A stretch of 64,000 bases of DNA from Bradyrhizobium japonicum USDA 6 (GTDB lineage Bacteria; Pseudomonadota; Alphaproteobacteria; Rhizobiales; Xanthobacteraceae). The notes beneath the pieces are model-generated. The model was given only the letters and a program-made list of their open reading frames with translations. It did no database searches and was not told the origin of the DNA. Location of the stretch: contig NC_017249.1 in the NCBI RefSeq assembly GCF_000284375.1, forward strand, positions 8,177,001 through 8,241,000. The letters are read 5' to 3'. Below, piece by piece: positions 1 through 64,000 of this stretch. Position 1 is the stretch's first letter. Each line of letters begins with the position of its first letter. The position numbers were made by a program, and so were the translations under genes.

Positions 1-1
1 G

Positions 2-529
2 GCTGCGGTTGAGCTTGCACGTGAGGGCGCGAGCTTTATCACCGCAAACTGTGGATTCATGGTCCGGTACCAGGAAGCGGTGCGAGCGGCGGTCGACATT
101 CCTGTTTGCCTGTCCCCGCTTGTTCTAGCACCTTTCTTGGAGCGGATGCTTCCGCCGACTAAATCAGTCGGGATTATTACGGCCAAGGCGCCCTTTACTC
201 CGGATCTGCTGGAAGCGGCCGGCATTTTACCTGATTGTAGGCGCGTCTCTATCGTCGGGCTCGAAAAATCACCGTCATTTGCATCTGTTATTCTGAACGC
301 GACAGCTAACATGGACGTCGATGCCGTCGAGGCCGAAACAGTTCGAGCTGCTCTGGATTTGCAAGCTAAGCGACCAGATATAGGTGTGTTTTTGCTCGAG
401 TGTTCTGAGCTTCCGCCCTACGCCGCGGCGGTCCAGAGAGCGACCGGCGTGCCGGTCTTTGATTACACCTCCATGGTCGAATTCTTCGTCAGGGGAGTAG
501 TCCCTCGTCGTTTCTATGGGATCACTTAA
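2..529 (+). CDS. Aspartate/glutamate racemase family protein (5' end outside window)
   Basis: The reading frame is open from base 2, so the start lies upstream of the window; 175 residues are visible. The product belongs to the Asp/Glu/hydantoin racemase fold, in which two cysteines act as acid and base on either face of the substrate. One candidate cysteine is in TANCGF near the visible N-terminus and the other in LLECSELPP near the C-terminus. It is a clear paralogue of the gene at 810-1529 on the opposite strand: both have a CGF segment, a VxxSPL/VMSSL segment and an EC(S/A) segment. The two genes converge across about 280 bp. The exact substrate (aspartate, hydantoin, maleate or similar) cannot be told from sequence. 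The nearby aminotransferase and transporter genes suggest amino-acid-related catabolism. Confidence 0.75.
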   Translation, partial: AAVELAREGASFITANCGFMVRYQEAVRAAVDIPVCLSPLVLAPFLERMLPPTKSVGIITAKAPFTPDLLEAAGILPDCRRVSIVGLEKSPSFASVILNATANMDVDAVEAETVRAALDLQAKRPDIGVFLLECSELPPYAAAVQRATGVPVFDYTSMVEFFVRGVVPRRFYGIT

Positions 530-809
530 AAGTCAGACCGTGCGCGTTGGCAGCATGAGAGGTGATGCTCGCATCGCCCTAGAACCTGATTCCAAACTCT
601 ATTCTGAGCGGACGCTTGCGCGAATGTTCGCAAGATGAGTGGGCGATGCCAATACGGCGTCGCGCTCTTGATTGTTCAATCATCGGAGGGCGGGTGAGCA
701 CGACCAGAGAAAGCGAGGGCCGCAGCACCCGTTTTAAGCAAGCGGACGCTTGAAGACGATGGGCATCTCGCTTTGATGCACCTCTAAGTGACCAGGCGAC
801 CCCCGTGAG

Positions 810-1529
810 CTATCCCGCCGTCCAGCCGGTGGAGGCCATTGTGATGCGGCAAAGGTCAGTGATGTCGTAGACGGGTAGCTTCGCCGTACGACGAACATAG
901 GCCGCAACGGTCGGGAATGCTGCGCATTCGAACAGGATCGTCGATATTTCTGGATGGGCGCTTCGGAGCCGTTGGATGCAGGCCATGACATCGGTTTCAA
1001 TTGCGGCGACATCCGTAGGCGGAGGAGGATTCTTCAATTCGTCATGCCAGAACTTACCGCCCTCGATACCGCCAATCACGACCCTCGCGCGTTCATTCGG
1101 ATCTTCCAGTCCGAGCAGATCTTCGCCGCAATGTGTCGAGTCGTAAGTTAGGACGGCAATCTTCGCCGAGCGCGGTAACTGCCGGAGCAGTGACGGCAGC
1201 AGGAGCAAGCTCGACATGACTACGGGCACGGTCACAGACGCAGCCACTGCGGACTGATGCCGGATAGAGAAGCCACACGTTGAGCTTATTGCGACAGCGC
1301 CGCGCTCGGCTAAGCGCTGAGCTGCTGCAACGAATGCCGGCTCCAACGCTGGATCTCCGCGAACGACGTTCTCCACCCAGGCTCCGGCAACGGTTTCCCA
1401 GATTACCGGGAAATCAAAGGTTCTCGGATGCAATACCGCGCCAGGCGCGGGCGTTGGTGGTGTTGCGCCGGGCGCTAGGCCGCGCTCGAGGTGAAGAATG
1501 CCCAGTGAGGGTAGAGTTTGCGAGGTCAT
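810..1529 (-). CDS. Aspartate/glutamate racemase family protein
   Basis: This gene encodes 239 residues, the usual length for the Asp/Glu/hydantoin racemase superfamily. The N-terminus SLGILHLERGLAPG resembles the first strand of the fold. The candidate catalytic cysteines are in SSTCGFS (about residue 85) and in LFECAAFP (about residue 200). It is paralogous to the truncated gene at the left edge of the window, but oriented towards it. The start codon at 1529 is preceded by GAGG lying directly against it, so the ribosome site is weak. The substrate is unknown. No frame-breaking change is visible and the gene appears intact. Confidence 0.75.
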   Translation of the reverse strand: MTSQTLPSLGILHLERGLAPGATPPTPAPGAVLHPRTFDFPVIWETVAGAWVENVVRGDPALEPAFVAAAQRLAERGAVAISSTCGFSIRHQSAVAASVTVPVVMSSLLLLPSLLRQLPRSAKIAVLTYDSTHCGEDLLGLEDPNERARVVIGGIEGGKFWHDELKNPPPPTDVAAIETDVMACIQRLRSAHPEISTILFECAAFPTVAAYVRRTAKLPVYDITDLCRITMASTGWTAG

Positions 1530-1739
1530 CCTCAGGATCCTAATGCAGATCGAAGCACGTTACGCGCAGTTTTTCTCTTGCGTTCACCGAATATCGCAGG
1601 AAAAGGATCGAGCGATGGAATCGCGGCGACCTTCCACTGCAGGCTCGCAGTGTTGTATTGCTAGGTGGCAGCCCGGAAGTTCTGGCAAGCGTCAAAGTCA
1701 GCCCCATCGTCGGATCGGTTGGGTGAGGATCGGATCGTC

Positions 1740-2330
1740 TGTTGAGCACGTCATCGTAAAAGCGGCTGATGCCGCGCATCATGCAGCTCTTGATCATATG
1801 TTCGGGAAAGGAGGTCCAGCCGTTGACCGCGGTATGAATATTATCCTCGTATTTGACTTCTGTCATGACGAACTCTTTGCTTTGCCCTGCGTCAACCCGA
1901 CGCTCGACCTGGCCAACAAGATCCTCCATCTGCTGACGGAAGTGTTTGACTTCGGCGGTGCCGCACACATTCCCGTGTCCCGGTACAATGTATCGGACGT
2001 CCAGCGCTTCAATCACTCCAACGGCCCAATCCAACCGTAGGTATCGGCATCCAGGAACGATGGTAACCCGCTTCGCACATGAGATCGCCAACGAAGGCAA
2101 TCCCCTGGTGCGGAATAACGGCGATAATTGAACTGGGAGCGTATCCAGAGAGCGGATGAGTTCAAAGTTAATCCGCCCACGTCCAGGAACATGAGGTCCG
2201 TGACGGTCAAGGTCGGGACCCTTGGGGACATATCCCGGAAACGGTATTTCATTCCCGAAGGTTCCAAGATCTCCAAAGTCGCGCGAAAGCCTTGATGACC
2301 CTCGATTGCGACATGTACCGCCCGGTGTAC
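1740..2330 (-). pseudogene. Metallo-beta-lactamase-fold hydrolase, frameshifted remnant
   Basis: The minus strand encodes recognisable pieces of an MBL-fold hydrolase in different frames. The upstream piece reads RVPTLTVTDLMFLDVGG. A middle piece reads IIAVIPHQGIAFVGDLMC. The distal piece reads LDWAVGVIEALDVRYIVPGHG and runs into a helical C-terminal domain ending near 1740. The PGHG motif supplies one of the metal-binding histidines of this family. The HxHxDH motif of the N-terminal half is not seen. At least two frame changes separate the pieces, so no functional protein is expected. The gene lies head to head with the decayed CoA-transferase at 2424-4353, and the two may once have belonged to one catabolic cluster. 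Confidence 0.65.
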
Positions 2331-2423
2331 GTATGAGAGACAATCTCCCCCGCATGATGCGCTCCGCCGCGAGTGGCGCGCCTTCGAGTCCGTCGTCGCC
2401 CGTCCGCGGGGTGTTAAACGGAT

Positions 2424-4353
2424 ATGGGACTGAACCGATACTTTGCGGCGCTGCCCCTCGCCTCCGCCTATGGTGCCGTGATCGCCGCATCGGCCACGGC
2501 GCTGGCCCTTCAGGCGCGGGAACGCAGCGGTGTCGGTGACCACATCAAAGTACCGCTCATCTGCGCAGCCACGGAGGCCCTCGCGTACACGCGGCGGCTC
2601 AAACCGCAGTTGCTGATGGATTCAGGACCTTCAGGATACCTTCTATCGAAAGGGTGGCTACAGGTGCAAGGACGGGCGGATGTTCTCCGTAACCTACCCC
2701 GGCACCACAACCTTCATACAAGGCGCTGCCTGCAGGGCCTCGGGATCTGCGACGGCCTCGTTGCCGAAAGGTTGGTCAGGCGATTCCTAACTTCCCACGC
2801 GCGAATGGAAATCGGATCACCTTCTAAGCGTCTGGCCATTGCCTCGCCACTGCAGACAAGATCATCGCGCGGATGAAGGCCGCGTTCCTGACCCGCCCTT
2901 CGGCGGAGTGGGAACACATCTTCCGGGAACACCGCATTGCAGCAGCCCACAGAATTCCCTAGGAGAGTGGCTGCATCATGAACACGCCTTGTCTGCGGGT
3001 CTGTTGGTGACCGACCCAGAATATGGACCGATGACCCGGCCTGGACCTGTGTGCTGGACGCAGGATAGCGGAGAAGCAATGTTAAATCCGATGCCCCGCC
3101 GATGGGTGGCGGCCGGCGAGGCCGGCGCTGCACTCTCGGCGCCCCCTGCGCAGCGATCAGTGCCCCGGATAGGCCAAGAACTGTCGGGATAGCTCGACGG
3201 CTTACGGGTTCTCGACATGGCCAATGTCATTGCCGATCGGCACACGGCATTCTACCTGGCCCGCTTCGCCGCGGAGGTGATCAAGATCGCCCCGGTGCGA
3301 TCCCATTATCATGCCGGCTTCAACGTCGTCATAGCGATGTTCAACATGCCGGAAAGCAGTCGGCGCAGCTTGACATCACCGCGCCAAGAGGCGTGAGGTC
3401 TTCGAGAGGCTGTCAAACCGGTCGACGTCATCGTCTGGAACGCAACCGACCGAGACGTCAATCGCAGGGGGCTGGATAGGAAGAGCCTGGAGACGCTCAA
3501 TCCAAACGTGATCTTCTGTCAGGTCGATTGCTTTGGCGGCCCACGCCGTGGTTCGCGCAGCGACGACCTAGGCTACGACGACATCGCCCGGGCAGTGAGC
3601 GGAATCATGCTCAGGTTTGGCGGTTCATCGGAAACTCCCGAAGGCACGCGCACTTGGGGACGATCGACGCCTTGGGTGCATATAGCTTGGCTCTGGGCGT
3701 TGCGGCCGCGTTGTACCAGAAGTCGAAAATCGGCCGGGTGTGGCGACCCAGGAGGTCGCTGACGGCACTCTCGGGCCTGCTGCAGATCCCTATTGCGACG
3801 ACTTTCCAGGGCGGCAGCCATTTGACGAACCCGTCGGTCCTGATGCCAAGGGCTTCAGCGCACTGGCGCGCCCCTACGTGGCGAGCTGTCGCCGACAGCA
3901 TCATGTTGAACGACCTCGTAAGCGACTTGCCTCGGCTTGCGAGAGTCGATGGTTTGCAAGGGATCGCCGGCGCAGGACAAGTCGGTGTTCCTTGCCGCGG
4001 CGATCGGACAGGTCACTGCACAAGAATGGGTGTCGAGATTGAATGCGCCAGATACTGGCGTGGCAATCTGCGGGAGCATCAATGCGATACGTTCTGAAAA
4101 TTGTCGCCCGGCGGATGCCGCGCCGGGAACCGACCGAGGCAGCTTCTCCATTTCGAGATACCCCGACCACCCGAGCAGCCATTCGGTCCACAGCTCGACC
4201 CCTATGCCGTTCGACCGGCGGTCGAGAAAGTCTATGCGCTTGCCCCCGCCCAGAAATACGGCGCCGTCTACTCGAATTATCCTACTGTGTTTGGAATACA
4301 CCGACGCCGACATCGACGCGCTGCTCGCCGCCGGCGATGTCAGAGAGAGTTGA
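2424..4353 (+). pseudogene. CaiB/BaiF-type CoA-transferase, multiply frameshifted
   Basis: About 1.9 kb of the plus strand carries, in order but in changing frames, segments typical of class III (CaiB/BaiF) CoA-transferases. These include SAYGAVIAASATALALQARE at 2470-2530, GLRVLDMANVIADRHTAFYL with RFAAEVIKI at 3200-3290, VIFCQVDCFGGPRRGSRSD at about 3510-3560, GYDDIARAVSGIMLRFGGS at about 3572-3625, GTIDALGAYSLALGVAAALY at 3660-3720, and a terminal YTDADIDALLAAGDV near 4300-4340. The order suggests a double-domain enzyme of the kind formed by two fused transferase halves. Many frameshifts separate the segments, so the gene is dead. Confidence 0.75.
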
Positions 4354-4556
4354 AGTCGCGAGTACTCGCCGAGCTGAACTCTCCTGGTGATGCCGGTCCG
4401 CCTTGCCGATGACCCGCGTCTGCGAACCGGTCTTTGTGTCGGGGTACGCAGCTGGCGTCCGGCCAGTCGCATTCAAGTGTGAAGAGGTCCCGCGCGGCCG
4501 AAGCCGGTCATGAGCGTGAGCGTCACGTCGCCAAGGCGCCATTCGGAACTGCGATT

Positions 4557-5522
4557 TCAATAGCCACGTTGCAGGTCTATAACATTTTTCAAGGCCTGCC
4601 CGCTTAGCAAGCGCTCAATGTTGTCGGCCAATATGGGGAATACTCGATCGGTATAGTTTGGCTGTGTCCCCGACACATGCGGCGTCACGATTACGTTTGG
4701 CAGGTCCCATAACGGGCTGTTGTGCGGCAAAGGCTCCTGCTCGAACACGTCGAGCATCGCACCAGCGATCGCATTTGTCTGCAAGGCCTTTATGAGCTCT
4801 GCCTCGACAACTGCGTTTCCCCGCCCGATATTGATGAGAAATGCGTCGGACCGCATGCGTGCGATCTCAGGTGCGCCTATAAGGCCGGTCGTATCCGGCG
4901 TTGCCGGCAGTGCGAGGACCACAAAATCACAGAGCGGCAGTAGATTGTGTAGCGCATCCAAGGAGAACAGCCTGTCGACGACGTCGATCGGAACTGACGT
5001 ATCGCGCTTCAAGCCGAATACAGTCATGCCGGCGCCCTTGGCACGACGAGCAATAGTCGTACCGATAGAACCCAGCCCTACGACACCGAGCGTCTTCTCT
5101 GCTAGAGGAGCCACAGGGCGTGGGATCCACTTGCGCTCCGATTGCTCACGCAGAAATCGCATAAAGTCCCAATGGAGCATTGTGACACCGCCCATCACAA
5201 AATCAGCGATGCCCTCACCATGCAGGCCCCTCACATTGGTCACAACGATGCGGCCGATCAGTTGATCGCGGATGGGGAGCATTGACTCGACTCCCGCCGC
5301 AGCGGACTGGATCCAGCGTAGATTCTTCGCTTGACATAACAGCTCAGGCGAAATGCGAGATGCCAACAGTGCATCCGCCTGGCCAATATTTTCTTCGAGG
5401 CTACGGCGGTTCGCCGCCTCAATCGCACGGACGTGGGGGAAGCGCTTCGCTATGAGTCGGGCATATACGTCGGCATCTGGGTCGTTGAGGAGAATGGTAA
5501 GAGAGGGGCTGTCGCCGGGCAT
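4557..5522 (-). CDS. D-2-hydroxyacid dehydrogenase
   Basis: This is a 321-residue NAD(P)-dependent D-isomer-specific 2-hydroxyacid dehydrogenase, which interconverts 2-oxoacids and D-2-hydroxyacids. The Rossmann motif GLGSIG is at about residues 149-154. The catalytic triad positions are Arg in NIGRGN (about 234), Glu in EQEP (about 263) and His in TPHVSG (about 282). The N-terminal substrate domain has the GVES loop near residue 77. It is downstream of, and in the same direction as, the aminotransferase and semialdehyde dehydrogenase genes, but about 450 bp separate them. It may reduce or oxidise an oxoacid made by those enzymes; this is an inference. It is only distantly similar to the second dehydrogenase at 20719-21675. 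Confidence 0.88.
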   Translation of the reverse strand: MPGDSPSLTILLNDPDADVYARLIAKRFPHVRAIEAANRRSLEENIGQADALLASRISPELLCQAKNLRWIQSAAAGVESMLPIRDQLIGRIVVTNVRGLHGEGIADFVMGGVTMLHWDFMRFLREQSERKWIPRPVAPLAEKTLGVVGLGSIGTTIARRAKGAGMTVFGLKRDTSVPIDVVDRLFSLDALHNLLPLCDFVVLALPATPDTTGLIGAPEIARMRSDAFLINIGRGNAVVEAELIKALQTNAIAGAMLDVFEQEPLPHNSPLWDLPNVIVTPHVSGTQPNYTDRVFPILADNIERLLSGQALKNVIDLQRGY

Positions 5523-5975
5523 CTCGGTCTGGATCCTTTGTTGCGGTTAAACTCAGAATGGTCGGATGTTGGCGATTCGTTCGGCTGCAAAATGATTTGG
5601 GCTACGACAGCCAACAGGTCGGGCATTGCCGGTCTCAGCGGTAGCCCGGGTCGCTTTTGTCGAAAATCGCAGCAAACGTCGCAAATGGCTCATTCGGCAA
5701 GCATTCTCTCACGCGCGGCGCTACGCTAGAGCTCTCGATTGCTGATATGTCGAGGCGTCTCCGCGGCCGCAGAGAAACGACTATCCGTTGAGGCGCATGC
5801 AAGTCTGGCTACCCGCAAACAATTCCGCGTCGATGTCGGCGAGGGAGAACTCCACGACGAAACTCGCTACGGACGGATCGGCGGCCTTGCGGAGAGCTTC
5901 CTGCGACATAGAAGCCTGCCAGATCCGCTCATGCGAGTCGTCGGCATGCGATTCACCCGTGTTCGAGAGTCCACC
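5523..5975. other. Intergenic, no gene recognised
   Basis: About 450 bp between the 2-hydroxyacid dehydrogenase and the aminotransferase. Short open frames are present on both strands but none has a family signature or a convincing ribosome site. Confidence 0.5.
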
Positions 5976-7376
5976 TCAAGCCATGGCAGCATCTTTGGCG
6001 AGCTCATCCATGACTTGCTTCGTCGCTCGATAGGCCAACTCGACGATCTCGTCGATCTCCGCTTCGGAGACGACGAGAGGCGGAGCAAACCCTAGAATGT
6101 CGCCGTGTGGCATCGCTCGTGCAATGAGCCCCCGATCACGAGCAGCCTTGGAGATGCGGGCGCCCACCTTGAGCTGCGCATCGAATCGCCGCTTTGACTG
6201 CCGATCCGCCACGAATTCGATCGCGCCAAGTAGCCCCACACCGCGCACCTCACCGACGATTTCGAGCTGCGCAAATCGCTCCTTGAGCCGCTTCTGAAAG
6301 TGTGCGCCTACGACTCTCGCCCTGTCGCTAAGTCTTTCATTTTCGACGATATCGAGGACCGCGTTGGCGGCGGCTGCCGCGATTGGATGGCCAGAATAGG
6401 TGTAGCCGTGCGAGAATGCCCCGATGCGATCCGCGGCTTCCTCCATCACTGCATAAACTCTCTCGCCAACAATGGCTCCCGAGAGTGGCACGTACCCAGA
6501 CGTCAACCCTTTGGCGACCGTCACCAGGTCTGGCTCCATTCCGTACAAAGTGCTGCCAAAGTCAGCGCCGGTTCGCCCAAAGCCACAAATGACCTCATCC
6601 GCGATCAGAAGGATGTCGTAACGCCTCAGCACAGCCTGAACTTCGCGCCAATAGCCCGCCGGCGGCGGTGTTATACCGCCCGTGCCAAGCACCGGCTCGC
6701 CAATGAAGGCGCCGATCGTCTCCGGCCCCTCCCGTACGATCAGCTGTTCGAGCTCGGCCGCACGCCTCCGAGAAAAGTCCTCTTCTGTCTCGCCCGGCTC
6801 GGCGCCCCAATAATGGTGCGGGGTCCCCGTGTGCAGGATGCCCGGGAAGGGAAGATCCATATGATCATGGTAGAACGACATCCCGGTCATCGAACCGGAG
6901 ATCACTGAGCAGCCGTGATAACCGCGCTCGCGCGAGATGATCTTCTTCTTCTTGGGATGACCCCGCAGATTATTGTAGTACCAGACGAGCTTGGCCTGGG
7001 TCTCGTTAGCGTCCGACCCTGACAAGCCGAAGAATACTTTACTTGGTTTTCCCGGAGCCATTCGCACGAGACGATTTGCGAGTTTGGCCAACTCGTCGGT
7101 GGTGTGCGCCGCATACGTATGATAGTATGCGAGTTTGTAAGCTTGCCGCGCAATGGCCTCCGCCACCTCGGTCCGGCCGTATCCAATGTTTACGCAGTAG
7201 AGACCAGCAAAGGCGTCAATGTAAGTATGGCCCTGCGCGTCTTCGATGCGGATACCCTTCCCTCCTGTAACGATTGTCGGGTCACCCGCTTGTCCGCTCG
7301 CAAACTCCTTGAGCTGAGTGAATGGGTGCAGAACACTCGAACGATCCAGCTCGGCGATGGCCTTAAGGTCAGACAT
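5976..7376 (-). CDS. Class III (omega-type) PLP aminotransferase
   Basis: This is a 466-residue fold-type I aminotransferase of class III. It transfers an amino group from an omega-amino acid or amine to an oxoacid such as pyruvate. The Schiff-base lysine is in TVAKGLTSGYVPL (about residue 289), and the Asp that holds the pyridine nitrogen is in LIADEV (about 260). The cofactor phosphate loop GLSGSDANE is near 117-125, and YHGCS follows at about 153. I chose the ATG at 7376 because GGAGAG lies 7 bases upstream and the protein then starts MSDLKAIAELDRS; the frame is open further upstream but that part overlaps the neighbouring gene. The gene follows the aldehyde dehydrogenase by 11 bp, so the two form an operon fitting stepwise breakdown of GABA, beta-alanine or a polyamine-derived amine. 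Confidence 0.9.
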   Translation of the reverse strand: MSDLKAIAELDRSSVLHPFTQLKEFASGQAGDPTIVTGGKGIRIEDAQGHTYIDAFAGLYCVNIGYGRTEVAEAIARQAYKLAYYHTYAAHTTDELAKLANRLVRMAPGKPSKVFFGLSGSDANETQAKLVWYYNNLRGHPKKKKIISRERGYHGCSVISGSMTGMSFYHDHMDLPFPGILHTGTPHHYWGAEPGETEEDFSRRRAAELEQLIVREGPETIGAFIGEPVLGTGGITPPPAGYWREVQAVLRRYDILLIADEVICGFGRTGADFGSTLYGMEPDLVTVAKGLTSGYVPLSGAIVGERVYAVMEEAADRIGAFSHGYTYSGHPIAAAAANAVLDIVENERLSDRARVVGAHFQKRLKERFAQLEIVGEVRGVGLLGAIEFVADRQSKRRFDAQLKVGARISKAARDRGLIARAMPHGDILGFAPPLVVSEAEIDEIVELAYRATKQVMDELAKDAAMA

Positions 7377-7387
7377 TCCGCACTCTC

Positions 7388-8866
7388 CTAGCCCGTCAAA
7401 TCGCCGAAGCAGACGTACTTCAGCTCCATATATTCTGCCAATCCGTGCCGCGATCCTTCGCGACCAAGCCCAGACTGCTTCCATCCGCCAAAGGGAATCG
7501 GCGGGCCAGTGAACGATGCGGTATTGATTCCAATCATTCCGCACTCGAGTTGCTCCGAAAGCCTGAGCGCTCGGCGCAGGTTGTCGGTGTAGACGTATCC
7601 AGCCAGCCCCATCTCGTTCGCGTTGGCGCGTGCGACGACCTCGTCTTCAGAGTCGAAGGGCAGCACGGCCGCCACGGGCCCAAACGTCTCCTCATGTGCG
7701 ATGAGCATCTCTTCGGTTACATCGCTCAGCAGCGTCGGAGCAACAAAGTTTTCGCCCAGTTCATCGCCTAGCTTTGGGGAGAAAACCCGCGCCCCCTTTG
7801 CCGCCGCGTCACTGATTTGGGCCCTGCATTTGTTAGCTACCGCCGCCTTCGTCATCGGCCCAATATCCGTTGTAGCGTCCAGGCCATGACCAACCCTGAG
7901 CTTGGAAATTGCCGCAGCAAAGGAGTCGATGAAGTCGCTATAGATGCGTCTTTGTACGTAGATGCGGTTAGCTGCCAAGCAGTCCTGGCCGGACGTCGCG
8001 AACTTGGCGGCCATCACGCCTCTGACGGTTTTGCGAAGATCGACATCATCAAAGACGAGAAAGGGCGCATGCCCTCCGAGCTCGAGCGACACTTTCTTCA
8101 CGGTCGCAGCGGATCCTTCCAGCAATAGGCGACCGACTTGAGTAGAACCCGTGAAGGAAAGGGCACGTATCCTCGTGTCTTCCAACAAGGACGCCGAAAG
8201 TTCGATGGGATCACCAACCAGCACCTGAAACACGCCAGGCGGGACACCTGCTTCTTCGGCGAGTCGGGCCACAGCAAGAGCAGATAGAGGGGTCTCGGGG
8301 GCAGGTTTCACGATGATAGGGCAGCCGGCGGCAAGGGCTGCTCCGGCCTTTCGTGTAATCATGGCAACCGGAAAGTTCCAAGGCGTGATCGCAGCGGAGA
8401 CGCCGATTGGCTGCATACGCACCTGAAGCAAACTTCCAGGCTTATGACTGGGGATGGTCTCTCCGTAGGCTCGCTCGCCCTCCGCCGCGAACCAGTCGAG
8501 GAACCCGGCACCGTACGTAATCTCGTGGCGAGACTCAGAAAGCGGCTTGCCCTGCTCGCTCGTGACCAGGACGGCGAGGTCATCCGAATGCTCGAGCATC
8601 AACCTGGCCCATGACCTAAGTATCGCCCCACGGGTCGCCGGCAAAAGCGCTCGCCAGGAGCCGAACGCAGTCTCAGCTGATGTGACCGCGAGGTTTACGT
8701 CTCCGGCGCTGCAGCGGCTAACCTCCGCAATATCCTCCTCGGTAGCTGGATCGACGACAGTGTCCGTCGAGGCCTTCGTTACCCATCGACCGTCAATGAG
8801 TGCGGCGCCAGCAAGGAAGTCGCGGCGCCTCACGCTTTGCAAATGTCTTTTTGCGATACCGATCAT
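7388..8866 (-). CDS. gabD: NAD(P)-dependent succinate-semialdehyde dehydrogenase family protein
   Basis: This 492-residue aldehyde dehydrogenase oxidises a semialdehyde to the acid. The catalytic Cys is in TSGQDCLAANR (about residue 296) and the general-base Glu in LELGGHAP (about 262). The oxyanion Asn is in TPWNFP (about 164). The SFTGST cofactor loop is at about 237. The overall sequence resembles GabD-type succinate-semialdehyde dehydrogenases, but substrate choice is not proven. The ATG at 8866 gives the family length; the frame is open further upstream into the regulatory gap. The pairing with the class III aminotransferase (11 bp downstream) is the classic layout of a GABA- or omega-amine-degrading operon. 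A divergent Lrp/AsnC regulator lies about 190 bp upstream. Confidence 0.88.
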   Translation of the reverse strand: MIGIAKRHLQSVRRRDFLAGAALIDGRWVTKASTDTVVDPATEEDIAEVSRCSAGDVNLAVTSAETAFGSWRALLPATRGAILRSWARLMLEHSDDLAVLVTSEQGKPLSESRHEITYGAGFLDWFAAEGERAYGETIPSHKPGSLLQVRMQPIGVSAAITPWNFPVAMITRKAGAALAAGCPIIVKPAPETPLSALAVARLAEEAGVPPGVFQVLVGDPIELSASLLEDTRIRALSFTGSTQVGRLLLEGSAATVKKVSLELGGHAPFLVFDDVDLRKTVRGVMAAKFATSGQDCLAANRIYVQRRIYSDFIDSFAAAISKLRVGHGLDATTDIGPMTKAAVANKCRAQISDAAAKGARVFSPKLGDELGENFVAPTLLSDVTEEMLIAHEETFGPVAAVLPFDSEDEVVARANANEMGLAGYVYTDNLRRALRLSEQLECGMIGINTASFTGPPIPFGGWKQSGLGREGSRHGLAEYMELKYVCFGDLTG

Positions 8867-9054
8867 GTGCGGACCGGTCTGTCGAACAGTGCCAGCTTCC
8901 ACTTGAGAGTCCTGCGCGTCATCTGTTGAAATTGTCCATGCAATCAGGCTACCTTCGATGCACGGTAGTTTGCGTCGCATTTCTGGTCGAGTGGGATGAT
9001 TTCCTGCATCACGCACTGAATTCGCGGCGATATTCACCAAGGGGGGAGCCGTTC

Positions 9055-9531
9055 ATGCAATACGATAGAATCGATGCCCGCATCCTGGAGATCGTGCAAA
9101 AGAATAACCGACTAACATCAGAGACGATCGGCGAACTTGCCGGACTTTCGGCCACGGCGTGTCAACGACGACTGAAGAGACTTCGGTGTGAGGGCATCAT
9201 CGAGTCGGACGTGTCCATCGTCTCACCGAAAGCTGTAGGACGGCCAATTCAAATGCTGGTGTTGGTGACGTTGGAGCGCGAACGTTCCGACATCATCGAC
9301 AAATTTAAGAAGGCAATCAAATCGTCAGTTGATGTCGTGAATGGGTTTTATGTGACCGGCGAAGCTGACTTTGTCCTGTACATCACGGCGCGTACCATGG
9401 AGGATTATGAGCAGTTCACGCGCCGCTTTTTCTACGAGAACGCGGACATCAAGGGCTTTAAGACAATGGTGATAATGGACCGGGTGAAGGCAGGCTTTGC
9501 CATTCCGATCGATGTTCCGACCGAGGACTAG
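9055..9531 (+). CDS. Lrp/AsnC family transcriptional regulator
   Basis: This 158-residue regulator has an N-terminal winged helix-turn-helix (about residues 5-60: DARILEIVQKNNRLTSETIG, then LAGLSATACQRRLKRL). It is followed by a RAM-type ligand-binding domain with VNGFYVTGEADFVLYI (about 95-110), where Gly and Asp line the effector pocket. The ATG at 9055 is preceded by GGGGGGAG 7 bases away, which decides the start over earlier in-frame codons. It is divergent from the semialdehyde dehydrogenase-aminotransferase operon. As usual for this family, it probably controls that operon in response to an amino acid. Confidence 0.92.
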   Translation: MQYDRIDARILEIVQKNNRLTSETIGELAGLSATACQRRLKRLRCEGIIESDVSIVSPKAVGRPIQMLVLVTLERERSDIIDKFKKAIKSSVDVVNGFYVTGEADFVLYITARTMEDYEQFTRRFFYENADIKGFKTMVIMDRVKAGFAIPIDVPTED

Positions 9532-10229
9532 TACGAATGTCCAAATGTTCTGGTGTGCTCGTCGCCCACTCGTGGTTACCCACCCTAACCGTCTCCCGTG
9601 TCCCTTCCCTAGCTGGCCCTTATAGTGTCCGAAGCGGCACCGCCTAGGATAAACTCATACGAAAGTCGCGGCGGGCTGCTTGGAACGCTCGCCTGTCGCG
9701 TCCAGTATCGCGTGAGGCGAAACGGCCAGATCAGGTGCAGAAGTTAAACCGGCGATGCGCCTCAGCCTATCAATCCATCCAAGCAGAGGGAGTGGGTAAC
9801 GTACACCGCCTACACGTTTGTGGGCTCGTGGTTTACTGGTCTGGACGAGGGCAGCGATAGCCCTGAGGTCGGAAAGACCGAAGCTAATCGGCTGGCCTGC
9901 CGCAAGGAACGTCAAGCGGCTCAAGCCTCATCCAGTGCGTCACCCCTTGGTTTGTGACAGAGAACGCGCAGATGAGTCGATGTATGGCTACTCAAAGCGC
10001 GATCTCTGGCGACCAATCTGAGCAGGCGAACCCATGTATGGGCTTCCTCGAACTGACAGTATCGAAGACTGCTCGAGCCGTCCTCCCGACAAGATATCAT
10101 CCGCGGAGCAGCGGCAAGCAAAAGCGGTGGGGCAAGCTGTACGGGTCTATCCGGCTGCCTACCCCACTCCTTCGACAGACGAGACCGCCGCCGAGAATCC
10201 GCAAAGTGCGCACAAGCGATGACGGCAAC
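9532..10229. other. Intergenic, no gene recognised
   Basis: About 700 bp between the convergent regulator and ABC transporter genes. The longest open frame (minus strand, 9655-9924) has no recognisable family signature, and no clear terminator hairpin was seen. Confidence 0.5.
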
Positions 10230-11312
10230 TCACTCTGTAAGGATCGTTGCGTCGTTTTCAATCCACGATGCGACACAGACATCGCCGATGTGGGGCATAG
10301 TGTCGGCAGAGATGTTCAGCACCTTCGACGTCAGCTGTAGTCCTGAATCGCTGCGGAATTGATAGATCGTGGCGTCACCGACGAACGTCTTTTCCACTAT
10401 GCGCCCTTGAATCCCACCCGAGTGTCCGGCGACGAGGCGCAAATGCTCGGGCCGCACACAAAGCGTCGCATCCCTGTCTCCGCCCGTCCATGGCGCGGCC
10501 GGCAACACCTCGCCTGCAGGACCGTGAACGGTGCCGGATTTGAGTTTGGCAGGGATAAGATTTACTTCACCGACGAAACTTGCCACGAACAAGTCAGCGG
10601 GCTTGCGATAGATGTCCTGCGGACAAGAGACCTGCCGAATCCGCCCTTCGTGCATGACCGCGACCCGATCGGACATGGCGAGTGCCTCGTCCTGATCGTG
10701 TGTGACGTAGACCATCGTTTTGCCAACTTCACTATGCAGGGTCTTGATCTCGTTTCTGAGATGCTCGCGCAACTTCCGGTCGAGAGCGCCCAAGGGCTCG
10801 TCAAGGAGAAGAACGGGCGGGTTGAACACGAGTGCGCGTGCGATCGCTACTCTCTGCTGCTGACCGCCGGACATCTGGTGCGGGTAGCGAGAGGCCAACG
10901 CACCCAAGTGGACCTGATCGAGAACTCGGCGGACGCGGCTTTCGATCTCCGCCTTCCCCATACGACGCATACGCAGGGGGTAGGCAACGTTCTCGGCGAC
11001 CGTCATATGCGGGAACAGAGCATAATTCTGAAAGATCACACCGAGTTCGCGCCGGTGCGGTGGCAAACGAGTAATGTCCTTGTCGTCCAGTTGCACCCGA
11101 CCGCTATCCGGCATCTCGAATCCAGCGATCATCATCAGAGTTGTGGTCTTTCCTGATCCGCTCGCGCCGAGCAAGGAGACGAACTCTCCAGGTGAAATGG
11201 AAAGACTGACATCGTCAACGGCCGTCACGCCGCCGTAGCGCTTTTGCAGGCTGTGTAGCGAAATGCCTCCGGTCTTCACTTCGGTACCGCTAACCTTGGA
11301 TGTCATCAACAT
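10230..11312 (-). CDS. ABC transporter ATP-binding protein, polyamine/PotA type
   Basis: This 360-residue ATPase energises a solute importer. Walker A is GASGSGKTT (about residues 49-57), the ABC signature is MSGGQQQR and Walker B is VLLLDEPLGALD. These are followed by the TOBE/OB-like C-terminal domain typical of PotA, PhnT and FbpC-type subunits (NLIPAKLKSGTV, CVRPEHLRL). I chose the ATG at 11312 because GGGAG lies just upstream; an ATG six bases later is possible. It lies 55 bp downstream of the permease fragment. Together they look like part of a spermidine/putrescine, thiamine or aminophosphonate type system. The solute-binding protein and first permease are missing here. Confidence 0.88.
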   Translation of the reverse strand: MLMTSKVSGTEVKTGGISLHSLQKRYGGVTAVDDVSLSISPGEFVSLLGASGSGKTTTLMMIAGFEMPDSGRVQLDDKDITRLPPHRRELGVIFQNYALFPHMTVAENVAYPLRMRRMGKAEIESRVRRVLDQVHLGALASRYPHQMSGGQQQRVAIARALVFNPPVLLLDEPLGALDRKLREHLRNEIKTLHSEVGKTMVYVTHDQDEALAMSDRVAVMHEGRIRQVSCPQDIYRKPADLFVASFVGEVNLIPAKLKSGTVHGPAGEVLPAAPWTGGDRDATLCVRPEHLRLVAGHSGGIQGRIVEKTFVGDATIYQFRSDSGLQLTSKVLNISADTMPHIGDVCVASWIENDATILTE

Positions 11313-11367
11313 TTCAGCTCCCAAGAGTACTTTGAGTACGTTCGCATCTCTTCGTTTGCCCGCGTCG

Positions 11368-12084
11368 TCAGGTTTTCTTCCTGGGGCCCAGCACGGCGCT
11401 GGTGATAATAACAGTCGCGGCAAACACCATCTGCAGCGTGGCCACGGCCGCGATGGTTGGATTTATATCTTGTCTGATCCCCTCCCACATACGCATGGGC
11501 AACGTCGTGATCCGCCCAATGCCAAGGAACAGCACGTAAACGACATCGTCAAATGAAGTGAGGAAGGCGAAGAACACCGCGACAATCAATGCTGGCATAA
11601 CAAGCGGCACAATGATCGTCCGGAAGGTGACCAGGGGACCCGCACCTAGGCTGCGTGCCGCGCGCTCGTATGTCGGGTTCAGATCGCGCAAATTAGCAAC
11701 AACGATCACGACGACATAGGGAATTGCATGGACCGCGTGGCCGAGTGCCAACCCGAGCTCCGTGCCTTGGAGCCCAACTCGCACCAGCACGAAATAGGTC
11801 GCGACCGCTACCACAATGGTCGGTAAAATGATCGGCGAGAGAACGAGAGCAACGACGGCGCCTCGACCACGAATGCCGCCGCGCGACAGACCGAATGCCA
11901 GCATGCTGCCGAGCAGCGTCGCCATCGCGGCGGCCATTAAAGCAACCCGGATGCTAACCAAAGTCGCGCGCACCCACAGTGGATCGGAGAAATAGGTCTG
12001 GTAGTTGCGCAGCGAGTAGTGCAGTACCGGAAAGACGAAGTAAGACGACGCGCTGAACGACAGGTAGGCGACAATCAGGCGCAA
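11368..12084 (-). pseudogene. ABC transporter permease (PotC type), N-terminus cut off
   Basis: The 238 visible residues form a binding-protein-dependent permease. They include several hydrophobic helices and the cytoplasmic EAA loop (YERAARSLGAGPLVTFRTII) that docks on the ATPase. Family members begin with a cytoplasmic segment and a first helix ending in a YLSFSASSYFVFP-like stretch. Here the sequence enters directly at IVAYLSFSASSYFVFPV, so roughly the first 20-25 residues are gone. Immediately upstream is the recombinase remnant on the other strand. The ATG used at 12084 is probably accidental. Loss of the first helix should inactivate the transporter even though the ATPase gene is intact. 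Confidence 0.8.
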
Positions 12085-13054
12085 GCCCGACAGACGAGCT
12101 TTTCGAATGCAGCCGTTGGCAACGCATTCCTGACCGCACTAGCGCCTGTCGAACTAGATGCTTTATCGCGTTCCCGCCGGGTCCAGCAGCAGATGAACAA
12201 TGCGTTACGCTCCAGCGCAGAACGTGAGCTCGAGCGCAAGCGGTACACGACGGCGCTTGCTGAACGGCAGTTCAACCGAGCTGATCCAGATAATCGGCTG
12301 GTCGCCTCGGAACTAGAGCGTCGATGGGAAGCGGCCTTAAACGACTTGCGCGCCGCCGAAGAAGCGCTTGCCCGACAGACGCCGTCCACAGCCATCACGC
12401 GAGTAGCCATAAGCAAGGAGCTCAGCGACAAGGTCATCAACCTCACCGGCCGCCTCGCGCAGATATGGGGTGACGAGACTGTTTCGGACGCGCATCGCAA
12501 GGCTTTGTTGCGATGCCTCATTGAAAAGGTCGTGCTCGACCGTGGTGAGCACGACCTGGCCCTGGCCAGGATCGTCTGGCGCGGAGGCGCCGTGACGGAG
12601 CTCGAGGTGAAGATGAGCGTCAACTCCGTCACCGGATTGACACGAGGCGCGGAGATGCGGGAGCGCTCGCTGGCGCTCGCCCGCGACGGCGTCCCAGACG
12701 ATGAGATCGCCGCAATCCTTACCCAAGAAGGCCACCGCTCTCCCCGTTGCGCCGATAAAGTGCTGCCCATCACCGTCGGGCGGCTCCGTCGTGCTGCGGC
12801 CATCAAGGTAGCTAGCTAACGCAGCCGATGGGAGCATGACGGCTCACTCCTCAGCCCGCCCGAACTGGCCCAAAGGCTCGAGATTCCGGTGAACTGGCTC
12901 TACGTACAGATCCGAACTAAGCTTTTGCTGATTGATCGCCAGCCATCTCTTCCCGAATACACCATCCGTTCTTGATGCTATCGGAGAGTTTCGAAACCAC
13001 GTCAATGATCTAAGAATCTGTCAACCTAACAAGGAGGGGCATCAACATGGGTGA
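12085..13054 (+). pseudogene. Large serine recombinase, C-terminal part only
   Basis: The fragment matches the C-terminal half of a large serine site-specific recombinase. It has a long charged coiled-coil-like segment (RYTTALAERQFNRADPDNRL, then LVASELERRWEAALNDLRAA), a conserved EKVVLDRGEHDLALARIVWR region, and a helix-turn-helix-like tail LLSPPELAQRLEIPVNWLYV. The catalytic serine domain is absent because the element joins the ABC permease at about 12085. An in-frame TAA at 12817-12819 interrupts the tail. A later frameshift leads into a segment starting PSVLDAIGEFRNHVNDLRIC and ending PNKEGHQHG, with a stop at 13054. This is dead DNA from an integrated element. Confidence 0.75.
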
Positions 13055-13334
13055 TCGAGCAGGTAGCCAAGCTGGGCTGGGGTGACCGTCACCACGCCAT
13101 CAGCCGACGATGGCCAGAGAAAGCGGCCGGGCTCAAGCCGCTTGGCATAGAGCGACATGCCCAGCCCATCATGCCAAAGGATCTTGATCAGCTTGCCGCT
13201 CTTGCCACGGAACACATAGAGGTCGCCGCCGTGCGGGTCGCGCCTAAAGGCCTCCTGCACCAGCAAGGCCAGCGAGTTCATGCCGCGGCGCATATCGGTG
13301 TGGCCACCCGCACGCCCGAGGCAATGGGGATCAC
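13042..13334 (-). pseudogene. IS66 family TnpB, frameshifted and 3'-truncated
   Basis: TnpB (IS66 Orf2) is recognised by GGHTDMRRGMNSLALLVQ, LYVFRGKSGKLIKILWHDG and GRFLWPSSADGVVTVTPAQL. Translation would begin at the GTG at 13334, overlapping the TnpA stop as GTGA, which is the normal IS66 arrangement. The start gives VIPIASGVRV and then leaves frame: compared with family members, about 13 bases that would encode the W-[LV]-A segment before GHTDMR are missing. The C-terminus is also cut where the gene meets the recombinase stop at 13054. No TnpC follows. Confidence 0.75.
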
Positions 13335-13735
13335 CGCGGCCGTCCATCTGCCAGCGCCGCCACGGCGGCCTTCAGCGTCGCCGCGTCGGCCACACCCGTG
13401 ATCCGCATCCGAGCTCCGGTCGCAAACTCGATCGCCCCGCCGCTGCTGGCCGGCGCGACGGGACAAGGCATCGGTCCCGATTCCGGGACCACCATCGCCG
13501 ACACGAAGTCAGGTTGTTGGGTGGCATCCCTCGGCTCGGCCCGAAACGAGCGTCGCCATCGCAGCAGCAATGAGCGCGAAACGCCATATCGCCGCGCTGT
13601 TGCCGCGACCTGGCGCGGCGCCTGTAAGCTCTCCAGGACGATCTTGAGCTTCTCATCCTCGGACCAGCGCCGCCGCCGGCCTGTATCCACTACTTCGAGC
13701 CGTTCGACTTGGGCACTGCGCCTATCACTGTCCAT
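13331..13735 (-). CDS. tnpA: IS66 family TnpA (Orf1)
   Basis: This 134-residue protein is the small DNA-binding subunit of IS66 transposition. An HTH region of IS3/IS911 type lies near the N-terminus (RRRRWSEDEKLKIVLESL, then VAATARRYGVSRSLLLRWRR, about residues 14-55). The ATG at 13735 gives a start MDSDRRSAQ. The frame is open 27 bases further upstream. Its stop overlaps the start of tnpB. The accessory tnpB is broken and tnpC is absent, so this IS66 copy cannot move by itself. Confidence 0.8.
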   Translation of the reverse strand: MDSDRRSAQVERLEVVDTGRRRRWSEDEKLKIVLESLQAPRQVAATARRYGVSRSLLLRWRRSFRAEPRDATQQPDFVSAMVVPESGPMPCPVAPASSGGAIEFATGARMRITGVADAATLKAAVAALADGRPR

Positions 13736-13775
13736 AAGGACAGTTCTCAACAACCGCCTCATTCGGCAAGGCGGC

Positions 13776-13784
13776 CTTCACCGG
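13776..13784 (+). repeat. Left target-site duplication of IS4-like element
   Basis: The 9-bp sequence CTTCACCGG directly precedes the left inverted end of the IS4-like element. The same 9 bases follow the right end at 15359-15367. A 9-bp duplication is characteristic of IS50/Tn5-like IS4 elements. Confidence 0.85.
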
Positions 13785-15358
13785 CTTTCAATTACCCATA
13801 ACTTTGACCACTCGAGCTGATCCGCTGATCGGCGAAATCTTGAATCGAAAGAATCACTTGTGATTCCTTGCTGAGCACCTGATTCGCGAGGGGGTGCTCT
13901 ATGGGGCTGACATTAAGGGATCGATCGACAAAAGGCTGTTTGCGGTCTTTAAACAGGGAATGTTGGATTGATCGAGAGAGTAGTGGATGCGAGTTTAGGG
14001 ACGCGCGGCTCGGCGACAGATTCCGCAAACTGCTCACGCAGATTGGAAGCGCCATGGGACAAAGCATTCCGCTCGTCTGCCAGGATTGGGCGAATACCAA
14101 GGCAGCCTACCGCTTCTTCTCTAACGACCGGGTCAGCGAAGCGGACATTCTGGCCGGACATTTCCGATCGACACGTGATCGTGCCGCCGCCACTGAAGAT
14201 CTCGTTCTTGTGCTGCACGATACAACCGAGTTCAGCTATCAACGCGAGAAGTCAGAAGCGATCGGCATCACCAAGAGCATAAACAATGGACGGGATAAGG
14301 CAGGTCGCCTCAGATCGCACACCGTTTGCGGCATCCTGATGCATTCGAGTTCGCGGTTACAATCGAGGGGGTGCCGCTGGGGTTGGCGGCCGTTAAGTTC
14401 TGGACCCGGAAGAAATTCAAGGGGACGGCAGCGCTTAAAAAGAAGATCAGTCCGCCCCGGATTCCCATCGAGAAAAAGGAAAGCGTCCGGTGGTTGGAAA
14501 ATCTCAAGCAGTCTACGCAACTCTTGGATCGTCCGGGACGATGCATCCATATTGGTGATCGCGAGAGTGACATCTACGAACTCTTCTGCGCAGCACAGGA
14601 GATCGGAACTCATTTTGATCAGGACCTGCGTCGACCGCTTGGCTGGAGACGGTGATCACACCATCGCCGACGAAATGGACGAGGTCGCCGTCAAAGGGCT
14701 CCATCGCATCGAAGTCAGAGACAGCAACGGCGATCCCGGCCAGGCCGTTCTTGAGATCAGGTATCGCAAGATTCGCGTTCTGCCGCCGATCGGAAAGTAG
14801 AAGCGCTATCCCGCTCTCTGACCCTGACAGTGATCCATGCCGAAGGGCGCGGGAGGCCGAAAGACAGAAAAAAGATCGATTGGAAACTGATCACCGACCT
14901 GCCTGTTGGTTCCCTCACCGACGCCATCGACAAGATGGATGGTATAGTTTGAGATGGAAGATCGAGGTGTTCCACAAGATCCTCAATCGGGCTGCAAAGC
15001 TGAGGAGTCGAATCTTAGGACCGCCCAGCGTCTGACCAACCTGATCTCGCTCTTTTGTATCCTGAGTTGGCGGGTCTTCTGGATGACGATGCTCAACCAC
15101 TCCGCCCCAGACGCGCCACCAACCCTCGCGTTGACTGCGACTGAAATCGGCGTGCTCGATCGCCTCGTCAACGACAAACCAAGAGCAAGACGGAAAACGC
15201 TCTCGCACTATCTGATCAAGATCGCCCAGCTCGGCGGTTATCTCGCCCGCGCCAGCGATCCGCCGCCCGGCAATACGGTCATGTGGCGCGGGCTGTCACG
15301 CCTCACCGACATCGCGCTGGGCGCGATGGTCGGAGGAGAATTTGTGGGTAATTGAAAG
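13785..15358 (+). mobile_element. IS4 family (IS50/Tn5-like) insertion sequence, complete ends
   Basis: A 1574-bp element with perfect 14-bp terminal inverted repeats, CTTTCAATTACCCA at the left and its complement TGGGTAATTGAAAG at the right, extended imperfectly inwards. It is flanked by the 9-bp direct repeat CTTCACCGG. The ends and duplication are intact, so it arrived by simple transposition into DNA just upstream of the IS66 tnpA gene. The transposase gene inside is frameshifted. Confidence 0.88.
13970..15355 (+). pseudogene. IS4 family transposase, several frameshifts
   Basis: The plus strand encodes a Tn5-type DDE transposase in pieces. The first frame carries ARLGDRFRKLLTQIGSAMGQ, then CQDWANTKAAYRFFSND and LVLVLHDTTEFSYQ (first catalytic Asp region). 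The second frame (14326-14655) carries FAVTIEGVPLGLAAVKFW and HIGDRESDIYELF (second Asp). Further frames carry RLAGDGDHTIADEMDEVAV, TVIHAEGRGRPKDRKKIDWK, and WYSLRWKIEVFHKILN with the catalytic Glu (YREK-like region). The last piece, LTNLISLFCILSWRVFWMTM to the stop at 15355, is the C-terminal dimerisation region. At least three frame changes make it inactive. Confidence 0.8.
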
Positions 15359-15367
15359 CTTCACCGG
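15359..15367 (+). repeat. Right target-site duplication of IS4-like element
   Basis: CTTCACCGG repeats the 9 bases at 13776-13784 immediately outside the right inverted end. Confidence 0.85.
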
Positions 15368-15675
15368 ATGGATACACCTAGAGACGAATGGGCCTCCGAC
15401 CAGAGAGAGTGGTCAGCGCTCGGCGCGTCTCACTGCTCCGGCAACCCACAGCAAGGCGCAATCGAGATCGACTATTCGGGCGAGGCGTGATGCGGATCCG
15501 CAAACGCCGCGCCCCTAAAGCTGCAGTCGCGACATTGGCAAGCTATGGCAGCGATGATCCCGATGCCGTCACCCCGATGGATCGCGACCCGAAACAACGC
15601 CTGATTGCGTGAAGATCTGAGCAACCGTCGAGCTTCACGCATCCGAAGTTGTTCCCGTCCAAGCTACAGGATTGA
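15368..15675. other. Short region without a recognised gene
   Basis: The DNA encodes short open frames (for example RIRKRRAPKAAVATLASYGS on the plus strand) but no family is recognised. It was contiguous with the upstream side of the IS66 remnant before the IS4 insertion, so it may be IS66 flank. Confidence 0.4.
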
Positions 15676-16691
15676 TCAACCGATAAGAGCCGACACGGCG
15701 TTTGCGCATCCCCAAGAGAGACTAAATCCGGACCCACCATGTCCGTAATTATGGACGATGCATGTACCCGTCCCTAACACCTCTCGTTCAAGCCTGATGC
15801 CAGACGGCCGTACTGGTCGCACCCCGACCACGAGTTGTCGGGGCCGTCCGCTTGCACTATCCCGAACCCAAGGAACGTAGCGGCCGGCGCGGGCTACTAC
15901 GTCTGACCACTTGATACTTTCGACGAGGTCATTCAGGCCAGCCTCCGCACTACCGCCAATCATGACCTCTCCCCCCTGGGTATCACGTAGGCCATGCCGT
16001 CTGGATGGTCGTCGTCTCCAATATATTCGGTTGGCGATCCGTCATTGGATGCAACCACAAAGTATTGCCCTTTGTAGGGTTCAAAAGCTTCGTCGTTGAC
16101 GAGGCTGGCGGCTCCCAATCCGGTGCAATTTACGACAATATCGTGTTGACAGCTGAGATCAGCCAAGCGCTCGACGTGCTGTCGCCTGAACTGCACGTTC
16201 CTCTTCTCGGCCTGCTCGACCAGCCAGTTCAGATAAGACGACATTTTCGCCGCCGGCGCCTTCAATCGGTACCCCCATTTCACAGGGGCATTCGAAAGTG
16301 AGCTCATGGAGCCATGGAGCGCGCCTTCCGGCTCATTAAACCTCCGCAGCTCGTCATCTGTTAAAAATGCGAACTCGGGTGGAATATGCGACCAAGCGGG
16401 CACATGCCTCCGCTGGGCTCTAAAGAGCTCAACGCCACGAATGATTTCGACGCCGGATTCTGGATAAAGACGGGATATATCAATCAATCGTTGCAGCGTC
16501 ACCGAAGACCACACAAGTACTTCCGCGGTTTCCGGGACGAGATACACGTGCCACACAGCCGTGGCTTTGACCGAATCAGTATCGGCTCCGAACTTGTCAG
16601 CGATGATCTGCACTTCATACCGGCTGGCTAGTACGATTGCAGTGGTAAGACCTACGACACCAGCTCCCACGACGCAGATCGACTTTGTCAT
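15676..16691 (-). pseudogene. FAD-dependent D-amino-acid oxidase, one-base frameshift
   Basis: The sequence matches D-amino-acid oxidases of the DAO fold, which oxidise D-amino acids to oxoacids, ammonia and peroxide. The dinucleotide motif VGAGVVGLTTAIVLA is at residues 7-21, a central VVNCTGLGAASL motif is near 190, and the C-terminal signature is [17 protein letters not shown]. The frame breaks near 15965 inside a run of six G: adding one G turns PRGERS-stop into [15 protein letters not shown] and restores one protein of about 338 residues. It is the last gene of the six-gene operon and overlaps the aldolase stop by 4 bases (ATGA). The deletion could be a true mutation, slippage at the G run, or a sequence error. 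Confidence 0.85.
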
Positions 16692-17407
16692 CGGGAACCC
16701 CTCGTATTTAAGAGCACACGCTGAAACGCCTTGAACAATTTTTCTGCGGCCGCGGCACGATCTTTGCGCAACTCCGTTGCTGTCTGCGTCACCACATGAT
16801 CCGGAGGCGTCAATGGAGATCCTCCCAGCGATAGAGCCAGAATCTGCACTCTACATGCAACTTCCATATAATGCTGCAAATAGACCGCTTCCTCGATGTT
16901 TGGGGCCACGACGAGGAGCCCATGGTTGCGCAGCAGGCCAACTCCTCCTGTCTCAAACAGTCCCATGAGCGCAGGGTCAATCTCTGCCTCACGGAACAGT
17001 CCCTGATACTCGACACAGATCGTTTCAGAAATGAGTTCGACGGCTGTCTGCGAGACAGGAAGAAGCCCTGCGGAGGTTGTGCCGACAGCCAACGCATTTT
17101 CGGAATGCGTGTGTAACGCGCTACCTGGTCGCGCCCGCACCTTATGAATCAGCCGATGAAGCCTATATCCGTCGGCATTCACACCCAGCTTTTCTGGATT
17201 CAGCTTGTCAATTTCATCGAGAGGAACCGTGATCCAGTCCGATGGCCTCATTTCAACGGCAAGAACACCATCGGGATTCATGGAAACAAAGGTGCGTCCT
17301 CGACCGTCGACCCATGCGGTTGAAATGTGATTAAATATTGCGTCGACGTAATTCAGCTTTCCAAGTATTCGCCATGCATCTGTCATCTTGGCGTTGACGA
17401 GGTGCAT
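16688..17407 (-). CDS. Class II aldolase/adducin domain protein
   Basis: This 239-residue protein belongs to the class II aldolase/RibE-epimerase fold, zinc enzymes that split or epimerise sugar phosphates and similar hydroxy compounds. The first metal-binding pair is in ALHTHSENA (about residues 98-100) and the third His in LLRNHGLLVVAP (about 160). The N-terminus has NYVDAIFNHISTAWVDGRG, the family substrate loop. The gene starts one base after the NACHT gene stop, and its own stop overlaps the D-amino-acid oxidase start. It is therefore translationally coupled on both sides. Its substrate is unknown. Many family members outside sugar metabolism act on 2-hydroxy or 2-oxo acids, which would suit the neighbouring dehydrogenase and oxidase; this is an inference. 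Confidence 0.85.
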   Translation of the reverse strand: MHLVNAKMTDAWRILGKLNYVDAIFNHISTAWVDGRGRTFVSMNPDGVLAVEMRPSDWITVPLDEIDKLNPEKLGVNADGYRLHRLIHKVRARPGSALHTHSENALAVGTTSAGLLPVSQTAVELISETICVEYQGLFREAEIDPALMGLFETGGVGLLRNHGLLVVAPNIEEAVYLQHYMEVACRVQILALSLGGSPLTPPDHVVTQTATELRKDRAAAAEKLFKAFQRVLLNTRGSR

Positions 17408-17408
17408 G

Positions 17409-20078
17409 TCACTTCCCTCGCTCAGCGACGCAAAGTCTTATTCCAAGATCTTCATATGCATTGTATGGAGGATCAAAGCTTCTGAACGTTATTTCCGCCG
17501 CTTCGATCTCGGACGATAGCCACGAGGATCCGCGCGCAACCCGATCATCCAGGCCACAGACGTCTGCTTCTTGTCGGAACGTCTCCTCAGAGTATGGCTT
17601 TGCTTTTGAAAGCGTCCATTCCCAGACATTGCCGACGATATCATGAAGACCACTCGAATGAAACGGAAAGAGCCCTACAGCGCAGGGCCGAAGGGCTCTC
17701 GCCTCCTCGCTATTTTCTGCCGCCCGCAAATGAGCGTTTTCGTAAGGGGCCCCCTCCGTCCAGGGATAGGGATTGTCTCCACCCAGCTGCTGGGCCACGC
17801 TCTCCCACTCGGCTTCTGTCGGCAGACGGACCTGTTGATCTTTGTCCAGTTTTCCCTGCTTGCGAAGCCGGGCGTCGATCCAGCTCGCATAGGCCAGCGC
17901 CTCCCACCAATTCACCCCGACAACAGGTTGATTGGGCCTGTTGTGTGAAGGGGCAGACCAGTACATCGGGGACGATCGCTTTATCATTCGCTCGCATTGA
18001 TCCGGGAAGTCTTCAGCAATCAGGCGCTGCCCAAGCACTTCACTCGTGAGGTGCGTCGGTGCGACGTCCCAAGCCCGGTTCAGGACGGCATTGCGGACGT
18101 CATCATCACCGCTTGCCCACGCCCATCCTTCGGCACTCTGCCAGTGCTCCCGTTGCTTGTAGCCTCCATCAGCCAGGAACTGCTTGTATTCGGCGTTGGT
18201 CACCAAGAACGCCGATAACGCAAAGCGGCATAGCATTCCCTCGATCGGTGGTGAGGCCGGGACGCTCGAATATTTCGTTATTCTGGTGATATGGTTGGTC
18301 GATCGCCCAATCTGCCTAGGGCCGGCCTCTACCCAGAATAGCCTCGAACTGAACTCGGCCTCGAGCCTCGGGTCGCCTAACGTGCCCAGAAGATCGCCGA
18401 TCCGCATCCTCTTCGAGAATGGCAAAGAACGCCTGCTCAGCCACTTGAGCAGCTCGGATTGGGTCGCCAGGATCCTCTGTTTGAGGTCCCGCATCAAGCT
18501 CTGACCATGCGTGACGGATACCACTTCGCTGAGCATTTCGGCTCTAGCCAGAGCAGCTTCGATCGTACGGCTTCCAGGCCCCCCTCTCAATTCACCAACG
18601 AAGGCGTTTATTTCGTTCTTTCCTTCTTCGCTTGCCGCCCGCAGTCCGGCCCAATACCGTATCGGCGCATGCCACTTCTCGAGCAATGCGTAACCACGTC
18701 GCTGGGTGACCGGTCGCTTCGCCAACGCATAACCGGCCAGCACCTCGCGAAACACGTTGTGGGCGAACTCGTATTCATTTCGCCGCATCGGCTGCAAGAT
18801 GCCATGTCCGCGCCGGATATGAGCCGCAATACTCGTGATGAGGTTTTCCCGGGTTTCGAAGGCCGTCGCTTCCGAGAGCCGGCAGGTGTCTTTTGAGACG
18901 CGCCGAAGATCTTCGTCAGTCAGGATCTTTGTCCCGCCCTGTGCGAGCCGTTCCTGCGCCGTGAAGGCGGCTTCCGCAAGCGCGTCCAGAATCCAGCTGC
19001 GATGGTCGGTAACGAGAAGCTTCTGATCGCCGAGCAGGTGCTTTTTCATGAAGAGCCGGTCAACAGCCCTGAGGCACAATTGACTCACAGACGACGGGAT
19101 ATCCCGGCTCTCGTCCGAATAGATCGTTTGCAGGATGTTAAGCATCAACGGCGTCAAGCAAACAGCACCGAGCTCGGAGTTCGTCGAAATTGCATTGGCT
19201 ACATCGAGTTTGCGTTTCTCCAAATCTGCTGTGCCAAGCCTTTCTTCTGCGCGCAGTCGAATCGCAACGTCGTGCCAGCGAACCACTGCTTCCTTTGCCT
19301 GTTCAGGCGAGAAATTGGAGATTTCAAATAGGGCCGCGGGCCTTATCTTGGTTCGATCGTCCTCGTGCCAGTCGGCCACGCGGCTGGTCACAATTGTGCT
19401 GAGGCGACCTGTACGGAAGCTTTCGTTGTTTGGGATGTTGACGCTTCGTATCAAGGAGGCAGCCTCAATCCGTGTTGGGATTTGGTCGCCGGCTCCGTGC
19501 GTCATTGGAAGCTCGTCCAGGCCGTCGAAGATCAATGTGGCGCTCTTGAGGGATTTTTCCAATTCGAGGAGCGCCCCTTCGTCCAGCACGAGACCAACAG
19601 CTCGCACTGCACATTCTACGATCGCCCGCTGATTGGTCCTGTCCTTCAGCTTCAAAGACGCGAGTGGCACGTAGAACGCAAAGCGGTCTAGCTTGCTCGC
19701 AAGAAATTCTTGAGCAAAGCTGGTGGTCAGGAACCGAGCGAGGGTCGATTTGCCATATCCCGGATGGCCAATCACGACCGCACATTGCTCTGTGGTCGTC
19801 CAAAGAGCATTTATATCCCGCTCGACATTTCGTTCATCGGCGGTTCGGAACGTGGGCGGCACCCATAGCTCGCGGAGATTGCTACGCCGGGCAGCAGCTC
19901 GACCAGACCGATCGAAGACGAATTCGGCAGGGTCTCCGTACTCCAGGCTATCCAGCTTGGCGATCGCTGCAGCCAAATACTGTGCCTCGCCGTCGGCGAG
20001 TGATCTTCGAACGGAAGATGATGATGGCGCTACTCTGATCACTTTCTCTTCAGGAGTTCGCTCCCTTGGCGCATCCAT
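17409..20078 (-). CDS. NACHT-domain NTPase fused to FGE/sulfatase-modifying-factor fold
   Basis: This 889-residue protein combines a STAND NTPase with a C-terminal formylglycine-generating-enzyme (FGE/SUMF1) fold. A leader of about 70 residues has no known domain. The NACHT core has Walker A GHPGYGKST (about 104-112), Walker B LIFDGLDELP (about 182-191), the sensor-like TIVTSRVADW (about 228-237) and a winged-helix/helical region with EYEFAHNVFREVLAGYALA (about 435-453). From about 575 to the end runs the FGE fold: VTNAEYKQFL, VGVNWWEALAYASWIDARL, RLPTEAEWE, GLHDIVGNVWEWT and ARGSSWLS. Active FGE has RGGSWLC at the last position. Here it is Ser, so the copper-binding cysteine is missing and catalysis is doubtful. 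NACHT proteins act as ligand-triggered oligomerising switches, often in phage defence. The gene is embedded in a metabolic operon. Confidence 0.88.
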   Translation of the reverse strand: MDAPRERTPEEKVIRVAPSSSSVRRSLADGEAQYLAAAIAKLDSLEYGDPAEFVFDRSGRAAARRSNLRELWVPPTFRTADERNVERDINALWTTTEQCAVVIGHPGYGKSTLARFLTTSFAQEFLASKLDRFAFYVPLASLKLKDRTNQRAIVECAVRAVGLVLDEGALLELEKSLKSATLIFDGLDELPMTHGAGDQIPTRIEAASLIRSVNIPNNESFRTGRLSTIVTSRVADWHEDDRTKIRPAALFEISNFSPEQAKEAVVRWHDVAIRLRAEERLGTADLEKRKLDVANAISTNSELGAVCLTPLMLNILQTIYSDESRDIPSSVSQLCLRAVDRLFMKKHLLGDQKLLVTDHRSWILDALAEAAFTAQERLAQGGTKILTDEDLRRVSKDTCRLSEATAFETRENLITSIAAHIRRGHGILQPMRRNEYEFAHNVFREVLAGYALAKRPVTQRRGYALLEKWHAPIRYWAGLRAASEEGKNEINAFVGELRGGPGSRTIEAALARAEMLSEVVSVTHGQSLMRDLKQRILATQSELLKWLSRRSLPFSKRMRIGDLLGTLGDPRLEAEFSSRLFWVEAGPRQIGRSTNHITRITKYSSVPASPPIEGMLCRFALSAFLVTNAEYKQFLADGGYKQREHWQSAEGWAWASGDDDVRNAVLNRAWDVAPTHLTSEVLGQRLIAEDFPDQCERMIKRSSPMYWSAPSHNRPNQPVVGVNWWEALAYASWIDARLRKQGKLDKDQQVRLPTEAEWESVAQQLGGDNPYPWTEGAPYENAHLRAAENSEEARALRPCAVGLFPFHSSGLHDIVGNVWEWTLSKAKPYSEETFRQEADVCGLDDRVARGSSWLSSEIEAAEITFRSFDPPYNAYEDLGIRLCVAERGK

Positions 20079-20097
20079 CTGTTCCTCGCAATATCCT

Positions 20098-20712
20098 CTA
20101 CGAATCTCGCATACGCGGAAATTGGCTCAGCGCCGTCAGACTCCCGGTCGCGGAGCGTCGCCAATAACCGCCTTCCCGAGACACAAAATACAGGACCGGT
20201 TCCGGGATCTGGCTCAGCTCCCGATCGTCCAGCAGCGGCACATTGAATGTGTTCTGGTTGGGCAAAATCGGCCTTTGCGTATCCACCAAGGGCCGGCCCT
20301 CAGCTTCGACCCGCCAAAGATAGATCGGCGCCTTTGTCAGGTTCTGTATTTCGAGATCCCATTGCCGACCCCGCACCAGATCTGTGACATCCTCTTTCAC
20401 AAGCTGCGACGTAAGCCAGAAATAGACCGCCGTCTGTTCATCAATCGACTTCTGTTCTTGTTCCTTCCGATTTTTCCCAAACTGCCAGATGAGCGACACC
20501 AACGCGGTCATTACGCCGAGAAACGTCGCGCTACCGGATACAACCTGGCCCCAGGAGCCGAATTTTTGATAATCAATTGCGCCGAGCCCAATGCCCCAGT
20601 AATTGAGCGTAACGAGCATCAAACAGAAGAAGAGCAGCAGCAGAACAGCTACCCAAAGTAACGCGAACACGATCTGGTCAGTCGTGCTGCGCCGCAGTTC
20701 AGGGCTGCGCAT
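20098..20712 (-). CDS. Two-helix membrane protein of unknown function
   Basis: The product is 204 residues with two predicted transmembrane helices, about 13-36 (IVFALLWVAVLLLLFFCLML) and about 55-74 (VVSGSATFLGVMTALVSLIW). They are followed by a basic/acidic linker KNRKEQEQKSIDEQ and a soluble C-terminal domain of about 110 residues that is probably cytoplasmic. I do not recognise the family. It begins 6 bp after the dehydrogenase stop and ends 19 bp before the NACHT gene. A small membrane protein directly coupled to a STAND NTPase would be a natural membrane-acting effector or anchor for it, but this is an inference from position only. Confidence 0.75.
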   Translation of the reverse strand: MRSPELRRSTTDQIVFALLWVAVLLLLFFCLMLVTLNYWGIGLGAIDYQKFGSWGQVVSGSATFLGVMTALVSLIWQFGKNRKEQEQKSIDEQTAVYFWLTSQLVKEDVTDLVRGRQWDLEIQNLTKAPIYLWRVEAEGRPLVDTQRPILPNQNTFNVPLLDDRELSQIPEPVLYFVSREGGYWRRSATGSLTALSQFPRMRDS

Positions 20713-20718
20713 TTTCGA

Positions 20719-21675
20719 TCACCTGACCCTATAGGCATCCTTGCCAAACTTGATCATGTTGATGATCGATGCGACCGCCCGGTTGGCCATCGCATCCCGC
20801 GCATCGCTTGTGAGCGAGGCAACATGGCCGGTTATCATCAGCCGCGCCGGTATGAGCAACTTGGCAGCAGCGGCGATCTCGGGCTGCTCGTAGAACCCAT
20901 CGAAGGCAGCATAGCCGAGCTTTCCTGACGAAAGGGCGTCCAACAAAGCTGTTGGGTCAACAATCTCGGCGCGCGCGCTGTTGATCAGAATGAGCCCGGG
21001 CCTGAACCTGTCAAACTGTCTTCGCCCGATCAAACCGCGCGTTTCGGTATTGCCTGGTGTCATGACAATCAGGACGTCGACACTCTCCGAAAGCTCGTCA
21101 AGCGGCCGGTAAGTCAACCCGAGGCGCGCCTCCTCGGCAGGCTTTCGCGTTCTTGAGAAGTAAGAGACGGGACAATTAATGCCGAACCTAAGAATTTCAG
21201 CAATACGGATGCCAATGCCGCCGAGGCCCACGATTCCGACATGCAGATTCGCCAAGTCTCTTTGTTTTTCTTCCTTCCCGGAATTTCCCTCAGAGTATGC
21301 CAGCGCGTATTGATGGATGCGGCGGGTCGAGTTCAAAAGCAGGCCGATTGTGAATTCTGCAACGGCATTGCTGAGAGTACCGGGCGTGTTGGTGACTGCA
21401 ATCCCACACCTGTCAGCCGCATCGGCGTCGATAAATGATTGATACCCCATTCCAAGAAAGGCGATTATCTTGAGTTTCTTTGCGCCTTGAAGTGCCTTTG
21501 CTGTTGCAAACTCGTCTCCGCCCAAGAGGTATCCCGCCTTGTCGGCCAGGGCTGCCGCGAGTTCATCCTCAGATAACAGATGAGTCGGATTCTCGACCAC
21601 AAACCCCGCTTCAACCAGCGGCTTTAGCAATTCCTTGCGGACGCTCGTGCCAGTTACCAAGATCTTGTCTGACAT
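20719..21675 (-). CDS. D-2-hydroxyacid dehydrogenase (second type)
   Basis: This 318-residue NAD-binding dehydrogenase has the Rossmann motif GIVGLGGIGIRIAEIL (about residues 145-160). The catalytic Arg is in NSARAEIVD, Glu in FYEQPE and His in TGHVASLTSD. The ATG at 21675 follows AAGGAAG with 6-base spacing and gives MSDKILVTGTSV, so the longer open frame upstream is rejected. It follows the haem-oxygenase-like gene by 16 bp and precedes the membrane protein gene by 6 bp. Its place in the operon suggests reduction of an oxoacid or oxidation of a hydroxyacid made by its neighbours. It differs from the 4557-5522 enzyme and is not a recent duplicate. Confidence 0.88.
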   Translation of the reverse strand: MSDKILVTGTSVRKELLKPLVEAGFVVENPTHLLSEDELAAALADKAGYLLGGDEFATAKALQGAKKLKIIAFLGMGYQSFIDADAADRCGIAVTNTPGTLSNAVAEFTIGLLLNSTRRIHQYALAYSEGNSGKEEKQRDLANLHVGIVGLGGIGIRIAEILRFGINCPVSYFSRTRKPAEEARLGLTYRPLDELSESVDVLIVMTPGNTETRGLIGRRQFDRFRPGLILINSARAEIVDPTALLDALSSGKLGYAAFDGFYEQPEIAAAAKLLIPARLMITGHVASLTSDARDAMANRAVASIINMIKFGKDAYRVR

Positions 21676-21691
21676 GGTCACTTCCTTTTTG

Positions 21692-22429
21692 TTAAACGCC
21701 CAGCTGCGCCTCGCGCAGCAGCTCGTCATAGTAGCGCACCCTCGCGCTGACGCCGTCCGACGCGCCGGCCAGGTACTGCCGCGCGTCATAACCTAGCTTT
21801 TCAAGCGCGGTCGCCGCTTCAGCGATGAGGCGGGTATGCGCCTCGTCTTCTCCAATGTTCGCGTGAAGGAAGCTTTTGTAATCTGCTGATGGCAAAGCGG
21901 CATCGAAACAAGCCTCCACGGCTCGGTATTCGGCGAGAAGCATTTGCTCATTTCCGACACCAAGAGCTCCAAGCGCTCGCATTGGGTCAGCCTCGGTTTG
22001 CTGCAAAGCCTCGATGAAAGATGCTACCGCCTCGGTTACTTTGACCGGTCGATCTGATAGCCCAATGGACCTGCACAACTTCCAAATGAGCCACGGGTGA
22101 GAACGATCTGCGATCCCGCCACGAACTGAGCTGTGCTCGCCATCGACGACCGGCATCAGGAGTGAGCGAACGTGAACATTCGCAATCCTGGCAATCACTC
22201 GGAGCAGGATCTGCGAAAACGGGTTGGTGACGACAGCCTCCTGGCTCGCCCAAAGCGATAGAGCATCTGGGTGATTCTTTGCGTACTCGAAAAAGGGATG
22301 TACCTCTATTCTAGCGCGCCGCTCAATCGCTTCCGCTTCGGCAATGAATGGGGCAATCGGCCAATGGACAATTGGCTGGAAATATTTGTCCACCGGAAAC
22401 GCGGTCCTTGGCAACGCATCGCTATTCAT
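21692..22429 (-). CDS. Haem-oxygenase-like di-iron/iron-dependent protein
   Basis: The 245-residue all-helical protein resembles the haem-oxygenase-like superfamily that includes PqqC, TenA, CADD and the di-iron oxygenases (HDO) such as UndA, SznF and BesC. The likely metal ligands follow the HDO pattern: Glu and His in IEVHPFFEYAKNHP (about residues 37-50), Glu in LLAEYRAVEACF, and His/Glu/His in HANIGEDEAHTRLI near the C-terminus. HDOs use iron and oxygen to cleave, N-oxygenate or otherwise rearrange amino-acid-like substrates. The ATG at 22429 is preceded by GAGGGA; an ATG 15 bases upstream is also possible. It is the first gene of the six-gene operon. Assignment to a particular reaction is not possible. 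Confidence 0.75.
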   Translation of the reverse strand: MNSDALPRTAFPVDKYFQPIVHWPIAPFIAEAEAIERRARIEVHPFFEYAKNHPDALSLWASQEAVVTNPFSQILLRVIARIANVHVRSLLMPVVDGEHSSVRGGIADRSHPWLIWKLCRSIGLSDRPVKVTEAVASFIEALQQTEADPMRALGALGVGNEQMLLAEYRAVEACFDAALPSADYKSFLHANIGEDEAHTRLIAEAATALEKLGYDARQYLAGASDGVSARVRYYDELLREAQLGV

Positions 22430-23867
22430 AGTTTCCCTCAGCATTCCGGCCCCCCTCCGTGCGAGCTCATAATAGAATCAAAGTACGTATTCACCGCGAC
22501 TTCATCGTCTTTCGCAGCACTCCAATCTGCTCAAGGCCCAGAAGCACGCCCATCATGACAGGTTGTGAGATTGGGGGCGCACGGCGCTCTTCATTTAAGA
22601 TGACACTAACGCAATGGCGAGCGGCTGCGGGGCCCTTACAACAAATGCCACCTATTCGTCCAATACCGCCTTCCTGGTACCGGCCTTGCCCATCCCGCCG
22701 AGCCAAACCCGGAAATGTTCGCAGATGGCTGCTTGCAAGACGTTGCGCATTTTCGGCGGATCGAAGCCCTACCTGCAGTTCGCTGCTCGACCGAGCTTTT
22801 TTAATTGGAACAGCGACGAGAAATTGCGAAACAAACGGTCAAACGGCGCAGGAATTCAGCGATTTTTTAAGTCTTTGCGCAGCATCGAGGCCGACACCAT
22901 CATCTGGAAAACGTCGCGAGCTCACGAGACCGCGGTCCCTCGGGGCGCCCCCTGGGATGTCGTGAGCCGAACCAGCTCCTGATAAGGAGCGGGCAGCGCT
23001 GGAGACCAGGCTCCAGGGCGAATCCGCCGGCTTCGCCTCGGCGCTTCGCGTCGCAAGCTGGCGCGTACGAATGGCGGGTTAGACACCTGGTCCAGGTTGG
23101 ACCAAGGAGAAGGTTTCGATCGGGGCTTCTGGCAACAGCACGGTTTTTCATCGTTCAGTACAACGCTGGAGCGACACCGTCATCTCCGCTTCGGCCAGGA
23201 ATGGCTGCGTAACGGTGCCCCCAAGAAGGCGCAGCGCAAGCATCCGATCAACAGCTAAAGAGTGGAAGATCGGCAACCTGTGCGAGGCCGTAAAGACAGG
23301 GAATGACCTGCGTTCTCTGCTTATCGATCTTTGCTTATCGATCTTTGAGAACGCATTGATGAATTGCAGCGGGATCTCGCGGCCGGCCCGCGCGCTGTCC
23401 CCGACGTGCTTTGCGGGGGAACAGCCATGAAACAACTCTCGACCTTGATAGTTTTCGAAGCGAAATCCGCCATATAGTCTCGGTCACGCGCAGATTCGGC
23501 CTCATGAGAACACAGTCGGGTGACGAAGAAGCATTCGCAATGTTACTCTGCTGGCCAGCACTCTTGAGCAAATCTGAAACATGGACCGCTATTCGCGCTT
23601 CGCTGAACCTGACGTCCACGTCGAGAGGCCTTTAAGACGCGGGAACGCGACGCAGCGCGGATATTCGCTTCGCTCAAGGGATGCTGTCGCAGCGAGCATG
23701 CGGGCAAGGCGACTGGCCGAGGATCAACAAGAGAGTGTAGAACGAGAGCACTGCCAAGCAGCTCCTGCATAGGCTCGCGCCCGTCAGTTCGATCGGCTTG
23801 CGTTTTCTCGAATCGCAGCCTCGTCAGAGGCTACGCTGCTATAAAACTCTGTACGTAAGGAGAAGTC
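22430..23867. other. 1.4 kb without a supported gene
   Basis: This region precedes the six-gene operon and should hold its promoter near 22440-22560. Open frames on both strands are short and have no recognised signatures or good ribosome sites. I see nothing else I can support. Confidence 0.5.
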
Positions 23868-24293
23868 ATGCCGGACATCGTCGTAACGGATGTAATCGCC
23901 TCTTCCATGGTACAGGCGATCGAGCGGCGTAATGAGGACTTCGGTGGTGTTATCACCGCCGTGGGCAATAGCCGGCCCATGGCCGTGGTATTACAGGATT
24001 CCCAAACCAAGCGCGCTCTCGGCGGTGCGATAGGACTTTCATCGGCACGAGTGCTGTTCCTGGACTCGTTCTTTCTGCCAAGGCAATTGCGCGAAAGGGG
24101 TTTGGGAAACGCGATCTTGAAGACATTTGAAGAAGAGGGCCGACAGCGCGGCTGTCGATCGGCCTTCCTTTACATCGTCAATTTTCCGGATTTCTACACG
24201 CGGAACGGATGGAAGGCCTCCGGCCGAACGCCTTGCGACCCGCCCGGAGCATTCCGCGTTTTTATGACCAAGAGCCTGGAAGCGCGCTCATAG
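23868..24293 (+). CDS. GNAT family N-acetyltransferase
   Basis: This 141-residue protein has the GNAT fold, which transfers an acyl group from CoA to an amine. The central strand and CoA-binding loop are LDSFFLPRQLRERGLGNAIL (about residues 65-85, with the R-x-x-G-x-G-type pyrophosphate loop RERGLGNA). It is followed by CRSAFLYIVNFPDFYTRNGWKASGR, where Tyr is the usual general acid. AAGGAGAAG precedes the ATG at good spacing. It stands alone and converges on the KamA-family gene about 570 bp away. Lysine aminomutases are sometimes paired with an acetyltransferase (AblB), but this protein is about half that size and convergently placed, so a link is not supported. Confidence 0.85.
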   Translation: MPDIVVTDVIASSMVQAIERRNEDFGGVITAVGNSRPMAVVLQDSQTKRALGGAIGLSSARVLFLDSFFLPRQLRERGLGNAILKTFEEEGRQRGCRSAFLYIVNFPDFYTRNGWKASGRTPCDPPGAFRVFMTKSLEARS

Positions 24294-24866
24294 CCTTCTT
24301 CGGGCCAGAATAGCTGGATAAACCAGATAATTGCCCAAAAGAGCTCCCACATCGCAAATTCGGATGGCTATCGTTCGCTGTTGCGACTCGCAGCTGCGTG
24401 GATGTGGTCGTAAGACGAGCGAAACAGACGGATGGCGTCTCGGAACCAAACTCCAAAATGAACTATATGCGTGCGACGAAGGCCTTGGCCGCATGCAGGC
24501 CTGAAATCGGCATCAAGCCGAACAAGAAATGCGCTTCGAAAGCTACGAATGCGGCCTACTGAGCAGGGTCGTCCCGACGCCGTACTCTCACTGGAACGCA
24601 TCCCCAGCGTGGCACCGGTGTCAATTTGAGCCGTGCCCTAACTATCAAAGGCCGATATCATGTTGTCTCGGGAAGGACCGGGATTGGGAGCAAAACTCTC
24701 CAGCTCAGCCAGGGGCCAACAAGGCCACATGTCGAGAATCTGCAGTAGTGAGGTGGCTTGCCCTGCACTGCGCGACGGAGGTTCAGCCGGGCTTGGCGGC
24801 TCCGATGAGCGTCGCCGGCGCGCTGCACTCGCTCGAGTCGTAATCAGCATTGAGCGCCGTTAGATC
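24294..24866. other. Intergenic between convergent genes
   Basis: About 570 bp between the convergent GNAT and KamA-family genes. No gene or strong terminator hairpin was recognised. Confidence 0.5.
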
Positions 24867-25961
24867 TCATTGTTCTGGCAGATCGTCCAACCAGCAGGCA
24901 GCCTCGACGTGAGGCCGGGAAAAGATCTGTCCGATCTTCTCGGGAACTTTGTTTTGATGGTATCGCATGTACACGCGGCCATCGTCTCCCAAATCCAGGA
25001 TTTCGATCTTTCCCGTGTAATGAGACATGATGTATTTGAACGTCTTCTCGATGCCACTAAGGCGCTGGTTGACGCTGCGCGCAATCTCTATTCCCCGTCG
25101 GAGCGCAACCTGAAAATGGGATGCGCCCTTCACCGGCCTCGCTTGAAAGAGGTAGTAAGGGCGCACTCCGGTATCGTGGCATTTGGCGAACGTTTCTGCG
25201 AGGATTTTAGGGTCATCGTTGACCTTCGCGAGAAGTACGGCCTGGTTGAGGAACTGCACGCCTTGCGCTCGCAACGAGCGAACTTTGTGCTCCGCATCGG
25301 ACGAGATTTCACCCACGTGATCGAAATGGGTGACGATTATCGGAGTTTTGCCTGCCTTGTGAATCCGCTCGAACAGTGTCGGCAGAGCGGAATCTTCAAA
25401 CCGCCTTGGTTGATAGGCCAGCATTTTTGTGCCAAATCTGATCGAACTCAAATGATTGATAGGCAGCAGGTGGTCAAGGATCCTGTTCAGCTTGGCCGTA
25501 CTAAGCACGAACGGGTCGCCTCCCGATAGTAGCACGTTGGTCATCTCAGGATGGCGAGTAATATACTGCGCGACCTGATCGAAGTCCGGTGCGATTTCAT
25601 CGGAAGCCTTGCCCACGATACGCTTGCGAAAACAATAACGGCAATATGAACCGCAGCGTTCCGTCACCAGCAACAGGCCGGTCTGCGGGTACTTGTGCTG
25701 CAGTCCCGGAACGACCGTGTTGTCGTGTTCGCCGCTCGTATCCAAGGTGCCTGGGCTCTCGAACTCGTCCAGTGAGGGCTCTACAATGCGCTTCAGCTGA
25801 TCGTAGTACCTGCCTTTGGCAATCTGCTCGCGATAGAACTTTGTGACATGATAAGGCGTGATGTTGTTGATCTGCAGTTCGCTCTCGCTAACTTCGCGCG
25901 TTTCTTCGATGAACTTCAGTACGCGTGCTTTGCAATCCAGCGGATCAGCTATGGTTTCCAT
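24867..25961 (-). CDS. KamA-family radical SAM 2,3-aminomutase
   Basis: The 364-residue protein is a PLP- and [4Fe-4S]/SAM-dependent aminomutase of the KamA family, which moves an alpha-amino group to the beta carbon. The cluster motif CGSYCRYC (CxxxCxxC) is at about residues 103-110, the SAM-binding LLSGGDPF at about 145-152, and the PLP lysine is probably in HYTGKIEIL. Lysine 2,3-aminomutase uses two aspartates (293 and 330 in the Clostridium enzyme) to hold the substrate side chain. At the aligned places this protein has Arg (YYLFQARPVKG) and a hydrophobic residue. Lysine is therefore an unlikely substrate and an acidic amino acid more likely; this is an inference. A GAGGTG lies just upstream of the ATG. 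The frame is intact. Confidence 0.85.
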   Translation of the reverse strand: METIADPLDCKARVLKFIEETREVSESELQINNITPYHVTKFYREQIAKGRYYDQLKRIVEPSLDEFESPGTLDTSGEHDNTVVPGLQHKYPQTGLLLVTERCGSYCRYCFRKRIVGKASDEIAPDFDQVAQYITRHPEMTNVLLSGGDPFVLSTAKLNRILDHLLPINHLSSIRFGTKMLAYQPRRFEDSALPTLFERIHKAGKTPIIVTHFDHVGEISSDAEHKVRSLRAQGVQFLNQAVLLAKVNDDPKILAETFAKCHDTGVRPYYLFQARPVKGASHFQVALRRGIEIARSVNQRLSGIEKTFKYIMSHYTGKIEILDLGDDGRVYMRYHQNKVPEKIGQIFSRPHVEAACWLDDLPEQ

Positions 25962-26544
25962 TGCAACACCTCGTCCGTCCTGATCAGCGCATTTGATCGG
26001 TACGATCTGCTCGTCTACAGTACAGCACCAATAGTAGATCGATACCTACCTGGTGTGGTGAGGGCTACCAAATGCGAGAGTTGAGAGAGGCACTCTCGTA
26101 CTCGCCGGATAGCGGGGTGCCGGGGATCAGGGCGCAGCGGCGTGCCTAAATCGTTGCCATTAGTCGACCGCGCGAGCATGCCGAAGGTACGCGACAAGCG
26201 CGCGCAAGCTTTGCCGCGCGTACAAACCCGATCGCCGCCTGCTGAAGCAAGGTGAACACCAACCCTGATTTCGAAGCGCTTTTTGAAACGCGCTCATCGA
26301 TGATCAGAGCTCTGTTCTTGCGGGCCTCATATTCATGAGGTTCTTCACTGTGCTAGGCCCCTTTTGGACAGCGCCTCGCAGCCACAGGCTCGACCGCTCC
26401 ATCTTTTCACTATCCAGCACAGATCCAGAGAACGCGGGCAGCCAGAACGCCTCGCCCCCGGGCGAGATCAAATCGGAAAGGTGGGTGACGTCGTCTCAGA
26501 ATCGCCGCGCGACTTCATCGGAATCAGCACTGGGTTCCAGATAC
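25962..26544. other. Intergenic, no gene recognised
   Basis: About 580 bp between the KamA-family gene and the truncated end of the group II intron. It should contain the KamA-gene promoter. Short frames only. Confidence 0.45.
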
Positions 26545-26890
26545 TGCTTGACCAACATCTGCGCGACGCGGTCCGCGACGACCAGAATGTCAGAGGACGG
26601 ATGCCGCCGTTGCCTTGGGAATCTACATGCGCCTTACCGCTGGCGCGAAGTAGCTTCTCGACACAAAGCGATTCCGGGGATTGTAGAGGTTGTTTCCAAG
26701 ATCCCGCGCAAATTCTCCAAGCTCTGACCATCGACGCCCGCCGCCTTTCCATTCAATGCCACCAGCTGGTAGGCCTCCCAGACCATACGCTTGATGATGG
26801 GCAACGGTTTGTCCGGCGTGATAACGCTCCTCCTGACAAAGCCTTGGCGTCCGATGTCGGACAGGGTAACGCATCCCCTTCGCTCCATGG
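26545..26890 (-). pseudogene. Group II intron reverse transcriptase/maturase, N-terminal fragment
   Basis: The fragment encodes KPLPIIKRMVWEAYQLVALN followed by GKAAGVDGQSLENL. These are the RT-0/RT-1 blocks found at the start of bacterial group II intron reverse transcriptases (usual form VxxNxGxAGVDG). In shifted frames it continues with NLYNPRNRFVSRSYFAPAVRR and a QYLEPV-like piece. Further blocks are absent. The frame is broken at least twice and the protein could not function. Confidence 0.7.
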
Positions 26891-27279
26891 CTATTGCAGC
26901 CACTTCAACGCTACTACAAGCTGCACCGCCCCTGTCTCGGAGTATTGGTATTCTCCCTCGTGGTGAGCGCCACTTGCGGATTTCACTTAACACCCCGAGC
27001 CAAATTCCCTCGTTCCCCATTGAAGCCTGTGATGAGGTCATGCCGCCTATACACCCCGTTATGACAGCGTCTGGACCCATTTCGATGCCTCATCGGCGGT
27101 TCGCTTGCGCTCATCTTCTCATCGCTCACCTGATGGCGTAGTCCGCCGCCTTTTTCCCCAACGCTCACCACTACGTCTCTTAAACGCAGCAGCGTGGGGT
27201 GGTTTGAAGTCCGCCCCTGCAGGCCGGCTCCGGGAGGGCAACTCCCGTCTTCAACACAATTGCGGCGGCAGATACGCAC
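26545..27279 (-). mobile_element. Group II intron, 3'-truncated
   Basis: On the minus strand the segment begins at 27279 with GTGCGTATC, a group II intron-type 5' end. It continues with structured, GC-rich RNA-like sequence of domain I and then enters an intron-encoded reverse transcriptase frame. It stops after the first RT blocks at about 26545, so the catalytic YADD box, maturase region and domains V/VI are missing. The upstream exon is an IS5-like transposase remnant. Confidence 0.65.
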
Positions 27280-27645
27280 CAGCTATGAGGCACACGGAAA
27301 TACGGGTCGCCGACCCAGCGCTTGCACAGCCCCTCATGACAGCCAGTAAATGTGCTTGAGCAGCAACGGCCGGATCATGAAGCAGGTCGCGATCCCGGGG
27401 TGACCATTCTCGCTGTAGAGCAGCGCGGCGCGATCTCGCAGTCGATCCAGTCCCAATCGACCTTGCCGGCGAGCTGAACCAGCTCGTGCTTCATATTGAT
27501 GATCTGGTCCAGCCTGGCCCGGAACAGATCCCCCGATCACGTCGTACTGTGCTTCTTCGGTCGCATCGCCAACTCCGATGCGACGACGGAAGCACAACGG
27601 GCGACTCGACGGAATCTTGAGTGTTCTGTGAGGTTCGCGGGGCAA
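27280..27645 (-). pseudogene. IS5-like transposase N-terminus, interrupted by the group II intron
   Basis: The minus strand carries the N-terminal part of an IS5-type transposase in two or more frames: DWDWIDCEIA-like sequence, LYSENGHPGIATCFMI, LLLKHIYWLS, and after a frameshift EGLCKRWVGDPYF. The homology ends exactly where the group II intron starts (27279/27280), so the intron sits inside this remnant. The catalytic DDE part is not present. Confidence 0.65.
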
Positions 27646-27928
27646 AGACCAGCGGCGCGCTGTGCCGCGGGTGGCGACCTCATAGAGGCCGGGATTGAAC
27701 GAAGCCGCGATTTGTAAGCCGTATGGCTATAGTGCAGCCAGTGCGGCTGCAGGGAAGGCGCGCCTGTGGTCGTCGTGCGGTGGTGATCCTCTAGCCAAAA
27801 ATGCTCCAGTGTGCAGGCCGCAGCTAAGCGCCGCTGGACCGAAGCTTCAGGGGCAGGTCATCGGGCGAATAGCGCGCAATCACCGCCCCCCAGCGAACAT
27901 CGTGTGCGGCGCGACCATTGGCGCCAAA

Positions 27929-27958
27929 AAGGCCTCCGATGGGCATACCGGAGGCCTT
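27929..27958 (-). terminator. Rho-independent terminator of the porin gene
   Basis: AAGGCCTCCG and CGGAGGCCTT form a perfect 10-bp stem around a 10-base loop. It is bordered by A-rich sequence on the left and T-rich sequence on the right, so it would work in both directions. It lies about 55 bp beyond the porin stop. Confidence 0.85.
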
Positions 27959-28013
27959 TCTTTGGAGGTTTACCGTAGAACTACTTTTCTCTCCTTCCGT
28001 TCACCGAACAATC

Positions 28014-29567
28014 TCACCAATTGCGCTGAGCACGGAGCAGCAGACTAACCGTGTTTTGGTCCTTCAGCTCGTATGTAGCTGCGGGCTTTGCCACAAGTGG
28101 AACAGCCGCCGTCGTCGTAATTGTCCCGTCAAACTTTTGGTCGAGGTGAGTCCAGACCACGTCTGCCGAGAACGTAAGGTTCTTCACCGGCGTCCAGCGG
28201 GTTATAAGACCGAGCTGTGCGACATTGAAATCCGGATTGCACGTGGTGATACCAGCAGTCGGTGCGCCCAAGCCCAGGATCGCAGCGCAAACGAGAGCCG
28301 AACCACCGCTACCGTACTTCAGCTGAGCGTACGCGCCGTAGATCGCACTGTTCCAGTACGGATTCCAGTTGTGGGTATAAGCGCCCCGGAAGCCCCAAGT
28401 CTGGACCGTGGAAATGCCAGCTCCGGGCCCAAACACACCGTCAGCAGCGGCTGCAAGCCCAATGCTCTGGTAGGCACCCGGAACGCTGGTACCGCCAAAC
28501 ATAGCAAAGTTTTGCGGAGCCAAGCTCTGGAAGTTGTAGCGGGTAGCACCATCGGTGTAGACCGCTTGCATGTTGATGGTGTCACCGGGGCCGGTCGGAA
28601 GATTCTTGATCGACAATGCCAGCTGAGCAGCCCAACCCCATTTGTCGCCCGGATGACCGGTCGGCTCTGTCGCGCCGTAGTACGCAGCATGATTGTTATG
28701 CGCTGCGACCGACGCCTGAAAAAGGCCCCAAGCCTGATCGACGCGGAACATGCCCTGTATATCAGGAGCCCTCGTTCCGCCAAAGTCATTGGCGCCAAAG
28801 TTGCCAGAACCGAAGCCTGCCACTGACGTAAGGCCGGCACCGACATTATATAGGTTACTCTGGTAGTAAGCGGTCGGATCAACAGCCGAGATCGATGCGG
28901 TGATGCCCTCGCCGAAGTCTGCGGTGTAGGTAAGCTGGTTTACTCCAGTCACTGTGCCGCCGCCGCCGACCAGACCGTCGAAGTTGTTGCCAGGGTAATT
29001 AGTCCAAGGCGCGTCGAACTGCGAGACGGCCTTACCTATGGTGAACCCAGCGAATTGGATGAAGGCGTAGTACACGCCAAGCGTGCCGCCAGCAACCGCG
29101 CCCGCATTGGCGTTGCTCGGCGCACCAACGCCCGTGCTGCCAAGCTGTGAGTACACCGTAGCACCGGCAGTAGTACCACTTCCCGAGTATGCGTCGGTTG
29201 TCCAACTGAACGTCGCGTCAAAGAACGTGCGGACCACGCCGTACTCGGTCGCGGTGCGCGTATCGATGTTGAAGTCTTCGCGCGCCTTAGTGAAGTAGTA
29301 GTTCGTCAGGCGGTTCTGAGCACCCTGAACACCACTGTAGTTACCGTAAAATACGCTCGCACTGAGAGACGTTTCTGCACGCAGGTAACCACCCAACTTG
29401 ATGCAGGTATCAGTGCCCGGGATGTAGTAGAACCCGGCGCCGTACAGGGAGCAAATCTTCACAAACTCGACGGCTTTTGCCTTTACTGGTAGGTCGGCCG
29501 CCTAAGCCGTCCCCATGCCGATCAATCCGGCGGTTGAGCCGAAAAGAACGCTCCTCACGTTAATCAT
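28014..29567 (-). pseudogene. Omp2b-type porin with amber codon in the leader
   Basis: This is a complete alphaproteobacterial porin of the Omp2b type, an outer-membrane trimeric channel, except for one stop codon. From the ATG at 29567, with GGAGG at good spacing, the leader reads MINVRSVLFGSTAGLIGMGT-A. A TAG at 29502-29504 (codon 22) follows, then AADLPVKAKAVEFVKICSLY and GAGFYYIPGTDTCIKLGGYL. Family members have Gln at this place (GTAQAADLP), so a single C-to-T change explains the stop. The barrel continues without interruption to the typical end LLLRAQRNW at 28014. Initiation at the ATG at 29462 would lack a signal peptide and part of the constriction region. Without suppression or readthrough no porin would reach the outer membrane. 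Confidence 0.88.
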
Positions 29568-30080
29568 GTATTAGACCTCCAAGTTGCCTCAACTCAAAAG
29601 AAGTCGGCTCGACGTTTTCCGACGACTACCAACTGCTTTCGCCCCCAATTCATCCTTGACTTGCGGGGCCACCTCGAACGCCACCGATCGATTGACCAGC
29701 TGACTAGCGTCGCGATACGGATGATTCCGCTCTCGCCAAACAATGCCTGATCGAGCTCGTGAACGGCGCACTAACTTTGTACGAAACAAACAAACACGCG
29801 GGTTGGCTTCACAGCTGTGATCAATTGGAGGCACAACCGTCCGATCCGTACATAGAGTCGCAACGAGTGACTCGAAAACTCGCTGTGCGCGACAGCATTG
29901 CAGAGCGCCAGTGCGGTGATGAGTGGGCCTGGATCTGAGCGACCTATTGCGGAGCTCTTCGCACCACTCGCGGCGCCAGCATGGTGATCGCGATCACTAC
30001 CAGCTGACGCTATCTGCACGTGGATCGGGTTTTTTGACCACAGAGCACGGTGCGATGGGTACCTACCAAGTGGCGGGATC
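29568..30080. other. Upstream region of the porin, no gene recognised
   Basis: About 510 bp that should contain the porin promoter near its right-hand start. No coding family was recognised on either strand. Confidence 0.5.
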
Positions 30081-30571
30081 TTACCGATATCGAGGTCGGG
30101 TCGGCCCCGCGGCGTGATCGGCAATCGACAGCCCAGTTTGCTGCAGACACGCTGGCGCAACCACGAAGCCGCGACCGCGCTTTGCCTTGATGTCACTACG
30201 GCGCCTCTTGCCTTCGAGACGGCGCTGCTTGGAGGCGAAGGTCGACCGCTTCGCGTGGCGCGGCCTCGGCCGCGCCACGGCCTTTTTGAGGATTTCCACG
30301 AGGCAGCCGACGGCGTCTTGGCGGTTGCGCTCCTGGGTGCGGAAGCGCTGGGCGTGGATCACGATGACGCCGCCCTTGGTCATGCGCTGGCCGGCGATGC
30401 GGGCGAGCCGGATCGCGGCATCCTCGGGCAAGGTTAGCTTGCGCGTGTCGAAGCGCAGCTGGGCCGAGGTCGAGACCTTGTTGACGTTCTGCCCGCCCGG
30501 GCCGGAGGCGCGGACAAAGCCGATCTCGAGTCGTCCTCGTCGATGACGAGTTCGCGGGATATCCGCAGCAT
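30081..30571 (-). pseudogene. arfB: Ribosome-rescue peptidyl-tRNA hydrolase ArfB, frameshifted
   Basis: ArfB frees stalled ribosomes by hydrolysing peptidyl-tRNA with a GGQ loop. The gene starts at the ATG at 30571 as MLRISRELVIDEDD and then needs one extra base near 30535 to continue as LEIGFVRASGPGGQNVNKVS. The GGQ motif and the downstream KLTLPEDAAIRLARIAGQRM, FRTQERNRQDAV and basic SKQRRLEGKRRRSDIKAKRG tail are all present. The C-terminus runs on beyond the usual end, suggesting a second indel there. If the one-base deletion is real, the gene is inactive. The start is about 70 bp beyond the terminator hairpin of the M16 operon. Confidence 0.8.
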
Positions 30572-30643
30572 GATGGCACCGTTCGTGATGTCCGGACATA
30601 TCGCGGACGTCCACGTTCGGCAAATGGCGGTCATGGGAAATGC

Positions 30644-30670
30644 AAATGGCCGGGGCGGGCCCGGCCATTT
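30644..30670 (-). terminator. Hairpin terminator after the M16 peptidase operon
   Basis: AAATGGCCGGG and its complement CCCGGCCATTT form a perfect 11-bp stem with a 5-base loop, about 40 bp after the stop of the second M16 gene. The T tract is short (ATTT), so termination strength is uncertain. Confidence 0.7.
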
Positions 30671-30712
30671 CAGGAAGCAAGAAGCGGTCAGTTCGACTGC
30701 TAGTTCGAATTG

Positions 30713-32077
30713 CTAATTCGACTTGGGCGACGTGGCCGCCGGTTGCGCGGCGGCCTGCGGGGCGCGGCCGACGACGACCGTCAGCAGGCCCTGGCCCCAG
30801 AGCCGCTCGGCGGCGACCTTGGCATCATCCAGCGTCACCGCATCGACGAGGGCATTGCGCTTCTCGATATAGTCGATCGGCAGCTTGTCCTGCTGGTACT
30901 GCAGCAGCGCCTGGGCGAGCTTGGAGGAGGTGTCGAGCGCCAGCATCTGCGAGCCCTTGAGGTAGGACTTGGCCTCGTCGAGCTCCTTCTGCGTCGGGCC
31001 CTCCTCGGCGATGCGGCGTACCTCCTTCTCGATGGCGTCGATGGTGTCGCCGGCACGGTCGGCGCGGGTGCCGGTATTGCCGATAACGACCGCCGAATGC
31101 TCCATCCAGAGCAGCGATTCGAACACCGAATAGGCGAGGCCACGCTTCTCGCGCACCTCGCGATAGAGCCGCGACGACAGTCCGCCGCCGCCGAGGATGT
31201 GGTTGACGACATCGGCCGCCATGAAGTTGGGATCGCTGCGCTTCACGCCGGGGCCACCGAAGGTGATGACGGTCTGCGGCACGTCCAGTGGAACGAAGGC
31301 GCGCTGTGGCGGCTTGGCCGCCTCGATGTCGGGAACCGGCGTGAGTTTGGCTTTTGCGGGCAGGCTGCCAAAAGTGTGGTCGAGCAGCTTGCCGAGGGTC
31401 TCGGGATCGACGTCGCCGACCACCGCGATCTTCAGCCCATCCTTGGCGAGCACGCGGCCGACATAATCCTTCAGATCGGCGACCGTGAGGGTCGGCACGC
31501 TGTCCAGCGTGCCATTGGTCTGCCGGCCATAGGGATGGTCGCCGAACGCGACCTCCAGGAATTTGCGGCTCGCCAGCGACGACGGATTGGTGGTCTCGCG
31601 GCGCAGGCCCGAGATCACCTGTGAGCGGATGCGCTCGACGTCGGCGGTGTCGAAATGCGGCGAGGTCAGCGCGCTCCTGAGCAGGTCGAAGGCCTCGTCC
31701 TTGTTGTCGCGCAGCATCCGCAGGCTGCCGCGGAACGTATCGCGGGTGGCGCTGAAGGAGAGCTCGATGGCGCGGCGGTCGAGCCGCTCATGGAAAGTCT
31801 TGGAGTCGAGATCGCCGGAGCCTTCGTCGAGGAGGTCACCGACCAGATTGGCGACGCCGGACTTGTCCCTGGGGTCCTGCGCCGAGCCGCCGGCAAAGGA
31901 ATATTCCATGGCGATCAGCGGCACCGTCGCATCCTGTACGAACCAGGCTTCGATGCCGCCCGGCGAAGTGAGGTGCTGGATTTTTGCGGCCGCCTGTGAC
32001 GGCGAGACCGTAGCCAGCGCGAGCGCCGCGCCGGTGGCAAGCGAGAATGCAACGCGTCGAAGGAAGGGATAGGTCAC
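30713..32077 (-). CDS. M16 family peptidase-like protein, inactive-type subunit
   Basis: This 454-residue protein has the M16 (pitrilysin/insulinase) double-domain fold but lacks the HxxEH zinc motif. The matching position reads SGVANLVGDLLDEGSG. It probably pairs with the catalytic M16 protein encoded just upstream, as in known two-subunit M16 peptidases. A signal peptide is visible (LRRVAFSLATGAALALATVS with a SQAAA cleavage region), so it is periplasmic. I chose the GTG at 32077 because it overlaps the upstream stop as GTGA and yields the leader directly. The C-terminal M16 domain motif GGGGLSSRLYREVREKRGLA is intact. The base composition is visibly more G+C-rich than most of the window. 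Confidence 0.88.
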   Translation of the reverse strand: MTYPFLRRVAFSLATGAALALATVSPSQAAAKIQHLTSPGGIEAWFVQDATVPLIAMEYSFAGGSAQDPRDKSGVANLVGDLLDEGSGDLDSKTFHERLDRRAIELSFSATRDTFRGSLRMLRDNKDEAFDLLRSALTSPHFDTADVERIRSQVISGLRRETTNPSSLASRKFLEVAFGDHPYGRQTNGTLDSVPTLTVADLKDYVGRVLAKDGLKIAVVGDVDPETLGKLLDHTFGSLPAKAKLTPVPDIEAAKPPQRAFVPLDVPQTVITFGGPGVKRSDPNFMAADVVNHILGGGGLSSRLYREVREKRGLAYSVFESLLWMEHSAVVIGNTGTRADRAGDTIDAIEKEVRRIAEEGPTQKELDEAKSYLKGSQMLALDTSSKLAQALLQYQQDKLPIDYIEKRNALVDAVTLDDAKVAAERLWGQGLLTVVVGRAPQAAAQPAATSPKSN

Positions 32078-33636
32078 GAACGCTTCTCCTCGCGCTTGGC
32101 GGCACTGGTGTCCTTGATCAGATAGCCCGTCACCGAACGTTTCTTCTCGAGCCATTTCTGCGCGACGGCGCGCACCTGTTCGGCGGTGACCGCGCGGATG
32201 CGGTCCGGCCAACTCCTGATGTCCTCGATCGACAGGCCTGTGGTCAGGGCGCCGCCATACCAGCTCGCCAGCACGGCCTGATCGTCCTGGGCGTAGATCG
32301 CTTCCGCAATGAGCTGGGTCTTCACCCGCTCCAGGTCCTCGGCGCGGATCGGGTTCTGCGCGATGTCTGCGATGACGCCGTCGATCACCTGCTCGACCTC
32401 GGCAAAGCTGACGCCGGGCTTCGGCGCGGCCGAGATCGAGAACTGGGTCGGGTCGAGCGAGATGCTCGAATAGCTGGCGCTGGCGGAGACCGCGAGCGGC
32501 TTGTCGACCACGAGGGCGCGGTAGAGATAGGAATTGCTGCCGCTGCCCATCAGCTGCGCCAGCACGTCGAGGGCTGCGCTCTCGCCGGCTGCGGCCGTCG
32601 TTGCGGAAGGTGCCAGATAGTAGCGGCGCAGGCTCGGCTGCTCCACGAGCGGGTCGGCCAGCGTGACGGTGCGCGGGGCGGCGGGCTCGGGCTCCTGCGG
32701 GCGCACGCGGCGCGCCGGTATCGCGGGCTGGGCCGGAATGGCGCCGAAATTGCGCTCGACCAGCGGACGGATGTCGGCGGCTTCCACGTCGCCGGCGATC
32801 ACCAGGATCGCGTTGTTCGGCGCGTAGAAGCGGCGGTAGAAGGCCAGCGCGTCCTCGCGATCGAGCTTCTCGATCTCTTGCCGCCAACCGATGATCGGCC
32901 GTCCATAGGGGTGATTGAGATAGAGCGCTCTCTCGATCTGTTCGTTCAACCGCGCTCCGGGGCTGTTGGCGACCCGCATGTTGTACTCTTCGAGCACGAC
33001 GTCGCGTTCCGGCAGCACGTCCTCATTCTTGAGGATCAGGCCGGTCATGCGATCGGCCTCGAACTCCATCATGGTCGGCAACTGCTCCTTCGGCACGCGC
33101 TGGTAGTAGTTGGTGCCGTCGACCGAGGTCGAGGCGTTATCGTTGCCGCCGACCCGAAACACGTTTTGGGAGAATTCGCCGAGCGGGTGCTTCTCCGTGC
33201 CCTTAAACATCAGGTGTTCGAGAAAATGGGCGAGCCCGGATTTGCCCGGCTCCTCATCTGCGGAGCCCACTTTGTACCAGATCATCTGCGTCACCACCGG
33301 TGTCCGATGGTCAGGGATTACGACCACCTGCAGGCCGTTGCCAAGCGTAAAGCTGGTGAGGGGCATGGACTTCGCAAGAGTCTCGGCTGAGGCGCCATCT
33401 ATTAAGAAGGCGCGCATCAGCACCAGTGCTAGAACGCAAACGACCGTTCGAGGTGAGGACGTCGGCAGCATTGACAGCAGTCGCTGTCGAATTTTCGAAA
33501 GGAAAGACCGATCGTGCGGCCGATTGGATGCGGCATCATTATCAATATCGTTCGTCAGCTGCGGGATCGGGACGGCTTTTTGCAAGCTACATTGCATTTC
33601 GGTCTGGATGAGGAATGAGGTCATCATCGAAGTCAT
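32074..33636 (-). CDS. M16 family zinc metallopeptidase, catalytic subunit
   Basis: The product is an M16 peptidase of up to 520 residues. The inverted zinc motif is HFLEH (about residues 137-141), with the distal Glu about 75 residues later near EEYNMRVANSPGARL. It has a hydrophobic leader (VVCVLALVLMRAFLIDGASA), so the enzyme is exported to the periplasm, where it would degrade peptides together with the second M16 protein. The start is uncertain: the ATG at 33636 gives a long extension before the leader, while the ATG at 33471 (MLPTSSPRT) would give a normal signal peptide; neither has a clear ribosome site. It overlaps the next gene by 4 bases. Such pairs are usual chromosomal genes in Bradyrhizobium. 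Confidence 0.88.
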   Translation of the reverse strand: MTSMMTSFLIQTEMQCSLQKAVPIPQLTNDIDNDAASNRPHDRSFLSKIRQRLLSMLPTSSPRTVVCVLALVLMRAFLIDGASAETLAKSMPLTSFTLGNGLQVVVIPDHRTPVVTQMIWYKVGSADEEPGKSGLAHFLEHLMFKGTEKHPLGEFSQNVFRVGGNDNASTSVDGTNYYQRVPKEQLPTMMEFEADRMTGLILKNEDVLPERDVVLEEYNMRVANSPGARLNEQIERALYLNHPYGRPIIGWRQEIEKLDREDALAFYRRFYAPNNAILVIAGDVEAADIRPLVERNFGAIPAQPAIPARRVRPQEPEPAAPRTVTLADPLVEQPSLRRYYLAPSATTAAAGESAALDVLAQLMGSGSNSYLYRALVVDKPLAVSASASYSSISLDPTQFSISAAPKPGVSFAEVEQVIDGVIADIAQNPIRAEDLERVKTQLIAEAIYAQDDQAVLASWYGGALTTGLSIEDIRSWPDRIRAVTAEQVRAVAQKWLEKKRSVTGYLIKDTSAAKREEKRS

Positions 33637-34276
33637 CTAGAGGATGCTCCATGCTTTTGGCTATCAATCGACAGATCGCGCTTGCTCCAGGGGATACCAT
33701 CGGCCGGCGCGTCGGCGGCTAACCCAAAAGCATCAGTCGTGCCAAAGAAGAAACTGTTTAAATTACAGCGTGGTCACCCGAAGCACTCTGTCCGTATCTT
33801 TACACATCGTCGTACATCAGACACGGTGTGGCTATCTAGGGACCCCTCTTTTGCGGACCCGCTTGGCGTTACTGGTGCCGACCACTATGTGTAGCAGGAG
33901 ACTCTAGAATGGCATGATCGAGTGCATGGGTGGCCGCGATCAGCGCCAGTCCGAGAGCTTGTGCAAGGTCCCCGTGCAGTGCCACAAGCGCGCGAGTTTT
34001 CATGCGCTAGACTAAACATGCGATGGCAATTCCTCGTGACGTCGAGGGGACAGTTTTGCACCGCGCGCGACATCAAGCATTCACGTGTCGAAAATCGTCG
34101 CGATGTTTCTTTTTCTGATAAAAGCGGCGGCATTTGTGAATGCGTATAGCGCGACGATCTGGGTCGGAAGAGCGCGGCGATCAGGATGGCGAGTCAGTGT
34201 CGCGGCGCGATGATGATCGCCGCGATGATTGTCGCGCGCAAGAGTTTTGTTTGCTTTGATTGTCGCGGAGCGTCAA
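33637..34276. other. Intergenic, no gene recognised
   Basis: About 640 bp between the M16 operon and the IS21 istB gene. A 70-codon plus-strand frame (33682-33894, ending GVTGADHYV) has no recognised family. The right part probably includes the IS21 end. Confidence 0.4.
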
Positions 34277-36746
<2,470 letters not shown>

Positions 36747-37045
36747 TCTCATCATGGTCGACGCTCCACTTCCATCCTGTTCGCCGCGCGGCAAATGCGG
36801 TCGGTCAGGCGCCCATGCTCTCGCGTAATTCTGGATTTAATCCCGCTGAGACAATCGATTGGCGCCGGCGCTTCGAGATTCTTGGTGTGCGATCGTTCTT
36901 AGTCCGCCTGCCGAAGAGGATGCAGCTGTCCCCACCAGATGTTCGACATGGATTTGAAAACTCACTCGAATGAGCAAAGCGCGTAAGGCTTTCCTCCGGA
37001 CGCGGCGGTTCTCTGCCATAGGCAAAACCCGCCGACATTCGACTT

Positions 37046-37653
37046 CTAGCGCCCCCTTACCTGTTCTGACCACGTTGGGCGGAAGTCGTTAGGGTCCTCT
37101 GCGCCTTCGGCAGAAACCAGATGCGAACTTGACTGAAGAACTCCTAGTGCCAGTGGGGCATGCTCATGCGCGACCAACTCGGGCAGGCGAGCATGTCCTG
37201 ATGTGCAGGCTTGCCTCGACGGCGGTGCGGTCAAGATCGAGCCCAAGCGGCATAATGTTGATGAACAGGCCCATCGTGCGGCGGCACCGGCGCCGCCATG
37301 CATGCGGCCGAACAGCACCGTGCGAACACCACCTGCTCACGGCCGCTGCTGCGCGCGACCACCTACCCCACACCAGGTGGCAGAGGCTAGCCAGGGTCAC
37401 ATCAAGCCGCCGCGCCTGGCCGCGCACCCGCGCATCCTGCGGCAGCGTCCGCCGTCCCTCCGTGATCCCGCTGCCGTCGCCGTCGGACCTCGCTTAAGCC
37501 GAACGGCCGGCCCGGCTCAACCATATCTGCGAGCCACGTCCGGAAGAACTCCTCATGCGCCTTTGCATTAACGCTCACGCGCGCCTCCGTCACCACATTG
37601 CAAAAGGGATGTGGGATTATCAGGCTATGCTCATGTCCCTCCAGCACGGCCAA
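37046..37653 (-). pseudogene. NRPS condensation-domain relic
   Basis: The minus strand encodes the middle of a nonribosomal peptide synthetase condensation domain in several frames: FCNVVTEARVSVNAKAHEEF followed by PGRPFGLSEV, then ARRLDVTLASLCHLVWG, VLFGRMHGGAGA, MGLFINIMPLGLDLD and LPELVAHEHAPLAL. The first catalytic half (HHxxxDG) is not present. At least three frameshifts separate the pieces. It lies just downstream of an intact ABC exporter on the same strand, which could once have exported the peptide; this is an inference from position. Confidence 0.75.
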
Positions 37654-37665
37654 ATAGCTCTAGGG

Positions 37666-39498
37666 CTACGGAGATGCGGCCAGCGGTGTTTTAGGCTCCC
37701 CTTCCGCCGAGAGCGGACCGAACTCGATGGCCTGCCGCTCGAACAAACTGCGATAGATGCCACCGGGTTGCACGATGAGTGCCGGATGCGCGCCCTGCTC
37801 GACGATCTCGCCGCGATCGAACACCAGGATGCGGTCGAGGCCGCGCACCGTCGACAGGCGGTGCGCGATTACGATCGAGGTGCGGTCCTTCATCAGCCGT
37901 TCCATCGCCTCTTGGATCAGCGCTTCCGATTCCGAATCCAGGCTCGACGTCGCCTCGTCCAGGATCAACACTGGCGCATCGGCAAGGAACGCGCGCGCCA
38001 GCGCAACGCGCTGCCGCTCGCCGCCCGACAGATTTACGCCGCGCTCACCCACCAGTGTGCCGTAGCCCTTCGGCGATCGTATGATGAAGTCATGCGCATT
38101 GGCGAGCCTCGCCGCCTGTTTGATCGCCGCCATGCTGGCGCCGGGTCGGCCATAGGCGATGTTTTCAGCCAGCGAGCGGTGAAACAGGATCGGTTCCTGC
38201 TCCACGATCGCGATCTGGCTGCGCAGCGATCGTTGCGTGGCCAGCGCGATGTCCTGCCCGTCGATCAGGATCCGGCCGCCGGAGATGTCGTAGAGCCGCT
38301 GAAGCAGCTTGACGAACGTGGTCTTGCCGGAGCCGGAGCGGCCCACCAGACCGATCCGCTCGCCGGCGCGGATGTTGATCGACAATCCGTCGTAGAGCGG
38401 CACGCGATCGCTGTCATAACGGAAGGTGACGTCCTCGAACGTGATCATCCCACCGTGAATGTCGATCGGCTTGGCGTCGGGGGCATCGACAATTCCGATC
38501 GGCTCGCCATAGATGGCAACCAGTTCCTCCATGTCGTTCACCGAGCGCTGCAGATTGTTGATGTGCATCCCTACTTCGCGCAAATAGGCGTGGATGATGT
38601 AATAGCTTGTCAACACATAGGTGACGTCGCCCGGAGAGGCGCGCCCCGCTATCCACAGCAGGATGGCGCCGCCGATCACCGAAGCACGAAAGCACAAGAG
38701 CATCACGAGCTGCACCGTACTCGTGCCGTTGGACCGCAGCCAGGTGCGCTGCACCCTCGCCCGCCAGCGTCTGACGACATTGTCAAGCCGCGCATCCTCA
38801 CGCGCCTCAGCACCGAAAGATTTCGCCACAGTATTGCAAGTGAGCGCGTCCGCTAGCGTGCCGCTGACTTTGCTGTCCCAGGCGTTGGAGACCCGCGCCG
38901 CCGGCGCGATGTAGCCGATCGTCAATGCCGTCGTGATGGCAACATAGATCACTGCGCCGAGGCCGATCACGGCGCCGAGCTCGGGCCAATGCAGGCCGAG
39001 CAGGATCGTCGAGCCCACGAGCACCGCGAGCGACGGCAACAACGCCATCAGGATCGTATGGTTAAGCAGGTCAAGCGCCCACATGCCGCGGGTGACCTTG
39101 CGCACGGTCGAGCCGGCGAACGAGTTAGCGTGCCAGTCGGTTGAGAAGCGCTGCACGCGCATGAAGGCCCCACGGGCCACATCCGACATGGTCTTCAGCG
39201 TGAACGGCACGATCGCCTGCAAGCCCGTAAACCGCAACATAATCGAGAGCAGACCAAGGGCGAGGATACCAGCGAACGCAATCAGTGCCGCATGTCGCGC
39301 CGCTTGGTCGGAGGGGCCCGACGTCAATGCATCCACTAGACGGCCGGAATAGACCGGCATGAACAGGTCGGCGACCGTCGCCCCTAAGAAGCCAACGAGG
39401 ATGATCGCGGCACGGACTGGCTGCTTCAGCCAGTGCTCCAACGCAAACGGGAGAACCAAGCCGATTGCGGCGGGTCGTTTGTCATCTTGACTGGTCAT
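37666..39498 (-). CDS. ABC exporter, fused membrane and ATPase domains
   Basis: The 610-residue half-transporter has six predicted helices in the first 320 residues (for example VRAAIILVGFLGATVADLFM and LLPSLAVLVGSTILLG). They are followed by an ATPase with Walker A GRSGSGKTT, signature LSGGERQR and Walker B VLILDEATSSLDSE. It would act as a homodimer exporting a lipid, peptide or drug. The ATG at 39498 (MTSQDDKRPAAIG) is the likely family start; the frame is open 141 bases further upstream. The gene is intact, unlike most of its neighbours. Its substrate is unknown. Confidence 0.88.
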   Translation of the reverse strand: MTSQDDKRPAAIGLVLPFALEHWLKQPVRAAIILVGFLGATVADLFMPVYSGRLVDALTSGPSDQAARHAALIAFAGILALGLLSIMLRFTGLQAIVPFTLKTMSDVARGAFMRVQRFSTDWHANSFAGSTVRKVTRGMWALDLLNHTILMALLPSLAVLVGSTILLGLHWPELGAVIGLGAVIYVAITTALTIGYIAPAARVSNAWDSKVSGTLADALTCNTVAKSFGAEAREDARLDNVVRRWRARVQRTWLRSNGTSTVQLVMLLCFRASVIGGAILLWIAGRASPGDVTYVLTSYYIIHAYLREVGMHINNLQRSVNDMEELVAIYGEPIGIVDAPDAKPIDIHGGMITFEDVTFRYDSDRVPLYDGLSINIRAGERIGLVGRSGSGKTTFVKLLQRLYDISGGRILIDGQDIALATQRSLRSQIAIVEQEPILFHRSLAENIAYGRPGASMAAIKQAARLANAHDFIIRSPKGYGTLVGERGVNLSGGERQRVALARAFLADAPVLILDEATSSLDSESEALIQEAMERLMKDRTSIVIAHRLSTVRGLDRILVFDRGEIVEQGAHPALIVQPGGIYRSLFERQAIEFGPLSAEGEPKTPLAASP

Positions 39499-40154
39499 GG
39501 CGCTAGGGGTTTGTGGCGCACGCGGTGTAAAAAACGGTCGATCCAGACCCGATGTGCCCAATGCTTGGCGCGCCGTACGAGGGATGCGATAAATGCCCGG
39601 AGTCTGGGGGTTGCGGCCGAAATCTTCTACCCATTTCACCCACTCTTCGCGTAAGCGCTTAGCCGAAGCGCCTCACGCTTTGCGAGCTCCTCGTAGCTGA
39701 GAGCATCGATCTGAGACATCAGCCAGGCTTGCGCGATCCGAGCTTGTGTGAGCCAGGTAGGCGGGATCGGCGTCACTCATCTTTGCCCACCTGCAGAAGC
39801 GTGGGGATGTCCGGCTGGCTCCGGCCATGGCTGTACGCAAAGGTGCATTTTGATGAAGGAAGTGTTCAGCATAACTTCACCTGGAAGATCACCTCCGCGT
39901 CGATCCGGATGGAGGTCATAGCAATCCGAACCTCCAACGTGCCACAAACGATCCACCGCCCTGCTCGCTGATCGTTAATTGCCGATGGCCCGCCGGATAA
40001 ATGGACGAATTAACCAGTGAGCAGCTCAGATCGTCGCCCTTTTTCATCTTCTCTCCTCGGCCGCTTGCGCTTTGCTACTTTGCGAGACTCCGGGTTGCGG
40101 AGTCGCACAAACAGACCCATAGCAAGCCTTCTGACCCTTGTAGTTGGCGAGCGT
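39499..40154. other. Intergenic, no gene supported
   Basis: About 650 bp. A minus-strand segment near 39650-39730 encodes MSQIDALSYEELAKREALRL in a 27-codon frame that might be a small gene or a remnant. I have no family support for it. Confidence 0.4.
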
Positions 40155-41410
40155 TTAGACCGATTCCGACATAACCTCCTGTTTCAGGTTGTCCGGGATA
40201 GGTGCGGGGCCGTCCAGCGACTTCAGCGTCACCTCGATCAACTCGCTCGCGCGATCCTTGTTGCCGCTCTCGTAATAGTACTGAGCGACCGCCGGATAGG
40301 ACAGGAACTTAGGGGCGTCGCCGCGTTGCGGAGCATTTATTGCCAGAATGTGTCCGGATAACTCATTGCCCATCGCAAAGCGCTCGGCCTGCGGCAAATG
40401 AGAGTTGTCATTCGCCGGATCAAAGAGTTGGCGCATCGCCCCGGCCATCCACAGCGCGGATTTTTTGTTGATCGCGTCACGAACCAATTGGCGCATCACC
40501 GGCAGGCCGGCCTGCAAGTCGCGCATTTTGTGAAGCAACAGATCCGCCTGGAGCACGCGGAAGTTCACGTCATCCGGCAGAACAGCGACGGCTTCTTCGA
40601 CCACCGAAAGCGCCTTCGCCCAATCCTGCGCCTTCATCGCCGGCGTCAATTTGACGAAGATCGGCATTGTGCGTTCGCCCTTGGCGATCCGCTCAGCATC
40701 GGCGGCTTTCGCTTCATCGCTGATGCGCCAGCTGCCAGTCAGAATCTTCGGCAAAACCTCTTCGAGTTGCGTCGGGGAACCGATAAAGGCGATGTGGCCA
40801 TCACGGTCGACGACGAACGAAGTGGGAATCCCGATAGAAAAGCTGGAATCCATCCAAAGCTCGTCCATTTCGCGTGTGTAGTCGAGCCCGACCCGATAGT
40901 TGAGATTCGGCAACTTTTCGGTCAACCATGCGTCCAACTTGCTTCGGGCCTTTTCCGCTGTTTGAGCGCGCTCACCAGCTGCTATTCCGAGGACCTCAAC
41001 TCCGCTATCTCTGTATTTCTCTTGCAGCTGTACCAGATCGGACAGCGCCGCCACACACGGTGCGCACCAAGTTGCCCAAAATTCGACGATGTACACTTTC
41101 CCGGGCTGGAAGCTCGTGAGGGGTTGACCACGCAGCCAGTTCTCCACCTTGATCGGGGAGCTGGGGATTCTAAGCCCAGCGTCATGTTACGCTCCAAAGT
41201 TATTGTCAGGGACTGCGCGACGTTTTGTGCTCGCTGATCTCCGATCGCGACCGCGACCGAGAAGTGGGGTGCCGTGGTGTAGACGGGCTGCCGAACGAGA
41301 GCCGTAGCGAATGTCGGTGTCGCAGCGCTAAGCACGCCGACACACAAAGTTACAAGGAACAAGCTCGTCCTCTCACGAGCAGGCCACGTCGATTCAAGGA
41401 AGGAGAGCAT
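40155..41410 (-). pseudogene. Thioredoxin-fold (TlpA-like) periplasmic protein, frameshifted
   Basis: The downstream frame (41147-40155) encodes a redoxin domain with WATWCAPCVAALSDL (active-site CxxC), then IGIPTSFVVDRDGHIAFIGS (cis-Pro region). A helical, TPR-like C-terminal half of about 180 residues follows. The upstream frame (from the ATG at 41410) encodes a leader TSLFLVTLCVGVLSAATPTF ending in ATA. Reading through a shift near 41160 gives IPSSPIKVENWLRGQPL and joins the two. So this was one exported thiol-disulfide protein of about 415 residues, now split by a one- or two-base indel. The mature half could still be made from the internal ATG at 41147 but would stay in the cytoplasm. 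Confidence 0.78.
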
Positions 41411-42173
41411 CGCTCGACTCGCATCTGGGTGGGCTCAGCACTTTCAGTACTGCTGCACCCTTAGTAGCAACGTCCGTGCCAGCATCGTCTGCGCGCATTA
41501 AGCGCCTAATTGCGCATGAACAGCTCAACGGCAGTTCACGGCGACCAGTGTTTTGAACCCGACGGGCTTTGTGCCGGTGTCGGAATTTGGACAAGAATTG
41601 CGCACTTCGCGCCGCCAGATAACTGATTTGATGTTGTGAGCCGCCGAACGGAAACTTGGTAATCCCTGTCCCCTAGCAAACAGGATTAGAGGCGAGCGAC
41701 GATTTAGATTCGACTCGAACGAGCCGAAGCCCGTTGACCGGGACACGTGTTCTGGGCGATGACGATGGAACCATTCGCCTGAACCTGCGGACGGTGCCGC
41801 GGATCAGGGAGGCTCTGAAACTGTGAGTGCTCGCCATCGCTCCAAGCGGTTCCTGCACCAAAAACTGGTACTTCGATTAGTTTGCTGTCCAGCCGCGTGT
41901 ACCAGGCGTCCATGATGCCCCCTTCAATTCGAAAACCGTTTCCCTCGTATCGAAACAGACGCCGCCGATCGCCTCGATGGAGCTAAGGCTTATACAGGCG
42001 TTCACCTCCAGGTTGCCGACCGGGAGGCCGGCTGGCACCACCCGCTGGCGGCACGCAGCACTTCCTTGCCGGCTTGAAAATCTTTGGCAAGCTGCGGGCC
42101 TTCAAGACCCATCGTGTCACAGCCGGATGACAGGTATCGAAATAAGTAGACGGAAAACCCTGCACTATGCGAT
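41411..42173. other. Region of debris, no gene supported
   Basis: About 760 bp. A minus-strand frame near 41700-41913 (GAGTAWSDGEHSQFQSLPDP and following) looks protein-like but I cannot place it. The right end may hold N-terminal debris of the PEP mutase gene. Confidence 0.4.
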
Positions 42174-42497
42174 GTGGCCGACATCGACACAGGCTATGGC
42201 AATGCGATCAATGTCATCCATGCCATTGGCGAGTATGAAAGGACCGGCGCCAGCTCCGTTGTCATCGAGGACAAGACATTTCCCAAGGTTACGAGCCTTG
42301 CTGCGGAACGTCCAGATGATGAGTTATGGCAATTTCGGATCCGGGCCTCAAGCACAGCCTTGAGGGACACCTTCCGCCGTATCATCGCTGATGGCGGCGT
42401 CCAGAACGTCCACAAGGATATTGTAACGATAGAGGAACTCTTCAGACTGCAGAGAATGGACGAGATTGAGGCAGCTGAAACGCGATTCCTGCGCTGA
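42174..42497 (+). pseudogene. PEP mutase/isocitrate lyase family protein, internal deletion
   Basis: The fragment begins with ADIDTGYGNAINVIHAIGEY, the metal-binding DxDTGYGN motif of phosphoenolpyruvate mutase, and continues ASSVVIEDKTFPKVTSLAA. It then jumps within a few codons to the C-terminal LRDTFRRIIADGGVQNVHKD and DEIEAAETRFLR of the same family. Something like 130-150 residues of the barrel are missing without loss of frame. The N-terminal part is also absent. Phosphonopyruvate synthesis is the known role of PEP mutase, but this copy cannot work. Confidence 0.75.
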
Positions 42498-42639
42498 TGC
42501 AGTGCTGCAGGCCGACTCTAATCTCGCCTGAACGGCTGTCGCTGCAATCTCGACGGGTTGGGGCGGCACGTTCGTCGGGCTACGACTCCATTTCGTTGAA
42601 TGGAAGACTATCGTGCCCTGTCAGTCAGCATCTTTTGCG

Positions 42640-43168
42640 TTTGGCTCGAGGCTGTTAGCGCAAATGTGAAAGATCGGGGTTTGTTCGGACACCATTGCCG
42701 AGATCGTGCGCAGGGCCTGTTGGCTGGCAAGCGAGGGATACCCGCCAACATACAGCGTAGCACCCAGTCGAGCGGCGTCGGCCTCGGCGACGTGCCTGTT
42801 GAAGCTTGCCAAGTTTTCGATCGTCAAAACATACGCCGGCGGCTCCCGGAAGCGGACATGATCTGCCTCCTTAGGCGCGATCCCGAGATGAGCGGAGTGG
42901 CTCCGGAGAGATCGGCCCCAAGAAGATCGATCTTACCCGCGATCAGCAGCGGCGGGGCAAAGCGTTCCAGCCCGATCGCCCGCAGTGCCTCGCGGGGCCG
43001 CGCGCCCGGAGGAAACTCGAGGACGCCACTCAGGAGCCGAACCACGACGCCTTCAACGCGTTCCAGCGTCTTGCTGTGCCTCACCGTCCGTCGCGAGAAG
43101 GTCTTATAGTCCACGTCGAGATGCTTGTTGTCCAGGATGGCCTGGGCGAGATCGAAGGCGTGGCGCAA
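42640..43168 (-). pseudogene. JetD/DUF2220-like protein (Wadjet-type), frameshifted fragment
   Basis: In one minus-strand frame the segment reads HLDVDYKTFSRRTVRHSKTL, EFPPGARPREALRAIGLERF and APPLLIAGKIDLLGADLSG. After a shift near 42870 it continues in frame as GIAPKEADHVRFREPPAYVL, TIENLASFNRHVAEAD, LGATLYVGGYPS and EQTPIFH. This order, especially TIENLASF followed by YVGGYPS, is the C-terminal toprim-like half of DUF2220/JetD, the nuclease subunit of Wadjet plasmid-defence systems. The GD(I/L)DPxG motif that should follow is lost. No JetABC genes are nearby, so this is only a relic. Confidence 0.6.
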
Positions 43169-43502
43169 CGTATCGACATCGGACGAAGCGACCCGCGGGC
43201 TACCGCTCCCGGTCGATCAACGACGGATCGACTGGTGCGCGCATCCGCACCTGAAGCGGTGGTTCGATCTGGTCAAGGCAGGCCGGGCGTGATCCGCGCG
43301 CAGCGGCGTTCATCGAACCATGATCGCCGCCCGGCGCGACCCTAACGATCAGCTGGCCGGCGTATGGTAGCCTTTCGGTTGCCATGCGCGACCCTTGAGG
43401 CGATCCATGGCCATGATCGAGTCCGCCGCCCCATCCGCGCCGCAAGTCCAGCGACATGGCTCGATCTTTGACTGTAGGAGGCGCTTCATCCAGAATAAGA
43501 GT

Positions 43503-43955
43503 TTAGGACTTTGGTTCTTTGAATGCCTTCTTCTTCAAGGCGGATAAATAATTTCCTCGAACTCTTGGACGAGATTTACCGGCCAAGCGCATTTCTAGCG
43601 TCACAACAAGTTCCTCAAATTTTTTGCGTGTTGCGCCCGCCAGAGGTCGTTGCCGATAATAGCTGTACAGGCGCTCGGTTATGACAGCTGTCACCCACCG
43701 TGGCGTATCTTCCGATTCGTAAAACTCACTTATCCTGGTTATAGCTAGGGAACGAGTCGATCTCGAGCAACATGAAAGAGCAGAGCAGCGTGCGAATTGC
43801 AGATGTCTTCTCGCTGCGTATCTGCTCATCGATAAAATCAACCAGCTTTTCGCTTCCAAGGCTTTGATAGGCGATCTCGGCAACGATGGTCGGCATGACA
43901 TGCTTGATCGTACCCTCGATGAACCTAAATAGCTGGGACAGCTTTTCACTCAGTA
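43503..43955 (-). pseudogene. C-terminal remnant of an unknown protein
   Basis: Two frames joined by a shift near 43735 give one coherent helical sequence: SEKLSQLFRFIEGTIKHVMP, SLGSEKLVDFIDEQIRSEKT, SFMLLEIDSFPSYNQDK and then ITRISEFYESEDTPRWVTAV, RLYSYYRQRPLAGATRKKFE, ending ALKKKAFKEPKS. Codon use is A+T-richer than its surroundings. I do not recognise the family. It ends abruptly at about 43955, where a cytochrome fragment on the other strand begins. Confidence 0.45.
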
Positions 43956-44307
43956 CCGGGCGCGACCATTGGACGGTGTTTTGGCAACAGCTCCTTATCT
44001 GCACAACGGGTCTGTTCCGACCCTGAGAGACATGCTGGTGCCGCACGCCAAGCGGCCGATGTCGTTTTGCGTAGGCAGCCGTGCGTTCGACCCGGTCAAC
44101 GTCGGGCTCGCGACGAAAGCACAGTCGTCCGAAAGCTGTGCGGCCGGTCTGACGAACTTCGATGTGTCGCTGCTTGGGAACAGCAATCGCGGACATTCTT
44201 TCGAGGGTAAGGAAACCGACTTAAGGAAACTGCCGCCCGGCATCATCGGACCAGAGTTGACCGACGCCGAACGGCGAGCGCTTGTCGAATATCTCAAGAC
44301 TCTATGA
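43956..44307 (+). pseudogene. Di-haem cytochrome c family protein, C-terminal fragment
   Basis: About 115 residues match the C-terminal end of di-haem cytochrome c/peroxidase-like proteins: VLATAPYLHNGSVPTLRDML, SRAFDPVNVGLATK, NRGHSFEG, LPPGIIGPELTDAERRALVE and YLKTL. The APYLHNGS(V/I)PTL motif surrounds an axial haem ligand region. No CxxCH haem-binding site is present in the fragment. It begins at a junction with the unknown remnant on the opposite strand, so the upstream part was lost in a rearrangement. Confidence 0.75.
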
Positions 44308-44991
44308 GCGATGGCGTTCGACGCCGACTTGTGTGCCGGCGTCGCTAGCTTCCGCCGAGTTCGAATGCGCCTCGTCAGAACACGTGCCATTCGGCAGATT
44401 GTCCCTGCTCAGCCAGGTCATGTGTCCCTCCTGCCGGGACGTCGTCGATTGTCTTGAAGCCGCCATGAGCTCGCCGGTCCTAAGCAGCCCCGACTTGGCG
44501 CAATCCTGACGATCCCGCCCAACCGCACTTGGCGATGCTGGGCGCGGCTACAGTTGCGCACTCGAAAACCTGTTCATTTTCCAAAATCTGGGCGCTCCAA
44601 GTGTAGTTTTTACAACATTTAGCGCCGAGCTATTATGGTTAAGCCAATAATTCGCCCTACAACCTTGTTGTGCAGCGTAGCAACGAACCGGAAAGTTATC
44701 GCGGAAGAGGTGGTGGCGATCATTGGCGTGCGAGATCAGCCGGCTGCTACCGATCGGGGCCGTATATCGGCCGACAATAAGCCAAGGCGAGGACTTGGGA
44801 GGAATAAGAGCTTGGCGCCGACGGAGCCTCTGAAAACGCTCGCCCCTCTTAGACGGCAGTCGGCCTATACTACCTCTCCTCAAATGCCGCGCCAGAAGCT
44901 TCCTTCCATCACCATCAACAATCTCGCTCCAAAGGCCCGCTTTCAGAGACCTCCAAAGCTACGCTTCCGGATTAAATCGACAGCTGGGGGT
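44308..44991. other. Intergenic, no gene supported
   Basis: About 680 bp between the cytochrome fragment and rpoN. A 134-codon plus-strand frame (44635-45039) overlaps the end of rpoN and has no family signature. I regard it as chance. Confidence 0.45.
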
Positions 44992-46488
44992 TTATTTATC
45001 GAGGCCAGTTCCGCCCGATGCTCTACTGTTCATCGTTGACCACATATTGTCGCGGCGGCGCTGCACCGAGGACCGAATGCGCATGGCTTCGCGGTACTTC
45101 GCGACCGTGCGGCGGGCAATATCAATGCCCGAGACTCGCAGGCGCTCAACGATCGCGTCATCGGACAGAACCGCTGACGGCTCTTCGGATTCGATCAGCT
45201 GCTTGATGCGGTGACGCACCGCTTCAGCGGAATGCGCCTCACCGCCATCCGCCGAAGGGATCGATGCCGTGAAGAAATATTTCAACTCGAATGTGCCGCG
45301 ATTTGTTGCCATGTATTTGTTGGCGGTGACGCGCGACACCGTGGATTCATGCATCTGGATGGCCTCGGCAACGGCCTTTAGATTCAGCGGCCGCAAATGC
45401 GCAACACCAAGGGTAAAGAAGCCGTCCTGCTGACGCACGATCTCGGTCGCAACTTTCAGGATGGTGCGGGCGCGCTGGTCGAGCGCGCGCACCAGCCAGG
45501 TCGCGTTCTGCAGCGCGTCGTTGAAGTAGGACTTATCGACGTCCTTGCCGATCTTCTTCGACAGCTTGGAATAATAGGTCTGGTTGACCAGCACGCGCGG
45601 CAAGGTGTCGCTGTTGAGCTCGACATGCCAGCCGCCATCAGGAGCCGGACGGACATAGACGTCGGGTACCATCGTCTGCAGCCGCGCCGACCCGAACTTC
45701 ATGCCCGGCTTGGGACTGAGCCGGCGGAGCTCGTCGATCATGTCGGCGATGTCCTCGTCGTCGACGCCGCAGAGCTTGCGCAAGCTCGCGATGTCGCGCT
45801 TGGCGAGGAGATCGAGATGCTCGACGAGGGCCTGCATCGCCGGATCGTATCTATCGAGCTCGCGGAGCTGGATCGCCAGGCACTCGCGCAAGTTACGCGC
45901 ACAGACGCCGGGCGGATCGAACTCCTGCAGGACGGCAAGAACGTGCTCGACATCCTCCTGCGTTGCGCCGAGCCGCTCGGCGGCCTGGCCGAGATCCGGC
46001 GGCAGATAGCCGGCTTCGTCGACGAGATCGATCAGATACTGCCCGATCATGCGCTGCGCCGGCGCGGTGAATGCGACCGACAGTTGTTCGGCCAGGTGGT
46101 CGGACAATGTTGTCTCGGACGCGACAAACGCTTCGAGATTGTAGTCTTCGTCACCCGAGCCGCCGCCACCCCATTCGGTATAGGTGGTCATGGCGCCATC
46201 CCGGGCGTCGCGCACTTGGGCCTCGGCCAGCTGATCGCCGCTGACCTGATCGACCTCAGTCGGGGCTTCGGCCCCAGCTGCATCGTCACTGGCACGCTCG
46301 AGCAGCGGATTACACTCCAGCTCTTCCTCCACGAAGGTCATGAGGTCGAGATTAGATAATTGCAGCAGCTTGATCGCCTGCATCAGCTGCGGCGACATGA
46401 CCAGCGACTGGGATTGCCGGAACTCTAATCTTTGCGTGAGCGCCATGAAGCAAGAACCGTTACTGAAGTTGGTCTGCGTTTTGCTCAT
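44992..46488 (-). CDS. rpoN: RNA polymerase sigma-54 factor
   Basis: This sigma factor of up to 498 residues directs RNA polymerase to -24/-12 promoters, including nif and fix genes activated by NifA. Region I is the Gln/Leu-rich start MALTQRLEFRQSQSLVMSPQ with LMQAIKLLQLSNLDL. The acidic region II follows, then the core-binding domain, an HTH region near LKAVAEAIQMHESTVSRVTA, and the RpoN box ARRTVAKYREAM near the C-terminus. The ATG at 46488 gives a 14-residue extension (MSKTQTNFSNGSCF); the family start is the ATG at 46446. Neither has an obvious ribosome site. All domains are complete, so it should be functional. Bradyrhizobium carries two rpoN copies, one within the symbiosis region; this fits the island copy. 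Confidence 0.95.
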   Translation of the reverse strand: MSKTQTNFSNGSCFMALTQRLEFRQSQSLVMSPQLMQAIKLLQLSNLDLMTFVEEELECNPLLERASDDAAGAEAPTEVDQVSGDQLAEAQVRDARDGAMTTYTEWGGGGSGDEDYNLEAFVASETTLSDHLAEQLSVAFTAPAQRMIGQYLIDLVDEAGYLPPDLGQAAERLGATQEDVEHVLAVLQEFDPPGVCARNLRECLAIQLRELDRYDPAMQALVEHLDLLAKRDIASLRKLCGVDDEDIADMIDELRRLSPKPGMKFGSARLQTMVPDVYVRPAPDGGWHVELNSDTLPRVLVNQTYYSKLSKKIGKDVDKSYFNDALQNATWLVRALDQRARTILKVATEIVRQQDGFFTLGVAHLRPLNLKAVAEAIQMHESTVSRVTANKYMATNRGTFELKYFFTASIPSADGGEAHSAEAVRHRIKQLIESEEPSAVLSDDAIVERLRVSGIDIARRTVAKYREAMRIRSSVQRRRDNMWSTMNSRASGGTGLDK

Positions 46489-48084
46489 CTAGTCAGGAGC
46501 TGATCTAAGCGCTTTGATGTCGCGCAAAAGCGGATGCGAGGTGAGATGAAGGCAGCGAACAACGGAATCCGACACTCAGTCGGAGCTCCCTCGTCAATCC
46601 CCATTGTGCGCGAGATGAGAGGACTAGGAATTCGGATGCGGCACTGTGACGCGAGGGCATCAACAAACAGGACAGCTTCCCGTGGCGATACTCCTATCAA
46701 GGACTTGCAGTCCCCGGCAGTTTCGGTGAGTTCTGCGCGTAGCCGCGATCCTCCACCCTCCCGCAGGAGCGCCGGCAACAGCTGCGCGGGGCTCAGGATC
46801 AGTGCCTGCCGCCACTCAGACAGTCCCTCGCTGTCGAGCCTTGCTGCACGCTCGAATTAGCGCGAACTTCGAAGCCGATCGTGGAAGGAAGTTGCGCAAA
46901 CGAATTGGCACTAGGGCTGGCAGTCGAAAATAGTTGAGGTAGCGGGTTGAACCGGCCGCAAGATCGCTATTGCGTCAAACGCGATTGCGAGGCGATCACC
47001 ATTCAGCTGCCCAACGCCTGCCGCTTGTTGGCCGCTAGCGTCTGCCCCATGTGCGTCGAGAAGAGTCTCTTGTCCGGGTTGCTGACGCAAATCGGCAGAA
47101 GTTCGAATAGCGGGCATATATTGGCCTGCTCTTCGGCTTATCCTGCCGAAAGTTCCAACGTATTCGGGATGACGAATCTGGGGCCTCTGACGCATCAAAT
47201 CTGGGACAGTTAGTTTCCTCCGCTTGGCCGCTGAGCGGGACGATCTTGTCGGTTTGGTCGAGAGCCCTGCGCCAGTCGCCTTGCTTGCAGCGGCCGGCCG
47301 ACATACTCGCTCCGCGAGAGGCGTCCGCACGCGCGAGACCGCCATGATGTTCCTACGACCTCGAGCAACATTTCATCGCTGGCCAGCGGGGTCTTGCCAG
47401 CGCGTTGGCCCACTCCTCGCCATATCGGTGCTGCCGGTGAAGCCTGCCGCCTCCCCAAACAACACCTCTCCGAAGCTTCGGTGGGATGCCGACCCCAATC
47501 ACTCGCCTCAGTGGCATCTGAGCTGCGGCGAAACGACAAGAAGAATTCGCGCTCTTGGTACAACTCACCGGGTCGCAGAGGCAAGCTCCCGAGCCGAACC
47601 CCGGCTCATCGCCCGCGTCGTCGTACCTGCCATTCGCGCTCCCGCTGCCTCTGCGCCGATGGTAGCACCATACACCGCGCTGTAGAACACCGCAGCGGAA
47701 GTTGGCGCCGCGACATCTTATTCCGGCTACCGACGCAATTGAGCGGCCGCGTGAGGAGTTCGAGCGACGGATCAAGATCAAGACCGTTTGCCATCAGCGG
47801 CCGCCGCGGCAATGCCGTCCTGGCCTGCTCACCCCCGGCCAGATCAACATGCGCAAGGTCGACGGCTGGAGACCCCTCACCACAAATCCTTCGATAGGTA
47901 ACTTGGGACGCGCCTAGTTGTGGGGCGCGCACCATAGCCACAATGCAATGCGCATCGCGATTGAACTCGCTGCGCACGGGCAGGTAGCTTCATGTTAGTG
48001 GAAATCGCGCCGACATTGCCGCAGCTGGCAAGCCTCGATTGCACAACGCGAAGCATCAACTTCTCGATAAGGGCCGCGCTGCCG
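46489..48084. other. 1.6 kb without a recognised gene
   Basis: The longest frames on either strand (up to about 160 codons, 47394-47897) have no family signature and overlap one another in all frames, as expected for high-G+C non-coding DNA. The first 100 bp or so upstream of rpoN should hold its promoter. Confidence 0.5.
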
Positions 48085-48526
48085 CTCAGGTGAAGGGCCT
48101 GGCTTCAGCGATCACGGCTTCGTCCAGCGGCAAGCCCCTGCCATAGGGACGAACCAGCTTTCGCGGGCGGTCGCATCGAGCAGCGGCACCTCAGTTGCCT
48201 GATTGATATGGCCGGGACGGCCGGCTGGCGCAGCCTCGAGAGCCTCGAGACGGTTGGTGGCGAGAATGAAGATGTTGTCATTGTTGCTTCAACCCGTTCA
48301 TTGCGTTGAGCAGCCTGTTTAGCAACACTTACTTGCAAAAACCTATAACAGCGCGATTCCTGGCAAACAGATCGACATCCTCGATCTGAAACGGATGGAA
48401 CTTCATATCAATAGCGCCGGGATCGCGTGGTCGGTATGACAAAGCATGCGATTTACCGCCTAGGACCTGCATTGTCCGAACTAGGAAATCCAGCCTCAGG
48501 CGAGTCTGACGCAGCGAGACTTGCAT
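48085..48526 (-). pseudogene. AAA-family ATPase, C-terminal fragment
   Basis: The minus strand reads MKFHPFQIEDVDLFARNRAV in one frame, then NNDNIFILATNRLEALEAAP, AGRPGHINQATEVPLLDA and, after a shift, YGRGLPLDEAVIAEA. The ILATNR segment followed by RPGxIxxxxEVPLPD is the sensor-1 and arginine-finger region of AAA ATPases of the FtsH/Cdc48-like class. Walker A and B are missing. This is a relic. Confidence 0.65.
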
Positions 48527-48739
48527 GAAGCGCCGACGCCCCTAGGTCCACGCCAGCCACTGATAAACACCGGACACGCGCGCCGGATGCGCTTGCCCCG
48601 TCATCTGGTTTGAGCCAATTCCGTTGAAGTACATCGTTGAATCCACTAGAGATCGGCTATCCCGACCGCAGCAGATGAATCGCAAAGGAAGAGCCCGCCG
48701 ACGCAGGGTCCTTGATCGTTCCTTTGAAGGCGTACGGAG

Positions 48740-49525
48740 CTAAATGATGCCGCGCCGGGTTGCTTTGGCTACAGCATTTGTCCGGTTTGCCGCCCCTAGC
48801 TTTCTGATGACGTTCTTCATGTGGAAATTGACGGTATTATCAGTGACGTTAACAAGTTGCCCGATTACCCAGGCTGACTTCCCCTCTGCGACCCAGTATA
48901 GGCACTCTGTTTCTCGCGGTGTTAGCGGAATGTCTGTCTCGCAACTCTCATCAAGCGGCGGTGTAATCTGCGCGACAGCGTTGTGAAACGCCGACGCCAA
49001 TGTCGTGAGATGAGCCATGCGATCCTGTGGATCGGCATCATCGAAAGGAGATGCAAACGATACGAAAGCCGATCGGCCTTGCGATCCAAACAATGGCACG
49101 CTCATGCCATGCTTAAGGCCTGCTTCTTTGGCCTCGCGTAAGACGCGCAGCTCACGGGGCTGCAGTTCATATCGACTGGTTAGTTCATCCCAAAGAAAGG
49201 GCCTTGGCAGCATTGCTGTCCGCCGGACCACCGGGTCGATCGCTTGATATTCTTGTTCAGCATAGCGTTGGCACCAATCAGACGGGAAGTTTATAGTTGG
49301 CGGGGGCGGTAGATACTCTGGCAAACGACGCTCATTGGAGCAGGAGAGTGCTCCGTAGGCGACTTTATCAAAGCCTTCATTGCTCGCGAAATTCACAAGA
49401 AGATCGAACAGCGCTGCGATTGATCTTGTCTGTATAGCGCACTCGATGAAGCTGAATAGGTCGGGCCCGCGACTTTCCCGTCTGCTTGAAGCGAGTGGCA
49501 TTTTGCCGTGCGACTGGTCATCCAT
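48740..49525 (-). CDS. LuxR-family regulator with autoinducer-binding domain
   Basis: This 261-residue regulator has an N-terminal acyl-homoserine-lactone-type binding domain (about residues 25-185) and a C-terminal GerE-type helix-turn-helix (about 197-258: LTPRETECLYWVAEGKSAWV, then NVTDNTVNFHMKNVIRKLGA). The binding domain shows conserved pocket residues W and Y in DWCQRYAEQEYQAIDPVV, Asp-Pro in the same segment, W in FLWDEL and G in LKHGMSVPLFG. No LuxI-type synthase gene is in the window, so here it is an orphan receptor. It could sense endogenous signals made elsewhere, or plant compounds. The gene is intact. Confidence 0.88.
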   Translation of the reverse strand: MDDQSHGKMPLASSRRESRGPDLFSFIECAIQTRSIAALFDLLVNFASNEGFDKVAYGALSCSNERRLPEYLPPPPTINFPSDWCQRYAEQEYQAIDPVVRRTAMLPRPFLWDELTSRYELQPRELRVLREAKEAGLKHGMSVPLFGSQGRSAFVSFASPFDDADPQDRMAHLTTLASAFHNAVAQITPPLDESCETDIPLTPRETECLYWVAEGKSAWVIGQLVNVTDNTVNFHMKNVIRKLGAANRTNAVAKATRRGII

Positions 49526-50159
49526 TTTCTATTTCCGTTTGCTTACACAGATGTTGGCTTTGCTTCTTGCAGCTGAAAGCTCGCGCGCGAAAGGAAAGCG
49601 CCGGCCCAGAACTGTTTCACACGGTCCCAGCACGCTCCGAGAAGATAATCGGAGCGACTTGACGCACGCTGGCAGGTCGAGCCAAAGCGAAGCTGACTTT
49701 GTTCGCTGCTGACCGGTCGGGCTGCTCTCCGAGGTGCCAGTGCCCCAGTCTCTCGAAAGAACGGCTGGCAAATCATGCAACGATTGCGGCGGACACGGTC
49801 AGCACTTCTCGTAAGAACATGCCGGCATCTCGAGCGCCACCGCAAAGGAGCGAGGTCGGCATGGAACTGTTCGCAGCTCGGCACACCACACCCGGACGGG
49901 TCCAGCGCCCTCAGGTGCTTGCGCATTTTGGGCCACCACCCGCGGACATCAACAAATGGCTGCTTGACGAGGACGACAGCGTGCATGCGATCCTCAGGAC
50001 TTTCCAAGAACCACCGATGCGCACAGCAATTCTCGCACCACTCGCCGATCGGAGAACTTGCCCCCATAATAGGGGCACTCGCAGAAAGATGGTCTCCTCT
50101 GGTTGAGCGGATGTGACATACGTCGAACATGCGACAACGTCTCATGCGCGACACAGAAT
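49526..50159. other. Intergenic; one unsupported 203-codon frame
   Basis: A minus-strand frame at 49543-50154 is open for 203 codons and has many Cys and Arg residues. It lacks a ribosome site and any recognised signature, so I do not call it a gene. A FixK box lies just upstream of it. Confidence 0.4.
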
Positions 50160-50173
50160 TTGATATAGATCAA
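50160..50173. promoter_or_regulatory. FixK/FNR box
   Basis: TTGATATAGATCAA is a perfect match to the FNR/FixK consensus TTGAT-N4-ATCAA used for low-oxygen activation in rhizobia. The site is symmetric, so it may serve either strand. On the plus side a GAGGAGAG followed by ATG at 50427 opens only 17 codons (MNEERNKGSLLIGPGAG). On the minus side no convincing gene follows. Confidence 0.75.
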
Positions 50174-50625
50174 GAGCGTGATTAAAGGCCTGCCGTCTCA
50201 CCTGCATTGACGGGGCGCGAATGGCACTCCCTGAGTGCCATCTTAACGCGCGAGGCAAGTCCAGTACCAACCTTCCTGCGGGCAGCGGAGCAGCAGTTTA
50301 GTGTGGCTCTGCTTTTCGAGCAGTCGAGGACGGCACTTTCGAACTTTCGCTGTGGCTCGCCTTTGCGAACTTCCCATCGGCGTCGTGAAGACTTGCCCCC
50401 TCCTTGCAAACCCGAGGAGAGAGCGAATGAACGAGGAAAGAAACAAAGGCTCGTTGTTGATCGGTCCGGGAGCAGGTTGATAGAACTCCTTGTGGCGTGG
50501 CGGAAATGTTGCGCCTCTCGGGCCTAGGGTCTGAAGCGGGTTACACGCCAGCTCGGGTGCAGCCTTCACACGATGAAGGGCTATGGAATGGCGGGTGAGG
50601 TGAAGCCGTTCAAGTCGTGTCCGGG

Positions 50626-51240
50626 TTAGCTCTCCCGCACCACGGTCTTCAGGTAATGGTAGGCCTTGATGATCTCGACCAGGCGCTGCTCCGTAGAGCG
50701 GTCGCCGCCATTGGCATCGGGGTGGTGCCTCTTGACCATCGCCCTGTACCTCGCCTTGATATCTCCGAGCGTCGCATCGACATTCAGGCCCATCACCTGC
50801 AACGCTTTCCGCTTGGCATTGAAAAGCTTGCGCGTCTCAGGCCTGGCCTCCGCGCGGGCGCGTCCCTTCAGCTCAGCGAGCATGCAAAAAGCATCGCAGT
50901 CGTCCTCGGAATGGGCCGGGCTGCCGGTCATCTTGCGGGCGCTGATGGGCTCGCCGATTTTCCAAGTTGGACGATGGCCCGTCAGCGCGTCATTCTGGTA
51001 GCGCGCGATCGCTTCGGCGTCCATCCCGGAGAAGAAATTGTAGGACTGATTGTATTCGCGAGCATGCTCGATGCAGAAGTGCCAATATTCGCGCGCATTG
51101 TGGCGGCCCTTTGGCGCGGGATGGGTTGCCTTGTTCTGGCAATCAGGCCATTCGCATCGCACCGCGGTCCGGCGCTCCTCCTGCGCTTCCTGCTTGTTGA
51201 TGCGAATGGAGGCGAAGAATTTGGATGTGTCGCTCAGCAT
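50626..51240 (-). CDS. DnaJ (J) domain protein
   Basis: The 204-residue protein ends in a J domain (about 150-204) with the HPD motif in VKRHHPDANGGD (about 173-175) that stimulates DnaK ATPase. The N-terminal part has CEWPDCQNKATHPA and YWHFCIEHAREYN. Their Cys and His residues could form a small zinc site, and they precede YNFFSGMDAEAIARYQNDAL. The architecture with a C-terminal J domain matches DnaJ-like proteins common in alphaproteobacteria, including Bradyrhizobium. It is probably a chromosomal-type gene and is intact. Confidence 0.9.
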   Translation of the reverse strand: MLSDTSKFFASIRINKQEAQEERRTAVRCEWPDCQNKATHPAPKGRHNAREYWHFCIEHAREYNQSYNFFSGMDAEAIARYQNDALTGHRPTWKIGEPISARKMTGSPAHSEDDCDAFCMLAELKGRARAEARPETRKLFNAKRKALQVMGLNVDATLGDIKARYRAMVKRHHPDANGGDRSTEQRLVEIIKAYHYLKTVVRES

Positions 51241-52555
51241 GACTTGGCTCCGTTGGGCGGAGCGGCAGTTAGCAGCGCCGCTTCTAAGCTAGAGAATTGG
51301 TTTCGACGGCAAGTTGGATCTGACTCGGCCTTTGCGTCTAGTTCAGTGCATGGTGTAGCAAGCACTTCCCAGCAATCGACATGCCAGGACTCGCGCGCTT
51401 GGTTCAGACAATCATCTCTTTGCGATCTCAGATCGATTCAATTGCAATGTGCTGTCGGGCTCTGCACATCGAGGTCTTGAACGGGACCGGGTGAATACGA
51501 ACAAAGCGGGAGCTATGCAGGAATCTGGCTGATGACGCGCTTAGGGAAGCAGCGGAGCAACGCGGATGGTGAATTTGCGAGAACTTCTCGACGAGGCGAT
51601 ATGGCCAGAATGAGACTATCAACATCCTGCCCTTCGCTCAGCCGCCTGCGGTTGATCATGCGTGCTACAAATTCTGCGCAACAGAGCGCGTGTTCTGCTC
51701 GCCCGGTGCCGCGACGGAATCGTTCCAGAGACGCCGGCGAGATGAAGCGGCCAAGGATGGCCGCGCAACACCGCAAAAGCTATCGGCGCAATCGAGGCGG
51801 CCGGGCCCAAGGTGAGGACCGGGCGCGCGACTCTCGCCGGTTGGATCCGCTTCACGTACTTGATTTTGCCAGCCGAGCGCGGCGACCAGGAGCTTTGATC
51901 CCCTGCTTAGCCGGGCCGTATGTTGACTCGCGATTTCAGGAGGCACGATCGGCCCTGCTGGAAAGGATGCGGCGAATCTTTTGCTATTAGCGATTTTTGG
52001 GGCCTGAACAATCGATCGCGGGGCAAATACGTGCGCCGCAGCACAAGTCCGCCGGCGATCAAAGAGAGCCCGAGCTGGTTCTGAGCGGCAAGAAGAAGGC
52101 CATGGAGGGTCTCAACGGCGCCCAGCCGGCGCGGTCGCGGAGCATGCACTCGACATCTTTACTGCGAGCGCACCAAATATGTGCGTGGCCGCGATTACCG
52201 GACAAGGATCGCCGATATAAAGCCTATTGGCTTTCTGTGTCTTGCCGGCCGAGCACCAGCAGAGAACCACAATCCGAGCGAGAGCATCCGCCGCGGTACG
52301 GCACACGAACATGCGAGCCAGGAACCGTTGTCGGCCACCAACCGTATTAGATTGTGCAAGCTGAGCAAGCGTGAGACGTTGGGATGACCGAAGAGCCACA
52401 ATCAGTTGCCGAGATCATCGCGGCGTCAGAGTGCCGACAGTATTTGAGCCCGTCCCAAACAGGCAAAAACGATGCCGCCTGCTCGGCTTCGTCACCAGTC
52501 GCGATTGCGGCGAAATGACTGAGCTGAGATCGCACTCCGGTTAGTCTCTAAGCAC
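51241..52555. other. 1.3 kb without a recognised gene
   Basis: Frames on both strands are short and unrecognised. A 44-codon plus-strand frame at 52384-52518 (MTEEPQSVAEIIAASECRQY and following, ending IAAK) reads like protein but has no ribosome site or family support. Confidence 0.4.
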
Positions 52556-52586
52556 GTCAGCTTGTCGACAGCTGATCCTAATAGAG
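52556..52586 (+). promoter_or_regulatory. tts box (TtsI-binding site)
   Basis: GTCAGCTTGTCGACAGCT followed by GATCCTAATAGAG closely matches the rhizobial tts box (GTCAG-C-TT-N-TCG-N-AAGCT-...), the binding site of the two-component-type activator TtsI that turns on type III secretion genes in response to plant flavonoids. It lies about 60 bp before the start of the effector-like gene. Confidence 0.85.
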
Positions 52587-52646
52587 TGAGACAGTGACAC
52601 GATTGGATCGGCATTGCGAGCCGACTCAAACCACCGGAGAGTCGAC

Positions 52647-53975
52647 ATGGACCCTTTTAACCGCATCAACCCACTCGACCGTGACCACGCCGCGGCACCG
52701 CAACAGCAGCAAGCGGAGTTTGAGCCTTACTTGGATGAAGTGCCCCAGCTTGATACCTCGACAATCGCAGAGAATCCCGTTTTTCATGATCCCTACTACC
52801 CTCATCTGTCTGAAGAAGGCCTTAGACTGGCCCAGGCATTGGGACTTGAGCACCAGAGCACGGACCGTCCTCATCCCGAACACGCAGTCACCAGACGCGA
52901 GGACGCCGCTGCGCAGCATCGCGCGCCGCAGGGTGGGCCGGAGGAACTGACTGCGCAAGGTCACGATCAGGATCCGTGGCAAGAGCCGATACGCGAAGCG
53001 ATCCTAGCATCGTCTCTCAACCGGCCAGCCCCGGGTGGTCTGGCACCGGATCCCGAAGAAGCCGTTCGTTACTTCAGCTGGAGCGGCGCCTACCGGCCGG
53101 CTGCAAACGAGCTAGCCTCGGTCGCTTCCAGCTCAGGTCACGAAGTCGTTGTGGATGAGGATTACACCGGCCAACCTACGAAGAGGCAGAGGACACTAAG
53201 CCTGGCGGAAGAAAATGCCACTGCGCGCCAGCGCACCGAGCCCGGCAATTCAACCGGTCGCGAGTTAATTGAAGACGCCGGCGCACCGCTTCTGGCCAGC
53301 AGCCGGTTCGTCCTTCCTGAGGAAGTCTACGATCAGGATCTGCTGTGGGCCATGGTGGATAACGCTCGCCCATCGTCATCTCTCGAACCAAACGAGGGTC
53401 ATCACCAAGCCCTGGACTCAGAAGCGGCCGTTGGTCCGTTCAACGCGCAGCACGGCGACCAGCACGCGTCCGCTGCGCACGAGCGCAGCAACGTCCCGCC
53501 GAGCCAGGACAGCCGACCTACCAGTTTTATCGTTCACAATGACCGTTACACGGCGCTGTTCGTGCCTGCGGGGGCGATGAGGCGAAGCACCCCACTCAAT
53601 CCGCCAGGCTCAACCATTCAATTCGGATCTCGACCGGAAAACGTTCTGCCGCCCAGCCTGCAGCCAACGGATCGAACCGCCCGATCGCTTTTTGGACGGT
53701 CGATTGAGCAAGCCGCTCCGGCGTCCTCCAGGGCTCAGAGGACGTACCCCGCGGCCCGCGAGATTTACGCTGCATCATTCTCCGTTCCCGAGACTTTTTT
53801 GCACGGCACCCAACCCGCGCCGGACACGATGCGGGCGAAACTCGGCCAGTGGGGCCTTCTGCCGGACGAAGCGCATCCGACAAAACAATACGACATTCAT
53901 GGTGAGCGCTACACCGCCCTTTTCGGACCCGGAGGCTCCGATGACCTTCGGCTCATCCATCACCCACGAATGTAG
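52647..53975 (+). CDS. Putative type III secreted effector with YTA-type repeat module
   Basis: The product has 442 residues and a low-complexity, polar sequence (Q-, E-, S- and P-rich) without membrane segments, as in many secreted effectors. The ATG at 52647 follows GGAGAG with 6-base spacing, and a tts box precedes it. The last 59 residues (384-442) form a module with FLHGTQPAPDTM, GLLPDEA, YDIHGERYTALF and RLIHHPR. A half copy (FIVHNDRYTALFVPAG) lies near 291-306. The same module occurs twice in the protein encoded at 60924-61499. From memory, similar repeats occur in the N-terminal part of XopD/NopD-type SUMO-protease effectors of Bradyrhizobium. No C48 peptidase domain is present here, so this may be a truncated or separate family. 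Confidence 0.75.
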   Translation: MDPFNRINPLDRDHAAAPQQQQAEFEPYLDEVPQLDTSTIAENPVFHDPYYPHLSEEGLRLAQALGLEHQSTDRPHPEHAVTRREDAAAQHRAPQGGPEELTAQGHDQDPWQEPIREAILASSLNRPAPGGLAPDPEEAVRYFSWSGAYRPAANELASVASSSGHEVVVDEDYTGQPTKRQRTLSLAEENATARQRTEPGNSTGRELIEDAGAPLLASSRFVLPEEVYDQDLLWAMVDNARPSSSLEPNEGHHQALDSEAAVGPFNAQHGDQHASAAHERSNVPPSQDSRPTSFIVHNDRYTALFVPAGAMRRSTPLNPPGSTIQFGSRPENVLPPSLQPTDRTARSLFGRSIEQAAPASSRAQRTYPAAREIYAASFSVPETFLHGTQPAPDTMRAKLGQWGLLPDEAHPTKQYDIHGERYTALFGPGGSDDLRLIHHPRM

Positions 53976-54659
53976 ACGCCGAGGGACATCTCAAACGCAT
54001 GGAGCCCGTCCAGATAGTTCCGGAATTGGACTTGTTATTGGACCATAGCTTGCTCCGGCTGCTCCTGCGAGGTTGGCGCGGTTCTGGGCAGCACAGATGT
54101 CCGCTGCTCGCGTCGATGACTTGCCAGCATCATCGCTTAGCAACTCCTCGTTGGGCCGAACTTCTACCTCCGTTTTCTTGCTAACTACGGCGTGATCACG
54201 TTGATTGCCTCGAGGCGGTTGTGCAGCGAAATCGGCAGTCGAGTGCCGGCCTCCCGCGCACTTTGCCTGCAATATCTGCTCCACATCCACAGTTGCCTGG
54301 GCACGCACTGACGCATTCACCCGCGGGCGGCTCTTGAAGCTGCGATGAAGGGCTTGTCGGCGGCTTGCCGGGCCGCGAGAGCATCGAGCGCGCCGTCGCG
54401 CTGGTAACAGGTCATGATCGTGCGACACGAGCTCGCCGCTATAATCGACACGGATCTTTGCTCGGAATGCGACTGACTTGCAGCCCTCCCAGCTCACGGC
54501 CTTGTCGCTGGAGGCGATCCGCAGCAGGCGGCCCAATACGCCTGGAGAAGACATAAATTGTGATGGAGGCGCGGATAAACGAGCCTACCAATTCGTGCAG
54601 CAGATTTCGCAGCTCACGTCAGTTAGTTTGCTGGGTAGTAACTCCGGGAGACTTCTTCA
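53976..54659. other. Intergenic, no gene supported
   Basis: About 680 bp. A minus-strand frame (53991-54554) has protein-like stretches but frame changes and no recognised family. It may be effector or IS debris. Confidence 0.4.
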
Positions 54660-55076
54660 ATGCTGATCGTCGACACAATTTTGAAGCCAGACAGGTTTGG
54701 CGGTATTGGACTTTTCTCCGCGACTCGTTTGCCCAAAGGTTCGTTGATCTGGATTCACAACCCAATCGTTGACATCACGGTGACGCCTGAACAATACGAA
54801 GCCCTAGCTCCAACATTCCAAGCGCTACTTGATAAGCATGCCTATCCAAGAGACTACAAGGCTTACGATGGTGTTATCGAGTACAATGCTGACAATGCCC
54901 GCTTCATGAACCACAGCAGCCGCCCAAACACATACCAAGACGACCGCCGAGTTTTCACAGCCCGTGACGTACAACCCGGTGAAGAACTGACCTGCAATTA
55001 CTTATTTTTCGATCCACGGTGTGACGTATCGTGGAATGAAGAACCATCCATGAATCTTGATGCCCCAACGGGCTAG
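54660..55076 (+). CDS. SET domain-containing methyltransferase-like protein
   Basis: The 138-residue protein is a compact SET domain, the fold of protein-lysine methyltransferases. Visible motifs are the N-terminal GGIGLFSATRLPKGSLIW (first SET block, G-x-G-L-F), NADNARFMNHSSRPNTY (the NHSxxPN SAM/lysine-channel motif, about residues 75-90), and the C-terminal VQPGEELTCNYLFFD (GEELTxxY, with the catalytic-type Tyr). GGGAG lies about 10 bases before the ATG. It is close to the tts-box effector and has no bacterial operon partner. Bacterial SET proteins can modify host histones when secreted, but no tts box was found at its promoter, so a secreted role is only a possibility. Confidence 0.85.
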   Translation: MLIVDTILKPDRFGGIGLFSATRLPKGSLIWIHNPIVDITVTPEQYEALAPTFQALLDKHAYPRDYKAYDGVIEYNADNARFMNHSSRPNTYQDDRRVFTARDVQPGEELTCNYLFFDPRCDVSWNEEPSMNLDAPTG

Positions 55077-55803
55077 GCGACGGTGGATTCAAGTTCGCGG
55101 TCTGACGACTTGATCCGTTGGCGAATTACGCCGGCAAGACTTTCGGCAACTCGTTGTGGCCATCGACCGACTCGGCCAATTTTCTAGCTGCCTTACCGAG
55201 CAAGAAGATTTTGCGAGCGGAGCCTTGTTCGACAGACATCCCTTGGCGCGCAGAGCTCCTTGGCGCACCGTCGCGGGAGCGCTTTCGATGAGGTATCTCC
55301 TCGAGGCGGACTTCATTGCATCTCTAGAGCTTACCCAACGCCGGATCTCCGCGGATGTGCCCGTTCTCGCACTGACTTTTGAGTCTTGATCCTCGATATT
55401 TCCTGAGATGGCCCGGGCACCGATCCTGATATTACCTTTAGGATAGGCCGATTGTGCCGCTTGATGTCAGAGTAGCAGATGTGCTGTTACAAACGCACTT
55501 GATGAGGGCTTATCGCGGCTCGATCTTTGCGCCTCCGATTTAGCTTCGCGCAATGCAGAGAGCATCCGTCCCATCTGGTCACGATCCTACATACTGCCAT
55601 ATCAGGACCTGTTTAGATAAGAGATCAGCGACTATCGTGTGATCGATTTCGTCGGCCGAGGTCCATCCGATCTTGCCGATCAACTAGCATTACGCGCTCA
55701 AGGATGCCGCGAGGGACGAAAGCCGCAAGACAATGGGCGCGTCGATCCTAAAGCGGTCCGAGCACGACTCCTAGCTTCCTGGCGTACTCACGCTCCCAAA
55801 AAC
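55077..55803. other. Intergenic, no gene supported
   Basis: A 77-codon plus-strand frame at 55156-55389 (ALSMRYLLEADFIASLELTQ) is protein-like but unrecognised. The rest holds nothing I can support. Confidence 0.4.
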
Positions 55804-55815
55804 TAGGGTCCAGAC

Positions 55816-56268
55816 TCAATTGAGCCAATATGCGACGAGAGCGGCGAGATGAACAGCGGCCAAAAAATTACGGGCGAGCTTGTCATATCGCGTGGCGATG
55901 CGCCGGAAGTCCTTAAGCCTGCCAAAGCAGCGTTCGATGACATTTCGTCCTTTGTAGGCGCGTTTGTTGAAGCGATGGATGACGACACGGTTAGATTTAT
56001 TGGGGATTACGGGCTTGGCGCCACGACGAATGATTGCGCCGCGAAGCTTGTCGCCATCATACCCTTTGTCGGCGAGGAGCACGCTCATGGGTGGCGCGAG
56101 CGCCAGGACATCGGGAGCCGCAGCGATATCGGCATCCTGGCCTGGAGTCAGATGCAGGACGACCGGCCGGCAGAGCGGATCGCTCAGCGCATGGATTTTT
56201 GTCGTGCGGCCTCCGCGCGAGCGGCCGATTGCTTGATTGTGCTCCCCCCTTTTCCGCCGGAGCCACAC
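55816..56268 (-). CDS. IS5 family transposase, second frame (OrfB)
   Basis: The 150-codon frame carries the later part of the DDE core: GRSRGGRTTKIHALSDPLCR, VLLADKGYDGDKLR (second Asp), RNVIERCFGRLKDFRRIATR (catalytic Glu) and YDKLARNFLAAVHLA. It overlaps the first frame by 85 bases. Expression is expected from a ribosomal frameshift of the upstream frame in the overlap, the normal IS427-group strategy. Confidence 0.85.
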   Translation of the reverse strand: MWLRRKRGEHNQAIGRSRGGRTTKIHALSDPLCRPVVLHLTPGQDADIAAAPDVLALAPPMSVLLADKGYDGDKLRGAIIRRGAKPVIPNKSNRVVIHRFNKRAYKGRNVIERCFGRLKDFRRIATRYDKLARNFLAAVHLAALVAYWLN

Positions 56269-56576
56269 CGGTGAGCTTTAATCGAGGTCGAGTCGAGCGA
56301 CAGTACGACGCCGTCTTCGCCAGGCTTGGCCAGCGCTTCGAAGATTGCGCACCATCGTCCTCGCTTGGCCCAGCGATTGAAGCGATTGTAGATCGTCGTG
56401 TAAGGGCCGTATTCACGTGGACAATCACGCCATCGTGCACCCGATTGCAGCATGTGAATGATGCCGCTGACGATGCGTCGGTCGTCGTCCCGATCCGGCC
56501 CCGTCAGTCCCCTCGGCAGATGCGGTTCGATACGCGCCCATTGCCTGTCGTTCAGCCAAAACAAACCAGCGCGCAT
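56184..56576 (-). CDS. IS5 family transposase, first frame (OrfA)
   Basis: The 130-codon frame begins MRAGLFWLNDRQWARIEPHL and has the N-terminal DNA-binding region (GIIHMLQSGARWRDCPREYG, YTTIYNRFNRWAKRGRW). It ends with the first catalytic Asp region LSLDSTSIKAHRCG. It supplies the N-terminus of the frameshifted OrfAB transposase. Confidence 0.85.
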   Translation of the reverse strand: MRAGLFWLNDRQWARIEPHLPRGLTGPDRDDDRRIVSGIIHMLQSGARWRDCPREYGPYTTIYNRFNRWAKRGRWCAIFEALAKPGEDGVVLSLDSTSIKAHRCGSGGKGGSTIKQSAARAEAARQKSMR

Positions 56577-56641
56577 TCTCTCGCCCCCGAATCAACACGT
56601 AGGCAAGAGAATCACGTGGCGCTATTTAGGTACAGACCCTA

Positions 56642-57072
56642 GTACGAGCTGAACTTGCAACGGCCGGCTGGTTGCCATCAGGCAGCTCGCGGAGTGAAAA
56701 GAACACTAGGCTTGAAATCTCACGGCTCATCCAAGCTGAACCAGCTTGTGCTCACCGGGCAGACCACAAAGTTCCGGCACATGCACGTGCCTTGGACGCT
56801 AGCTCCGCAATGCAGCGAACCTCGACACTCGTTCGTCCGCCTTCCACCCAATGTAGGGAAGTTGACGCGGCACGCTCTTAGTAAGCTCCTGCAGAACAAA
56901 GGAATTGCTCCGGCACGCGGCTTGCTACGTTGAGGACGTCATCACCAATCGTCGTGCGGTGATCTTCGGAGCGGCCCCGGCTCGTTATTGGGGGCCTGGT
57001 GCTCCGACGATTTGCCGTGCGGCGATACTTAGCGAGCGCGACTACAACTCGGGAAAGTTCAGGGCAATCTTT
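56642..57072. other. Upstream region of the outer membrane protein gene
   Basis: About 430 bp. No gene was recognised. The right half should contain the promoter of the double-barrel protein. The coding frame is open from 56905, but the part before 57073 is not signal-peptide-like. Confidence 0.5.
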
Positions 57073-58767
57073 ATGCGATCAAGAGTTCTCTTTTTGGGGG
57101 CTGCGACCATGGCGATCGCCACAACGGGTACATCTATGGCGAACCTCGGGCGAGAAGCCCTGCCACCGTCGGTGTGGAACTGGTCCGGAGGCTACATTGG
57201 CGGGCATGTAGGCGGCGGGTACGGTCGAACCTCTTTCACCAATCCGTTCGGCCCACCGATCTACGGCGACGTCGTCGATATTCCCTCCTTCGTCGCAGGT
57301 GGCCAAATCGGCTACAATTGGCAGAACAATAGTTGGGTGTACGGCCTCGAACTGGATGCCAGCGCAGCTGTCGCGAGCGGCTCAAACACCTGCCTCGCAG
57401 CCTCAGACTTGATTGTAAGCGCAAACTGCAACGCAGCTCCGAACCTCTTTGCGACCGGGACCGGTCGCATCGGTTACGCCTTCGGCTCGCTCGGGCAAAC
57501 GCTTGCCTATCTCAAGGCAGGTGCAGCCTGGCAAAATAATCGAGGCGACATCGTCAACAACTTTGAAGGGGGCGACCTGCCACAGGAGAAAACCCATTTC
57601 GACTATGGCCAAGTTGGTGGCGTCATCGGGCTCGGTGTGGAGCAAGCCCTTACGCCTTCATGGTCGGTGAACGTCGAGTATGACTATCTGCATTTTGGCG
57701 GGCCGAGCGTCGCGACCGCTTCGACCGCGAAGTTATCTCCGTCTACGATTTTGCCGGCGAGCACGACCAGCCTGTCCAGCAACTATCACATTGGGAAAAT
57801 TGGTCTGAACTACCACTTTGGTGCGGACCCAGAAGCCGCACCAAAGTCCGATTCGCCGCTGCATGCGAGATCAGCCGGCAGCGTACCACCCATTCCCTAC
57901 ACGTCCGGTTGGTCGTTCGAAGGGGGCTCGCGGCTCTGGCTGAGCCGGGGAAGATTCCAGTGGGATCAAAGCGCAGTCCCGTATGGCTGGCCTGAAGACC
58001 CCAGCATACTGATTTCCAGGCTCACTTATCATGCACTGGACGGACTTTCGGGGGAGGTATTCGGCCGTGTCGACAGTCCCTGGGGAGTGTTCTTGAAGAG
58101 TAGCCTTGGTATCGGGTTCTTCAACAAAGGGAAATCGAACGATGAAGATTGGCTGCCCCACGAGGGATACCCCTACCTAAATACTCGTTCAGGTGAGTCA
58201 AACGGGCGATTTGCATATTACACGGCCGACGCCGGTTACGATGTCCTGCGCAGTACGAACTACAAGATCGGCGGATTTATAGGCTGGGCCTATTACAGCC
58301 AGAGCTCAGACTCGAGGGGTTGCGTTCCGCTCACAAATCCGCAGGACTTTTGTCGTATCAAGCCGAGCGACGATAGGATCGTTGGCAGCCAAGATACTCA
58401 ATGGAATGCGCCTCGAATCGGCTTGAGCGCCGAAACTATGCTGACCGAGCGCTGGCGCCTGAATGCGGACATCGCTTACCTGCCCTGGACCGACTTCAAG
58501 GGCCGCGATAATCATCTCTTGCGCAAAAAGACCACCTTTAGTGAGCAACACGGCAATGGTGGCGGCGGCGTCCAGGTTGAAGGCCTTCTGTCCTACTTTG
58601 TCACCAACAATATCAGCCTAGGCGTTGGAGGCCGCTATTGGGCCATGTGGACGAAAAAGGAAGCGGACTCCGCGGACTGCGGAAACGGCTGCGGCTCGCT
58701 AGGATTTGCGAACTACAGCATGGAACGGTGGGGTACGTTCTTCCAGGCGTCTTACAAGCTCAACTAA
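57073..58767 (+). CDS. Two-barrel outer membrane protein (Omp25-like plus omptin-like)
   Basis: The 564-residue protein starts with a signal peptide (MRSRVLFLGAATMAIATTGT, SMA). Residues about 35-255 form an Omp25/Omp31-type beta-barrel (WSGGYIGGHVGGGYGRTSF, FVAGGQIGYNWQNNSWVYGL, ending IGKIGLNYHFG). After a Pro/Ser-rich linker, residues about 275-564 form a second barrel-like domain (GWSFEGGSRLWLSRGRFQWD, YYTADAGYDVLRSTNYKIGG, LNADIAYLPWTDFKGRDNHL, ending FQASYKLN). This second part resembles omptin-fold outer-membrane proteins. I could not confirm the omptin catalytic residues. The terminal Phe/Tyr pattern fits BAM recognition. Fusion of two complete barrels in one chain is unusual. The gene is intact and follows an IS5 element. 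Confidence 0.8.
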   Translation: MRSRVLFLGAATMAIATTGTSMANLGREALPPSVWNWSGGYIGGHVGGGYGRTSFTNPFGPPIYGDVVDIPSFVAGGQIGYNWQNNSWVYGLELDASAAVASGSNTCLAASDLIVSANCNAAPNLFATGTGRIGYAFGSLGQTLAYLKAGAAWQNNRGDIVNNFEGGDLPQEKTHFDYGQVGGVIGLGVEQALTPSWSVNVEYDYLHFGGPSVATASTAKLSPSTILPASTTSLSSNYHIGKIGLNYHFGADPEAAPKSDSPLHARSAGSVPPIPYTSGWSFEGGSRLWLSRGRFQWDQSAVPYGWPEDPSILISRLTYHALDGLSGEVFGRVDSPWGVFLKSSLGIGFFNKGKSNDEDWLPHEGYPYLNTRSGESNGRFAYYTADAGYDVLRSTNYKIGGFIGWAYYSQSSDSRGCVPLTNPQDFCRIKPSDDRIVGSQDTQWNAPRIGLSAETMLTERWRLNADIAYLPWTDFKGRDNHLLRKKTTFSEQHGNGGGGVQVEGLLSYFVTNNISLGVGGRYWAMWTKKEADSADCGNGCGSLGFANYSMERWGTFFQASYKLN

Positions 58768-59721
58768 GGGCTTCACTGTTACGAGGCTCCAAACTGCAGA
58801 TGCTTAGGGGCCGTTCTGAAGTTCGCTGATGGCCCCAGTCCTCGGCGCCCATTCGCCGCCGAGGACTATGTCGCGATCACGCCTGTACACCGGCTTGCTT
58901 CGATTGCAAACCGCCCGCATGGACAAGGCGAGCGCAACTCCGCTCGCGAACCGGAGCTCGTTTCTGGTGATAAGAGCTCGATCCGTTGACCCGGAATTCG
59001 CTCCAAAGCCGATTCCGCGCACCATTGCGAAGGCGCCGACCGACCGGGAAGCCGCGGCCGTTGTCTCATCGCGCGGCGGCCGGAGGCGGGCGCAAAGTGC
59101 CTGGCGAAAGATCAACGGCTTATTCACCGAGGGGAGAGTTGAACGGCTGGCGGTCTGCAACGGACGAGCCGCTCACAGAGGAATTCAAGCCGTGGGTACA
59201 CAGCGTCGGTGAGGTTCTGCGCGAGGATCCATCCAGCGCAACGACTCGGGCAGTATTGCTTGGCGAGCTACCCGCCCTTGCATCGCCACGCGAACTCACG
59301 CGGGTCATTTCCTTTCATGTAACAGCAGAAGATCACCAGATGGAATGCGAGCCGCGCGTCCTTGCCCCCGATCACCAGACGTGACCAAGGATTCCAGACC
59401 GTCCTGATTCCTACACTCCCCGCTATGGCCCGGTCGTCTGCCCCTGCTGGGACCTTCATGAGCAGCATCATCCGACATCAAATTCAGCTTACTGATCGTG
59501 TGAAGGGCGAGCGCAAGTTCAGTTTTTGCAATCTGCTCATCGTATTTGCCTGCACTTTGGTGCCACCCCCACGGGCAGATCCTCGGCGCTAGAAGTGAAT
59601 GCGGCCCAATTGGCTGGGGGAGACTAAAGGCAATCGGCATTCGGCCACTTTTCCTCGCCAGCCAAACACGTAACCGGCGGCAGGGCGCCGAGCCCGTATG
59701 GAAGGCGCGCCCCCACGATTC
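58768..59721. other. 950 bp without a recognised gene
   Basis: Overlapping frames of 60-130 codons on both strands carry no recognised signatures. The stretch LTEEFKPWVHSVGEVLREDP (near 59177) looks protein-like but could not be placed. Confidence 0.4.
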
Positions 59722-60030
59722 CTAAATTCCGCAGCGGGATCTCTCCTGGGCAATCCTGACCGCGGCGAGCCCCAACATCACGTCGCCGGTGAACCCGAAA
59801 TGGAGACGATAGAGCCACCAGATTGCGCAGCACCGGTCAAGATCGGACAAGGCTAGCCCGCGCCTAATTGCTGCGAGCATCCGCGCCATGGGCTTCATTC
59901 CGTGGATCATGTGGAAGCCTCGGCGTCTCGGGGCCGGCGCTCGCCATTCAATGACTTTCCGGGCGGTGGCGGCTCGCTGTCCGGCGCGTGCACCTGCAAT
60001 AGATTGGGAGCTGAGATTGATGTTCGCCAT
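59722..60030 (-). CDS. Small hypothetical protein
   Basis: A 102-codon frame starts MANINLSSQSIAGARAGQRA at the ATG at 60030 with GGAAAAG about 7 bases upstream. It is basic and contains MIHGMKPMARMLAAIRRGLA and CCAIWWLYRLHFGFTGDVML near the end, a possible single hydrophobic helix. I do not recognise the family. The ribosome site and internal coherence make it more likely than the surrounding frames, but the support is modest. Confidence 0.4.
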   Translation of the reverse strand: MANINLSSQSIAGARAGQRAATARKVIEWRAPAPRRRGFHMIHGMKPMARMLAAIRRGLALSDLDRCCAIWWLYRLHFGFTGDVMLGLAAVRIAQERSRCGI

Positions 60031-60481
60031 GACGTTCTTTTCCGGTTTTTGAGGCTGGTTGCACACGCCTATGTGCATGCGATCTTGCGTGACTCTACGG
60101 TGGAGCTACTGCTTGCAGAACGCCCAGATTTGGTAGTGTTAAATTGACACGATTTCCTCGACAAATACGCTCACGCAATCCCACTGCTACGCAAAGCGAC
60201 TGCGCCACTTGCGACGGTCCTTGCGGCTAGGCGATCTTTGCTGCCACCTCCTTGAGAATACCTTCGCGTCCGCCAAGACAATCCAGCCTCGCACTTGCAG
60301 GGCCTCCGCCGTTTCCAAGCAAGTGCTCAACGGGCACCGGTTTCTGCCCAATTTGCCGAACCCAGCCGACATCGAGCGCTGGCTTGCGGCCGAGCCCCGT
60401 TTGCCCTGGTAATTCTCGGTCACCTCGCGAAGCACCGCCCCGAGCAGTTCGGCCGCGGCACACCGTCGTGCAGCGCTCACG

Positions 60482-60690
60482 GGGATCCCTCAGACGCAAA
60501 GCAGCCGAGAAGACGATCATCCCGCGCACGGCTAACAGTGCGGCGCTGGCCGGTGATCCCGGGACCGGGGCGCGGCGGCGTGCCTTGGGCACTCCGCGAC
60601 GCACCCCGGTTCTTCCGATCCCGCGCGCAATGGTGCAACCTCGGACTGGCCCACAGCCGGAGCTGTATCGGTCAAGCGCCAGCAACATCC
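60482..60690 (+). repeat. Diverged direct repeat, copy 1
   Basis: This segment begins with CAGACGCAAAGCAGCC and shares GACGATCATCCCGCGCACGG, GTGCGGCGCTGGCC and several later blocks, in the same order and orientation, with 62027-62210. The copies differ by many substitutions and small indels. Neither encodes a recognised protein. Confidence 0.75.
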
Positions 60691-60923
60691 TCGAGTGAAG
60701 CAACACGGCGACAATATTGCCGGCCGGATGACAGGTCGGCACCACGCAGACGAATGGCCAGGATGACCGTGCATCTCGAGCGCTGCCAGCGGGCCCGATG
60801 ATGCGTACCCGCTGGCGGCTCGAACAATCCACTGCTAAGCGATGAACCGTCTATCCAGGTAAGGACAACCAAAGTGACCGCACGACTCAGACCCAGCGCG
60901 ATCGGCTCACCGTCAAGTTGGTC

Positions 60924-61499
60924 TCATACCCGCGTAAGCTTAACGAATCCTCCTTCGGCTAGTTCGGCTTTGTAGGCCCGTCCGTTAAGATGGATGGTCG
61001 TGGGGCTATTGGCGGTCGGCATGAAACCTTCTTCGCGCAGCTTGTCTATGAGGGCAGGTGTGGCCCATTGCTGTGGTAGCGGCCTTCCATAGCGTCGGTT
61101 CTCCGCGAAGAAGGCTCCGAAGTCCGGTACCCCCGCCCGGCCGGCCCCAAGCACTTGGTCTTCCGCAGGGTTATGAACAAGAAGAACGCGATTACACTCA
61201 TCCAAACCGGCCGTGTAGCGGTGACCCCGGATTTCATAGGTCATTGTCGGCTGGTCCGAGTCCGGCAAGAGACCCCGGTGGAACAGCCTATCGACCATCG
61301 AGTCAGGGGCGATTTGCGAACCGTGTGAAAATCTCTGGGGAGCGGCGAAGGAGACATCTACCGCTTCCTCAGGTGCGGCAGACGATGATGGTCCAGCTTC
61401 ATTCATGATCTCGCTGAACAAATCATGATCTTCCTGTGTCCAGACGTGCGCTGTCGGTGATTCTGGTGAACGGGCATTATCGATCGGGCTTGGAGCCAT
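60924..61499 (-). CDS. Putative type III secreted effector, two repeat modules
   Basis: The 191-residue protein starts at the ATG at 61499, which follows AAAGGAGGG. A perfect-looking tts box lies about 120 bp upstream on the same strand. The N-terminal 50 residues are Ser/Pro/Ala-rich as in secretion leaders. Two copies of a repeat module follow: residues about 57-110 (FSHGSQIAPDSM, GLLPDSD, YEIRGHRYTAGL, LLVHNP) and about 138-190 (QQWATPALIDKL, GFMPTANS, IHLNGRAYKAEL, FVKLTR). The module is shared with the effector-like protein at 52647-53975. No enzyme domain is present, so the module itself may be the active or host-binding part. I am confident about TtsI control and less so about secretion. 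Confidence 0.75.
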   Translation of the reverse strand: MAPSPIDNARSPESPTAHVWTQEDHDLFSEIMNEAGPSSSAAPEEAVDVSFAAPQRFSHGSQIAPDSMVDRLFHRGLLPDSDQPTMTYEIRGHRYTAGLDECNRVLLVHNPAEDQVLGAGRAGVPDFGAFFAENRRYGRPLPQQWATPALIDKLREEGFMPTANSPTTIHLNGRAYKAELAEGGFVKLTRV

Positions 61500-61618
61500 A
61501 AAGCCCTCCTTTTTGTTAAGAGACCAAAGGCCTCTAGAATATCTCCCAGAGGGAATGAGCTGAAGTTCGTCACGAATTCCGGCATGGGCAGCTTCGTCAT
61601 CAAGAGGCCAAGTTCGAG

Positions 61619-61649
61619 TGTTAGAGAGGCTGGCTTTCGAGAAGCTGAC
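61619..61649 (-). promoter_or_regulatory. tts box (TtsI-binding site)
   Basis: Read on the minus strand from 61649, GTCAGCTTCTCGAAAGCC is a near-exact tts box, continuing AGCCTCTCTAACA. It faces the small effector-like gene starting at 61499. Confidence 0.88.
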
Positions 61650-63111
61650 AAAGGTCGAAGAAGAAAGACAAACTCGCGGCTGCATCTACCACGTCTGATG
61701 CGATCATCTCCGATCCTGAACTCATTCCACCTCAACTCGCGGTCGGCGCGCAGCTCTGCGTCCTGCATCGTTTCATCTGACGGAAAGCTCGTTAGGAGGT
61801 CAGGCGACGCTGACCGCAGCCAGCCCCAGTCCCATACCGAACATGTGCATTTCGATCTCTGTCCGCGACCAGTTGTTCTGGCCTGCACTTGAGCCTATGC
61901 TTGGTCCGATAAGCAGAATGACCGCGATAGCCGGGCCAACGCGAGAACAGACGAGAGCGCGATCTGAGAGTCCGGCAAGAGCGGAGCGATCTGTTCACCT
62001 GATTAAATGAAGAAAGAAATCGCTCAGACGCAAAGCAGCCCAGACGATCATCCCGCGCACGGCTAAAGGTGCGGCGCTGGCCGATGATCTCGGGACTGCG
62101 GCTGCCGCTGCGTTTAATGCGCACTCCGCGATGTCCCCAGTGCGTCCGATCCTGCGCGCCATGATGCAACGTCGGACAGGCCGTCAGCCGGAGCTACATC
62201 GGCCAAGCTGAGATTTTCATCGTCAGATGAGGCAATACGATCCGCCAACTTTATCCGGCTGCTATTGATGCTACGCGTCATGCAGATGGCGCTCGCGCCT
62301 TGTTGTTGGAAAAGAGGATTCACTCGTGTCCTGATTAAGACAAATCGTTGTAATTGTTGGCGAAGCCGCCGCTGAAATGGCCGTCTTCCTCTAAGCGTCC
62401 GCTGGCGAAGAAGCGTAGCCGTTTCTTGCTTGCCCGCCCGGGCACACAAACGCTAGCTTCTGCGTGTGGCGCTATCGATTAGCCTTAGCAGCTCTCCACA
62501 TGGTTGACCAAGATGGGCGACTCTGAAGCTCGCGCTCACCTAACGACTTGAGATCGGCATTCGTCGGTGTTGCGGCCGAACAGCTGGGCCTTCTCACGTC
62601 CTGGACGACGCGCTCGCTCGGGCGATAGCCAAGATGCAAGCGAGCGGCGCGGAACGCATGACGGCCTCGGTCCTGATGGTCGCCAGACCCAAGCGGCTCG
62701 GGGGAAAGCGGTTTGCCCGTCCGCTGGCGATCCGGCCGCGACGGAAAGTGGAGCACTGGTGAATGGTGATCTTGCTCGCGCGCAAGAGACCGCCTCGGGC
62801 GCGTTGATTGGCAGCATCGTCTAGGCGATGACGCAGCCCCGACTGGCTGTTTAAGGAGCGGACGCAACGCGTGACGCTGAGGTGGCTCGCGTCCTCGTCG
62901 ATCATGTTCGGCGCCAGCCAGTCTTGTCGCAAACCCGCCACAGCAACGTAATGTCTGCGGCGCCCGACAACTGCACCAGGTTCTCATATTTCTCTTACCG
63001 TAAGCGACGTTCGCGTCCCACTCGCAAAGGTTTGGCGTGGGGATTGCAGTCTGTTGATCAACGTGTTTGCAAATCGCTGGCGGGGGGTATGGAGGCGACA
63101 ACGACGGAGAA
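61650..63111. other. 1.4 kb without a supported gene
   Basis: The region contains copy 2 of the direct repeat. Frames of 60-200 codons overlap in all phases and show no signatures. A minus-strand stretch near 62540-62810 changes frame several times and may be a decayed gene I cannot name. Confidence 0.4.
62027..62210 (+). repeat. Diverged direct repeat, copy 2
   Basis: This is the second copy of the segment at 60482-60690. The shared blocks include CAGACGCAAAGCAGCC, GACGATCATCCCGCGCACGG and GTGCGGCGCTGGCC, then CACTCCGCGA and CAGCCGGAGCT further on. Confidence 0.75.
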
Positions 63112-63775
63112 TTACGAGGTGCGGCCGAACGACCAGGGCAGGAGCTCGTCGATCCGGGACTGCGGGTGACCGGTTGCGATCGCTTTGAGCGTCGCTTTCA
63201 TCCAGACGTAGGGCTCCACGCTGTTGATTTTGCAGGTGGCGATGAGCGAAGCTATGCGCGCCCATGAACGACCACCTTCGTCGTGACCAGCAAATAAACT
63301 ATTTTTACGCGTCAGAGTCAGCGGCCTGATTTGATTTTCGACGGGATTGGTGTCCATCTCAACGCAACCATCGTCGAGAAACAAGGTGAGGCCATCCCAA
63401 TGGTTCAGGAGATAGGCGATCGCCTTGCCCATCTCGCTGCCCGGCGACAGGCGAGCGGCTTGCTCGCGCAGAAACCTCTCGAGTTCAGCGACGAGCGGCC
63501 GTGATCGCTCGTTACGGGTCGTTTGCCGAGCCGGGGCGTCGGCGCCACGGATCTCCTTCTCGATCGCATAGAGTGCGGCGATGCGCGCGAGAACGGCTTC
63601 GGCGATGGGTGAGCCGGCTTTCGGAGTCGCTGCGATGATCTTGCGCCTTGAGTGGGACCAACATGCGGCCAGCCGCAGCGGCACGCCGCCTTTGCGCTTG
63701 GGCCGTGCGAGCCGATGATAGCCCTGGTATCCGTCGACCTGAAGGATGCCGTCGAAGCCCTCGAGGATGCGCTCA
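63112..63775 (-). pseudogene. IS66 family transposase TnpC, C-terminal third
   Basis: The frame encodes AERILEGFDGILQVDGYQGY, then LRLAACWSHSRRKIIAATPK, LFLDDGCVEMDTNPVENQIR (the catalytic Glu region), RKNSLFAGHDEGGRSWARIA and the typical end INSVEPYVWMKATLKAIATG, HPQSRIDELLPW. The first two thirds of TnpC, with the zinc-binding and first catalytic regions, are missing because the gene is fused to the end of tnpB at about 63774. The copy is inactive. Confidence 0.85.
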
Positions 63776-64000
63776 GCAGCTTCCAGTTCAGCCCTTCAAA
63801 CAGCGCTTCGAACTGCACGCGCGTCAGATGCATGACGCCGTCGCTGATCTGCGGCCACTCGAAACGACCATCGCGGCCAAGGCGCTTGTAGACCAAAACG
63901 AGGCCCGTGCCGTCCCATAGCAAAATCTTCAGCCGGTCGGCGCGCTTCGAACGAAAAACCACGATCAGGCCCGAATGCGGATCGAGCCCAAGCGTGTTTT
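63774..64000 (-). CDS. tnpB: IS66 family TnpB, 5' end outside window
   Basis: The visible part reads TLGLDPHSGLIVVFRSKRAD, RLKILLWDGTGLVLVYKRLG and GRFEWPQISDGVMHLTRVQF, which is TnpB (IS66 Orf2). The start lies beyond the right edge. Near the C-terminus (FEALFEGLNWKLL) the sequence runs into TnpC coding sequence in another frame, so the original stop and the tnpB-tnpC junction have been deleted. It belongs to a different IS66 subgroup from the copy at 13 kb. Confidence 0.8.

Follow-up and report, generated by a model that had tools for sequence, protein, structure and literature searches.

STAND (NACHT-type) NTPases with a C-terminal FGE domain of the C-type-lectin fold (FGE/CLec) are described, in the portions of PMC10907252 and PMC7159879 consulted, as putative conflict systems, some of which are diversified by retroelements and in some of which the effector is thought to be recruited in trans. 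The NACHT-FGE protein considered here, encoded in Bradyrhizobium japonicum USDA 6 within a 64,000-nucleotide stretch of DNA that was analysed as a whole (the window), has the same architecture but differs from those systems, as these portions present them, on two counts: no other part of it is as well conserved as the FGE domain, which is not hypervariable, and the neighbour to which it is linked is an HDO-like enzyme, not a peptidase. Unlike the characterised antiviral STANDs, it has no N-terminal effector domain, and, compared with the animal NLRs NOD2, NLRP3 and NLRC4, its N-terminal stretch is too short to hold a CARD or PYD. Animal NLRs carry leucine-rich repeats where this protein has an EgtB-type domain. 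The sulfoxide or selenoxide synthases EgtB, OvoA and OvsA have the FGE-type domain in common with it, and the substrate aspartate is kept, whereas NACHT-FGE has a NACHT domain instead of a match to DinB. The HDO-like enzyme is 12-15% identical, in structural alignments, to members of the HDO superfamily (CADD, HrmI, BesC and PolF). Searches of one open-access library listed no paper whose title or abstract describes this gene combination.

The predicted operon consists of six minus-strand genes running from 22429 to 15676, in the order HDO-like enzyme, dehydrogenase, 2-TM protein, NACHT-FGE, aldolase and D-amino-acid oxidase (DAO), with intergenic gaps of 16, 6, 19 and 1 bp and a 4-bp overlap between the aldolase and DAO genes. 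Coordinates, strand, gene order and spacing agree throughout with an initial annotation made from the sequence alone. Five of its six gene names are backed by Pfam; the 2-TM protein has no family over the Pfam cut-off, and none in NCBIfam, PADLOC or PHROGs. The features are as follows.

21692..22429, minus strand: HDO-like (heme-oxygenase-fold) enzyme, 245 aa; alternative upstream ATG at 22444 possible; Haem_oxygenas_2 over cut-off
20719..21675, minus strand: D-2-hydroxyacid dehydrogenase, 318 aa; PF02826 (2-Hacid_dh_C) and PF00389 (2-Hacid_dh) over cut-off
20098..20712, minus strand: 2-TM protein, 204 aa; two hydrophobic stretches by hydropathy
17409..20078, minus strand: NACHT-FGE protein, 889 aa; NACHT and FGE-sulfatase over Pfam cut-offs
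19272..19793, minus strand: NACHT domain, residues 96-269; Walker A and Walker B invariant
17433..18335, minus strand: FGE/EgtB-type C-type-lectin-fold domain, residues 582-882
17433..17546, minus strand: residues 845-882 at the frozen end of the FGE domain, with D869 and N873
16688..17407, minus strand: class II aldolase/adducin-type enzyme, 239 aa; PF00596 (Aldolase_II), 98.6 bits over 22.2
15960..16691, minus strand: DAO-like FAD oxidoreductase, first piece, 243 aa; PF01266, 70.9 bits over 27.9
15676..15963, minus strand: DAO-like FAD oxidoreductase, second piece, 95 aa; PF01266, 26.1 bits, under 27.9, profile positions 267-352
24867..25961, minus strand: KamA-family radical SAM protein, upstream of the operon and on its strand; TIGR00238, 207.6 bits over 199.2
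15375..26096, no strand: block collinear with a related genome (G213), holding the operon and GNAT-like and KamA-like genes; short gaps near 23266-23588

The DAO had been annotated as one open gene; in this genome it is two ORFs, separated by a frameshift at about 15,960, and its counterpart at the same place in G213 (locus L064) is a single intact ORF of 338 aa. All six genes are present there in identical order, and the collinear block aligns in two long pieces with DNA identities of 93.5% and 92.5%. Comparison of the two species-level genomes shows purifying selection on every operon gene (dN/dS 0.05-0.28), with the strongest constraint on HDO (0.047), the weakest on the 2-TM gene (0.28), an intermediate value for the dehydrogenase (0.17), and purifying selection also on the part of DAO beyond the break. 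The KamA-family gene is common to both genomes (96.7% identity, dN/dS 0.12). Because G213 keeps the six genes in the same order within a collinear block, and because these genes are under purifying selection, the six-gene unit is, judged from sequence, an operon and more than a chance arrangement.

The collinear block has transposase fragments to its left, and nodA lies about 100 kb from the operon, the host being a nodule-forming soil bacterium. Upstream of the HDO gene no minus-strand match to a sigma-54/NifA pattern was found, and control of this kind was rejected; sigma-70-like matches in 15300-26500 numbered 4, vs. 4.6 in shuffled sequences, i.e., no excess. The ORF at 12019-12819 has no Pfam support as a recombinase. 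In another genome (P0104) the HDO gene is truncated and, because DAO is broken here and HDO there, the pathway may not be needed everywhere. These two breaks, the transposase fragments and the low constraint on the 2-TM gene would fit a neighbourhood in decay: a mobile HDO-NACHT-FGE pair would have inserted in the symbiosis region, next to catabolic genes with which it has no connection, and the unit would now be disappearing. We consider this quite improbable, given the same six genes in G213, the tight packing in the window (gaps of 1-19 bp, or an overlap of 4 bp), the purifying selection on all genes including DAO after its break, and the lack of any match to the dehydrogenase, aldolase and DAO in 40 other genomes at the E-value limits used.

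Beyond the genus, we compared protein clusters obtained by searches, one of which scored only the 8000 candidates with the most words in common. For 16 of the 29 NACHT-FGE clusters, the contig is exactly as long as that of one of the 67 HDO clusters (background with shifted lengths, 0.048 on average), an equality that we take to denote linkage, and neither gene order nor distance. The distances among HDO proteins and among NACHT-FGE proteins correlate with r = 0.80, whether 18 pairs are taken or only the 14 distant ones, and 0 of 5000 permutations reached this value in either set; shared host descent would likewise yield parallel divergence. HDO and NACHT-FGE thus look like a conserved pair, and the pairing looks real because the two appear linked in unrelated bacteria too. 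Pure chance as the origin of the operon was rejected in view of the equal-length contigs and the gene order common with G213. The 2-TM protein, for which 7 homologues were found, was traced into near relatives only, and its equal-length contigs (2 with NACHT-FGE and 4 with HDO) are all near home. The initial annotation had tied the NACHT-FGE and 2-TM pair to the enzymes as a whole: this stands at a distance for HDO and NACHT-FGE, and in near relatives for the 2-TM protein; the other three enzymes, followed through the window, G213 and the 40 other genomes, are all present in G213.

The NACHT-FGE protein is rare and patchy, with 2 of 265 genomes of the genus carrying it. The query P0007 was found in 0 of 8 genomes and in 0 of 396 genomes from the phylum of an Acidobacteria genome (both searches without a positive control). 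The HDO profile found 1 of 397 genomes in the order and 1 of 318 in the class, each time only G000, and none among 270 genomes from the class to which G452 belongs (without a positive control). In the large genome searches, for NACHT-FGE in the genus and the Acidobacteria phylum and for HDO in the order and class sets, the best 2-10 first-look candidates per genome were scored, so that weak relatives could be missed. A contig scan of genomes gave 53 loci matching mainly the FGE domain, none of which has the NACHT region of the family at E 1e-3. Plasmids gave no match to HDO or the 2-TM protein, and the PDB sequence search with the HDO profile gave no relative, its single match being at chance level (E 0.21).

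In NACHT-FGE, the Walker A residues G107, G109, K110 and S111 and the Walker B residues D185, G186, D188 and E189 are invariant. The structure model (pLDDT 80.6, pTM 0.81) resembles an NLR; NLR alignments begin at residues 23-29, residues 1-20 have a pLDDT of about 41, and the N-terminus holds no Pfam domain and too little sequence ahead of the NLR fold for an effector. The protein models as an NLR-like ATPase without an N-terminal effector. Mean pairwise identity is 0.57 in the FGE domain, 0.47 in both the NACHT domain and the helical part, and 0.41 in the N-terminus, and reaches 0.83 (among 23 rows) in the last 38 FGE residues (845-882), where D869 and N873 are kept in 25/25. The FGE domain is 33% identical to EgtB (4x8b) over 231 aa, and EgtB, PvdO and ToxD (a protein of toxoflavin biosynthesis) are among the folds closest to it. 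D869 aligns with the aspartate of the EgtB W-D-x3-R stretch, which we take to be Trp415, Asp416 and Arg420; the pocket end (850-876) is modelled at a pLDDT below 50.

This genome also encodes two canonical-looking FGE paralogues, L001 and L002, with the cysteine pair near the C-terminus that we take to be the FGE active site. Alignment with them shows that the pair is absent from NACHT-FGE, and no cysteine occurs in the C-terminal FGE stretch across the rows of the family alignment; NACHT-FGE was therefore rejected as an active FGE. It was also rejected as an active EgtB, since there is no Pfam match to DinB, in whose place NACHT stands and in which the three iron-binding histidines of EgtB are presumably located. 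These two absences also speak against NACHT-FGE being a pathway enzyme or scaffold, whose EgtB-type domain would help make the product while NACHT only regulates or assembles. Among the nearest folds, PvdO and ToxD, FGE-fold proteins named for biosynthetic pathways, set a precedent for such a role, the pocket end is frozen as expected of an active site, and the gene stands among enzymes in two different operons. Considering in addition that an NLR-type ATPase would presumably be an unusual enzyme regulator, we judge this reading unlikely. In the part of PMC4768315 consulted, Asp416 of EgtB is a substrate residue and the iron is bound by three histidines.

The HDO-like enzyme, which has a heme-oxygenase-like fold, keeps H44, H86, H99, H111, H198, E64, E98, E161, E167, E194 and D195 in 65/65. 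Residue 191, at the position of the first histidine of what we take to be the HDO motif (H-x3-D-x2-H), is asparagine in 65/65, and the motif reads N-x3-D-x2-H; because of this replacement, diiron chemistry is not certain. The dimetal site of CADD comprises three histidines and three carboxylates (PMC11965152, in the part consulted), and the invariant His, Glu and Asp residues are numerous enough for such a site. In the 2-TM protein, residues 8-46 and 56-79, approximately, are hydrophobic, and the C-terminal part has no stretch of this kind.

A sister NACHT-FGE (27% identity over 89%) on a plasmid of Alisedimentitalea scapharcae likewise shares a tight operon with Fe-oxygenase and DAO genes, and stands last in it; the oxygenase is of the 2OG-Fe type, and the operon also encodes a methyltransferase, an aminotransferase and RidA. 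Its NACHT domain scores 26.2 bits, just below the 26.7 of Pfam, and 3.4e-37 with the model of the window family. This locus (L066) differs from that in the window in its other enzymes, in that no HDO was found and no 2-TM gene is annotated, and in the N-terminal hydrophobic segment of NACHT-FGE itself; the DAOs of the two operons are not close. In all, three more distant STAND-FGE loci on plasmids were read, and L066 alone among them adjoins amino-acid-type enzymes.

Close to the sister locus is a restriction-modification pair, which, together with the rare and patchy presence of NACHT-FGE and the transposase fragments, is compatible with phage defence: the FGE domain would let NACHT-FGE detect infection, either the enzymes or the 2-TM protein would be the effectors, and the cell would be killed or arrested, with a metabolite made or destroyed by the enzymes as the weapon. 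Bacterial NACHT proteins protect cells from phage, and an FGE/CLec domain, where it is fused to a STAND NTPase, has been proposed to sense invasion (PMC10907252, PMC7159879, in the portions consulted). Yet the FGE domain, diversified in such systems, is here the most conserved part, and PADLOC-DB 2.0.0 gave no system match for five operon proteins (DAO pieces left out), with only a marginal P-loop match for NACHT-FGE (E 0.058 over 28 residues) and a weak one for the dehydrogenase (7.7e-4 over 53 residues). NACHT-FGE aside, no defence gene was recognised in the Pfam results for 32 window proteins, and there was no relative of NACHT-FGE or HDO on viral contigs and none of the sister NACHT-FGE in phage records. 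Defence against phage is thus, in our estimate, rather unlikely. The two readings first offered for the locus were a pathway whose metabolite is sensed and an immune system that makes or destroys a metabolite. Both survive; the evidence tends towards the first, without proving it.

We tentatively favour, at somewhat less than an even chance, an NLR-type switch that senses a small molecule handled by the operon. This is supported by the operon, the HDO linkage, the NTPase motifs, the NLR and EgtB folds, the lack of FGE cysteines, the invariant pocket end and the enzymes that accompany the sister NACHT-FGE; the substrate, its sensing, the assembly and the 2-TM protein as output we infer as follows. 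The operon would make or consume a small molecule, most likely amino-acid derived, and the substrates of the HDO-like oxidase, D-2-hydroxyacid dehydrogenase, aldolase and DAO would be amino-, oxo- and hydroxy-acids that are linked to one another. One of these compounds would bind to the EgtB-type domain of NACHT-FGE, in the pocket that holds the substrates in EgtB, and binding would let the NACHT ATPase exchange nucleotide and assemble. Since NACHT-FGE has no N-terminal effector, another protein would have to provide the output in trans; the adjacent 2-TM protein, acting at the membrane, is the most likely candidate. More broadly, although we think it rather doubtful, there may be a class of effector-less NACHT ATPases with an EgtB-derived pocket that sit in amino-acid operons, read the product of their own operon and signal to a membrane partner, serving metabolism instead of or besides immunity, with the HDO-NACHT-FGE family and the Alisedimentitalea locus as two independent members.

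NLR-type proteins have been studied mostly as sensors of invaders. An NLR-like ATPase linked to an enzyme of an oxygen-using superfamily, with its sensor domain frozen and not variable, offers a tractable case in which an NLR may respond to a small molecule of the cell's own making, and its HDO partner provides a chemical handle for finding the ligand. If true, this would tie innate-immune machinery to small-molecule pathways.

The six-gene minus-strand unit of the initial annotation was confirmed: successive genes are separated by 16, 6, 19 and 1 bp, and the last two overlap by 4 bp. All product names have Pfam support except that of the 2-TM protein (two hydrophobic stretches), which receives no family name:

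22429-21692, minus strand, HDO-like (heme-oxygenase-fold) enzyme
21675-20719, minus strand, D-2-hydroxyacid dehydrogenase
20712-20098, minus strand, 2-TM protein
20078-17409, minus strand, NACHT-FGE protein
17407-16688, minus strand, class II aldolase
16691-15960 and 15963-15676, minus strand, D-amino-acid-oxidase-like (DAO-like) gene, two ORFs

The 2-TM protein showed no Pfam family above the cut-off and no match in NCBIfam, PADLOC or PHROGs. The DAO, listed at the outset as the sixth gene, is indeed present but is not one open gene: a frameshift at about 15,960 divides it into two ORFs, whereas in G213, a related genome, it is intact (locus L064, 338 aa).

Within the genus, NACHT-FGE was found in 2 of 265 genomes, the window's own and G213, and in the family sample in 1 of 198, again the window's own; the named close homologues are from Bradyrhizobium. 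G213 keeps all six genes in unchanged order, and the block that holds them is collinear with window positions 15375-26096. Comparison of the two genomes shows purifying selection on every operon gene (dN/dS = 0.05 for HDO, 0.17 for the dehydrogenase, 0.28 for 2-TM, 0.14 for NACHT-FGE, 0.18 for the aldolase, and 0.12 and 0.13 for the DAO pieces). In a sample of 41 genomes, part genus and part wider order, with G213 outside it, the aldolase (E ≤ 1e-30), the dehydrogenase (E ≤ 1e-50) and the DAO (E ≤ 1e-30) each matched only the window's own genome. Thus, as far as tested, the enzymes occur where NACHT-FGE occurs and are missing elsewhere. The collinear block also holds a KamA-family radical SAM (lysine-2,3-aminomutase-like) gene (24867-25961, minus strand; 96.7% identity to the G213 copy), 2.4 kb upstream of the HDO gene, which may or may not be part of the system, and a GNAT-like gene (23868-24293, plus strand), which may be broken in L064, where its match falls in two pieces in different frames. 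A close HDO homologue, P0104 (contig of 9,199,961 bases), is cut to 135 aa with an altered C-terminus, as if frameshifted; the HDO gene, like the DAO, is thus disrupted in at least one genome.

Protein-database searches returned 33 NACHT-FGE, 67 HDO and 7 2-TM matches. We took 29 of the 33 (P0001-P0029) as the NACHT-FGE family and compared the longest contig of each cluster between families for exactly equal size in bases. By this measure, which indicates linkage rather than gene order or distance, 16 of the 29 NACHT-FGE clusters pair with one of the 67 HDO clusters, compared to a mean of 0.048 matches (maximum 1) when contig sizes were shifted by 1-200 bases. One distant pair, P0007/P0057, comes from a MAG named by its source as Pyrinomonadaceae. 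The remaining 13 of 29 NACHT-FGE clusters have no equal-size partner (on contigs of at least 7 kb, 10 of 26 NACHT-FGE and 11 of 27 HDO); because one contig is shown per cluster, these are not evidence of absence, and they give no added support for linkage. The 2-TM family shares contig sizes in 2 cases with NACHT-FGE and in 4 with HDO. The NACHT-FGE and HDO distance matrices are correlated (r = 0.80, 18 pairs; reached by 0 of 5000 permutations), and the 14 distant pairs taken alone again give 0.80; shared ancestry of the host lineages would also yield such a correlation.

The nearest other NACHT-FGE protein whose neighbouring genes could be read (27% identity at 89% coverage) lies on Alisedimentitalea scapharcae plasmid NZ_CP123587.1, where it closes a seven-gene run with spacing of -17 to +26 bp: 2OG-Fe oxygenase (WelO5-like), methyltransferase, class I/II aminotransferase, DAO, RidA, an unknown protein and NACHT-FGE. 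This amino-acid-type operon spans 4043-12400 of the locus (L066), with a restriction-modification pair nearby; the unknown protein, at L066 8680-9558, may resemble an Asp/Glu racemase, judging by a motif that has neither Pfam nor PDB support. The NACHT region scores 26.2 against a Pfam cut-off of 26.7 and matches that of the window family at 3.4e-37, and the FGE end retains the D-x3-N pattern of the window protein. The DAO of this operon is not closely related to the one in the window (BLASTP E = 0.003). Two further, more distant STAND-FGE loci, from Thiodictyon and Herpetosiphon, lack neighbouring enzymes of this kind, and the amino-acid-enzyme neighbourhood theme thus holds at one of the three STAND-FGE loci read.

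The window belongs to a single 9.2-Mb contig, in which NodA has one match, at contig position 8,093,223. As this is ~100 kb from the operon (about 8,192,700-8,199,400), we infer that the operon lies in or near the symbiosis region. Its G+C content is 55.9%, vs. 58.8% for the window, and transposase fragments lie directly downstream, on the left side (13331-14800). The mobile-element remains there (12019-15355) comprise an HTH_Tnp_1 ORF (13331-13762) and an apparently broken transposase-DNA-binding ORF (13901-14800); an ORF at 12019-12819 has no Pfam family and a counterpart in L064 at 87%. An IS21-like pair (34277-36633, minus strand) combines an IstB-type ATPase with a Mu-transposase-C-like protein slightly below its cut-off. 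The window also carries, all on the minus strand, genes for a sigma-54 factor (RpoN, 44992-46488) and a LuxR-type autoinducer-binding regulator (48740-49525), and an amino-acid/polyamine-type catabolic cluster (4557-12084) encoding a second D-2-hydroxyacid dehydrogenase, a class III aminotransferase, a succinate-semialdehyde-dehydrogenase-like enzyme, and a polyamine-type ABC transporter ATPase and permease. Genome-wide there are eight FGE-sulfatase matches including the window's own (ORFs of 265 to 911 codons), two of them canonical-looking FGEs with the cysteine pair present.

The HDO/NACHT-FGE linkage, the frozen EgtB-like pocket and the parallel Alisedimentitalea operon lead us to propose that NACHT-FGE senses a small molecule. 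Output would occur at the membrane, a proposal whose sole grounds are the adjoining 2-TM protein and the N-terminal hydrophobic segment that the sister NACHT-FGE itself carries. We infer every step from ligand to output. NACHT-FGE architectures and HDOs are both already known; a literature search of open-access papers by title or abstract returned no description of the two coupled. There is a minority chance that the operon represents a metabolic class of NLR-like proteins.
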